Source: Eucalyptus grandis | Taxonomy: Eukaryota > Streptophyta > Magnoliopsida > Myrtales > Myrtaceae | DNA length: 64,000 nucleotides | Direction of reading: 5' to 3' | Assembly: GCF_016545825.1 (NCBI RefSeq) | Contig: NC_052613.1 | Coordinates: 42,638,112 to 42,702,111, forward strand | Part shown: piece by piece, positions 1-64,000 of the stretch | Layout of the letters: the number at the start of each line of letters is the position of its first letter | How positions within the stretch are numbered: the stretch's first letter is position 1 | Program-made: the position numbers and the translations under genes | Notes under the pieces: generated by a model | Databases searched by the model: none | What the model saw: only the letters and a program-made list of their open reading frames with translations | What the model was told of the DNA's origin: nothing

Positions 1-365
1 TCCCATCCAAGCACAAAAACACACGCAGGCCGTGTAGTTTTCGGCAATTGATTGATTTTCCTTTGCTCTAAACTATTGAATTTCCGTTAGCCATGTTAGA
101 CTTCTGCTAAAAGATGACAGGCCGAATTCATATTTCTCTGCTCGTCTAGAAGGGCGCGAATTTGGTCAAATAACCCATCCGACGCGTCTTCTTCTAAAGA
201 CTTTTCCAAGTTGCATGAATTCCTGATCATAGGACTTGTTCCTAGGAAAATTTTCTGCAATTCATACTTTCAAACAGCCAATCAGTCAAGTCATCGCTCA
301 AACTTAACCAGCTGCAATGGAAAAGCTTGACAGCATGAGAAGCCCGTGATGTCCTTTTGACTAAA
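1..365. other. Intergenic DNA upstream of the lectin receptor kinase
   Basis: No coding potential or RNA gene is recognised here. This is unique-looking, AT-moderate sequence ending where the GC-core MITE begins. Confidence 0.5.
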
Positions 366-987
366 GTGCTTTTGGTAACGTTTTCGTTTAAAAATTGTTT
401 CGGAGAAATAGTAAATGTAAAACTATTTATGTTCCGAGGAACAATTTTTTAATAGAGAATGCATTTAGTAAATTTATTCCTAGAATAAAAAAGAACAGAA
501 ACACGTTTAGTAAACTTGTATAATTTTTTAATTTTTTTCTTTTTTTTTTTTTTTTTCATTTTTTTTTTCTTCATTTTGGCCGGTCGCTAGCCTTGGCCAT
601 GGCGGCGACCGGCCAACGAGGGCTTGCGGCCTTGCTAGGGGCCGGCAATGCTCGGCTCACCGGGGCCGGCGGCGCCCCGGCGAGGTCGCTGCCCTTGACA
701 GCCGGTGGGCCAGCCATGGTCAAGGCTAGCGACTAACCAAAGAAAAAAAGAAAAAGAAAAGAAAAAGAAGAAAAAGTAGAAGAAAGAAAAATTGTTTTTC
801 GAAAGTGTTCCGGAAATAATAAATAAGTTTTTTTATTTTTGTTTATGTTCCAAATTTATTCCCGAAAAAAAATAGATTTAAACAAAAATGCAAACAAACG
901 CTTTATTCTTTCTTTTTTTTTTTTTGCTCCCTAACAAAAACAGAAATTGTGTTCATAAATACGGACCAGGAACGCAAACAAACAGCC
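366..987. mobile_element. GC-core palindromic MITE, copy A
   Basis: The element opens with a 'ttttggtaacg' type end and closes with 'aacgcaaacaaac', the complementary sense. Left of centre is a long T-rich tract (about 525-575). The middle (about 580-735) is a strongly GC-rich core built on GCCGGTCGC-like words. Right of centre is an A/G-rich tract (about 740-790), the complement of the left tract. The whole therefore folds back on itself. Related copies lie near 43.9, 46.65, 47.36 and 61.66 kb. It sits about 250 bp upstream of the receptor kinase start. Borders are approximate and no convincing target duplication was found. Assignment to hAT or another superfamily is open. Confidence 0.6.
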
Positions 988-1234
988 GCTAGTTGACGTA
1001 TTGAGGCCCTAAACCACGCTCATGAAGGGAATCCAAAGGAGCTTCCAGTCCCACGATAGTATAGTCCAAGGCTTGTCCCACACTCCTTTTGACTAAGACG
1101 ATCATGAAAGGCTCCACTCCTTTAAACTAACCACAACCTATATTTCTCCTCGCAGGCCGTGGGCAATTCCATTCTTGAGCGAAACATATTCGTTCACAGC
1201 TTACGAGTCCCCAGTTGCTCCATCCATTGAAAAA

Positions 1235-3687
1235 ATGTCCCCTGTTTCAGTGCTCTGTTTCTTGCTCTTTCACCTGCTAATTCCTTCCCCAGCGCAAGCG
1301 GACGGTGATATAACCATCGGATCTTCTCTGACCGCAAAAAAGGACAACTCTTCATGGCTTTCACCTTCCGGGGACTTTGCATTCGGCTTTCGTACCTTAC
1401 CTGCCAACCCCGACAACCACGGTGAGGTCTTCTTGCTCTCCATTTGGTATAACAAGATACCTTCGAGAACAATCGTCTGGTTCGCAAATGGAGATCATCC
1501 TGCACCTGAAAATTCGAAGCTAGAGTTCACTTCCGACCTTGGCTTGGTTCTCATTGATCCACGAGGAGAAAGATTGTGGATATCAGAGAACATCGTCGGT
1601 ACTATCTCGCATGCTACCATCAACGACACAGGCAATTTTATTATTCTCGGTTCAAATTTGGAGAAACTATGGGAAAGCTTTGAAGATCCCGACGACACAT
1701 TGCTTCCTTCACAAACGCTGGGAAAAAATAAGTCCCTTTCCTCTCGTCAATCAGAAGGAAGCTTTTCCAGAGGAAAATTCCAGCTTCGGATGCTGGACAG
1801 CGGAGACCTCGTACTCAACACCATAAACCTGCCTTCCAGTTATGCAAACAAACCTTATTACAGCACTAAAACTGCCCGAAATTCGAACACGTCAAGCCCG
1901 GGAAAGAAGTCGTGTTCGACGATTCAGCTTCCATTTGTTCTGAGAGAGAATGACGATAAAGTTTACCTCTCGCAGGTGAAAGTACCTTCAGCATCAGATT
2001 TTTACCATAGAATTACGCTGAACTTTGATGGGGTTTTGACTCAATACGTACACCCCAAGAATTCTAATTCTAATGGAACCTGGACCTCTCTGTGGTCTGA
2101 ACCTGAAAATATATGCACTGCCGTTCTTGCTCCACGCGGCTCTGGTGTTTGTGGCTACAACAGTATTTGTTCCCTGGGTAACAATAACAGGCCGAAATGT
2201 GGCTGCCCCGACAAATACACTTTGCTTGACCCTAATGATGAGTATGGCAGTTGCATACCTAACTTCACGCTGAGTTGTGAGGAAGATGAAAAGAAGCTGA
2301 AGCAAGGTTCCGTAGAGGATCTTTACACTTTCGTCGAGCTAGAGCACATGGGTTGGCTGATGTCTGATTATGCCCTGCTGAAGCCTTTCTCTGAAGACGA
2401 ATGCAGAAACTCATGCTTGCATGACTGCATGCGTGCGGCTGCCGGTTTCAGAGATGGCAACAGTTGCTGGAAAAAGAAGCTTCCCCTGTCCAACGGAAGA
2501 GTTGATCCTAAATTGAAAGGAAAGTTCCTAATCAAAGTCCCGAAGCGTGACTCAACTCTTACAAACGATTCCCAATATCCAATCCCAAAGGGAAGGATAA
2601 AAGACCACGATCATAGAATTTTGATTTTAGTCGGATCAGTGCTATTCGAACTTCTGCGTCTGTCAATTTTCTACTCATCACTTGGGGGATTTTCTTTGTC
2701 TACCGCAAGAAGCTCAAGAATATATCCACCAAAGAGAACTTCGTGGAATCAAATTTGCGTTATTTCACTTACCAAGAGCTTTTCCGAGCCACGGATGGGT
2801 TCAAGGAAGAGATAGGCCGGGGATCTTTCGGGATTGTTTATAAAGGGGTGATGTCCAACGATGCACCAATTGCCGTGAAGAAGCTAGCTAGTGGGATGCA
2901 AAACAAGGAGAGGGAGCTCAGAACAGAAGTCGATGTGATAGGCCAGACCTTTCACAAGAATCTGGTTAGATTACTTGGTTTCTGTGATGAAGGCCAAGAA
3001 AGGTTGCTCGTCTATGAGTTCTTGAGCAATGGCACACTATCAAGCCTTCTCTTTTCAGGTGAATCCAAACCCAGTTGGATCCAGAGATGCCATATTGCTT
3101 CAGGAATTGCCAGGGGATTACTATACTTGCATGAAGAGCGCACTACACAAATCATCCACTGTGATATAAAGCCACAGAACATACTTCTTGATGACTACTA
3201 CAACGCGAGAATCTCCGATTTTGGACTTGCCAAGCTCCTGAAGATGAGCCAGAGCCATACTCAAACGAATATAAGAGGAACAAGAGGGTACATCGCTCCT
3301 GAATGGTTCAGGAACTTGCCCATCAGTGTGAAAGTGGATGTCTATAGCTACGGGGTGTTGCTTCTGGAGATAATATGCTGCAGGAGACGTTGCGGGACTG
3401 AGGTGAGCAGAGAAAGTGAGGGAGGGCTCTTGACTCATTGGGCTTATGATTGCTTCATGCATGGAAGGCTGGATGCTCTGGTTGAAGGTGACACGGAGGG
3501 TCTGAGTAACAGGGTGAAGCTGAAGAATTTGGTCATGATCACGTTATGGTGTATTCAAGAGGACCCTTCCTTGAGGCCAACGATGAAGAAGGTGACACAG
3601 ATGCTGGAAGGAGCAGTGGAAGTGCCTGTCCCTCCATGTCCATTCCCCTTGAACAGAAGCACCTCCTCTTTCCTTCAGCCAAATTGA
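1235..3687 (+). CDS. G-type lectin S-receptor-like serine/threonine kinase (LECRK/RLK1 type), one-base frameshift
   Basis: This is an intronless plasma-membrane receptor kinase, about 817 residues if the frame break is ignored. The start at 1,235 is chosen because it opens directly on a signal peptide (MSPVSVLCFLLFHLL); an upstream in-frame start at 1,175 would add 20 residues before it. Domains in order: bulb-type lectin (about residues 25-160), S-locus-glycoprotein/EGF-like Cys cluster (CGYNSICS near 304), PAN-like Cys motif (DECRNSC near 388), a membrane segment (about 465-490) and the kinase. Kinase motifs are the glycine loop GRGSFG, AVKK, HCDIKPQN, DFG and APEW. The catalytic loop has HCD instead of HRD, so it is a non-RD kinase, a class often tied to immune signalling. 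Near 2,645-2,655, inside the membrane segment, the frame shifts. The span is 2,453 nt, one short of a multiple of three. It is either a sequencing error or a recent pseudogene. Confidence 0.85.
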
Positions 3688-5870
3688 ACAGGGCTTAAGT
3701 GGTATGCTCTATGAATCACAATTTTCTCACGCTGGTCGTGAACATGTTATCTTCGCTACATACATTTTTGCATCTTGCTGGGTAACTTACAAAGGAGGAG
3801 AACCTGCGGTTGCCAATGTAAATTACTACACTAATTTTATATGTAATCCTAGAAAATAAAAATAAGGATTATTTCAATAATGAATGTAGTACTGAAGGAT
3901 GCAACTTAGAGGAATTGGTCGTGTAAAATTTTTAACTGTACAACTTGCATTACTATGCAATTCAATTTATAGACCAAATGAGTAAACACTGCCGCACAAG
4001 ATCGTTTGCATCCTCAATTACCCAATACTCAACAAATCTGTTCACAATGACTTGAAACTAAGTCTGTTTGAAACAGAGGATGAGTGATATAATTAAAGCA
4101 GTCCTGAGTGAAATATGATTCCCAGTTCCCACTTTGTCATGACAAGAGGCAGGGGACTCAAGCACTGTATTATAGTCCCAGCCCATGACAGTGCAAAACA
4201 ACTTGCACGGTTTAAAAGAACGGGATGCTTAATGCGTTGTTACAGTGAGAATTTCCCAGCTCACACTGGTCTGCATAGATTCTGCACCTGTATGATTAGC
4301 ATTCACCTTGACCCCAGCTTGCACAAGATAGAGGAACCAGACATCAAAACATGCGGAGTTTGGAACAACTGTAGACAAATTTCACTTTCCTTATGCATAA
4401 TGCGATGATGCACTCTACCAAGAAGATCGGATTTTAGACTTCATCCTACACCCAAGTTCAAATGAGATAGAATTACGGGACGGTCCATGAAAAAGTTCTA
4501 GGCCCGGTTACTTTGGCAAACTATTAAACATTCGGCTTGTGAAACCTCCATTTAAATGAAAAAATGTAAGCAAGATGAGGCTTCCCTTGGACATCAAGTG
4601 AAGTTATTTCAGCCTGTTGACTGACGACAAATATGAAAGACATTGGTACCGAGTGAGACCTCTCTATTTTACGCACAGTTATTGAAGCTGAAGGAATGAT
4701 GCTCTACTGGCAAGATGGATCATTGTTTTTTCAGAAATTTTTCGCAGTATATTAAGGAGTGGAATAATACATGAGTGGAAGATGTGATTGAGGACAGGCA
4801 GTGGAGATGGCCTTCTCCATGATCCACCGAGTTATTGGAAATTCAAGCTGCAATTACTGTGGTACTTTCAACCCTGGCTGCGTCAATTGATAGGGTGGTG
4901 ATTTTGGCGTCTGTTCATGGTAATTTTGATAGTGTGGAAGCTAGGAAACTTGTTTGTAAGGAACGGAAGACATTCAGGTGCGTTGGCATAAACTAAATGG
5001 GTTTTAAAACCGAACTAGACACCAACCCACAATTTGCCCGGGTGAGAGTTGAAATACTTTAAAAAGGAGCGAATGCAAAATGCTAACCATTTTCAAAGTG
5101 ACATTCTCTCTATAATCGAACTCTTTCAACAGATGAAGAGCTCTTTTTTCAAGCCTAATCAATCCAAGGAAAGAAACTACAACCGAGAAGCTTTAATGGA
5201 CTAGTTAAATTTTGGAAGCATGTCCCTTGTAATTGGGTTTATAACTCTCTTTAGCTCTACGGGACGTCTCAATATAAGAAGACCACGTCTCTTGTTCATT
5301 TACGCCTCCTAAAGAAATGGGAAAATCTTGGGTTTCAAACAGAAAAATACAAATATTTTAAACAGGAGAGAGAAAAGTAAAGTCAAATTTCAATATTTAG
5401 TCTTTTGGGCTTTTTTATAGGACCGTTGCAGATTGACTTCGCTAAACGAAGTTGTCGAGGCTTGACCTGGAATGGTCTTCTATTACCATATTCCGAAGGA
5501 GAGAAATCGGATCTCCGTTGTTCTGGGGACGGTAATGGGCCGGTATAAGGTTGTGAACTGAAGAAAAGCTTTTTGGGCCTGTCAGAGATCCGGTCCTCCC
5601 TATTCGATATAAGCAAAAAAATTATCGTTTTGCCAAAAATGAGAATCACATCCAGGTTTTTCGCCAATTTTGGATACCCAAAATTCTTTTTTTCTTCCCA
5701 GAAAAGGGAACGGGCCCAAAAAGAATGGCTGCCGAATCAGCCCTCGATCGTCCCAGGAAACCATCCGCCGTCCGTCTGCTACCTTTCTCGCCAATAAATA
5801 CCGGCGTCGGTCAGGTCGCAGGCTCGTCTGCGCTTCGTATTTTATAAGGCGTTGGTCCCGACAACTTCTT
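3688..5870. other. Intergenic spacer with receptor-kinase 3' end
   Basis: The first about 200 bases are probably the 3' UTR of the receptor kinase (A-rich AATAAA-like stretch near 3,855). The rest shows only short chance ORFs. A TATA-like ttttataa lies near 5,839-5,850, about 330 bp before the next start codon, and may belong to the downstream gene. Confidence 0.4.
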
Positions 5871-6181
5871 CTCAAAATATTCGTTCAAAAATAAATCTGT
5901 CGCGACGACAGATCCTTCACGCCCGAGATCGCACGCGGACATTGAATTCTTCCATCGAATCGTCTCTCTCTCTTTAGGATTCGGACGTTCTTGCGTGATC
6001 TTTTCTTGCTTTTTTCTTGAGACGGAGCGAAAGATTTTGTGGGTTGCTTTGCTTTGCGATCTTTGTCTCGGCGTTCCGGTAAAAATACGATCTTTTGTGG
6101 GGGATAGGTTCTTCGTTAGGGGGTGGTCGGATAAAGAGGTAGTTTTTTTTTTTATCTTTTTTTTTTTTTGAATCGGGGAGG

Positions 6182-6472
6182 ATGAACGAGCAGGCGCACC
6201 TGATGAATCAGGCGCCGATGATGATGAACCAGAGCCCGATGATGAACCCACCGCCTCCGCCGCAGGTCATCATGAATCAGGCCCCCCAGCTGATGAGCGC
6301 GTCTCAGTCGATGAGCCAGCCCCCTCAACTGCTGAGCCAGCCTCAGTTGATTGGCCAGCCTCAGGTCCTGAATCAGCAGCCCCAGTTGATGGGCCAGTCT
6401 CAGATGTTGAGTCAATCTCAGGTGCCCAGTTTGAACAGGAGTTACAAGATGTGGCCTCAGAAGCAGAAGCAG

Positions 6473-6507
<35 letters not shown>

Positions 6508-7761
6508 GTCGCTTGACCCCAATGTGCAGTTTCTTGGCTCCATGAACCTGGGTTTCGGGGCTTTGAAGCAGCTGATGATGCCGTTGCCCGGTAGAAGCAA
6601 TTGGAAGGGCAAGAAGCCCAATGATAAGCGGAATGACCCGAGGAAGGTCCCAAAGGCGATCCCCAATGCCGGGATGAGTAGTGGCGCCAGTGGCATGGGC
6701 TACCAGCCCCTGCTCTTACCGATTTGCAGTTCCAGAATCGCCTAAAGTCTAGAAAATATTATCCCAAGAAGAAGTTCAATAACCGGTTTGCCCCGTATGC
6801 GCCCAGGAACACGACTTCTTTTATCATAAGAGCGAAGAAGTCGGGCGGCATTGCCTCGATGGTGTCCCCGTGTCCGGTCACGCCAGCGGTATTGCCGACG
6901 CCCATATTTTCACCCTCCAGAGAGGTGTTGGTTGATATGGCAAAAGAGGAGTGGGGTGTGGATGGGTATGGGTCCATGAAGGGTCTCATTAGGCTACGGA
7001 ATGAGGTCGAGAACAGGGATAATGAGGAGGAGGAGGATGAGAACGAGGAGGAAAATAACGGGTCCAGCGAGAGTGACGTAGAAGAGGAGAAGGACAGCGT
7101 GATGAGCAGACTGGATCATGAAATGAATCGCTTTGAGATGGTTTACCCCAATTACGGTTCTGATTATAACAATTTACTAGTGAATAGGGTGGATGATCAA
7201 GATACCCACATTGCACAACTCGAGGAAGAGAATCTAGCTTTGAGAGAAAGGCTCTTTTTGATGGAGAGGGAAATGGAGGACTTGAGGAGGAGGTTGAACT
7301 TCCTGGAGAGGCAGCACCATGTGGACGAAGATGTGAACGAGGAGGTAGTGGAGAATGAGTCTGACAATGAGAGTGAAGATGAATGCAATGTTAATGTTCT
7401 GGGTGGTGTGAGCAAAGGAGAGGACATGGATTGTGTGGATGGCGATGTAGGTGGAAGGGATGTTAAGTTTGATGGTGATGCCAAGGAGGAGAAATATGAT
7501 TCCACACTAGGAAATAAAGCAATTCCAGAGGTTGCTATGGAAGAGTTTATTTCAAACGAAGCAATTCTAAAAGAAGACGAGTCAGGATATGAGGAACAAC
7601 GTGATGGGGTCATCCCAGGAAGAGCAAAGTCTGAGGGGGAGGAGGGGGCGAAAATTGTAGAGAATGAGGTCTCACATGAAGTGAATCTTAAATGGGATGA
7701 GTGTGAACGGAAGGACAATGCAAATGCGCCTTTGGAGAAGAGCATCGGCAATGGTCAATAA
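6182..7761 (+). CDS. Conserved plant protein with Met/Gln/Pro-rich N-terminus and coiled coil, one-base frameshift
   Basis: I do not recognise a named family with confidence. The protein begins with repeated M-N-Q/S-Q-P motifs (residues 1-85), then a polyglutamine run from a CAG repeat (6,475-6,505) and a basic stretch (KGKKPNDKRNDPRK). A conserved-looking block follows (PRNTTSFIIRAKKSGG, SPCPVTPAVLPTPI, EEWGVDGYGSMKGLIRLR). After that come an acidic region (EEEEDENEEE), a heptad coiled coil near 7,210-7,315 (QLEEENLALRERL, MEDLRRRLNFLE) and a charged tail. The frame breaks at the CCCC run at 6,707-6,710. Adding one C would join MGYQPP to ALTDLQFQNR; the present frame instead stops at 6,745. 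Total span is 1,580 nt, one base short of whole codons. The composition suggests a nuclear or RNA-associated protein, but that is inference. Confidence 0.7.
6475..6505 (+). repeat. CAG microsatellite encoding polyglutamine
   Basis: A run of CAG codons gives about ten consecutive Gln residues after a short KQKQKQ lead. Such runs usually vary in length between alleles. Confidence 0.85.
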
Positions 7762-9703
7762 TATTTTTAGCTTTCCACCTATTTTAAGGCTCCTCCAAGG
7801 TTTGATATTGGTGAAGGGCTTGTTATCTCATGCCATAATTTGTTGAGTGTCAAGGTTCTTTCTCAGTGCTCCTTAAATAATTCCAATTCTGGGGCATCTA
7901 CAGGCGTTGCTTGTTAGTTGAGAGTGAAAACATGGTCAATGGGCTTTCAAACTTAGCCATTATGATGTTCTCTCCAGTTAATAACCATCGTTGGTTTACT
8001 TCACTCTCTTCTTTATACTAAAGTATTGTGATCTTTTGGATTCTTACTTCTATGTCTGGAAATCATTTGAGATCGAGTATGAGTAGGTTTATGTTTTACT
8101 CTTCTAATGTCGTGAAAACCCCATTTTCTTGGACTGCATTACTTGTTGATATGTTATGCATTTACATCTCTGAAACCAGACTGTGCAAGTTTATGTGAAT
8201 ATAGGAGGGAGGTTCACTCATTCAAGTCCTCTGAGGTCTGGATGTTCGTATCAGTTGCTATATGATTGCATCGATCAGATTAGAAGCTAACTGTATTACT
8301 GTGTAGTTCTCTTTCAAGGAGAGGCCTTGTTGGATTTTTTTCTTTTTTTGTTTAATCTTCTTAGCCTGGAGCATCCAGTACTTTTCGGTATTTTCGTGTT
8401 AAAATCAGCCACCTTTTATGTATGGGGATGTTTTATGTATGGAGTGTTGCCCAAGTCTGCTGTATATGTACAAATTTACAATCATTTATGTGTGATGAGA
8501 TCACGGTATCTATGCTCTTAAAGGATTCTTGGTGAAGGTTTTTTGAGCCTAATGTTGGGGACCCGTGATATGATGGTGTTCAGCACCTCTGGCTGACCCT
8601 TTACACATCTAGGCAAGTAGGTGATTGAATGTGGGCAGGAAGGATTTTCTTTTCCTCTCTCTCCATAAGTTGAGTTGATCGAGTCATTTTGAGATCAATT
8701 GACTGCATTTGTTTAAGGAGAGAATTTGACTTGTGGAGATTAGGAAGACTTGGGAAAGCCAGTAGTGGTCTTGTCATCTTTTTGGGTTCTCTTGTGGCAG
8801 TAGGGTTTTACTCAAATGGGATGAATGTGTGAGAATTTTTGTTAAGACGAACTCTGTTTTGCTCTTTTGCTGTTGGTGTATCCAACACCGGAGATTTCAT
8901 ATCACATCTTTTTTGTATAGATGCTACCAAATGAAGTTGTCGACTGTTGCTTAAAAGTTAGCTTTATTTTGTCTTTCGGATGGCTCAATGCTGTTGTAGC
9001 AATCAGATCAGCTGAGTTGTTCTTTTCTTTTGTTTGAAAACCTATCTTGAGTTGGATAGGCAGAATAACCAACAATTGAGTCAATGAGATAACATTATCT
9101 ACTTATTCTTACATTGATATTCTTTTGCCCTGTAACATGGATTTCTACGGATCAGTTTCTTTTGCTTATAGAGATCTACTGGTTTTCTTTCGCAAAGGCA
9201 AAAATGAAATGAATTGACTTATTTGTGTGTGAAAGTGATATGTGGTCACTCATCCTTATTCTGGGAAGGGATGCAACAAGACGTCTTACGAAGTCTTTAT
9301 TTTACAAGTTTGAAAAGATTCCAAGCATGGCACAGTACGTATGCAGAGTTTGATTGCCCGAAAGCGTTTAATCTTTGTCAGCCATGCTCTTGTCAGAGCA
9401 ATATTTTTTTACTTATTCATAGTTTGTTGGCTCTTTCCTAAAGGTTTTGCAGGAAGGACTTCTGCCATTTTGCATCTCGGTTGCGAATTGTTCTCGATGC
9501 AGGATTTTAAATGGTGCCTTGTGTAGAGGTATTGACACGATCTGCCATTCATGGAGTGGACGGACCAGCCAAGCAAGCATGAAACGGAAGAAAAATGAAC
9601 TAGTATTAAATTAGATGTTTACATTTAGCCAGCGTGATTGTAAATCTGGTAGGCATACATTGGTTTGTGTCATGTAATGTCTGGGAAGCACATGGTCACA
9701 GAT
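7762..9703. other. Intergenic spacer between convergent genes
   Basis: This stretch lies between the 3' end of the coiled-coil gene (+) and the 3' end of the fibrillin gene (-). It should contain both 3' UTRs. Only short chance ORFs are seen, and no repeat or RNA gene is recognised. Confidence 0.4.
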
Positions 9704-12700
9704 TTACTTCGTTCCATCCACACGTAGGTGCACAAAAACTATGTTGTTGTAGCCCCGACTGATCCTGATTTTGTCATCTGTATATCTGCGAGAGAAAAGA
9801 GAGGTATGCATGCGTGATAGGATCAAATTCTGGGGTGTTTTTAGCTGTCAAGAGGTTTAGAAGAGACGTAGGAGACAGCAAAGTCTTACAAAAGTTCCAG
9901 CTTAAACTTGGTCTCCATTTCCACAGGATATCCAAATGGTCCTCCGATGATGGCAGCGTCGTCCATCGTGACATCATACGCATTGGTGCCAGATTTCCTG
10001 TGAAGGTATGAGATGCGTTAAAACCATTACTTCAAATTTTGCGAAAGCTGCAGTGCAGTTTCAGGAACTGTGCGCATGAATTCGTGCAATGAGCATGTTC
10101 GTATGTGAACGAGTTGCGGGGCCAGGAACACTCGAGCAAACTTAACTTACAATGCAATAAAAGACGTACAGCAAGAGATTTATCTTATAAACTCTAATGC
10201 TCGATAAGCAGGAATGACATCATCCAGCCGCGGTGGGGGCAGCAATGACATCATCCAGCGACCGGTGGGGTCGTTCGTATCGTGATGCATGTCACGTCTA
10301 TAACCCACACAGCTGAGCTCGGTGGAGAACCAGTTTAACTTCAATTTACAAAAACGTATTCATAGATTGAAAACAATACGACTTCTCTTTTTAGTAAGAA
10401 AGAAATCACTTTACCTAAATCATCAAATAAATGAAAACTAACAATTTTCTTTAAAAATAATTTTCATGAAAAGTAATTTTTTTTTTTATCATGAAGTTTT
10501 CAGTTAAACAAATACGTGAACTTTTATCAAACTAAATTTTGTTGGATATCTTTGCATTTCTGAAAGATTGGATGCTTCATACTCTCAATCATTTCAGGTT
10601 ATATTTTTAGCTACTCCACCTTCAAGGACGGTCAAGTGGTGGGCCTCTGACTCCGAATTCGTAATGGGATTGGTTGTGGCATTATTAATCACCTGGGCAT
10701 CCAAAGAGCACCTGCTCACATGCGTATGTAAATGCACATGCGCAAGCGTACAAGAGTGTTGTAGATACTTGTATATTCCAACGTGTCTAGTGATCCATAT
10801 TTGCACATATATTGGATGTTGCTTCGTACCGTCAGACAGGAATTGCATAAATATTCTCTGTAGGTGTACATATCTTTCACCTTGCCTTCGATATAGTGTT
10901 CTCTACTAAGAACCAGAAACCAAGTGCAACGGCGCATATCCTACCCCAGAGCAAGAGAGAAAGGAAGGAGGGATGCTTACACAAATGAGCCATTCATGGA
11001 GAATCTCAGGCCAGGCAAGATGTTCACCACAAATTTCAGTTGTCCACTTTTGACAATCTGCAAAGAGCAGGACGTGCTTAAGAAGTGATGGACTCGTACT
11101 AAACGGTTATGAAAAGGACATTATTCTTAAACCTACCTGTCTTCCCATAAGGCCATTAGCTGCATTCTCTATCCAACTGTCTGTCTCCATCTGCACCGCA
11201 CAATAAATGGTTTAGGTTCCGTAAGAAGCAATGAGATGCACTAAGGATAGGTCACCGTTGTTTAAATCACACTGCTGTATTTTGTATTGCAGAAGCTGTG
11301 TTGGAAATTTTCGAGTTTTGTATGGCAAGATAATTTTGTCGGAATGGTTGTGGCATCTTGTTAACAAAGAAAAATTCTAGGACCAACTGGAAACATAGTG
11401 CTGCAATACTGCACCACGTTCATTCCATTAGGTTTACGTGATAGCCAAAGCACCGAAGTGCCAATCCATTCAGGTCGATGAAAGTCAGTAAAAGTAATTT
11501 CCATGAAGCTACCTGTGAACTCCAGATCATATTCCATTCACCTTCTACAAGTTCAAGCTCGCCATCACCTTTGTTCTTGCTTGAAGATGTGATCTCATCA
11601 ATTGCCTACGACAATGATTCAGCATCATTTCAGTTAACATTCAGGAACCTCCTCAATCAAACTCTACGGTGATTGGATTCCATTCACCTTTTCGATTCCC
11701 TTTCCAGTGGAAATAGCTGACAGTAACAATTGCCTAGGTTCAGTCAGCTTTTGCAGCACAAAGGTGGTTCCCTGCACTACAACCCGATAAAGGCGTACCC
11801 TTAGCTGAACAATTTATGGCGGCTTTTGCCAATCAAATCCTTAAGTTCTCATCTGGTTAATAAAGAAGGCAGTCAAATAACGAAATATGGACCTTAATAT
11901 CTCATTCACCTTATTTCCTCTTGAGATGCGGAGGTTTCCAGATTCTGACAAATATGTGGTGTCTAACCATCCTTTTGCTTCATCTCCAAGAAGCCTAAAT
12001 GGCACTGGATATGGAACCTTGAATGGTAGAAATTTAATGGAAAAAGCCGCCCTATCAAACTGAAAAAGGATCCTTTTTCCATCACTGATTGATGCAGCTG
12101 CCTGTAGGTAAAAAGTTAAGTAAGGTAAGTCAACTAATATGAGAGGAAAGAACACGACACTTTCCATGTAATAGTGAATTGCTTGGTAAAGGGTGGGAAA
12201 AATAAAAAAACAACATATTGCTGTAAGTTGTAAAGCATATGACGCTGCACTTACACAAGCCATCCAAAGATTTGTCCATACTTTATATCACCCACGACGA
12301 CAGAATCAACTCCAATGTCAAGGGAAAAAATCGCCAGTCATGGAAGAATAAATTTAGTAGGAGAAAAAATGCTAAAAGCTTCCCTTGCATGTAAGGATCA
12401 CAAATTTGGCAAAGACAAAATTGGTTTCATTCTCAACTCAATTTGTGGATAAGCTGCAAAAAACTGTGAAGCAGATGCACAACGAGAATGAGAATATTAT
12501 TATGTAATTTACATGCCACAGTTAGCAAAATGTCAAGATGGCTTTTCATTCCGTAGTCATCGATCAAAATTTAAGTTCATAGCCCTTAAAAGGAAGAAGG
12601 TCATACCTCTACTTTTAACTCGCCAATGGCTTCAGAGAATACTACGATGTTGGACACACGTGGATCATTTGATCTAAGATATATCTCTTGAAATACGCTA

Positions 12701-13976
12701 AACACGTCAACGCCGACAAATGTTCTCTGCAGATGATTCGGTATGCTGTTAGTCTCTTCACATCATCCAAAATCTTGAACACTTAGAATTGGATATTTTT
12801 ATGAAATTGGCAGGCAGACAAAATTCCATAACAGGTTCTGATCTTCTGCATCTGATGTGTTTTGCCAATTTAAGTAAAGTTATCATCTGCATGAGTAGAT
12901 TATCAACACATCTAGAAGTATGTGAAAAGAAACGAAGACATGCATCTAAATGAGGACAGATCGTCTAAATTATTTTAAAAGTCAAAACAAGCAACATCAA
13001 ACAAGATATCATTTATTCATAACTGTTCATCTTATCCAAGCAAATCACAGGGCTACTAATACACCATGCTCTCATGGTGCGTCTATTGCAAATGGAGGCA
13101 GTTTAAGCTAGATATCATCCCATGTTAAAACCAAGCACAAACACTACCTGAATTGGGGATGCTGTTCCAGGTCGAGTTGTAAACATCAACTGCCATCGAC
13201 CTTCAATTAGATCGGAGCTTGTCTGCAAATAATTACCACCATATCAACATGCCAAACAGGCATAATCATCTTTAAAACCAGTAAAGCAATATGGTTATCT
13301 GCCTAGCTAGCACAATGGACATTCTTAGTGTCGAAAACTACATTCGAGCTTCCGAGCAAAAGTTTCTTCGACAGTGGACTAGTGTGTCATTGCGCACAAA
13401 CAGAAGAAAGAAGTGAAAATAAGCATGTACCGGATCCGGCACTCCTGTCAAAGTCTCCAGAACTGCAACTGCTCGTTCAACATCCTGTCAAAAATTCCGT
13501 TAGAATATTTAAATAATAAGCCACACTTTTATTCAACAACTTAAATTTTTGTAAAAATTGACAGTGATGTCATAAAATCTCGCCAATCCAAAAAGCAAAA
13601 CCCATCAGAAATGAAAAAATCATATTGATCTTGAATCGAGCCAGGCGAACACGAGCCTAACGCGACTTCAACAAGGAAAGAGGTATGAATCGCCGAACTC
13701 GCGGATTACCTGGACCTGCTGCGGAGTGGCAGAGCGACCGCGGCCTTGAATGCCGATGAGAGCTTCGATGAGCTGCGCCTCCGGATCAGTGAACGGGGAG
13801 GCCTCCCTGCTGCTCGCCGACGAGAGAGGAGCGGCAAGGGACGAGGCCGCCGCGACTCGGCTCCGGCGGCACTTGACGGACTTCGTCGGAGAGCAGCGGC
13901 CGAGGGATTGCGGAGCGAGGAGTGTGGGAGACGGCGTGACCGTGTTGAACTGAAGCCCGTGAACGCGGGAAGCCAT
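9704..13976 (-). CDS. PAP12: Plastid-lipid-associated protein / fibrillin, PAP12 (FBN10) type, complete 11-exon gene
   Basis: The gene encodes a chloroplast fibrillin, a lipocalin-like protein of plastoglobules or thylakoids thought to bind lipophilic molecules. Exons, read on the minus strand: 13976-13710, 13484-13431, 13222-13148, 12726-12607, 12101-11910, 11771-11688, 11605-11513, 11190-11137, 11057-10981, 9997-9890, 9785-9704. Every junction is GT-AG and in phase, summing to 1,206 nt, 401 residues plus stop. The N-terminus (MASRVHGLQF, then Arg/Ser-rich) looks like a transit peptide. Family blocks follow: ALIGIQGRGRSATPQQ, DLIEGRWQLMFTTRPGTASP, FDRAAFSIKFLPFKVPYPVP, RLLGDEAKGWLDTTYLS, the repeated ISRG motif and the C-terminal KIRISRGYNNIVFVH. 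Length matches the roughly 400 residues usual for PAP12. No frame break is seen. The promoter is interrupted by a transposon 204 bp upstream of the ATG. Confidence 0.9.
10212..10258. repeat. Short tandem repeat in a fibrillin intron
   Basis: The 16-base word AATGACATCATCCAGC occurs twice, at 10,212 and 10,243, within the long intron between the ninth and tenth exons. Confidence 0.7.
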
Positions 13977-14171
13977 TGGAGGAAGACGTTGGAGGAAAAT
14001 TTGCGAGGCTCGCAGGCGTGCCGGCCTGGCGGATACGCTCCCACGGAGAGAGGGAGGAGCGCCGGGCGGAGAAGCGACACGTGGCCATCGGCCGACCTGA
14101 CACGTGGATGTTGAGATTCTATGTTGATATTGGGTAATCGATACCAGAAAGCAGTGATTTGGAAGTGAACC
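13977..14171. promoter_or_regulatory. Residual proximal promoter / 5' UTR of the fibrillin gene
   Basis: Only about 200 bases separate the fibrillin ATG from the Pack-MULE target duplication. The former upstream promoter should now lie beyond the element, from about 25,931. No clear TATA box is identified. Confidence 0.4.
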
Positions 14172-14180
14172 GGGCCAACT
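14172..14180 (+). repeat. 9-bp target site duplication of the Pack-MULE, left copy
   Basis: GGGCCAACT lies directly outside the left terminal inverted repeat and recurs exactly outside the right one at 25,922-25,930. A nine-base duplication is the hallmark of Mutator-like insertion. Confidence 0.92.
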
Positions 14181-16011
14181 GAGAAAATATTGGGTACCCT
14201 AACAGTGCCACGTCATTCGTGCTCTGAACGATTCACGCGTCGACACCTGTCCTCGGGGCCCGCCACGTCTGCTCTCTTCTCTCCATCTTCTGCGCTTCTT
14301 TCTCTCTCCTCTCTCTTCTCTCTTTTTTCACTCTCTCCCGAATAACTCGGCTGGTGGCTCGGCTCGGCTCGGCTGGACTGGCAGAAGAAAGGACGACTCC
14401 CGCTTAAAATTTCTCTCTTCACTTAAATATTTTGGATTTTCTCTCTCTCCTCGTGGAAGAGCAGACAGAGAACGAGCTGCACTTCCTCTGTTTCGTTCTC
14501 AGCGCATCCGCCTCCGCCCTCTCGTCTAATCTTCCGTCGACGACTTGCTTTCCGCTCTGCTCGGAGCTGGTCCGTCCTGGTCGGTCGTCCGTCATCATCT
14601 TCACTCCGCTGATTCGAAGCTCGTAGAAATCGGAGACGCCGGCGATTTGGTGATGAACACTTGAAGGGAAGGAGCTTCGATCGGAGATGGCGGCCAATCA
14701 TCGCAACGAGGAGAGCGGCGGCTGCGTCGGCGGAAGGGGGAGTCGGTGGTCGTGGAGGGCGGCGTGGAGTGCGGCCGGCCGGGGAGCTTCTTCGAGTACT
14801 GCAGATCGCCAAATGGGTCCGCCGTTTCTCACGGTCCGTACGGTTTCTCCTTCGTTTCTCGTGGTTTTCTCCTCCCGTGTCGTTGAGTGCGGTTTTTGCC
14901 TGGGCCCGGTGGCTCGGGGATTTTGGGGTCGGCCGGGACTGAGATGCCGTGCTTCGGGGTTTGTCTTTTCCGGGCTTTGTCGTCTGTTGTGACGTTCACG
15001 ATTGGAATTGCTGATTTGCGTTTAGTCTTTAGTAGTTCCAATCCGCCGCTTCGTTGCGTGCGTCGGCTTGCACTGACGATTTTTTCTGTTTCGGGTTGTT
15101 TGTTTTTTAACGTCTCTTCGACTTGGATCGCGGAGCCTGACTGTGGATGACTATCAAGGTTGATGTGCAATTCCCTATTTTGAGAGTCTGGGCAGCTCTG
15201 GCCTGTTGATTCGCTCACTAATCGGCTCTCGACTGATGTAGTTTCATTATGTGCATATATCTGATTGAAAGAACTAGAGAAATTTCGAACGTTTGATCCG
15301 TATTGAGGGAAACTTATGGGTACTCATTCTATCAACTGTTAATACATGGACTTATTTTTTTCATATGTGCGTATTTAACTGCACGACCTCAGAGGAACCA
15401 TGTGGAAGCTATGGTCGATGCTGAAGTTCCGACTTGAGCCGTTTCTGCGCCTGTGTCTTCCCTTTTCCTTTTATTCTTCTTTCGAATGTACCGGTTGGAT
15501 TTCTCTGCTAGTTTTCAGCTACTTTGATCAAGTCTCTTTTCTGAAGGGTTTATGATCAGTTCTGATGCAAATGACTTTGCAGGATGGGCCACTAGTTTGT
15601 CTGCTTATGAAAGCGTTGTGGATTCAAATATTCTTTCTTTAATGTTGTTATTGAGATGACTGATGTTGGTCACGGTATGTTGTTCTGTTCTGGCTATTCT
15701 TGCCTCTGGGCATTTCTCTGTTTTTCTTTCAGGTCGTTTGCGAAAAACCATTCTCACCAACTTAGGGCTTTGCTTATTCCCTTTGGCAGAAACTTGGTCG
15801 TGTAAGAAAGCCCAGATTATGAGGCTTGAAATTCTAATCATGTATAATTGCACCAAAAGCAGAGCACACGCAAGATATCATGGGATTGCTCTTTAAATAT
15901 ATTGACATCTTGCACCAGTCTGGCGTTTGCGAGTGGATTTATGACGAGGTATGGATCCAAAATACCTATTTAGGACTATGAGTTGCAAATATGATAAGTT
16001 CAGGATACTAC
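14181..16011 (+). repeat. Left terminal inverted repeat of the Pack-MULE
   Basis: The repeat is 1,831 bases, matching the reverse complement of 24,082-25,921 with a few indels and substitutions. Outer to inner it holds a pyrimidine-rich promoter-like stretch (about 14,270-14,460), a possible first exon with ATG at 14,687 (MAANHRNEESGG), a GC-rich transcribed-looking region, and two peptidase exons (15,583-15,674 and 15,863-15,948). Compared with the right arm it lacks one G near 14,730 and one C near 15,632. The second loss breaks the peptidase frame. Confidence 0.9.
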
Positions 16012-19000
16012 TTGCAGCTCATCCTGTGCAAGAGGACAACCAGATGCTCTCTGGACTCTCTGATGGTCGCCTTGCAATGCCTTTACCTGCATTTTGTTTG
16101 TGGAATCACTTAGTCAAGAATGAGAGAAGCGATTATTGGGCCAAATTTTGGACTTTCAAAAATTTGTTGTAATCAGCAAGAGTTGACCCTTCTTCATCTC
16201 ATACCATTCTTTTAGTGTATTAGGGACTGATGAGCATCTTCGTGAAAATAACTAAAAAAGATAGCTGAGTATCTGAGTGCAGGTTCAATATGTGTCCGAT
16301 TTCCTATAAGTTAAGAAATAAGTTGCACAGTTCTCTATTATACTTGTGTCAATTTGCTATCTGCGGCCTCATTTTGTCATGCATGATTGCCATCAAACTA
16401 GTTTCATTTTCTATCAATAACTGCTGTGATTCCTGGTTAGTTTTAGCACATTCATCAACTGAGGTAAGAGTGGAATGATATACAATGCCTGCATTAACCT
16501 ATAGATTTTTTGCTTGTGGCTATTGGTTAGTCATTTGTTTTTTCTGTCCCATGCCAGCATATAGATACTTTATCTTGCTACAGAAGGCCCCAGCCCACTA
16601 CCCATCCAAGGTTTCTTGAATGTGTTATGAATTATTCTGACTATCTGATTTGTCTGCCTGGGTGAAAGAATCAGCTTCGTTTATGTAGAGAGTTCTGGCC
16701 ATAGGAAAAAAATACACACAGATATATGTACATTTATTTTGTGTGTGTATTTACATACATATACAAATTGGGCATTGATTCGATGCAGAAATATTTCCTT
16801 TTTCACATCCTTATTCCTCCAGTAAGTGGGGTTCTCCATTTACAACATGCTCACTCTTTTTCTGATTTTCTTAAGCTGGAAGTCAGTGGCTATTATCACA
16901 AGTTGCGGGTATTATTGGATACCATCCTGAAAGCAATGGCAGATTTTGCAGTGAAGCCAGAAAGATTTTCTGTGATCAAGGTAATCATGAAATTTATGCT
17001 GCAGAAAGAAGCTTATATCAGTTCCTGTGTATCAATAATCTTTCATACGCTTGGTTGAGGAAATCTAGATAAGTGCAGGCCAGAAGCAGCAACTACTTTT
17101 TATATTTTTTGACTTTTGTTATATGATCTACCAAAACATTTGCATTAGTTCCTGTAAGGACTACAAAATAATTTTTTTGGGGGCGTCAGGACTGCAGAAC
17201 AATAGGAGAAGCATCCTGTTATGTGGGTTCTTTATTGGTGGAAATTGTGGATACTTCTGCTAATTGATCTAAAAGCTCAAGCTATTACGTGAAGGAGTAT
17301 TTTACTGTTTAAATGTTTAAACAACCCCACATGCATAGGCTAAACTTTGACCTAAGACTGAGGCGTGGAAATTGACTATGATTGGGGGGCTCACGAAAGG
17401 TTTGTCAGGACCTATTATAATACCAGGACCATGTAAGTTCAAGCTATTAGATGGAGACATAACTTAAAATTATAAAATTCTAACAAGTTTAATGTATTGA
17501 AATACTCTAAGAAATGTTGATATTATCTTTGCCTTATTCATACTGTCAAAGTGCCATAAACTTGGCAATCCATGTTCTCTTCGAGATCAGATAGCTTGAA
17601 GAAGACCAATTAATTGTGAACTCTGGTCAACTTTTCTCAAGAAGCTTCCACAACATTAGGCAGAAATGCCAATCATTTTGCAGAGTAATGTTTTTATCTG
17701 GTCATATTCGATATCTAATCAGGAAATCTCTTTGTACTTGACTAAGTCGTGAAATTGCAAAGGGTCCAAACACACTTTGCTGATTCAAGCAATACTTCTT
17801 AAAAGAACCGCCACTAGAGCAGTAGCTTCCAGATTGGTTCTGTTATGCTTTGACATAAAATACGTCATAAAGTAATCTTATTCGTCAAGTTTCCTGAGCT
17901 ATGTGCTGGCTGCACCAATTACTATTAAGACTCATCTTTTATTGTCTTCCAGGAGAAGTTGACAAAGAGTTATCAGAATTTCAAGTTTGATGAGCCAAGA
18001 TATCATGCCTCATATTATCGCTCTTTAATATTAAATGACCATTCATGGCCTTGGGAGGAAGATCTAGAAATACTTGAGACTCTTCAGCCTGAAGACCTTT
18101 CTCGGTTTGCACCTACAATACTCTCGAGAGCATTCTTAGAGTGTTAGTGATTTTAGAAGTCGTCCCTTTCTTTTGTAAGTTAACTCTCTCATATTTGAAT
18201 CTTGATCTACTTTTATTTTGTCATCACTTACTAGGGAATATAGAGCATGATGAAGCAGAGTCAATTGTTCATCATGTCGAAGATGTTTTCTTTAATGGTT
18301 CTCATCCTATATGCAAACCTGTGCTCCAATCCAGCTCATGACAAGCAGACTCGTCACACTTGACGAGGTTGTAAATCACGTCTACTCAACTGAAGGCCTA
18401 AACCCAAATGATGAGAATTCTGCATTGCTTCACTATATTCAGGTACTTTTACTCAACAATATTAATGAAAAGAACAAATTTCTGTCCGCATAACTTTGTC
18501 ATGAAATCTTCTGGCCTGTCTTTTGCCTAAATAGACATTCAAGATGACTCCCGACTCTAATGAACTTAATTGGCCTAGGCCACCTTTGGTGACACATTGC
18601 GCATGGTTTACTCCTTGGGGATAGGTTCAACAATTAGAATTGTGCATGGTTTACCCCCTTGGGATGGTTGATTTCTGACACACTTATTCACTTTCAGAAA
18701 GTATATGTTTTTTTTTTTGGTAAAGAAACAAGTAGTCAGAAAGTATATGTTTGTACATTAGCAAAGACAAAAAGTTCATCAGATTACAAGCATTAAAAAT
18801 CATGGAGTAACTCATTTTGGTAGGTCTACTTAGTCTTTTCTGTATGTATTTGATTACAATCCCCATGGATAATTGCAGATCCATCAAGATGACATTACTT
18901 TGAACATACAACTTCAGCTTTTGGCTTTTATTGCAAGTCATGAAGCCTTCCACCAGCTCAGAACAGTTAATCTTAACAGGGTCCAAGGTACATCGACACA

Positions 19001-19776
19001 CGGGTCTTGAGATTTCTTGAGTCTTTCGAAAGTAAACTCCTTAAGATGAGTGAGGTTGATTTCAAGGTGAGTTGTTTCTCCGTGTTCCATCATGAAAATC
19101 ATGTCAGCTTGTCAAATAATCTTTAAACCATTACATCGAACCTGTGGAATTTCTGCCTTTGACAAAGCCATTTAAACACACTAATTGAATCAAAGATGGA
19201 GAAGGACAAGAATTTGTGGGAAGAATCTGAGCGTCACTGGGAAGAGATAACTGATAGAACTTTCCTATTTGATCGAATAGTAACTAAGGTACAAGATATT
19301 GCCTCTCTCTCTCTCTCTCTCTATTGCAGACATCAAATCCTAGTCTTCTCAGTAGTGACTGAGCAAATCGACACTATTTTTCATCTACTATTGGTTTTGC
19401 CTACATTCATCTTCTGCTTGATCTCTTTTTATGGAACTAAAATTGGCAGTATGCCCTTTCCCTCCTCTCAGCTGAAACTGCCTAATTTATCTTCATAAAG
19501 CCGGACATGCAAAGCAACTCACGAAAATTCACTTCGTTTGCATTGGACCAGGTCACAGCATTAAGGAAGCTGGCAAAACAAGAATTGATAGCTTTCTTCA
19601 ACAAGCACATACGAATTGGAGCGCCCAAGAGGAAGGTGCTTAGTGTACGAGTTTATGGGAGCAAGCATTCATCAAATTTTGAAGTGGATAACAATAAAGC
19701 AGTTGGACCAAACACAGTACGAATAGATGACATTTTTAGCTTCAGGGCATCGCAACCTCTTTACGGTTCACATTGA
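15583..19776 (+). pseudogene. Insulin-degrading-enzyme-like (M16 zinc metallopeptidase) gene remnant, left arm
   Basis: Exon pieces match plant IDE-like M16 peptidases in order. They are 15,583-15,674 (GWATSLSAYESVVDSN), 15,863-15,948 (QDIMGLLFKYIDILHQSG), 16,876-16,980 (VSGYYHKLRVLLDTI, FAVKPERFSVIK), about 17,953-18,146 (SYQNFKFDEPRYH, SWPWEEDLEILETL, LSRAFLEC), about 18,236-18,440 (NIEHDEAESIVHHVEDVFF, LNPNDENSALLHYIQ), about 18,880-19,064 (HQDDITLNIQLQLL, FHQLRTV, FESKLLKMSEVDFK), about 19,190-19,288 and 19,552-19,776 (QELIAFFNKHIRIGAP, LSVRVYGS, DDIFSFRASQPLYGS). The N-terminal third with the HxxEH zinc site is absent, as is the segment between the second and third pieces. There are frame breaks near 15,632 and 18,334, and about 30 codons are missing after FHQLRTV. 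It cannot encode an active peptidase. Confidence 0.85.
16012..16875 (+). other. Pack-MULE interior between left arm and captured 3' exons
   Basis: This part is AT-rich intron-like sequence. The peptidase exons expected here (DKI.P..YVV.IASNM and the next ones) are missing from this strand. Some of them occur instead on the minus strand at 22.0-22.9 kb. Confidence 0.5.
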
Positions 19777-20892
19777 AGAGGGTATGAACATATGGAAGTT
19801 CACAGCAAATTCTAAATAAGCTACAGTTGAGGATCTTGGATAATGTACTCCTGAAACATTTCTCCAAAATCTATACTACCACGCCACACTTGCCCTGTGG
19901 CATTTGTACCTTATAGCGTTTTAGTGTTTGGTGTGTGTAAATGACTAAAGGTATTACTTGGGATTTTACTAGACAGCGGAACACAAGAATAGGTGTTTGC
20001 TCCAGCTCAATGTTCCTAACCGAGTGAGCAAAACTGCTGGTGCTGGAATTAGGGTGTAATGCATATACGAATCCATACCATTGAGAGTTTCATAGCAAGA
20101 CAAGCTCATAAACTATGAGAATTTTCAAATTAACGAATGTCCTAGTTGCCAATTCTCCATAAAAAGCATACTTACTCTGCAGTGAAATGCTGGCTCTTCC
20201 CACAATTAAGTACCAGAGGCATCTGGAAATATCGAGAGCTTGGCCCCCTCAGCTCCGTAAAACATTATTCGATTCATGTTGAGGACATCTGCCGAGAGGT
20301 TGCATAACCTCGAAGCATGGGAAAATGCTAGCAAAAGGCCGTGAATTGATGAGACATAGCCTAGATTGCAGTGCAAAAATGCGACGAATGATGTAGTTAT
20401 GGTGCCACGCGATATTGTTCCATTGTCCTCCGTGGTCAATTTGTGGGTGCTGTAGAGCAAATTCTTGTTCTTAAATTAGACAATAGTGCTTGTTTTTTAG
20501 ATCTTGTATTCTAGGAACATTTAGGGCACAACACCATAGCACTTGGGGACAAGAATTATCGATTTGGACATTGTCAAACCGTTAACAAAAGATTGATCGA
20601 GATCGATGAACTGGTCAAGAAAAATGAATTGAGAACAAAATTCATTCATTCAAAATAATGAATCACTACTACGTGAATTATTGATTTAAGCTATCTAGGG
20701 ACCAAATTGAACCAATTGAATGAAGACACAATCTATGTGAAAAAATATGTGAAAAGACAAGAAACAACTTGATTTTTTGGCTTGATGTCTAGGGACAAAA
20801 TTGACAATGGAGACACAATTCGTGTTTGAAAAAATATGCGAGAAGACAGGAAACAGCTCAATTTTTTGGCTGGATGTCTTCCCTATAAACGC
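19777..20892. other. Pack-MULE interior, unassigned
   Basis: An open frame on the minus strand (20,460-20,206, ending IFPDASGT) is not recognised and may be the last exon of another captured gene. Two diverged tandem copies of a roughly 90-base unit lie at 20,697-20,789 and 20,790-20,879, sharing AATATG, GAAGACA and ATTTTTTGGCT words. Confidence 0.4.
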
Positions 20893-21168
20893 TCAAAACA
20901 CATCCCAAATAGAGAAATCTAAACTCTTCCTCACACAACAGAAAAGCATGAGTTCAATAGAGTCGATTCTGAGCCTGTGGTCCGGACGAGGGCCATTGCC
21001 TGTGCTGCCGCTCAAGGAGTGGTGGTGGTGGTGGTGGTGGTGGTTGTCGTCATCGTCGTCATGGTTGGAGGGAGGATGGTAATACAAACGTGCGGTTTGT
21101 GGGCAGTTAGAGTGGAACCTTGCAGCCATCCTCACCCCTAGATCCAGCAATTCCACGTACTTCCCCAT
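20893..21168 (-). CDS. Small plant protein of unknown function (MGKYVE / CPQTAR type), captured in the Pack-MULE
   Basis: The 91-residue frame starts [19 protein letters not shown] and continues [19 protein letters not shown], a His run encoded by a GTG/CAC microsatellite, and a tail with [14 protein letters not shown] recall short plant proteins that open with MGKYVE and carry H-CPQTAR-YYHPP; their function is unknown to me. The frame is intact. A start further up (21,195) is in frame, but the MGKYVE start fits the family. It lies downstream of ALF4-like exons on the same strand and may be a separate capture. Whether it is expressed is unknown. Confidence 0.6.
21018..21063. repeat. GTG / GTC trinucleotide microsatellite
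   Basis: About nine GTG units are followed by GTC/ATC units. On the minus strand they encode poly-His and poly-Asp in the small captured gene. Confidence 0.85.
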
Positions 21169-21317
21169 GGAGTTACCATAAAGGAAGAGATGCAATTTGT
21201 AATCAGGGCTTTTAAGACATCAAACCTTTGAGAAATTGCAATATCAGCAAGCATCTGGAGACTGGGAAATAATTGCACAACTTAAACAAGAGAGAAACGG
21301 ACTACAAGAGTGACGAG

Positions 21318-21490
21318 CTGTTTAGTGAAGCAAGAGCAGAGGATCCTAAGTCAAAAACACTAACCCTTTCCAGTACATCAAAAGCTTTCTTCCTTAGCAC
21401 AGCATCTGTTTAGTGAAGCAAGAGCAGAGGATCTTAAGTCAAAAACACTAACCCTTTCCAGTACATCAAAAGCTTTCTTCCTTAGCACAT
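21318..21490 (-). repeat. 88-bp tandem duplication over an ALF4-like exon end
   Basis: Copy one is 21,318-21,405 and copy two starts at 21,406. They are almost identical, differing by one base in 'aggatcctaag/aggatcttaag'. The repeat includes the exon 3' end (LRKKAFDVLER) and its splice donor, so the donor is doubled. Confidence 0.85.
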
Positions 21491-21736
21491 CATCCGATGT
21501 GTACATGATGACGTTGTCAATCCCAAGATTTTGCACTTTAATGATAAGTAGAATATACAAAATGAAATGGCACAAAATCAACATCTTTAACTATAATACC
21601 TGCAAGGCAGCAAAATGGCTAGGAACAAATGATGAGAAATCTAGAGTTTCACTCTCACTCTCCTGTGAGATATCTCCTTCTGTGGTGCAAAGCAAGAAGT
21701 CAATGGCATGTTTCTTTAATCTCCAAGGTACAGTAG
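21430..21736 (-). pseudogene. ALF4-like (aberrant lateral root formation 4) exon fragments
   Basis: Two adjacent exons on the minus strand resemble plant ALF4, a protein needed for lateral root initiation. The first (21,736-21,600) reads TVPWRLKKHAIDFLLC and ends with SFVPSHFAALQ before a GT donor. The second (about 21,535-21,430) reads DNVIMYTSDDVLRKKAFDVLER. Order and spacing fit an intron-containing source gene. Only this small portion is present, so it is a captured fragment within the Pack-MULE. Identification is from remembered family motifs and should be confirmed by search. Confidence 0.6.
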
Positions 21737-22048
21737 CTGAACAAAACATGCCTTAGGATGCCAATTGCTTGCCACCTTCTGGTTTGACGAACCCGAATTT
21801 CATTCTTTACAGCATTAAATCCTCCTCAGCATTATGAGCAACAGTTGGTTTGACTACCAACAGTTATGGTGCTGGTCATCATGTCAATAGCAGACCCTGT
21901 TATCAAGCCAATGTAAGATAAACGGCAACATCTCAAGAAGTGTGAAAGTTCAATCACTGGATACATGACCTGATCCAATGTTATGAATGTCAAGATGGTG
22001 AATTAGTTCAAAAAGCCCGCCAAATGGACCTAAGATTGATCAGGCCAC

Positions 22049-24512
22049 CTTGTCAGTCTTCTTGAGGGACAAGTCAGTGGCAATAAACTGATTAGCCACT
22101 GGCAAACGAAGATGTTCATTTGAAGCTCACTGCACCCACTCCTAATATATAATAAGGAATCAAAAGCGAACACCACAATGCATTTTTTGGAGTTATGTTT
22201 TTTACGGAAATAGTTATCATATGCCACTTTTCTTGATTCATATGCCAAAAATCAAATTTAGCAGGAAAAGAGAGAGCTGTAAATAAGTAGACGAAAGTAA
22301 TGGAGTGAGTGGAGAAAGGGGCAAAAAAATTGTAGAAGCTATATGCTAAAGTCCAATATTTTAAGGCTGGCCTGAATAAAAGAGGAAAGTAAAGTCAAAA
22401 GTTTTGATACTGCCCTGGAAAAACATCCAAGTACAACCATCAAAAGAAACATCCAAGTACAACCAGATATACTTATTGTCTAGCAAAGGAAATTGATCAC
22501 ATCTTGTGACTTCCGTTGGGTGTCATTGTAACTCAAAAATCAAAGTTAAATCTGAATAGGACTTTATGTTATCTCATCACACCAATTCCCTCTGACTCCT
22601 AAACTTCCAAGAGAAAATATCTAGTATCTACATCGTATGCTATTCCAGTTTACTTGAAGAGGACCAGCAGGATTGGTCTGAAGTCTGAACTAGGAAAGAT
22701 ACAAATGTTTTCCATAGAATGCATGCACATCATCAATTTAGAGAGGTAAACACATTATACAAGAAAGTTTGGATACCTTCATATTTGATGCTATGGAGAC
22801 CACATAACTCATTGGAGAGATCTTATCCTGATTGTGCAACAATCGTCTCCCTTACAGCTGCAATCTTCACCAAAAGATTAAATTAGGATCCACACAGAAC
22901 CTCTGACATTCATATTTACTCACACAAGATGAGGTGCTCATACAGGGTGGTTTCAGAATCCTTTAATTCCAATTCAAACTTGAATCACATTCACTCATTC
23001 CATGCCACTGCCATTTATGATCAATTCGACAGATTTAATGTACATTGCAATTTGGAAATGTTATGCCTAATTTTCTAGTCACGTACAAAATGCAAGAATT
23101 TACTCATTCCTTTCTTCTTTTGGTGCAAAAGACAGATTTAAAATACCATTTTACCCATTTCAAAATATATTAGACATGGAAACATGTACACATAGTAGTG
23201 TCTGCAAGTGTGTTTAGTTACTGCTCAACAAATCAATGACAAAGATTAGAGAATTACGATCTCTTTCTTTTAACAGGCCTGTCAAAAACCAACCTTGATG
23301 CTGTTAAAATGTCCAACCCAAAAGTTTAAGCTGGTAAGTGTAAGGAGACCACATGAATATAAGGCCCATATAAACCCAGTAGACATGCGATGTGAGGTAC
23401 TTCAACAGATGCGTTATTCAATAGATGCGTTATTCTCTTTTAACACAAATGAGGTAGTGCTTTCTCATTTGACAAACTAAAAGCAACTATTCTAGTAAGA
23501 AAAGTACCCTCAACAAGCTTCTTGAACTCGTAAGCTTACATTATAATGCATTACCATTTTACGAAAGTCACAATCAAAGATAGAGCTGCAAGGACCAAAA
23601 TTTAGATGACTTCCCTTCCATTGAAGCCCTAATGGATACATCTGCCGGTTCTACCTGTATTCAGAGTCATCCAATAAATTTTTTCTCCACATTTTGTAGA
23701 ACTTTTGCCATGATGGAAACATCATCACATTTGTGACAGCTATTAAAGGACAGAGGGATGTTTAAGAAGCACAAGTGTCATCAAAAGGTTGATTTCTTGC
23801 AACTGTTAGAGGCTATTATTTATTTAATTAATACAATTGATAATGTGAATGTCCCCTAAGAGACTTGCTCTGACAACATTTGATAGAAGTTGTATCTAGC
23901 AAAGTATAGAAGAAGCTCGAATGCATGTACCCTCAAGTTCCCAATTACGAAAATGCTGCAATGCGGAGCATCAGGATTCTTGGCTAGCATTGTCGCTGTA
24001 ATATAAAGTCCATACACCAGTCAATTACCTCCTTAGCTAATGTATAACGTAGAAATGAGTAAATACACGCAAGGGCCACAGGTAGTATCCTGAACTTATC
24101 ATATTTGCAACTCATAGTCCTAAATAGGTATTTTGGATCCATACCTCGTCATAAATCCACTCGCAAACGCCAGACTGGTGCAAGATGTCAATATATTTAA
24201 AGAGCAATCCCATGATATCTTGCGTGTGCTCTGCTTTTTGGTGCAATTATACATGATTAGAATTTCAAGCCTCATAATCTGGGCTTTCTTACACGACCAA
24301 GTTTCTGCCAAAGGGAATAAGCAAAGCCCTAAGTTGGTGAGAATGGTTTTTCGCAAACGACCTGAAAGAAAAACAGAGAAATGCCCAGAGGCAAGAATAG
24401 CCAGAACAGAACAACATACCGTGACCAACATCAGTCATCTCAATAACAACATTAAAGAAAGGAATATTTGAATCCACAACGCTTTCATAAGCAGACAAAC
24501 TAGTGGCCCATC
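22049..24512 (-). pseudogene. Insulin-degrading-enzyme-like gene remnant, right arm
   Basis: Reading the minus strand inward from the right arm, the exons are 24,512-24,420 (GWATSLSAYES, SNIPFFNVVIEMTDVGH, frame intact here), 24,230-24,145 (MGLLFKYIDILHQSG, CEWIYDE), 22,864-22,777 (IAAVRET, then after a frame slip NQDKISPMSYVVSIASNMK) and about 22,128-22,049 (NEHLRLPVANQFIATDLSLK). These follow the M16 peptidase order from the middle of the protein. They cover part of the segment missing in the left copy. Everything C-terminal is absent and replaced by ALF4-like sequence. An extra exon-like piece at about 24,005-23,942 (MLAKNPDAPHCSIFVIGNLR) is not recognised. Confidence 0.8.
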
Positions 24513-25921
24513 CTGCAAAGTCATTTGCATCAGAACTGATCATAAACCCTTCAGAAAAGAGACTTGATCAAAGTAGCTGAAAACTAGCAGAGAAATCCAA
24601 CCGGTACATTCGAAAGAAGAATAAAAGGAAAAGGGAAGACACAGGCGCAGAAACGGCTCAAGTCGGAACTTCAGCATCGACCATAGCTTCCACATGGTTC
24701 CTCTGAGGTCGTGCAGTTAAATACGCACATATGAAAAAATAAGTCCATGTATTAACAGTTGATAGAATGAGTACCCATAAGTTTCCCTCAATACGGATCA
24801 AACGTTCGAAATTTCTCTAGTTCTTTCAATCAGATATATGCACATAATGAAACTACATCAGTCGAGAGCCGATTAGTGACAGCGAATCAACAGGCCAGAG
24901 CTGCCCAGACTCTCAAAATAGGGAATTGCACATCAACCTTGATAGTCATCCACAGTCAGGCTCCGCGATCCAAGTCGAAGAGACGTTAAAAAACAAACAA
25001 CCCGAAACAGAAAAAATCGTCAGTGCAAGCCGACGCACGCAACGAAGCGGCGGATTGGAACTACTAAAGACTAAACGCAAATCAGCAATTCCAATCGTGA
25101 ACGTCACAACAGACGACAAAGCCCGGAAAAGACAAACCCCGAAGCACGGCATCTCCAGTCCCGGCCGACCCCAAAATCCCCGAGCCACCGGAGCCCGGGC
25201 AAAAACCGCACTCAACGACACGGGAGGGAGAAAACCACGAGAAACGAAGGAGAAACCGTACGGACCGTGAGAAACGGCGGACCCATTTGGCGATCTGCAG
25301 TACTCGAAGAAGCTCCCCGGCCGGCCGCACTCCACGCCGCCCTCCACGACCACCGACTCCCCCCTTCCGCCGACGCAGCCGCCGCTCGCCTCGTTGCGAT
25401 GATTGGCCGCCATCTCCGATCGAAGCTCCTTCCCTTCAAGTGTTCATCACCAAATCGCCGGCGTCTCCGATTTCTACGAGCTTCGAATCAGCGGAGTGAA
25501 GATGATGACGGACGACCGACCAGGACGGACCAGCTCCGAGCAGAGCGGAAAGCAAGTCGTCGACCGAAGATTAGACGAGAGGGCGGAGGCGGATGCGCTG
25601 AGAACGAAACAGAGGAAGTGCAGCTCGTTCTCTGTCTGCTCTTCCACGAGGAGAGAGAGAAAATCCAAAATATTTAAGTGAAGAGAGAGAAATTTTAAGC
25701 GGGAGTCGTCCTTTCTTCTGCCAGTCCAGCCGAGCCGAGCCGAGCCACCAGCCGAGTTATTCGGGAGAGAGTGAAAAGAGAGAAGAGAGAGGAGAGAGAA
25801 AGAAGCGCAGAAGATGGAGAGAAGAGAGAGCAGACGTGGCGGGCCCCGAGGACAGGTGTCGACGCGTGAATCGTTCAGAGCACGAATGACGTGGCACTGT
25901 TAGGGTACCCAATATTTTCTC
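24082..25921 (-). repeat. Right terminal inverted repeat of the Pack-MULE
   Basis: The repeat is 1,840 bases, the reverse complement of the left arm. It retains the uninterrupted versions of both places where the left arm has lost a base. A possible first exon opens at 25,413 (MAANHRNEASGG, then GRPGSFFEYCRSPNG). The product of that exon is not recognised and does not look like the peptidase N-terminus, so it may be a third captured source. Confidence 0.9.
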
Positions 25922-25930
25922 GGGCCAACT
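25922..25930 (+). repeat. 9-bp target site duplication of the Pack-MULE, right copy
   Basis: GGGCCAACT is identical to 14,172-14,180 and directly abuts the right tip of the element. Confidence 0.92.
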
Positions 25931-26822
25931 AGCCTATGCGAAGAGTTCCGATTGGTTGCGGAGGAGAAATATTATCTGAAGACATTTTTTGGGATTTATT
26001 TACATTGAAATCCCATGGTTTTCGCACTCGTAAATGTAATCGTGTTAATTGGCGAAATCAATTATGCACTTTAGACAGCCCTCCAATATTTTTAAAAATT
26101 AACTTTTGATGTAAGTTTTTAATTCTTAGCCAGAAGTTCTAGAAAATGCATAAGGAGCATGCGCGGCAATGCACGACTTAAGGAAATTTCGGCAAGGCCG
26201 AGGAAAAGAGAAGTGTGGCTGAACTACCTACAAGGCCTGGGCTCAAATGGGCAAACTTTAAGAATTCAATAAATTAAGAGCCCAATTTGAAAGAAATTCA
26301 CAGAATCGCCCGGGTTTATGCTTAATGCAAACACACAATTTTCAAACAAAATTATCTCTAATTTCTTAATGCAGAAGAATGTAGTGAATAATGAGAATGC
26401 AACATCGGTGTTATTGTTTTGGGGTTCAACTTTTTTATATATAGAGAGATGGAGGGAGGGGGGGAGGGAGTAACCAAACACCATAATGAGCTAGTGAAGA
26501 AGTTCTTGTGAAAATGTATGTAGAGAAGATAACATGACCACGACCAACATGCATTGTCAAGCATTCAAGAGAACATTCATGGTTATGGAGGATTTACATA
26601 TATTTGAGTAGAAATTAGTCCCGTTGAAACTTTGAAAATAATAACATGTACATGTCCAATTCCATAGCATATGCACTAGCCTTATTTTGTAGTTATATAG
26701 ACTCATATGTCAAATGAGGCAAAAATTTTATCCGTATGGTATGTTGAATTTGCTACAAATTAAAGAGATTATCTTCTAGACTATGATCATTTCATAAATC
26801 CTCAACAGTATGGATAAACATT
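25931..26822. other. Intergenic DNA, probable displaced upstream region of the fibrillin gene
   Basis: Before the Pack-MULE insertion this sequence would have been contiguous with 14,171 and hence with the fibrillin promoter. No gene is recognised. A purine-rich GGAGGGAGGG stretch lies near 26,450-26,472. Confidence 0.4.
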
Positions 26823-29800
26823 GTCGCGACCTAAATTTCGGGTGCACTGTTTAAGTTTGGGCTAATTGACTACTAAGTATTTAAACTTAGCTCGGACTCT
26901 CCTAAACTCATATCAATTCGCGACTTGATTTAAATATTTAACATGCAAATGATTAATATCTATGAGTCGTCACTAATCGATTTATGGTAGGTCGATTAGA
27001 CACCTAAGTAAAATAATAGGAGAATTATTTTACTCCTACAAACCGAGACTAAGGATACGGAAACTTGGTTACACTAGATTTCTTTAATGCCTTTTGATAT
27101 CATTTTGTTTTTAATTTTCAAAAATATTTTTTGCGGAGGCAACTTGGATTTATTTTAAGCTAAATTACTATTATGCAATGGAATGATCACCGTATGCTCA
27201 ATCATTATTAAACATTGAATAAAATAAATTGCACTAAATGAATTTCAAACACTAAATCAAGTATTTTTTCTTATTTAATATGCAAATGATTAATATCTAG
27301 AAGTCGCCACTATTAACACCTAAATTTTGGTGACATGTTTATTCATTTATCACATTAAAAAAATTAGGGATTAATTTTAACCCTTAAAAAATATTAGTTA
27401 ATTAATTAATTGCATATCATATAGTTTTAGGTGCATTTATTTTAATTTGCATTTACATTTGGTCGGTGATAGATGGGTTTGATTTGGTGATTCTGAGCTT
27501 TAAATTGATAGGTCAGATTAAGTCTACGAAGAGAGCAATTTAGCTCAAGCCTGTATTTGAAAAATCCTATTGTAATTTTTGAAAAGTCAATAATATTCAT
27601 TCTTGCAAAGGAAATCTAGAAGAGGTGTAGAAAATAAAAAGTGATATTACGTGCAAAAAAAATCTTCGTGGATATTGATTTGAAAAGAAATTAAAATCCT
27701 AATCTTTAGCCTATAAATAAGTTACTCGTGTAGGGTTTTAGGGGTGCCACAGACATTGAATATACGGCTGAAGGAGGCTTCTTCTCGGATTTTCTAAGGT
27801 TTTTCTTCGGATCATTCGGCAAAAGAGGCTTCCTTTCGTTCTTTGAAAAAAATCACACAAAAAACAAAGGAAAAAGCTTTGGAGGAAAGGCTGGTTTTGC
27901 TGAAAAGGTTCTGCAGAAAAATGAAAGAGCAGAGAAGAGTCAGCAGAGAGAGACGTGGGAAGCGACGTGCAGCAGAATGAAAAAAAAGGGAAAAAACAAA
28001 ACAGAGGAAGAAGAAGACCGGCGCTCCCTGCTGCCCGATCCCCTAACCGGCGCACCAGCAGCCAGGCCACCGTTGCACCGGCCACCTTGCCGCGTCACCG
28101 CTCCCGCACCGCACCGCCGCTCCGCTTCCGCCGCGTCCCGCCTCGCCGTCGCTGTTCCCGTGCCCTCTGCCGGAGTCTCTGCTCCGCCTCCGACTCGGCA
28201 CCACCACCGCTCCGATGCTTCCTCGAGCACAGCCCGGCAGCAGCTCACCCGAGCTAATCGCGCCCGAGCCGACCACCTGAGTCTCCCTCGCTGCGACACC
28301 AGTAGCCGTCGGCCTAGATCTGCCCACGACCCAGCGCTCGGTGTCCCTGCTCCAGCTGCGACCGACGCCACCAGGGCCCGACGCCGCGCCTCAGCAACTC
28401 GCGACCCAGCGACCTCCGCGCCCCTGCTGCTCCTTAACGCTCTGCCCGTCGACTGCCGATCTCACCGCGTCGCCCCTGCGCGCCGCTCGAACCCCCTCCT
28501 CCGTCCGACGATTCTGTAGCAGCTCTGTGCCTGCTGCTGCGGCACCACCGACCGCTACGCCCCTCACCGTCGCCGCCCGCCAGCCCTCGCCGGAGCTTCG
28601 ACGCCGATCAGCAACCGCCCGGTGCCGGCTACCGTCGCTGCTCCCCTTTCCAAACTCCTATTAGGTAGTTTTTATTTTTATTTCTATTTTTATTTTCATT
28701 TATTCTGTTTTACTTTTTTTGTTTATATTTTTTAAGTTTAGTTATTTAAATTGAATATTGGATGTCAAAACTCATGAATCTTGAAGGCTGCAAGGGTTTT
28801 GTTCAAAATTATTGTAATTATTAATTTGATCCGTAAGATATCGGATCATTTTTTTAATTATATTAATTTTTAAGTATTTTTATAGTATTTTAATTGTTAA
28901 GCCATTATAGTTATTAATTTGATACATAAGACTTCGGATCAGATTTTTTAATTATTTTGAAATGTTTAGGTTAATAGTAATTGTTAATTTAACCAGTGAG
29001 ACAACATATTTTTTTTATTATTTTAATCATTTATTTGGTGGATATCTTGATTATTTAGATGTAATTGCTTGTCTTGGGAAAAACACTAAAAAAACATAAA
29101 AATCAAAAAATCAAATCTTGCAATAGAGTATGTTGGTTTTGTAAATCAAGATTGCATTTGTAGGATTGCATTTTTATATGATTTTTAGAATAAATTAGGA
29201 TTGATTTTGTTTTTTTAGATAAGACTCTTAAATAATGTTTGCACATTTAGATAATCTCATTTTTCTTAAACAATAGTTTTATAAGATAGGATAGGGTTTA
29301 AGTCAAATTAATCTCTAAAATAAATTAGAAAATTATTTATTTTAGATAACTTAATTAGGGTTTTTATAAATTCCGAATTTCAATAAAAATACAAAAATAT
29401 TAGGTGCATAGTTTGCATAATAGATTCATTTAATTAGAATTTATTTGTTAGTAAAATTAGGTTATGTAGTTAGAATGCATGTTTTAATTTTGAGATAAAA
29501 GAAAATCCAAAAAAATGTTTGCTTTAATGTGTAGAATTCATTTGGTGCAATTTATTTATTCAATGTTTATTAACGATTGAGTATCCGTGTGATCATCCCA
29601 TTGCAAGATAATAATTTAGGTTAAAATAAATCCAAGCGCTTGCAAAAACATTTAAAAAAAAAAATGGTACTGAAAGAACATTAGAGGAATCTAATGTAAT
29701 CCAAGTTCTTGTACCTTTAACCTTTGGTTCGTAGGAGTAAAATAATTATCCCATTATTTTACTTGTGTCTAATCGATCTACCATAAATCGATTAGTGGCG

Positions 29801-29945
29801 ACTCTTAGATAATAATTTTTTGCATACTAGATTTTTGAACCTAAGTCGCGAATTAGTATTTAGAGTTTGGGAGAGCTCGAGTTAGTTTAGGCTAGTAGTT
29901 CATTAGTCTAATTTTAGGTGATGCATTCGAAATTTAGGTCGCGAT
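26823..29945 (+). mobile_element. AT-rich TIR element with GC-rich core, full copy
   Basis: The left end (26,823, tgtcgcgacctaaattt) and right end (aaatttaggtcgcgatg at about 29,929-29,945) are inverted repeats. They extend inward some 400-470 bases with moderate divergence, for example taatcgatttatggtagg on the left against its complement near 29,780. The interior has a TATA-like cctataaataag (27,709), then a GC-rich block (28,020-28,660) of Pro/Ala/Arg-coding composition in all frames, then a 900-base AT-rich tract. No transposase or retroviral-type domain is recognised. It could be a fold-back or MULE-like non-autonomous element; the classification is open. Confidence 0.55.
28020..28660. 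other. GC-rich core of the TIR element
   Basis: Long open frames occur on both strands simply because the sequence is GC-rich and stop-poor. None shows a recognisable domain. I do not call a gene here. Confidence 0.5.
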
Positions 29946-29947
29946 GA

Positions 29948-31321
29948 CCATTAATCGATTTATGGTTGGTCGATTAGACACCTAAGTAAAATAATGGTAT
30001 TTTACTCCTACAAACCAAAACTAAGCGTACGGAAACTTGGGCTTCACTTGATTTCTTAACGCCATTTCTGTCATTACCGTTTTTTTAATTTTCAAAAATA
30101 TTTTTGCAGAAATTGATTTATTTTAAGTTAAATTACTATCATGCAATGGAGTGATTACATAGATGTTCAATCATTATTAAAAATTGAATAAAATAAATTG
30201 CAAAATGAATTCTAGACACTAAAGCAAGTATTTTTTTCTTTTAACTAGAACTTTATCATAAATCATGCATTTAAACTATATGACATAATTTTACTAACAA
30301 GCTATTTCTAATTGACATGCACCTAATATTTTTGTATTTTTCTTATTAAAAATCGGAATTAATAAAAATCTTAATTAAAATATCTTAAATGAATAATTTT
30401 CTAATATGTTTTAGGATTAATTTGATTTAAACCATATCCTATCTTAGAAAACCATTTTTTAAAGAAAATGAGATTATCTAAATGTGCAAACATTATTTAA
30501 GAGCCTTATTTAAAAAAATTCAATCCTAATTTATTCCAAAATTATCTAAAAGTGCAATCCTAAAAATGCAATCCTAATTTACTAAAACACTCGATGTAAG
30601 ATTTGATTTTTGATTTTTATGTTTTTTTTAGTGTTTTTCCAAGATAAACAACTATATCTAAACAATTCTTACATTTTACCAAAAAAAAAAAAACAACTAT
30701 ATTTAAACAATCAAGATATTTATCAAATAAATGATTAAAATAATCGAAAATAACTTGTTGTCTTACGGGTCAAATTAACAATTACTCTAACCCTAAACAT
30801 CATGATAAAAGGTTTAAAATAATTAAAAATTTGATTCAAAATCTTATGGATTAAATTAATAATTGTAATGATTTAACAATTAAAATACTATTAAAATGCA
30901 TAAAAATTAATATAATTAAAAAAAAAATGATCCGACGTCTCACGTATCAAATTAATAATTACCATAATTTTGGACAAAACCCTTATGGTTAATGCCTACA
31001 TAAATATTGACATCCAATGTTACAATTTAGATAACTAAACTTTAAAATAATAAGATAAAATAACATAAAATAAGTGACAAATAAAAATTAAAAATTAAAA
31101 ATTAAAAATAAGCTACCTAAGGGGGAGGGCGGGAAGGATAGAGACGCAGCCTACGGGGATCGGATGTGGACCGAGCCGCCTGCGCAGCTGGTACGGTGCG
31201 GCGTCGCCGAGGGAGGGCTCCGTGCGGTGGCGAGAGGCGACGGGTGTTGGCGAGGCTGCAGCGAAGCGATGGAGGCGGAGATGCTGGTGCGGTGGCGTCG
31301 GTCTCCGGGCGGTAGTGCAGG
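29948..31321 (-). mobile_element. Second, truncated copy of the TIR element in inverted orientation
   Basis: Read on the minus strand, this runs from a GC-rich core fragment (31,321-31,120) through an AT-rich tract matching 28,670-29,600 (for example the 'gacatccaat' region at 31,010 against 28,760) and ends in the TIR words at 29,948-30,050. It is tail-to-tail with the full copy. Its outer about 190 bases of TIR are missing at the junction, and its other end is cut at 31,322 by an LTR. Confidence 0.55.
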
Positions 31322-31758
31322 GTGTTGGGAATAACGGATCCCCGAAAATCGGATTCGACACTAAATCGAACCCCTAAAGCAATGCGGAAGACAAGCCCGG
31401 GAAAAACACGTATCACCGATCCTAAAATACACCACGGATTTGAGCGTACCTTGTTAACCACAGATTAGACACCGATGCCGATAAGAGGAAGAGAATCTGG
31501 CCCTGTTCGATCCGATGACGCCTTGAAGGGAAAGAAAAAGTTGCCGGAGCCTTACTATTTTTCCTTTTATTTGAGAGAGAGAGAGAGAGCATTGGAAAGG
31601 GAGGGAGACGTACGTACGTTTGGTTTCCAAAAGGTGCGTTCTCCCTCTCTCTCTTTCCTTTTATACATCCCTCCATCCACGGGCCATAATTCTCAGGCCG
31701 GGCTTTAGGCCCAACATGGGCGGACGGGGCCTTAAGCCCATCACTAATAAAACCATCA
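31322..31758 (-). mobile_element. Probable Copia-type LTR (minus orientation)
   Basis: On the minus strand the sequence opens TGATGG right after a polypurine-like GAGTGGGAGA, contains a TATAAAAGG box (near 31,655-31,663), and ends CCCAACA at 31,322. The ending and the GTGGGAG lead-in are typical of plant Ty1-copia elements. The sequence further into the element (31,759-32,798) would be the 3' internal part and runs into the assembly gap. No reverse transcriptase or integrase motif is visible. A (GA)n run lies near 31,570. Confidence 0.45.
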
Positions 31759-32798
31759 TCTCCCACTCGCATATGGTGGGCCGAACATGATTCTCTTTAC
31801 CTCTCTTCAACATTCATACCGGTGAATAATCCGTGCGACCAGCATACTTTGAAAGCTTGTTGTTATACATATGTTAGGAATATATAGCAGCTCATATTGG
31901 GCGTCACACTCGAGTAGATTTAGTATGCGACTGCTGATCAATCGATCACATTTATATCTCTCTTAATCTCTTTTAAACAATGATATATATTGTATTCGCA
32001 ATTATAATTATCACAAAGACAGTCATAATTGGTCGACCAGTGAATACAAAACTATAATGTGATTCCTCAAAATCGATCTTCCTCTTTCCTTCAAACTCTA
32101 AATTTCAGTTCAGCTTGCTTTTCTAGAAATGTCCAATTAGATCGAATCAACTCATGACTATTGGCAACATCCTAAGATAGAAATACTAAATAAAAACCTT
32201 GAGAATAAGTAAAAGTCATGGGGGCACTAAAATTGAGGAATTCTTTTCCTCAAGAGTCTCACACGTAAAGTTGAAATCAAACTTTTTGCCACTCTTATTG
32301 GTCGGCTTATGCATACGTAGTATGAAATACGTATTACGGTATTAACTCATTTCCCATGGAGCGTATGTCTACACATTTCAATACCGTATAGATGATAGTT
32401 CAGACATACCCAATGTCTAACTTGAGTTCACATATCTACTCATTTACAAAATTCATCAGAACTCACATCTGGCATCTTAGATAGATAAAGTAAAATATGT
32501 GGGGTATTTTACTTTCGGACATAGTAAGTATTATGTCATCATCTTAACACTTAGTTAAGGCGACATACGTATTTTAAGCTTGAGCTCTCGATTATCACCT
32601 AAATAATAAGTTTAAAAACAGTCTCATCTTTATTTATCACACAGTAAATAGAGGCGATTACCCGTGTGAGTGGGCTAATCTTTTATCTGTCCGACATATT
32701 TTCTCAACTTAAAATAATGCACTGAGCATTAAGATGCATAAAGATCAAACAAAGATTCATAGGCATTAATAATGAAACAACACTAGTTCATAAATGTG
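31759..32798. other. AT-rich sequence adjoining the LTR, possible retroelement interior
   Basis: No open frame of note is present. By position this would be the 3' internal region of the Copia-like element. Nothing coding supports that, so it is inference from adjacency. Confidence 0.3.
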
Positions 32799-32898
32799 NN
32801 NNNNNNNNNNNNNNNNNNNNNNNNNNNNNNNNNNNNNNNNNNNNNNNNNNNNNNNNNNNNNNNNNNNNNNNNNNNNNNNNNNNNNNNNNNNNNNNNNN
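32799..32898. other. Assembly gap (100 N)
   Basis: There are exactly 100 unknown bases, the usual placeholder for a gap of unknown size. It lies next to repeat sequence. Confidence 0.98.
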
Positions 32899-36665
<3,767 letters not shown>

Positions 36666-36667
36666 AG

Positions 36668-37918
36668 CAATAGAGGCTGCTCAGAACACTTTGTGACAGG
36701 TTCTGAGTTTTGTGGATGTATTTTCTTCATGTGGAAGAGGAGCTAAACATCACCTGAATTCTCAGGATAGAACCTCACTGTTCGTGAATGGATCTGATCA
36801 GATTTTTGCAGCTTATTTCCTAGCTGAAGAAGCGTGCTTGTATTGAACTTCCAACTAATTTGAATCACACATTGGAAATCTATGAATAGTTGGCATCATC
36901 AAACGGCGTTTCAACAGATACCGGAATCTCTGAGAACAATGTTACAGATTGCATTCAAACAGGTTTCCACTTGCACTTTACCCTTTGGGTTTTTCAGCAA
37001 TATCTGGTCTACAGCCTCATGGAAAGGCTTTCAATTGTCCAGACGACTGAATGAAACAAACAAAAGATTTTGCATTCAGGGGGCACAGAATGCAATGTAG
37101 AAGATGAACTCGAACAAACAAAATATGGTGCTCTTTTTTAGCCTCTATTGTAACCTGAAGTAAACATGACATCGGGTCACGATTTCATTGTAAAACTTAT
37201 AGAAGGTCAATCGCAGAAGCTAATAACAGTTCAGATGACCAATGGACCCTAGGGTAACTGTACTCCATAAGTAAATACATTTGACAAGTACATGCATTCC
37301 AATTTCAGCAGTAGTCCATGGCTCACTTACAGAAGCTGCAAATCCAAGATACAGAGTTACTGGATGAATCGAGCCTTTGGAAAAACTAGGAAGGAACTCG
37401 CCCAGTAAAAGCTCGGTCCAAGTAATTGCAGGTCAACCAGACCTTACGTCCGAAAATCTTACAGATAATATAGAGAAACCAATCGTACGAATTGGAAACC
37501 AATTTATTTACTAATTAAACCAGTGCAACTCGAAAATGGAAGTTTAACCTATGCCTGAAAATACTCACCCTGAAACTGACCAAGGCATTCTAAAATGTCA
37601 GCTCTAGGCACACGGATATCTCACTTAACAAATCCGGGGCTTCACACCTTATGCACTCTCACCTTAGGATAGAACTGCCGACATTTGTCTCGTCGGTCGC
37701 AGTGCCCGTCACAAAAAATCCTTAGACGGACTTTATGCAGTTCTTGGTGAAGAACCAGGTTGAACCAGGTTGTCTGCTTATGACCCAAAAAAAAAAGGTT
37801 GTCTGCAGGATTTTTCAGTGTTTTTATTGTCAATTATGCATAGTCTGTGGATTAATATAGGTCAACAAAGTAAATGCACGTCTATAGTTGGCTTCAAGAT
37901 CTAGCAGGTACTTACGTT
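36668..37918. other. Intergenic spacer
   Basis: No gene is recognised. The first part may be the former 3' UTR of the reductase pseudogene. Confidence 0.4.
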
Positions 37919-40900
37919 ATTAAGAGTCAAACCTTTCACAAAGCCTTGGTGCATTTACAACCATTCTAATTCCATCCGAAACCGAATAACAAAAAAATTA
38001 ACTTTGTTTTCTATCGAAAAAAAAAAAAGTTCCACATAAATATGAAGTATAAGTTGAATAACCCTATAGTATAAATGGTTAATACCCCCCGAAACCCCAA
38101 AAATGGTACACCTCTAACAAATTTATCCCAAACTATTTTTTAATCATGAAAAACTCCAAACTTAGTACACCCGTGACAAATTTACCCTAAATACGACCAT
38201 AAAAAACCATAAAATTGCATATTTATAACAAATTTACTCCAAACTAATTTATTCAACCAAAAAACCCCAACCGACTAAATTTGTGACAAATATACCATCC
38301 GCTAAATTGGATTAATACTACATAAAAATCACAAAAATTGTAACCTGTGACAAACGAAGCGTAAAATCCAAATTGATATATCGATCCAACCTGTCACGTG
38401 ATAGTAAAATTTAACGAAAATTAACATGGGGTAAATTTATTACAAGTATACCAGTTTTGGGTAAAATTTTCGAAGGTATACCAGTTTAGGGTTTTTTGGT
38501 GTCAAAAAATATTTTGTGATAAATTTGCCAGGTGTGCCGGTTTAGGAATTTTGAAAGATTAACCTAGTATAAATGCTATAAAGCACGGATATAAATAATT
38601 ATTTGTGGCAACTGTATATATATTCATTCGTGACTCAATCTCACCGAGGTAGCAAAATAAACAATTGATTAATGAAACGTAACTAAAACTTAAATTACTT
38701 CAAATTACTTAACGCTAACTAGTTAAGTATTCAAGTCAATACTTTAGTGAACCCATTAACAGCTCTCGCCTTCATTGGAAGGCCGTATAACCTAGGTATT
38801 AAAAACATTCGAGCCTAGAGATCTGTCAAATCTCTAGCAGAGTGATCAACTCTAAGTATTATAAAAACAGCAATTGCAATAGGGTAAATCACCCGATATA
38901 TTCCCACAAAAATCTCCCATTTTGGGCTTTCTTATTATCTCTTTTTGCAAACCGTTGGATTGACAAAATGAGAAAATACATTAAGCCAAAACTAGAAATA
39001 TACATCATTCAGTGGCATTGTTACTTTCCAAATTGTATAAAAATGCAGAAGAACCATTACATAATTTAATTGACTGAGAAAAAAAACCTTAAATCTAATT
39101 AAATATTGAAAAGTTTTGTTTTGAATTTTTCCAAGTGAGGGATATGGTGGAAGAAAAATCGGCGAATATGTTAATAGTTAATTTTTTCCCATAAATCACA
39201 AAGAATTTTAGTTATTTATTCTCGATGAAGCCTAAAAAAAAAAAAAACTACACGTGAATGATTTAATTAATCGAGAAAAAAACCTTAACTCAAATTAAAT
39301 ATTGCAAAGTTTCGTTTTGAAGTTTTTCAAGTGAGGGATATGGTGAAACAAAAATTGAGCGAATATGTCAATAGTTAATTTTTCCCATAAATCACCAAAA
39401 AAAAAAAAATTAGCTATTTATTCTCGAGGAAGCCTAAAAAATCAAAAAGCTACGGATTTAATTGACCGAGAAAAAAACCTTAAATCTAATAAAATATTGA
39501 AAAGTTTCATTTAAATTTTTTCAAGTGAGGATCTGATGGAAGAAAATCGAACGAATATGTCAATAGTTAATTTTCTCATAAATCACAAAGAAATTTAGTT
39601 ATTCATTCTCGAGGAAGCCTCAATTAAAAAAAATCGTAATCTCAGTTGCAGAATGTAAATACAAATTCACATTGCATTTTACATCCACTAAATACATACT
39701 CACATTCATTCACAAAAACGATATACATAGCAAATAGAAACTACACTCCAATGTATTAAACTACATTGATCAATCTGATCATGAATCATCTAAGTATTGC
39801 TAACTAGAGGTTGAAACTATTAGGCTTGTTATTTATCCTACCAAGAGTGGCTTGTTATTTATCTTACCAAGAGCTGAAAACCCAATTGATGACACCACTT
39901 TTATACTCGACCACAGCCTTTAGGTGCTGATATATGAAGTAAAAGAAATTATCAAGGGAAACATAATGATGTAAATTTATTATAGAATTAAGAGTCAAAC
40001 CTTTCACAAAACGTTGAAGACCGGTACAATCATTCCAACTCCATCCTAAGCAAACTCGAGTAACAAAAAAATTAACTTTGTTTCCTATCGAAAAAGAAAA
40101 AATTTCACACAACTATGAAATATAAGTTGAATAACCCTACTCATTTTGTCAAATTAAGATCGAAATGTATAAATGCTGTAAAATTTGGATAGAAATAATT
40201 CTTTTTGTGATAACTATATATATCCTTATTCATGACTCAACCTTTACCGAGGTAACAAAATAAACAATTAATTAATGAAACATAACTAAAACTCAAATTA
40301 CTTCAAATTACTTAATGCTAACTAGTCAAGTATTCAAGTCAACACTTTAGTGAACTCATCAACAGCTCTCACCTTCATTGGAAAGCCATATAACCTAGGC
40401 ATTAAAAACATCTAGAGTCTCGAGGTGAATTAAGAATCTCTCCTTTTGCGAATGATAGCGAGGTTTTCTTATTATCTCTTTAAATGAACTATTAGACTGA
40501 AAAAAATGAGAAAAATACGTTAAGGAAGTTAAGCCAAAAACCAAAAATATCTATCCTTTCATGCATTGCTACTTCCCAAATTGGATAAAAATGCAGAAGA
40601 GTTATTACATAATTTAATTGACCGAGAAAAAAAACCTTAAATCTAATTAAATATAGAAAAGTTTCGTTTTGAATTTTTCCAAGTGAGGATATGGTTGAAG
40701 AAAAATTGAGCAAATATGTCAATAGTTAATTTTCTCATAAATCACAAAAATTTAGTTATTTATTCTCGAGAAAGCCTCAATTAAAAAAAAAAAAATCTCG
40801 ATTGCATAACGTAAACACAAATTCACATTGCATTTTACATCCACTAAATATATATTCACATTCATTCATAGAAATGATATACATAGCAAATAGGAACCGC

Positions 40901-43871
40901 ACCCCCAATGTATTAGACTACATTGATCAGTACGCATTATGAATCATTTGAGTATCGCTAACTAGAGGCTGAAAATGTTAGACTTATTATTTATCCTGCC
41001 AAGAGCTAAAAAACCCAATTGATTACACCATGCTATACTCAGCCTAGACCTTCAAAAGCTGACACATGAAGTAAAAGAAATTATAAGGATGAACATAATG
41101 ATGCAAATTTATTGCAGAATTAAGAGTTAAACCTTTCACAAAACGTTGAGCACCGGTACAACCATTCTAACTCTATCCAGCAAACCTGAGTAACAAAAAA
41201 ATTAGCTTTGTTTCCTATGGAAAAAGAAAAAAAAAAAAGATTCCACACAAATATAACCTCATTCGTGACTCAACCTCAGTAACAAAATAAACAATTGATT
41301 AATGGAACGTAACTAAAACTCAAATTACTTCAAATTACTTAATACTAACCAATCAAGTATTTGAGTCAACACTTTAGTGAACCCATCAATAGCTCTCGCC
41401 TTCATTGGAAGATCGTATAACCTAGGCATTAAAAAAATCTCAAGAGGGATGCACATCGAATCTGGGTAGAGTGATCAACTCCTGGCTATTATATAGACAT
41501 CGATTGTAATAGTGGGAATCACCCGATATATTTCTGTAAAAAATCTCTCATTTTGCGGATAATAGCAAGGGCTTTCTCATTAATTCTTTCTACAAGCTGA
41601 ATGAGAAAAACATTTAAGAAGTTAAGCCAAAAACCAGAAATATTCATCATTCATGGACTTGCTACTTCCCAAATTTGATAAAAATGCAGAAGAGCCATTA
41701 TATAATTTAATTGACTGAGAAAAAAACCTTAAATCTAATTAAATATTGAAAAGTTTAGTTTTGAATTTTTCCAAGTGAGGGATATAGTGGAAGAAAAAAA
41801 ATCGAGCAAATATGTCAATAGTTAATTTTTCCCATAAATCACAAATAAATTTTGTTATTTATTCTCGAGGAAGCCTAAAAAATCAAAAAACTACACGTGA
41901 AGAATTTAATTAACTAGACAAAAACTTAACTCTAATTATATTGAAAAGTTTCGTTTTGAATTTTCCAAGTGAGGATATAGTGAAAGAAAATCGAATAAAT
42001 ATGTCAGTAGTTAATTTTCTCATGAATTACAAAGAAATTTAGTTATTTATTATCGAGGAAGCCTAAAAAATGAAAAAGCTACACGTAAAGGATTTAATTA
42101 ACGAGAAGAAAACCTTAAATCTAATTAAATATTAAAAAGTTTCATTTGAAATTTTTCAAGTAAGGGAAATTGTGGAAAAAAAAAAATCGAGCAAATATGT
42201 CAATAGTTCATTTTCTTATAAATCACAAAAAATTAGTTATTTATTCTCAAGAAAGCCTCGATTAAAAAAAAAATCGTAATCTCGGTTGCGGAATGTAAAC
42301 ACAAATTCACATTACATTTTTACATCCATTAAACACATATTCACATTCATTCACAAAAAACGATATGCATAGGCAAATAGAGGGCACTCCAATGTATTAG
42401 ACTACGGTTACATCATGAATCATCGAGTATTGTTGACTAGTGACTGAAACTTTTAGGCTTGTTATTTATCCTGCCAAGAGCTGAAAACCTGATTGATGGC
42501 ACTATGCTATACTCGGCCCCAGCCTTTCAGTCCGATATATTGAGTAAAATAAATTATCATGAGAAACATAATGATGCAAGTTTATTACAGAATTAAGAGT
42601 CAAACTTTCACAAAGCGTTGAGCACCGGTACAACCATTCTAACTCCATTTGGTAAACTTGAGTAACAAAAAATTAGTTTTGTTTCCTATAAAAAAAAAAA
42701 AAAAGGTTCAACACAAATATGAAGCATAAGTTGAATAACCCTACTCATCTTTGTCAAATTAAGATCGCAAAGGTATAAATGCTATAAGGTTTAGATATAA
42801 ACAATTCTTCATGGCAACTGTATATATCCTCATTCGTGACTCAACCTCAGTGAGGTAGCAAAATAAACAATTGATTAATGGAACGTAACTAAAACTCAAA
42901 TTACTTCAAATTACTTAATGCTAATCAATCAAGTATTCGAGTCAACACTTTAGTGATTCCATCAACAAATTACTTAATACTAACTAGTTAAGTATTCGAG
43001 TCAACACCTTAGTGAACCCATCAACAAATTACTTAATGATAATCGAGTCAAGTATTCGAGTTAACACAACAGCTCTTGCCTTCATTGGAAAGCCGTATAA
43101 CCTAGGCATTAAAATTGTCCAGAGCCTAGAGGTCTGTTAAATCTCTAGCGAGTAATCAACTCCTAAGTATTATACGGACAAGGATTGCAATAGGGCGAAT
43201 CACCCAATATATCCCCGCAAAAAAATCTCCCCTTTTGTGGATAATAACAAAAGCTTTCTCATTATCTCTTTCGAGCTGTTGGATTGACAAAATGAAAAAA
43301 AAAGGCGTTTATGAAGTCAAGCTAAAAACCAGAAATATCAATTCATTCATGACATTACTACTTCCCAAATTGGATAAAAATGCGAAGAGCCATTACATAA
43401 TTTAATTGATCGAGAAAAAGAACCTTAAATCTAATTAAATATTGAAAAGTTTCATTTTGAATTTTTCCAATTGAGAATATGGTGGAAGAAAATTGGCGAA
43501 TATGTCCATAGTTAATTTTTCATATAAATCACAAAGAAATTTAGTTATTTATTCTCTAGGAAGCCTAAAAATAAAAAAGCTACACGTGAAGGATTTAATT
43601 AACTGAGAAAAAAAACCTTAACTCTAATTAAATATTGAAAAGTTTCGTTTTGAATTTTTCCAAGTGAGGGATATGGTGAAAGAAAATTGAGCGAATATGT
43701 CAATAATTAATTTTTCTCATAAATCACAAAGAAATTTAGTTATTTATACTCGAGGAAGCCTAAAAATGATAATGATACACATGAAGGATTTAATTGACCG
43801 AAAAAAACCTTAAATCTAATTAAATATTAAAAATTCATTTTAAAATTTTTCAAGTGAGAGATATGGTGGAA
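37919..43871 (+). repeat. Two-level tandem repeat array (four long units, each with 1-3 sub-repeats)
   Basis: Long units begin with an 'attaagagtcaaacctttcac' type phrase near 37,919, 39,987, 41,118 and 42,592. Shared landmarks recur in each, such as 'gaggtagcaaaataaacaatt' (38,640, 40,245, about 41,280 with the word shortened, 42,850) and 'tattctcgaggaagcct'. Inside the units lies a roughly 192-base sub-repeat starting near 'gagaaaaaaaccttaaatc'. There are three copies in unit 1 (39,075; 39,271; 39,465), one in unit 2 (40,618), three in unit 3 (41,711; 41,911; 42,097) and three in unit 4 (43,405; 43,600; 43,793). Copy number explains the unequal unit lengths. No coding content. The last sub-repeat is cut by a MITE fragment. 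Confidence 0.85.
38067..38574. mobile_element. 488-bp MITE (MULE-like) with 9-10 bp target duplication, inside array unit 1
   Basis: The element occupies 38,077-38,564, starting GGTTAAT and ending ATTAACC. Its arms stay complementary for about 55 bases, with some mismatches (aaatggtacacctctaacaa on the left). It is flanked by TAGTATAAAT at 38,067-38,076 and 38,565-38,574. Units 2 and 4 of the array keep an uninterrupted 'tataaatgct' at the matching place. The duplication size fits a Mutator-like MITE. Confidence 0.8.
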
Positions 43872-44141
43872 GAAAAATCCGGCGGAGTTGTTGGCCATAA
43901 CCGAGGTCAGTGACTAGTTAAAGGGAAGAAGAAGAAAGGGAAGAGAAGAAGAGAAAAAATGAACTAATTCTAGGAATTATTTTCGGGAAAGAAGCTACTT
44001 TTTCTACTTCTTGATTCGTTCCAAATCTATTCTCAAAAATAAAAATTTTATCAAACGGGTCTCTTTTTTTTTTTTTTTTATTCCGAGGAATAAAAGAACA
44101 GAATGAGACACTATTTGGAGTAAAAACAAACAGGCCCTAAG
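43872..44141. mobile_element. GC-core MITE, copy B (3' half only)
   Basis: This is the right half of the family: a short core remnant, an A/G-rich tract (43,921-43,960), the arm ending 'ttttatcaaacgggtctc', a T-rich run, and a terminal 'aaaacaaacaggcccta'. The left half is missing, replaced by the tandem array. Confidence 0.55.
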
Positions 44142-44290
44142 TGAACAAGTGTCTCTGAATTCTTTCTCCCGAGCGAGTCTTTTGAGTTTTTATACGGGAA
44201 ATCTCACCAAACTTAACTTTTAAGTTCCTTTCTAATCCACTCACCATAGAACCTTAGTTTTTTAATACAAATTTCTTATTATATGTCTAG

Positions 44291-46153
44291 CATTATGTCA
44301 CGTCCCAAAACTACAAAGAATGGAGATGACACGGCCGTCCTTTCACACGAAGGACGCAACCTCAAACACAATCAACAACCTGATATCAACTTATATATAT
44401 CCCACATCAAATATATACATATCGGATAAACTAATAGATTGATTGCAACATCGTAGTTTTTATAATCCACCAAAAAAATATACATTTAGAACTTCGGCCA
44501 ATTCAACCACAACCAATGATTATGTGTACCACCTCCTTAAATCATACCAAAAATAGAACTCCTAAAGTTTCCCACTAACGGAGCTCTAGCTCTATTTCTT
44601 TCTTGACCAAGGAACACAACGATTAAAGGACGAGTGGAATGAGCAACAACAACTCGTGAATAGTACAATCTTCTAAGCGGTCGAACAACCATTATGCATG
44701 TATACAAAGCAATACCAATCTTCATAACTCAAACTCAATATATAAAATACATATTGAATCATATAAAAATTATTTCTTATCATAAAAAATTTATACTAAT
44801 ATGAAAAACTCAACAATTCAAGTATTAATGATCAAGTCCATTAAATAATCTCCATCAAATATCACACATCAATGGTCCATCCATTGGTGATCTATTGCTC
44901 AATACTCTACCGTGGTCATGATCGACCCCACTGTGACAAGGAGACCAAGATTCCTCTTTTACAGGTCTCCACCTAGAGAGCTTGTGGCTCGGTCCAGATG
45001 ATATCTTAAACTTGGTATGCATACCCTCAAAACCCCCCTCATTGGGTTCACAATCATATTGAGTATAAATAACCATCATCCACTACCGAAACCCAATTCA
45101 TAAATTTATATCGTAAACCAAGCAAATGACATTTTGCAGCATAAACTATCATCAATTTCTTATCCGTTTCTCAAATCATCATAAACATTTTCATAAATCA
45201 GTCACAAAGCAATTTCATATGTATTACTCCTTGAACTTTGTATAATACATTTTTCAAACATTCATAATCAACCAAAAAGTAGTAAATGCTTAATCTAGCT
45301 TTAATGTAATATATATATTCATATATACTTCAAGACATGGTTTTATAAAATCAAAGAAGATATAGTACCACACATCTCGTTGTCTACGACCAAACAACAA
45401 ACGATAGAACCCATAGTCCTATCAAATAACCGAAGAATAGTGTTAAAATTAAATAAAACTTTATCTCAACTACGAAACAACTAAATTACATATTAACTCT
45501 AACAAATGACTCATACATGCTAATGAATCGCATAACCAAAGCGATTGTTCAAAGCCTCTCACGATGCAAAGTTTAAGTGCACAACTTGGTTACCCTATAA
45601 CTTCCTCCTTCGAATCCTTGACCATCCCAAAAATCAAGCCGAAAAATGACAAAATACGAGCCCAAAGCTGCTAAACGCGTATTGTTCATTGTGCACGGAA
45701 ACTTCAAAATTTTCGGACAAACCATAAGCTTAAATCACGATCCGTAAAATCCTATGGCTCAACAGCACCTTAAATTATTATTTCTATAAAAATATGCTGC
45801 TCAATGACTCTAAAATTGGACTTCGCCACTCGATTTTCTAAAATTCTGAATTTGAGCCCTAAAACCGTAAATTACTTTAATTGGATGAACGAGGGGTCTA
45901 ATCTCTTACCAAATGCTGTGTTATGGAGTCAAATCGGCTTAACGAGACATCCGTGACGTGTACGTGCTAAGATCCTTTTGCTTTCTTCTCATTTCTTTTC
46001 TTCTTCTTCTTCTCTCTTCTTTTCTTTCTTTTTGGTCGAGGAGCTCTTGCTTCTATTTAGCCGAAGCCCCTCCCCTCTCCTTTTTTTTACTGACTTTTCA
46101 AATTCTTTTTATTTTTCCTCTTTTGGGGCCCACTAGCCTAATATTACACATTA
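44291..46153 (+). mobile_element. Solo LTR (Ty3-gypsy-like), 1,853 bp, with 5-bp target duplication
   Basis: The sequence from 44,296 (TGTCACGTCCCAAAACT) to 46,148 (CCTAATATTACA) has TG...CA ends. It is flanked on both sides by CATTA (44,291-44,295 and 46,149-46,153). The TGTCACGTCCC opening is common in plant gypsy LTRs. No internal region or second LTR is present, so this is a solo LTR formed by recombination. A T/C-rich tract lies near 45,975-46,030. Confidence 0.78.
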
Positions 46154-46652
46154 TATGATATAAGCTTTGACACACGGACCAAGACATTTTCTATCATGTG
46201 AGTGGTTGCTCCATCACTCTAAGGGTCTCGAAAAGATTACCGGGACAACAAATCCGCATCCTCTGCTATCTTCTGCATAATCCAAGATGAAAAACCAATC
46301 GATCTTACTCCGGCTAGCGTTCGGTAGCAAGTATTGAAGAATCCGGTGGCCGGAAAATCCCACTCTTAGGATTCGGCACCGTAGCGTTTTCAAACGTGGA
46401 TCATGAAGTTGTGAAAGCGGTTCTTGAAGCAATTAAGCTGGGTTACGAGACATTTTGACACCGCAACTCTTACTACTCGAGGAGCCAATTGGAGAAGCCA
46501 TCGGCGAAACGGTTTCGCGAGGGCCCGATCAAATCAAGAGAGATCTCTTCATCACCACCAAGCTCGGTGCGAAGTGATGCTCATCCGGGCTTGTCCTCCC
46601 AGCCCTCAAGAATAGCCTCAAGTAAAAAAATTTGTCTTCGAGATAATCTTGT

Positions 46653-47326
46653 AAGGGCGTGTTTGATAATGATTCTTTTAGGAGAACAATTTTTGATGAA
46701 AAATAGTTTTCTTATAAGAACGCGTTTGATAAGCGCAAAAAATTTATATTTTAGGAATAGAAATGCTATAATTTTGTTGTTTCTTTTAATTTTTTCAATA
46801 TTTATATTATGTTTTTCCTTTTTTTTTTTCTTTTTCTTTTTTTCCTTCTTCCTCCTTTGTGGCGATCGCCGCCATAGTGGCGGCCAATGATCAATCGGGC
46901 GAGATCCGGCAAGTTCACCGAGCCTCACCAGGCCACCACGAGGCTCGACCTCACCCGGTGGCCTCGATGGCGGAGCGAGCCCCGACCTCGCCTAGGCAAC
47001 GCGAGTCGGCCTCACCAAGCCACCACCGGGTAATGGCGACCCGGGCGATGACCGGGCAAGGCCGAGCCTCACCCAACCATGGTGAGTTTCAATGTCACCG
47101 GCCAAAAGGAAGAAGAAGGAAAGAAAAGAGAAGAAAAAATAAAAGAGAAAAATTGATTCTTGGAATTGTTCCTAAACAAGAAGTCAATTTTTCTACTTTT
47201 TATTTTTTGTTTAAATCTATTCTCGAAAACAAAAATTTTACCAAACATGTTTCTATTCTTTTTTCGTCCGAACAAAGAACATAAATTTTGTTACGGAGAA
47301 CGAAACAATTTTTAACAAATAGACCC
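46653..47326. mobile_element. GC-core MITE, copy C
   Basis: The element opens AGGGCGTGTTTGATAATG and closes with the complementary sense at 'tttttaacaaatagaccc'. It has a T/C-rich left tract (46,815-46,858), a GC-rich core (46,860-47,095) and an A/G-rich right tract (47,105-47,150). It is inserted in intron 1 of the second reductase pseudogene. Borders are accurate to within a few bases. Confidence 0.65.
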
Positions 47327-47357
47327 GTTTGTATAAATTTTACCAAACATGTTTGTA

Positions 47358-47941
47358 CGCATGACAACGTTTACGTTTCTCCCAATTTCTGTTCTTTGTT
47401 CCCGAACAAAAAAACAAACCCGTTTGGTAAAACATTTGTTCCGGGAACAATTTCTCAATTTTTTGTTCCCGTTTTGTTCCTGGAACAGTTTTGAGAAGCA
47501 AAAAGTTGCTTCTCGTTCCTGAACAATTTCTAAAGTAAGCTGATTTTCTTTTTTAATTTTATTTTCTTGCCGTGACCACCGCTAACCGCCGGAGCCACCG
47601 TCGCCGCCGCCGCCGCCGCCGTGTCGCGGCCGCCACCTCCGCCGGTCTCCGTCGCCACCGCCGCCGCCGTCGCCGCCCGCCGCCCGCCGCCGCCGGCTCG
47701 CCGGCCGCCGGGTCGCCGCCGGTCGCCGTCGGCCGCCGGTCACCGACGGCAAAAAAAAAATGAATAAATACAAAAAAGAAATTGTTGCGTTACCAAACGT
47801 TTCTATTCTTTTCTATTCCGGGAGTAGAAATTTTTGTATCGTTATCAAACGGATTCTTTTACTCGAAATTGTTCCGGAGCGAAATAGAAAAGAACCATTT
47901 CTGAAAAAAAAAAACTCTTCCCGGGAAAGCGTTGTCATGCG
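47358..47941. mobile_element. GC-core MITE, copy D
   Basis: Terminal inverted repeats CGCATGACAACG (47,358-47,369) and its complement (47,930-47,941) bound a 584-base element. The core (47,575-47,750) is almost pure CCG/GCC repeat, giving long but meaningless open frames in every register. It abuts copy C in the same intron. Confidence 0.7.
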
Positions 47942-49149
47942 CAGCCTAAATATGGTCATTTCATTGTCATACGAACACTTGTTGAAACTTTTAACTGTAA
48001 TATCCCAGGTAATGTTATAACAAATCTGTTCTTACCTTTTGAAATGTTTTCTGATAGCCTCTAGTTTGCGAATATTCTCATCAGAAAAATCAAGTTGGAT
48101 TACATAGATCTCTATCTTATCCACTGGCCTGTGAGTACAAAACCCGGAACCTACGAGTTCCCGATGAAGAAAAGAAGATTTTATGCCCATGGACTTCAAA
48201 GCTGTTTGGGCAGATATGGAGGAGTGTCAGAGAAAAGGACTCGCACGAAGCATCGGCGTCAGCAATTTCTCCTGTAAAAAGCTCTCTTTCATCCTGGCCA
48301 ATGCACAGATACCCCTGATGTCAACCAGGTGAGCTTCTTCACAAGTTGAAGAGAAGTCCTTAAATAGGAATGACCCTGTTAATTTGATGCCAGCCGCATC
48401 TCAATTCTGATGACAATGAAGTGAAGATGCTAAGCTTTCAGAGTGCAAGTCTCGAATATTAGTATACAACATAGATAGATCAGTTCCATGTCTAGACAGT
48501 TGAGTACAACCATGAATTCACAGTATCGTGCTTCCTCTAACAGAGTTCTGAAATGGGATTTTTCCAAGTTTATCAGATTAATTTTAACCAAACAATTTGA
48601 AATCTTGAAGGTAGAGTTCAATCCACTGTGGCAACAAAAGAAGCTTCAGGGAGTTCTGCGAGGCCAATGGGGTTCTGCTCACTGCTTACTCTGTTTTAGG
48701 AGCTTTAGTAAGCAATGGAGGAAGCAATAAGGTGATGGAGTGTGAGCAGCTGAAGGAAATCGCCAGGGCCAAAGGGAAAACTGTTGCCCAGGTGAGATGC
48801 TTCTTGTTCTTCGAGTCTTTTAGCAGTTAGCGCCAAACTAAACAAGAATATCTCAAACCTAGGCTCGTGGTGGAGCAAGAAGAGTGTTGGGAGATAACTG
48901 ATGCATGTTTGGTGGTGACAACAGATTTGCCTCAGATGGGCATGTGAACAAGGAGTTTGTGTACTCGCCAAGAGCTTCAACAAGGAGAGGATGAAAGAGA
49001 ATCTTGAGATTTTCGACTGGGAATTGACGGAGGAAGAATCAAAGAAGATCGATGAGATCCCACAGAGCAGAGGATATCTTGGAGAAGATTACATCTCTGA
49101 GCACGGGCCATACGAGACATTTGAGGAGCTCTGGGATGGTGAAACGTAA

Positions 49150-49910
49150 GCTGCAGCAGAGGGAAACGACGGACACTACTTACAACTAGGTCTCGTGCGT
49201 GCCAAACTCTTTTGTTAAGCAAGTAGGGAGGAACTAATGAAGCTGAATCTAAAGAGCAGGAGTCTTTTTAGTAGAAGAGTCGTAATAATGTTTTAATTGG
49301 TGCTCGCATGAAGAGGCACCGAATTGCCAGTATATTTTGAATTCAAATAGACAAAGTACCTTGAAAGTTCTACCAAACAGGTCTTCCACCTGCAAGGCTT
49401 TTCCAAGTCCCTTGTACATTTGACAGGAACCTGGAGGATGCACTGTGCTGTTCAATGCTCCAAGGAGAATTTTACTAGAGCTACCCAGTTTACTCGCTAA
49501 AATAGATTGCAAAAGGCTTGCACGATTACAGGAACTTGAGGGCAATATATCTCCTGCAACTTCTGAAACTCTCTTCTATGAAATTATACAATAGTTTCTG
49601 ACAATAGGAGGGATTTCATACAAGCATAACGTCCGACAATTTCGCAGACGATAAAACATAGGTGGTCATCAAGCCAGTCCTGCAAGTTGTCTATTTAAGC
49701 AAGATACTTCATAGACTGTCCCTTCCTTCAATTTCACGACTAGATATGTACAAAACGCAGATGTCACAGAAGTCATCATATACACACTTATCACTGCTTC
49801 TAAACAGATCTCGTATGACCAGACAGAATGTGGAGCTCAAAGAGCTCCCTACGATAAGGAAACAAGTATTTGAGAATGGATTACTCATGCAGTAATGGAT
49901 CAGCATGACT
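49150..49910. other. Intergenic spacer between convergent ends
   Basis: This holds the probable 3' UTRs of the dead reductase (+) and of the NlpC-like gene (-). Nothing else is recognised. Confidence 0.4.
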
Positions 49911-52900
49911 TTAGCATCTTTTGGGCCTTTCATAACTTGGAGGCAGTGAAGGGCAGTTCTCGTTCATGTTGGCATATGGTTCTATGGTGTTATACTCCGG
50001 CAATTCCATCCAATATTCCCCAAGAATCTGACAATATGGAAGTTGACCTCCCTTGTTACTGCACCAACTCGGCAGACGAGTTTGGTTATTCTCAAAAATC
50101 TTCAGCATGTAAGCATCACGAATCTGAGAGCAAAGAGAAGTCAGTTCATATACAGTAACGAATTTTCCACGATGAAATTCAGGATACAAATCTATAAAGA
50201 GTAGATGATGAAATAGGGTATCGATGACTTACCGTGAACTCAGTTACTTGAATAGAACTCGAAATGGGACCAAATACTCCAGCTTCCTTGTACATTGCGA
50301 GTATAAAGGCAACACATGTGGTCGATTTCCCATCACTATACATCCAATCATCTTGTTCAGGAGTAGTAAGTAGTTCATCAAATGACATCCCTCGTTGTTC
50401 AGTCTCTTGAATTATTCCATGTAAGTCAATTCCTGCAAAAAGCGAGAAATGCATAATCTTTGCGAATTGCTAGTAATACCTTGTTGGAGAATAGAACCAG
50501 TAAATGGCGAAAATTATGTCCTTAAAGAATTAGGAATCGCAAAATAATCATTTCAACCTCAATATGACAAACTCCCCCCAAAAAAAAAAAAAAAAAACTC
50601 CTCTGTTCTTTTTCTTTGTTCGTTTTTCCTCTTTTCTCCTTCCCATCCTCATTTCCCATGCCAAATAACAGCCAAACAGCAATAATGAGCCACTTTGTCC
50701 CCATGAGTACACAATGCCATTTATGAGGTTCATCTTCTCGACCTCTCCAGCTCACAAGAATGAGATGCCACAAAGACAGCAGCCACTTGGACTCGATGAC
50801 TACAAGTTCCATCCATATCAGAATGACTAGCTAAATGCCTGAGACACAAGCTCCATGTATGCACATTATGTAGCTAAGAAAAGCACCTGATACCAGGACA
50901 CCAGTCACACCACCACTCTTTTGCTTCCTCTCTAATTCCTGATTTGAAAATCTATGATCTCTCATAATATATTGACCAGACCAGAATATCCACGCATTTA
51001 GTTACACAATTACCATTTTAGCTCCTCATTTAGGGAATATTTGTCATTAAATCCACAAAATCGTTTCTAAAGCCAGGACAAAGGATAAACTAAGCAAATA
51101 ATAAATTGACAAAAGAAAATCAGAACTGGAAGTATGACCAGACAGCAGCTATACCTCAGTCCCAAGGCGCTTATTCAAAGCTTCATTCCACATATTTGCA
51201 GCATATGCTGGTTGCAATCTCGTCCACATTGACATGACAGAAACGACCTATCAAAAAGCACCAAAGTATCAGGAAACATAATGATAATTCCTAAAATCAT
51301 CCTGAACCAAAAAATGCCATCCTGCAAAGAATATGGCTTCTTCATTCATGAGGAAAAAAAAGAAACAAAACAAGAAAGTCGAATTGTTACAAAGGTTGGA
51401 AAATTCAAAGCAACTCCAGAAAATAAACTATCTTTATCATATTTCAAAAGAAAAGAAACATGTAGAAATCACTTTAAGAATACTACACGAAGCACATGCT
51501 ATTATTTCCTGTTACAACAATTGCATTGAGCAGGTTGAGAAGATTTGCTAATCTCGAACTTCCCATTTTCAATCCCAAAGAAATAGCACCAAAAATTGCC
51601 AGGTACTATCAGATTCACGGCAGAATAATTATTTCTGGATAACAAGGTTGTAATGGATGCATAAGATAAGTCAATTAATAAAATCACTTCCCACCACTTC
51701 ACATTATTAACACCGTTCAGAATTAATAAGGAAAATGCATACCAAGTGAGCATCGAGAGGAGGAGGATAGTTGTCTCCTACAGTATCGATCCAACTGAAT
51801 ATCATGTTGTGATAACCATAAGGCTTCCCTAACATGCTTCGAGCATATTCCCATGCAGCCGTGGAGTTGAACTTTGCACGCACATCTGGATGTAAAGGAA
51901 GCAACGCTATCTGGGGATTGGAATTGTCTTTTAGCGCCAATTCCCACCACTCTTGCCACGGAATAACCACAATAATTTCTTCCCCCTGCAAATAAATGAG
52001 CAATATGCTATCAAAATGGTGGAAGAATATATCAAAAAGTAATCACACCAGTCATACCCGTGTTCATTATTAACAATGCCATTCTTCTAAGCCCAAGAAA
52101 AATTCGCAAGAAAAACAATTTTTTTCTAATAGACAATCAAACTTAAAATAGACATCAAAAAGATTCTTGGCAAAATTCTAGGATGTGAGAAGGGGAAAAC
52201 ACAAGTCTCTCTTTAACTGAGGCAATAAGGGGAATACATTCCCCAGCAGGAGCAAGAGGCAAGACAAAAACTGGCTTAGAAATTCGTATTGGCGAAATCA
52301 TTCGCGGAAGACCACACAACATGTTATAGTCAGTTTCCAAGTATCTGCTCTTTGTTATCAAGTTCAAGTGTGTACAATTCATTTTCCATACTCTCAATCC
52401 CTCTGTTATATTCATCGAACTTTGTTTACCGATTTGTGAATGTCAGAAACTGATATAGAGAACCGATTAAATAAAGACAAAAACACACCTTCTCATTCTC
52501 ATGTCCTGATTCACCGACCCACAGATTACCATGTTCATCCTTCAAGCAAACCGCTGTGTGACCCGCAAAAGCGCCAGTTACCCATTTCTCCAATGTTTCA
52601 AAACCACCCCACCTACCACGGATCTTGGACAGAGCTAAAAAATCGCCAGTATGAACATCGTCTGGATTAATAGTTGTGTACCAGGGCTCAGGACGTTTTT
52701 CAAATGTAGCACCCATACGGTTCTTCAGGAAAGCTAAATTAGCATTCTGACCCCAAACGGTGTTAGAGAACAGGGGCAATACGTCAAATAGAGAACGCAA
52801 TGTTCCAAGCATTCCTGATGGCATAAGAAATACAGAAATTCCATGCTGCTTTACCTGCTCAACATCCAACTCAGACGTTATTTTGATGCAACGATGAGAT

Positions 52901-54075
52901 TTACTAATTCACAAATAAATCAAACACACGAGGCATACATATTCCAACTCTGCTTGTTCTTCCCATGAGTCAAACTTCAACGTGTGCTCTCTCGCAGAAA
53001 AGTAATAGTCCCACGTGATCCTGTATGGTGTTGCAAAAACATACAAATCCATGCATGTCCAGCTATGTGGTTCAGATGTCTGTAAGGAGAAAGCAAGAAA
53101 AAACAAAATTATTCATTTCTCCAGTGAAGGAAGCAACTAGCAAGTGAAGAAATCTCAAAATTCGAGCAATAATCTTATTGTCTTAAAAGAGTCATGGTAG
53201 GCGATTTAGCTAGAACCATTTTAAACCATTTGAGACTGGAATATAAGCTCCTGCCATTCAAGCAATTAAATTAAACTTTCTCCAGCACAAGTGAGGGCAC
53301 TAATTTTGCAAACTTTGTATGTAAAACCTAAGCAACTGTGTAATGCCAGTAGCGTTATACAACCCAAATACCGACTCCATATAAGTGCAGAGAAGAGAAA
53401 ATGACACTTTTTTCATGTTTCCACAATCGTCTCTACCTTGACTAATAACAAGTCAGATTTGATACCACAAGATACTTGAATATTAAACCCATTCATATGC
53501 ATCGTCGTAACCGACAAAGGATGATGAAAAATGTAATTTTAACTCCCTCTCCTACAACCCAGACTCTACTCACCAGCCCCTATAACCCTCCATTTGCACT
53601 AAGAAAACCTACAGAGCACCACCTCGACCGTGCTAAGTTCAACACAGACTAACGGATAATTCACGACACGCACCGCCGTCACGGCACACGACCGGGACCA
53701 ACAGAGGAACGAAAGACGAACCTTCAAGTACAGAACGCCGCCGCCCAAGCCGGTCTCCTCGTCCCCGCCGCGATCGCCCTCGGTGAACTCGAGGTGGGCG
53801 TCGTTGCCGTCGAAGCAGGTCCCGTTCCACCGGAGGGGCTCGTTGCCAGGGGCGACGGTCCCGACGAAGGAGGGCAGCAGGTCCACGGCGCCGTTGAAGC
53901 TGTTGAGCACCGGCCACGAGATCTGGCGGGGGAGCACGGGGAGGACGTCATTGACCTTGAACGGGACCTTGAATCCGAGGGCCCGGTCGCCGAGGAACCC
54001 TAGGATCAGGAGGAGCCACGGGAGGAGGGGCCGCCATGGGGGTCGAGCGGCGACGGCGACGGCGACGCGCGGCAT
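49911..54075 (-). CDS. Conserved plant secretory or membrane-anchored protein with possible permuted NlpC/P60-like domain
   Basis: Seven exons on the minus strand: 54075-53722, 53079-52939, 52854-52489, 51985-51743, 51247-51155, 50432-50233, 50123-49911. They give about 536 residues. The start at 54,075 (MPRVAVAVAARPPWR) is chosen because it is followed at once by a hydrophobic segment (LLPWLLLILGFL), a signal peptide or anchor. An upstream in-frame ATG adds 48 residues ahead of that segment. Visible blocks: WTCMDLYVFATPYRITWDYYF, GAFAGHTAVCLKDEHGNLWVGE, IPWQEWWELAL and DGKSTTCVAFILAMYKEAG. A His in GHTAV followed much later by a Cys in STTCVAF is the order seen in permuted papain-fold enzymes. 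That assignment is my inference. Exon 6 joins exon 5 one base out of phase, at CC near 50,432, so the total is 1,610 nt, one short of whole codons. Confidence 0.75.
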
Positions 54076-56238
54076 GGATCGCGAATCGGGGAGCGGCGAG
54101 GATCGCGAGGAAGGACGCGGATTTTGCCCCTTTCTCGTCAGGGACGGAGGGGAAATGGGAAGTCCGCCATGGGAGGGTTTGCTCGAGCGATGATCTTGAC
54201 GTCTGCAACGGAGTTTCACGGACAGCTAACTTGGTAGTTATCGTAGAATATCCGCTCCCCTCCCTTGGCCTCGTGGACTTGGACTTGGACTGGCACTGGG
54301 AGAGAGGAGAGGGAGACGGGGGGGTGATGATGACGTGGCGCTTTGTGGGGTCCGCCTTGCCTTCTCTTGGAAATTTCGCCTTGAACTTGAGATAAACAGG
54401 TGGCGAATGGAAAGCGGAAACCGAGCGAGAAAAGGGAGACAGATTGGAATGACGTGAAACTGACCGTTTTTCGTGGAGTTAACGGGTCTTCAGGGTCGAA
54501 TATTCCATCGACACTCATCAGATATACCGAAGAGGAAACTTCACTGATCATTGATTGAACATGGTAAAAGTGAAGCAGTACAGGAAAGTAGACATTTTGC
54601 TGTGGAAAAGGCATCCAAAAATTACTTAATTTATTCTGTTAATATTGATACTAATTTAATTTTAAGCATTTTCATATTAATATAATTTTTGTCCATCCAA
54701 TCAATTTATACTAAAAATTACTGATGTAGATGTTAGCAATTTTACATAACACAGCCAATTTCTCATACGTCTTATATGCCGGAAATCCTCCATAATTTTT
54801 CATACGTCATTATCGCATGGACTTGAAGCTGTCTCATATATTAAGCTATTGAATCAAACTAAATTATTCATATTTCCCCTAGCTAAATGCCGGCAATGAT
54901 TTTACTGATTTGTCTTAGTTAGAGGCTGCAACAAGACGGAGTTACGAGGCTTGATCCTATTGTAAACTCGAAACCGGTTAATCCTATATAAAGATCGAGT
55001 CCATCCCAAATCGAAGTTGTGTTTCCAAATAGAAATCTCGAAAACACCCGAGTATACAAGAGCCTAAAAGTAATTAATTTACATTTTTTGTATATTTTGA
55101 ATAAACAGATTTATCAACTAAAAAATGAATTATCTTTATTGCCCTAACAATTTGGCGCCCAGCAACACGATACCCGAAAATCAAATTATGCCCTTTCAGG
55201 GTTTTGGGCAAGTTATAAACTCAATAAAACCAAGTTCACCGGCATCCGCAATGTTAGGACAAAGCACAAAACCTATCATGAACGTGAAAGGCAGGACTCC
55301 ACGTTCCGCTTCTTTACCCCAGGTTTTAATACCGTACTAAACTGTAAGTTTTAAGGTCACATTGCACTTCAATGCATAAGGGTTTAAGTTCGATCTTGCA
55401 AATTGTTTATGCCGGTTGCCAAAATCCCCCAGTGTGGAATGTGCGTTCAGAAAAGTATCCGTCGCCATTGGGAGTACAATTTTGAAGTCCACAAGCAAGT
55501 TGCAACCCTAAAAGGTAGTTTGGTAAGCACCACCATGCAATCATGGTGCACGTCCCGATAGGGTTAACGTTACTTCACTCTTAAGCAAGCCCCTGGCACC
55601 ATACAAGGCGAGTCTGCCACTAGCATGACCGATCTTCACAAGAGCTTTTACCAGTCAACATGTCCTCAGTTTACAATCTCCGAGTTGCCATTCTACAGCC
55701 AATTCACATCCAGCAATGAATAGGTCGATAACATTATTCAAATGCACCGAGGGTGACTGCCATGGCAGAGTTGTATCTTCCACTCGATGGAGTGCTGTAT
55801 TCTCACAGCAGCAATGTTTTGGGCGAGTCCCTCGATTACTGAATGCCAATCAGGTGTGTGATACGGAAATGGATGGCCAAAGGCCGGTCCTAGAGCAAGA
55901 TGAAAGTCACCATTGCGCAAGATGAACTCCGCTGTTGCTACTTAAACTAAGCCTCGTTATGCAGAAGTCCTGCCTCTTGAAGTGAATTGTCTTGAAGTAT
56001 CCATTCTCCCCATCCAATTCAGGTTGGATAGGTGCAGCTACACATCAAGCAGTGGATCATCTCAAGTACCTGGAGAGTGGGTAAACACAAGATGCACAAT
56101 CAGTTTAACATTTCAAATTAGCCTAAACAACTTGCTTTACTAAACTTACCAAAGCCTCATTCTCCATCATTCGATAGAACCATCTCCAAAAGACTAAATG
56201 TGATCTTCGACACATGCATTACTTCTCAATTCAGTGGT
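54076..56238. other. Intergenic region, possible gypsy-type LTR relic near 54.9-55.2 kb
   Basis: This contains the 5' flank of the NlpC-like gene and the 3' flank of the MYND gene. Between about 54,900 and 55,160 there is a TATA-like cctatataaag followed by 'aatttggcgccc' at 55,149, which resembles the primer-binding site after plant gypsy 5' LTRs. The following frame (55,125-55,340) shows no gag-like motif. Nothing else is recognised. Confidence 0.35.
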
Positions 56239-59200
56239 TCATATTCCAAAGAGAAAGCAATTTGAATAGCAAGGAAGAAGAAGTGCATTGTCTTCCACCG
56301 CCATCGGCTGCCTGAATGGATTCAATTGGATCTACAAGTAGCAGAAGCATCAATCGCAACTTGGTTAAGTTTGAGCTGTTCGAAATAAGCTTTTCAAAAA
56401 GAGAAAAGAGGAGAAATGGGACACACTGGAAGAGAAAAAGATATGCCAGCAACAGTGTTAATGCAACGAGTTGCAAGATGACAAGCCTCTTCACAGTAAT
56501 CAGAAAAAACTGCAGGGACATTCATCTCGTGTATCAGCTCCTGCAAATATGAAAAGAATAATTTAAAAAAAGATTATGAGAGGAAGGAGACAAATGAATC
56601 ATGGAGCTAAAGAAGACTCACAATTGTAGGTAACCAGGATGAATAAGCAGCAATGCCAGCATTAGGAGCAACAATCAAATGAGGAAAAGACTCCTGTCAA
56701 CATAACAGAACTTCTCAAAAGTTAACACTGTAGGAATTCCAAACACAGAAAGAAATTTTACGTGTGAGAGAAAGAGAGAGAGAGAGAGACTTCTGATATA
56801 TTTCTGTAGATGTCATGATAACAGCCTCTCCGAAGCTGCAAGATAACTGCGGAGTCATAGGCGGTGTCTAAACTCTTGCTCCCTTGAGAACTTGTGGATT
56901 TGCAGTCACAGTCAGTGTCACTACACTGAGCATAACCACCGACTTTAATTGTCTCACCATCCCTATTCATTGCGCAGAACACAAGAGAAAAAAGAAGACA
57001 TGGAAGAGGGTTACAATTTCTCCAATTATATATTAGATCGTGCAAAAGTCCACCAGAGTGAATACATATCAAACCCAAAAAAAAATGAATGAGTCACCTA
57101 TGCTCTGGAACTGCTGGTCCAACAAGCTCAATATGCATCCGCATGCCAGGAAAAAGCGCCTGCAACTCACCAAAGGCTGGAAGTTGTAGAAGCTCCTTCT
57201 CAGGCCCTACAGGACAGTGGTAGTTAAGTGTAAGCTTTACAAGGCTTGACTTGGTCTCCATGATTAGAAGCATCAAGGACAATTGATGCATCTGCTGTTT
57301 ATTGTGATTTTTTTATCTTATTCAAAAGATTGTTGAAAGCTAGTGATTCATGTTCGACAAGTGCCTAAAAAGTAGAGACGAAGTTATCAGACGTCCCTGA
57401 CAGGATTACACAATCCAAGGTTCATAATAAGAACATTTTATATTGACAAACTGGTATTGATTTTGCGATGGTGACCAGAGTAGCAATAAGGCAAGAGGAG
57501 AAATCTTCTCTACATTTATGTAAGCCTGAGTCAACAGGAGAACAATATGAATAAGCAGTGGCAAAGAAGAGAAGTTCTCCAAAAGAAAGCATCCTTGAAA
57601 AGGAGAATGTTCAGGGCCAGAAATTACCAACATAGTGGACACGCAGTTCCTTGCTAGTGCCAATAGTTGAAATCCTTGCACTAGTAATCTGAATGGCATG
57701 GTATATCAACATTGGCTGATAGAAAGAGAGAGAGAGGAGTAAGTTACTTTAAACACGTATGGCATGCATAAATAAGCATGCATCAACTTTAGTAGGTAAC
57801 AAGGTATCAGGTGGAACAAAAAATAGTTGCATTTTGGCAGGCAATAAAAGATCTTGAGTGGAAGAGAACATAGTCGCATTTTTGCATGCAATAAAAGATC
57901 TTGACATTTGGACCAATCCGATATTCACGTAAAACCCCAGTGCAGCGATTCTCCATTATTAAGAAGGGCACCAAACTGCCCCTTGTTTTCACACAGAAGT
58001 CTACCTTTAATGGCATTGATTAAAACTGTCCACTGTACTGGAGGTGTTAAATCATTTTCAAAATGTAGAATACTAATTTGAAACTTTCAAAGCTCAAGCG
58101 TCCGCAACCCCAACTCCTATACTTTTTGCTCTATACAATAAATTTTCCATGAACTCTCTGTTGAGAAGACAAAAATCGGATGTCTGTTCATCAAAATGCC
58201 CAACTTCTTGAAAAAAGACCATCCAAATGGCCAACTTTGCTTGATGTAAAAGATGTAACAAGGGGTATACGATAACATAATAATTCACAACGGAGGATGA
58301 GAATTAACATAAATACCCATTGAAGGAGTAAAGCAACAGGTGAGTGAAACGGGATATGCCTCCACCTGTAATAGTCCTCCCAACCACTTAGATGGTCTGA
58401 TATTGGAGACACTGGGCCTGCACAATTCTTTAGTCAAGTATTTTCTAAGGCTCGACTCTGTAAAAGCTGGGAGCCATTGGTTGTACCTCTACATGGGCAT
58501 AACATTCTCAGAAGATCCCAACTATTGTGAAAGCTGCCACCAAAAAAAGTTTGTAAGCAGATATTAAAGACAGTATCATTCACCTGAACGGTCCGGTAAA
58601 AATTAGGCCATGTAAATGAAACACTGTGCCAAGTCTTTGATTTACATAACTGTCCTGGCAAATACTCCAAAAGCGCAAAGAATAAGAGATATTTCTTATG
58701 CTAATTTATTAACAAAGAGAAAATTCACAAGTGAAATGTCATGTAGCTCAGTCGGCTAAAGCTTAGTGCTAATAAGGTGGATCCATGAGGAATCATAAAT
58801 AGATTCTCCCACAGCAGGCTGACACATCAATAACTGAAGTGTGACCTATATTTTCCTCCTAATAAGGTGGAATCAGGGAAAAAGATTTACTGTTCCTCAA
58901 CAAAGCCAACATGTATGAAAGTGTTGGTGCTAAAAGACCAAATACCAGCTAAAATACATTAAACACAAAGTAAGGTGTGAAACAATCCCGTAAGAGTTTT
59001 CTCACAAAACCATCATATATCTTTCAGCAACAGAAGCATTTTTCTAGTTGTGCTGGTCAAGGTGTGCAAGCACCAGCAAATTGCCTATTTGAGAAGCATT
59101 TGGCCCATGTAATATCAATCGGTTGATATCCCAGGCAAACAGAACATACTATAATCTTAAAAATTCAGACCATACGAGAGATACTCTCCATAGCCATACA

Positions 59201-60991
59201 CCAGAACAAGTTTACACTTCATAAACTCATGACCAGAAGCATGAACAGAACACAACAAAGTAAAATCCAAGATTGGAGAGAAAAACTCAAACAGATTGCC
59301 AACGATGAATATATCAAATATAGGAGTACCACAGAACCTCAAGTCCTTGAAAGAATTGCTCAATGATTGGCACTTGCATTCGTACATCCACATCCCAACC
59401 TGATGAATGCCCCTTTTGCTCAAGAATGAACATCTGCTGACTAGTTTTTCACAAATCTGGAAAGAATATCATCAATTTACTTTCACAGAACAAGCCAGAA
59501 AAGGCAAGAAATATTCTGAAGCAAAATGAGAGTCACCTCAATTGTAGCTTCTTGACAGTATGTGAAAGGAAAAGCATTCAATGCATCAGCATGCTTCATT
59601 TGTTGCTCTAACCTTGCACATTCTTCCTTATGAGCACTCCTATGAGAAATCTAAGGAGACAACAGGAAAAAAGAAGAAAAACAAAGCTTTCAATCGTGAG
59701 AACCCCAACACATTAGCCCTAGTTTGGATAGATGTCAGATCAAGATATTTCAATTGAATAAATTCTGATGTGACATCGGCATGCTTTGTCTCTAGATACT
59801 GTTTACATGGAGAGAGCATTTTATGTGGCAGAATGGCAGTAATACCACTTGTCATGCCAAGGCTGTACCACCGAGCCACAGGCAAACACAATAACCACCC
59901 AAATTTTCAATTTGTAAAGTTGGAGGACATGATTGGCTCGGTCATACCACGTGAGCATTACATATTACATTACTTTCACGTCATACCACGTGAGCATTAC
60001 ATATTACATTACTTTCACGTGAGATATATTCTCCATTCAAGGGCTCGGCCACCATGCACTTAATCACTGGGTCCAACCACCACCCTACCGATTCTTCATT
60101 CTGTCAGCCTTGATTTTTTTTCTAATCGAAAATCATGGCCTATTTTCTAATTTCAGTAGATAAACTTTCAAAAAGAACAATGCAAACTCTCATTACATGA
60201 CGTCATGAGAGCCAATGATGCAACCTAGGAGCCATGCCTGCCGGTGCAAGGAGAGGCTGTATGAGGTATATGAGCTTTTGGTGCTTGAGAGGATCACAAT
60301 TTCATATTTTGCATTTTCCGTTAAATCCACCAACTAGGATCCACTCAATACATGCAAGTTACGATCGATCTAGCAAGCAACAATGGACTTGCTGAACAAA
60401 TGCTCTATCGGAAAAAATCAAACACCGAAACAGGGACGCGATCGCACTCACACTGTCCATCATCTCAAAGCCATACATCTCTAGAATAATCACACATGAC
60501 CAGACGCAACAGGTTCACCCAGCAAATGCACCATCGCCCGTTGTTCATGATTCAGATCATACGGAATTAAACTACGCCACCACTACAGAACGCAAAAACT
60601 CCCTCTCTTTGCCCGCCCGGCGCGAGTCCGCATATCAAACCCCAATCCCCAAACGCGCGCCAGCTGAATCGGCGATGCCAGTGCCGAATATGAAGTCCTG
60701 ACTGGCTAACCAGCCCTCACGCACACAGCGAGCCGAACAGAGAGAGGTATTCCACGAGGCTAAGGACAATAAACGATGAACCCGCCGGGCGCCTATGCAA
60801 TTCCGCACGGCGGAGCCAGAATCGACGAGGAGAACAGGTGAAGAATCGAAAAAAAACAAGAAGAAGGAGCGAAGGGAAAGGATCGTCACCTGGTGAGTGA
60901 CGGAGCAGTAGCCGACGGCTCCGCAGCGAGCGCACCGCCTCTTGGCCGGGCCGACGCACCTCGTCCCTCTCCCCTTCCCCGCGCACTCCAT
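56239..60991 (-). CDS. Zinc finger MYND domain-containing protein (plant ZMYND15-like), complete 11-exon gene
   Basis: Exons on the minus strand: 60991-60890, 59650-59537, 59456-59338, 58533-58487, 58417-58317, 57715-57628, 57206-57098, 56962-56791, 56693-56622, 56540-56427, 56331-56239. All phases agree and sum to 1,131 nt, 376 residues plus stop. The N-terminus carries the MYND Cys/His finger, a protein-interaction module ([35 protein letters not shown]), split by the first intron. The remainder matches the plant family annotated as ZMYND15-like: [90 protein letters not shown], and the C-terminal [14 protein letters not shown]. Biochemical role is not known to me. No frame break is seen. 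The start is the first ATG, directly at the finger. Confidence 0.88.
59941..60018. repeat. Perfect 39-bp tandem duplication in the MYND gene intron 1
   Basis: 59,941-59,979 and 59,980-60,018 are identical (gtcataccacgtgagcatta and following 19 bases). Each copy contains the G-box-like CCACGTGA. Confidence 0.95.
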
Positions 60992-61656
60992 CGCGGTTTC
61001 TACTGTTGAGCTTCTGCAATTCTGCCTGGTCTAGGGAGCGGAAAAATGGAAACTTGAGAAGGGCCAGGAATTTGAAGGGGAAAACGTTAGTTTGGACAAA
61101 AAGGCTTGGACTTTCTACTTTATTCTCAAAATTATTTTAGAATAAAAGCCCTACAAGTACTGATTATTAAGGTAAAAATGCGATATCATCTTATAATTTT
61201 CAAATTCTAAAATTTCATTAGCTCCATCCAAGAATAACGAAAAATATTCGCATAAAATTCTAATTAATTTCCAGAACGCGTTATGCTAACATGAGCTTAA
61301 ACAGGTAGAGTGAGACAATGCATCGCAAGAAGCCTTGTTGGAACTTGGTTCTCTCTCTCGGTTCTATTCATCTATTTTTTTTTAGTTTTCTGCTTTTCAT
61401 TCTCTTTAATTTTTGGCCTTTCTTTATGTTTGCACAAACTGATGCTGGATCATTATCACCTGTCGTCAAAATATATTAGGAAAATGATATGTAACTCGAA
61501 TTAAACAGAACTCACGAAACTTTTAAATTTTCACTAATGTGATTAATTTTAAAATTTATTTGCACTATTTGAAAGTATAAGGATTTAATGACACTTTCGT
61601 GATCAATTTTATGCTCTAACACTCTTATCCCTATTTATCCTTGCACTCGTTTATAT
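60992..61656. promoter_or_regulatory. Upstream region of the MYND gene
   Basis: This is the presumed promoter and 5' UTR of the minus-strand MYND gene. No definite TATA box is visible in the first 100 bases. The rest is AT-rich spacer. Confidence 0.35.
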
Positions 61657-62258
61657 CATGTTTGATAATGTTTATGTTTCTCAATTTTTCTGTTCTTTTG
61701 TTTCTTGGAATGGAAAAAATAGAAATTATTTTAGTGACATCAGCTAATTTTTCTATTTCCTAAAAGAGATCATAATAGGTTTAAAAATATAAATAAGAAA
61801 TAGAAAAATTTCACTTCTTTATTCGCAGGAAAAATTACAAACAAGTCATTTTCTCTCCATTTTTTTTTTCTTTCTTCTTTCTTCTCTAGTCGGTTGCTTG
61901 GGCCTCAACGATGGCCAACAACAAGCCAAAGACAAAGTCAAGCGACCTCACCAACCTCGGGAGAACCTCATCGACCATCGCCAAGGTTGCATGATCGGCT
62001 AGAGGAGGAAGAAGGGAGGAAAAAGAAAAGAAAGAGAAAAAAATAGAAAATTATTAAAAAGTTAAAAGAAAAATCTACGTCATAAATAAATTTGAGGGTC
62101 GTATCAAATACATTCTGATTCTTTTTTAATTTCGAAAATAGAAATTTTGTTTAGTTACCAAATGTATCCAAATATTTATAAACTTATCTGGAGAATAAAA
62201 ATGAAAAAATTATTTCTGAACAATTGTTTCTAGGAATAAAAATGTTACCGAGCGCACC
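61657..62258. mobile_element. GC-core MITE, copy E (diverged)
   Basis: The element opens with 'catgtttgataatgttta' and closes with 'aggaataaaaatgttaccgagc'. The left T/C-rich tract is at 61,860-61,888, the core at 61,890-62,005 is less GC-rich than in other copies, and the right A/G-rich tract is at 62,005-62,045. It has the same plan as copies A, C and D, but is older in appearance. Confidence 0.55.
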
Positions 62259-64000
62259 GTTCAGCATTCATTCTAAGACCAACTCGCTTGTCCCACGAAA
62301 TCTCCCGAATCACATCACAGTGGAGCATTTTAGACCGGGCCGGTCGAGAAAATTCAGCAACTTTTCGGAGGAAGAGCAGCACTGCACCCAGATCACACGA
62401 AAGAACACAGGGCTAACGAGCCAGCTCCAACTCCCCTTCACATCCAGAAAGATGCTCCCACAAGTGTTCGCTCATCGTCAGAGTCTAGGCGCGCAATCCG
62501 GTGCAGCGCCCTAGAACGGAGCTCCTTCCTTTTGATTCTTTACTCAACGATATCATTCGTTCCAAAGCAGCTTTTTGGGAGCTCTAAAGTTCTACCGAAA
62601 GTCGCTTCTATCTTAAAAACGGTCCAATGACTGTCTACTCTGCAAATCTTAACCTTCATCCTTACCGCCCAGGTCGAGCAAGGGTCCCTGCCTATATTTT
62701 CATTGATTCTCTTTTCCTCATACATGTGTAACGGACTGTGATGTTCCCATTAGAGCGTGGGTTTATTGGATGAAAAGTGAGTAGTGTAAAGGATGATACC
62801 ACTAATTCGTGTAGATGATGTCAAGACGATTGGTACTAGAAGTTCTAGGATAGAAAACTTATATCTGTAAGGAGTTCTAAAAGAAAGGTTGGTCATCCGT
62901 ACACAAACTAGTCGGAAGTTGATACCGTTTTTTTTTTAATAAGACATTGGCAAACGGAAATTAGTTAATGTGCCTAATGTGCTTTGTTGTCTTTTTCAAT
63001 GGACTAAATGCTCGAGTTAAGTTGGGTATCGTATGATTTGATACTTGGATGCCATTTGCCGTACTGTCCTTATAAATAACTATAGAACAAAAGTTGGTCT
63101 AATATTCTTGGCTCACTAGGTGCCACAACTATTGGCCCGTGACACATATTTGTCTCTTGTCTTGTGCTGTTAAGAGGAAATTTCTATGAAAAAGGTGAGT
63201 ATAAATTCTTAAAATTATGTTAAATATAAGTACCGAGCTTTGACATTTCTAAGAAAAAAAGGAGTATAAATTCTTAAATATATGTTCAATGTAAGCACCG
63301 AGCTTTTGATTTCAATCGTCAAACGCGTCCCGCTTTTTTTCTTTTTCCGGCAATTGATGCACTTTAAGCAAATCAGGCTTATGTTTCGGTGAAACTCTGA
63401 CGCGACGAAGACGTGGCAGAATTCGAACGGGACAGAGCGAATATTTGCTTTTGTTGCCTTGCTAGAGATAACATCAATGCCTAAAACAGGGCGAATTTGT
63501 ACCCCACATTGAAAAAAATTAGGGCCTTTCTTAATCAGGCTAAAGAAATTTCCGGGAAGCCTTCTGATATTCCTGTTGAAATAAAAAAAAAAGAAGTTAA
63601 AAATCATCTGAACCAAAGAAAATGTCAACGTTTGTCTGTTTCAAAAATTTAAGATGATTAGTAAAAATAATATGCATTAACAAAAGTAAAGAGGACGGAA
63701 TGTGGAGCATTAAAACATTTACAGATTTAAGTATAATAATGTAGGAGCATTTAAAACATTATCTCCCGTAGCAGATCATATTGATTATTATTGTCCTTGG
63801 CACAATCATTGATCATAACATGTACGCCAATTACGCGAGTAACTAGGAATAACAAATAGTAAATTGAGAATGCTAAATATCAGCTTTTTCATATCACTAT
63901 CTTGTGAAATAAAAGGAGGCCCTATCCAGGAATTCCTGAATATATAGTCATTGCCCAAAGTATGAACAGAATGCCCACAGAATTCTAATGAGACAAAAAA
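62259..64000. other. Intergenic DNA with a local duplication
   Basis: No gene is recognised. A duplicated unit of about 60 bases lies at 63,198-63,245 and 63,262-63,312 (both with 'gagtataaattcttaaa' and 'accgagctttga' words). Confidence 0.4.

What the first reader, a model, noticed from the sequence alone, without database searches (positions are those of the whole stretch)
14172..25930. An 11.7-kb Pack-MULE with exact 9-bp target duplication and 1.83-kb gene-bearing TIRs
GGGCCAACT flanks both tips exactly, and the arms are almost identical. Most MULE TIRs are 100-500 bases; these are far longer and contain promoter-like sequence plus exons of a captured peptidase gene. I see no transposase. 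It is the most striking single structure in the window.
Basis: partly seen in the sequence, partly recalled or inferred. Interest (0 to 1): 0.9.

Follow-up and report, generated by a model that had tools for sequence, protein, structure and literature searches.

The report
Jumping gene with gene-lengthened inverted ends
This is a real plant jumping gene whose two mirror-image ends have been lengthened by copying in the start of one ordinary plant gene and part of another, and related copies elsewhere in the genome suggest how such ends may grow and stay matched.

Summary
Arms 14181-16014 and 24079-25921 match at 1827 of 1846 columns (4 substitutions, 11 indels), and are flanked by GGGCCAACT, found nowhere else in the window. 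It is best called a non-autonomous Pack-MULE; the host is almost certainly Eucalyptus grandis.

Genome searches resolved the anatomy:
- Each TIR fuses a ~330-bp MULE end, the 5' end of an arginyl-tRNA-protein-transferase-like gene (parent on C10, 92%), and part of an insulin-degrading-enzyme (IDE) gene (parent on C1, 93%).
- Most of the interior is the same IDE locus, in complementary halves on opposite strands.

A near-full copy on C6 has its own perfect 9-bp TSD, so the architecture has moved as a unit. Other elements sharing the tip module carry 1.6-2.1-kb TIRs with two unrelated extensions, so long TIRs recur.

The window's arms differ by 0.22% in substitutions but by at least 2.68% from the seven other arms compared: they were homogenised after the architecture arose.

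Template switching during gap repair is the favoured mechanism (inferred). MULE membership rests on structure; no transposase-bearing partner was identified. The element lies 204 bp upstream of a PAP_fibrillin start codon.

The parts
14172..14180 (.). left copy of 9-bp target-site duplication GGGCCAACT
25922..25930 (.). right copy of 9-bp target-site duplication GGGCCAACT
14181..16014 (+). left TIR (1834 bp)
24079..25921 (-). right TIR (1843 bp)
14181..14511 (+). ancestral MULE TIR core (about 330 bp), matched at about 73-86% by other ends in the genome; the right mirror copy is 25591-25921
14561..15516 (+). captured 5' end of an arginyl-tRNA-protein-transferase (ATE1-like) gene; mirror copy 24579-25539 (-); parent at C10 about 3.1757-3.1767 Mb, 91-92%
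14687..14833 (+). exon-1-like ORF start (ATG) of the ATE1-like piece; left copy frameshifted; mirror 25266-25413 (-) is open
15511..16011 (+). IDE parent 1194-1694 in the left TIR (93%), with exons 15583-15674 and 15863-15948, the complete intron between them, and the outer acceptor and donor sites; the mirror exons in the right TIR are 24420-24512 and 24145-24230 (-)
16014..21169 (+). IDE parent 4995-10546 with small gaps: pieces of protein residues 579-968 (interrupted by stops and frameshifts; 785-814 not found), then 3' flank
21170..21957 (.). 788-bp central stretch of unknown origin, with an 88-bp tandem duplication at 21318-21494
21958..24584 (-). IDE parent 1194-3626 and 4258-4491 read inward from the right end (its first 0.5 kb lies in the right TIR); residues 375-399 at 22774-22848 and 468-504 at 22031-22141, with a stop
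11841..13976 (-). neighbouring PAP_fibrillin gene (exon pieces within this stretch matched); its ATG at 13976 is 204 bp from the element tip; context, not part of the element

Best explanation
A non-autonomous Mutator-like element (Pack-MULE, 11,741 bp) of Eucalyptus grandis. SHOWN: an exact 9-bp TSD; a relative at C6 with the same anatomy and a different perfect 9-bp TSD, and a C9 relative sharing the junctions; TIRs fused from a ~330-bp MULE end, an ATE1-like gene 5' end and an IDE piece; one captured IDE locus split into complementary halves on opposite strands that overlap by 0.5 kb; arms much more alike within the window's copy than between copies. INFERRED: the element moves with a transposase supplied in trans. 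An ancestor carried one end reading MULE-ATE1-IDE. After an excision or fork collapse, repair copied that end onto the other (wrong-end strand invasion through the shared TIR), with template switches, some at short homologies, so both ends became the same extended end while each arm kept a different part of IDE. Later repair between arms homogenised them again. The insertion 204 bp 5' of a fibrillin gene may affect that gene, and read-through RNA could form a long hairpin carrying ATE1 and IDE sequence; neither effect was tested.
For: TSD and arms. IDE identity. IDE residues 1-312 (where, from recall, the zinc site lies) not found in the element at E<=1. A complete GT/AG intron in each TIR and introns aligned to the parent, so this was DNA capture. 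Copies and their TSDs. Parents: C10 gene with ATE_C (E 1.1e-41 on a read-through translation); C1 IDE cluster. IDE-derived bases: 8284 of 11741. Short homology at junctions: GTTTTC (6 bp) at ATE-IDE, and an imperfect 16-bp overlap at the right-arm deletion. Junctions shared with relatives: left with C9, C1, C2; right with C6, C9, C5. Arms: window L-R 0.22% against 2.68-5.63% to seven other arms; by-side topologies rejected, AU p <= 1.2e-4. IDE fragments: 17 listed loci outside the C1 cluster, 11 of 17 within 25 kb of a TIR match. [quoted passage not shown] PMC3440606 describes Mu killer, with both TIRs from one end and inverted partial copies (passages).
Against: No MULE transposase was placed near these ends: of 150 scored MULE-domain sites (767 candidates), the nearest to the 39 TIR matches compared (of 45; the six on C10 left out as parent-gene matches) is 61.5 kb away. 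The progenitor with one extended end was not found, so the repair route is inferred. The left-arm junction at 16011 shows only 2-3 bp of shared sequence. Homogenisation is clear for the window copy but mixed for C6 and C9: 8 of 36 informative sites pair C9_L with C6_R. C9:43.85, C2:26.23 and C5:17.74 show no perfect 9-11-bp TSD. 788 bp remain unexplained.
Confidence: 0.85

Rival explanations
1. A Mu-killer-like silencing locus: the inverted arms are kept because read-through transcripts fold into long dsRNA, and siRNAs then act on the MULE family and on the parental ATE1 and IDE genes.
For: 1.83-kb arms with sense-inward ATE1 and IDE exons. PMC3440606 reports the proposal that Mu killer, an internally deleted and partly duplicated MuDR, makes hairpin RNA (passages).
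Against: No RNA data. 8064 bp separate the arms. A relative has its own TSD, so it behaves as a transposon first. The same paper describes short antisense transcripts that cannot form large hairpins and leaves the hairpin route to minor longer transcripts.
Confidence: 0.2
2. Two element copies in opposite orientation recombined (or one nested in the other with partial deletion), giving an inverted composite later mobilised by its outer ends.
For: Complementary IDE parts on opposite strands. An IDE-bearing relative in which the blast found no ATE1 module exists (C5:17.74).
Against: Both arms carry the same ATE1-IDE junction and near-identical sequence; no internal MULE tip with 3 or fewer mismatches remains.
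Confidence: 0.25
3. Assembly artefact (a palindromic mis-join).
For: 9 of 11 arm indels are bases missing from the left arm, many in homopolymers or CT runs.
Against: The interior differs between arms; relatives on C6 and C9 have the same junctions; exact TSD.
Confidence: 0.02

Closest known systems
Pack-MULEs (non-autonomous Mutator-like elements carrying host gene fragments)
   Same: 9-bp TSD, TIRs, host gene pieces, no transposase found, insertion just 5' of a gene
   Different: TIR 1.83 kb against a typical 100-500 bp (PMC3310237) and 14-500 bp in the text of a survey, whose table also lists 640 bp (PMC6446971, passages); two genes fused inside the TIR; one captured gene split on both strands
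MULEs with acquired sequence in extended TIRs (noted in PMC3310237, citing Hanada 2009 and Lisch 2002)
   Same: host sequence incorporated in both TIRs
   Different: only that sentence was seen and the Hanada paper is not held, so its cases could not be compared; here parents, junctions and relatives are mapped
Mu killer of maize (PMC3440606)
   Same: both ends derive from one end; two partial copies of one gene in inverted orientation; internal deletion
   Different: there the duplicated gene is the mudrA transposase and the locus is a silencer; here it is host ATE1 and IDE, and a relative elsewhere shows it moved
Foldback-type MULEs / FARE elements (recalled)
   Same: very long inverted arms
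   Different: arms are unique gene-derived sequence, not modular short repeats (one search lists one weak 9-bp array, in the right arm only)

Membership tests
MULE superfamily | 9-11-bp target-site duplication | tested here: met
   9 bp exact in the window. Among related elements examined at both ends, perfect TSDs at C6:11.17 (9 bp), C6:6.50 (10 bp), C8:69.33 (10 bp) and C1:23.47 (9 bp). None perfect at C9:43.85, C2:26.23 or C5:17.74; C7:58.49 has a damaged left tip. In all 5 of 9 including the window. For C1:6.89 and C5:43.42 the second end was not found in the fetched stretch.
MULE superfamily | long TIRs (about 100 bp or more) | tested here: met
   1834/1843 bp
MULE superfamily | transposase of MULE type in the element, or TIRs shared with a transposase-bearing element | tested here: inconclusive
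   none found in the element. PF10551 domains are common in the genome (150 scored of 767 candidates) but none of those lies within 61 kb of the 39 TIR matches compared. Tip-pattern search not answered
Pack-MULE | fragment of a host gene with an identifiable parent elsewhere | tested here: met
   ATE1-like parent on C10; IDE parent on C1
Pack-MULE | mobility as a unit (copy with a different TSD) | tested here: met
   C6:11172294-11183716, 95.5-97.0% identical over three blocks (172 bp around the left-arm junction and one copy of the 88-bp repeat are missing there), TSD CTTTCTCTC
Mu killer-type rearranged MULE | both TIRs copied from one end | tested here: inconclusive
   both arms carry the same ATE1-IDE junction, but the progenitor is unknown
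Mu killer-type rearranged MULE | silencing activity through small RNA | not testable with these tools
   no RNA data held
Foldback/FARE | arms built of short modular repeats (recalled) | tested here: not met
   no tandem array listed in the left arm; one array, 25766-25834, in the right arm

The most novel reading that the evidence does not exclude
In this Eucalyptus MULE family, TIRs grow repeatedly by a copy-one-end-onto-the-other step during gap repair. Host gene pieces, 5' ends among them, become joined to a MULE end by template switching and are then copied onto the opposite end, and the same process keeps re-homogenising the arms at or between transpositions. Long, gene-bearing TIRs would be a normal product of Pack-MULE capture rather than accidents, and arm divergence would date the last repair rather than the capture.
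Probability: 0.4. Interest if true: 0.65.

Novelty: new variant of a known kind. Interest (0 to 1): 0.5.

Why it matters
[quoted passage not shown] Here both parental genes, the fusion junctions, a near-full relative with its own TSD, a related element with short arms, and two further unrelated long-TIR lineages sit in one assembled genome. Capture, TIR growth and arm homogenisation can therefore be ordered and tested. It also cautions that TIR identity may date repair, not capture, and it gives a concrete case of a MULE inserted 204 bp from the start codon of a fibrillin-family gene.

Tried and rejected
Considered and rejected: an arm palindrome by chance; an autonomous element (no transposase family); a retro-copied gene (introns kept); FARE-type modular arms; C6, C9 and window as independent origins (shared junctions and interior).

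Led nowhere: a search for homologues of the TIR's first-exon peptide (only proteins of about 244-777 aa were eligible; 2 candidates shared words, none scored); the C10 locus later explained it. Rfam and tRNA scans of the window found nothing. Pfam on 20 selected translations from relatives and the C10 locus and 10 more found no MULE transposase; one ORF of L025 matched Transposase_32 below its cut-off. Paper searches: Myrtaceae MULE, Pack-MULE with insulin-degrading and MULE/captured gene/within the TIR/inverted duplication listed nothing; 'extended TIR' listed one paper; Pack-MULE with Eucalyptus listed four (listing only). Papers seen: PMC3310237 parts 1 and 5 of 6 and passages; PMC6446971, PMC9168764, PMC8277862, PMC13317346, PMC3440606, PMC8903248 and PMC4858842 passages only; others as listings.

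Age: 3-4 substitutions in about 1830 sites would be on the order of 0.1-0.2 My at a recalled plant rate of 7e-9, but homogenisation makes this the age of the last arm repair at most.

Full report
1. What is there. The inverted arms run 14181-16014 and 24079-25921. 1827 of 1846 columns are identical, with 4 substitutions and 11 indel events (blastn 98.97%). GGGCCAACT abuts both tips and occurs nowhere else in the window on either strand. Both tips are GAGAAAATATTGGGTACC. Of the indels, 9 of 11 are bases missing from the left arm, many in homopolymers or CT runs, so some may be assembly errors.

2. The peptidase. Exons in the TIR and the interior match insulin-degrading-enzyme-like proteins (M16): PDB matches, Pfam Peptidase_M16_M and PqqF-like_C_4, best plant hit in Psidium, with Rhodamnia and Eucalyptus proteins next to that one. 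In Rhodamnia numbering (P0048), both TIRs carry residues 310-370. The + strand interior carries pieces of 579-968. The - strand interior carries 375-399 and 468-504, with a stop. Residues 1-312 were not found in the element at E<=1 apart from the three that overlap the 310-370 piece, and no convincing match was found to 400-467, 505-578 or 785-814. Each TIR holds one complete intron with GT/AG ends and the next acceptor and donor on either side.

3. Where it is. The genome search was mostly unreachable but answered three times. The window is G000:C2:42638112-42702111 of a 616.5-Mb, 36-contig assembly. Contig C1 is 53,951,317 bases, exactly the contig length listed for an E. grandis protein, P0130. 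I take the host to be Eucalyptus grandis (inference).

4. Relatives. The first 820 bases of the element matched 45 places (40 of 316 candidates scored). C6:11172294-11183716 is a near-full relative in reverse orientation, 95.5-97.0% identical over three blocks, with perfect TSD CTTTCTCTC. It lacks 172 bp around the left-arm junction and one copy of the 88-bp repeat. C9:43.85 Mb has the same anatomy, enlarged by insertions that carry retrotransposon domains; it has no matching TSD and a damaged left tip. C2:26.25 and C1:6.89 share the left junction, and C5:43.42 the right junction. The architecture therefore most simply arose once and has moved.

5. Anatomy of the TIR. Other ends in the genome share only about the outer 330 bp, at about 73-86%. 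Right-arm positions 383-1343 match a gene on C10 at 91.8%. Downstream sequence of that gene carries ATE_C (E 1.1e-41 on a read-through translation), so it is arginyl-tRNA-protein-transferase-like, and the TIR contains the ATG and exon-1-like start. Positions from 15511 (left) and 24584 (right) match the IDE gene at C1:44.6289-44.6385 Mb. The ATE1-IDE junction shares GTTTTC with both parents. In the right arm, the ATE1 start can be joined in frame to the IDE exons through plausible splice sites, giving 109 residues with no stop; the left arm is frameshifted. No transcript data were available.

6. Two parts of one gene. Against the IDE parent (gene orientation of L040 plus L041), the left arm carries 1194-1694, then 4995-7623, 7777-8088 and 8307-10546. 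The right arm carries 1194-3626 and 4258-4491 on the opposite strand. They are complementary apart from the shared 0.5 kb; neither carries 3627-4257 or 4492-4994. IDE-derived sequence makes up 8284 of 11741 bp. Unexplained are 788 bp in the centre (21170-21957), about 50 bp at the MULE-ATE1 junction and small gaps such as 18589-18615.

7. Arms evolve together. In a tree of nine arms, the window's two arms are sisters, as are C6's (99) and C9's (91). Topologies grouping arms by side are rejected (AU p <= 1.2e-4), and 0 of 36 informative sites support them, but 8 of 36 pair C9_L with C6_R. Window arms differ by 0.22%, C6 arms by 4.13%, C9 arms by 5.89%; window arms differ from the seven others by 2.68-5.63%. 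Since the junctions and interior are shared, the window's arms were homogenised after the split. For C6 and C9 the evidence is mixed: C6's two arms differ more from each other than its left arm does from the window's.

8. Long TIRs recur. L028 (C6:6.50 Mb, 10-bp TSD TGCTGACAAC) and L029 (C7:58.49 Mb) have 2.1-kb arms with the same tip module but no detected IDE or ATE1 (ATE1 parent compared with L028 only). Their arms cluster by element at 12 of 12 informative sites, though L028's arms (1.27%) are only a little closer than arms between the two copies (1.32-1.66%); L029's differ by 0.34%. C8:69326553-69341554 (15,002 bp, TSD GATAAACCGT) has 1.59-kb arms with a glucose-6-phosphate-isomerase-like stretch (single PDB hit, E 0.014, so weak) and ADP-glucose-pyrophosphorylase sequence inside. 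Beyond about position 340 the window, L028/L029 and C8 arms share no detectable sequence, so these are three separate extensions. C1:23.47 Mb (TSD CAAAAGAAA) and C5:17.74 Mb have short arms (142-192 aligned columns).

9. Mechanism. Shown: DNA-level capture from two genes, short homology at two of three junctions compared with both parents, movement as a unit, and arm homogenisation in the window copy. Inferred: trans-acting transposase, wrong-end gap repair, inter-arm repair. Template switching with microhomology is reported for Pack-TIR elements in animals (PMC8277862, passages). Acquired sequence in extended MULE TIRs is stated in PMC3310237 (passage). Mu killer gives a precedent for two ends from one end (PMC3440606, passages).

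10. Limits. No transposase-bearing partner was found: the nearest MULE domain among 150 scored (of 767 candidates) is 61.5 kb from the 39 TIR matches compared. Copy numbers are lower bounds, since only part of the candidates was scored. The promoter, expression, small-RNA and empty-site questions are open. The insertion lies 204 bp upstream of a PAP_fibrillin ATG; any effect is untested.

Noticed in passing
window 26824-31108: A cluster of diverged inverted and direct repeats (78-83% identical) lies just right of the element; it could be remains of nested or inverted repeats.
   Followed up: no
window 41704-43876 (within 37.9-43.9 kb): Tandem arrays of units of about 190 bp in a larger repeated block.
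   Followed up: no
window 1097-3684: Bulb-lectin/S-locus and protein-kinase ORFs overlap in different frames (1097-2812 and 2617-3684), which looks like one receptor-kinase gene with a frameshift.
   Followed up: partly
C10:2.96-3.19 Mb (L019-L024): Six places match the ATE1-like 5' end (72-96%, 78-92% over about 0.95 kb), suggesting a tandem arginyltransferase-like gene cluster.
   Followed up: partly
C1:44.608-44.719 Mb (L039-L041): A tandem cluster of IDE-like genes; IDE fragments occur at 17 listed loci outside it, 11 of them within 25 kb of a TIR match.
   Followed up: partly
L026/L027 (C5:17743436-17757122): A related element with short arms carries the IDE 579-971 part with no ATE1 match found, plus a stretch 90% like the C8 element's arm; it may link two capture histories.
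   Followed up: partly
window 20692-20879 and 21318-21494: An 88-bp (97%) tandem duplication in the centre, and a weaker 89-bp one in the IDE 3' flank.
   Followed up: no
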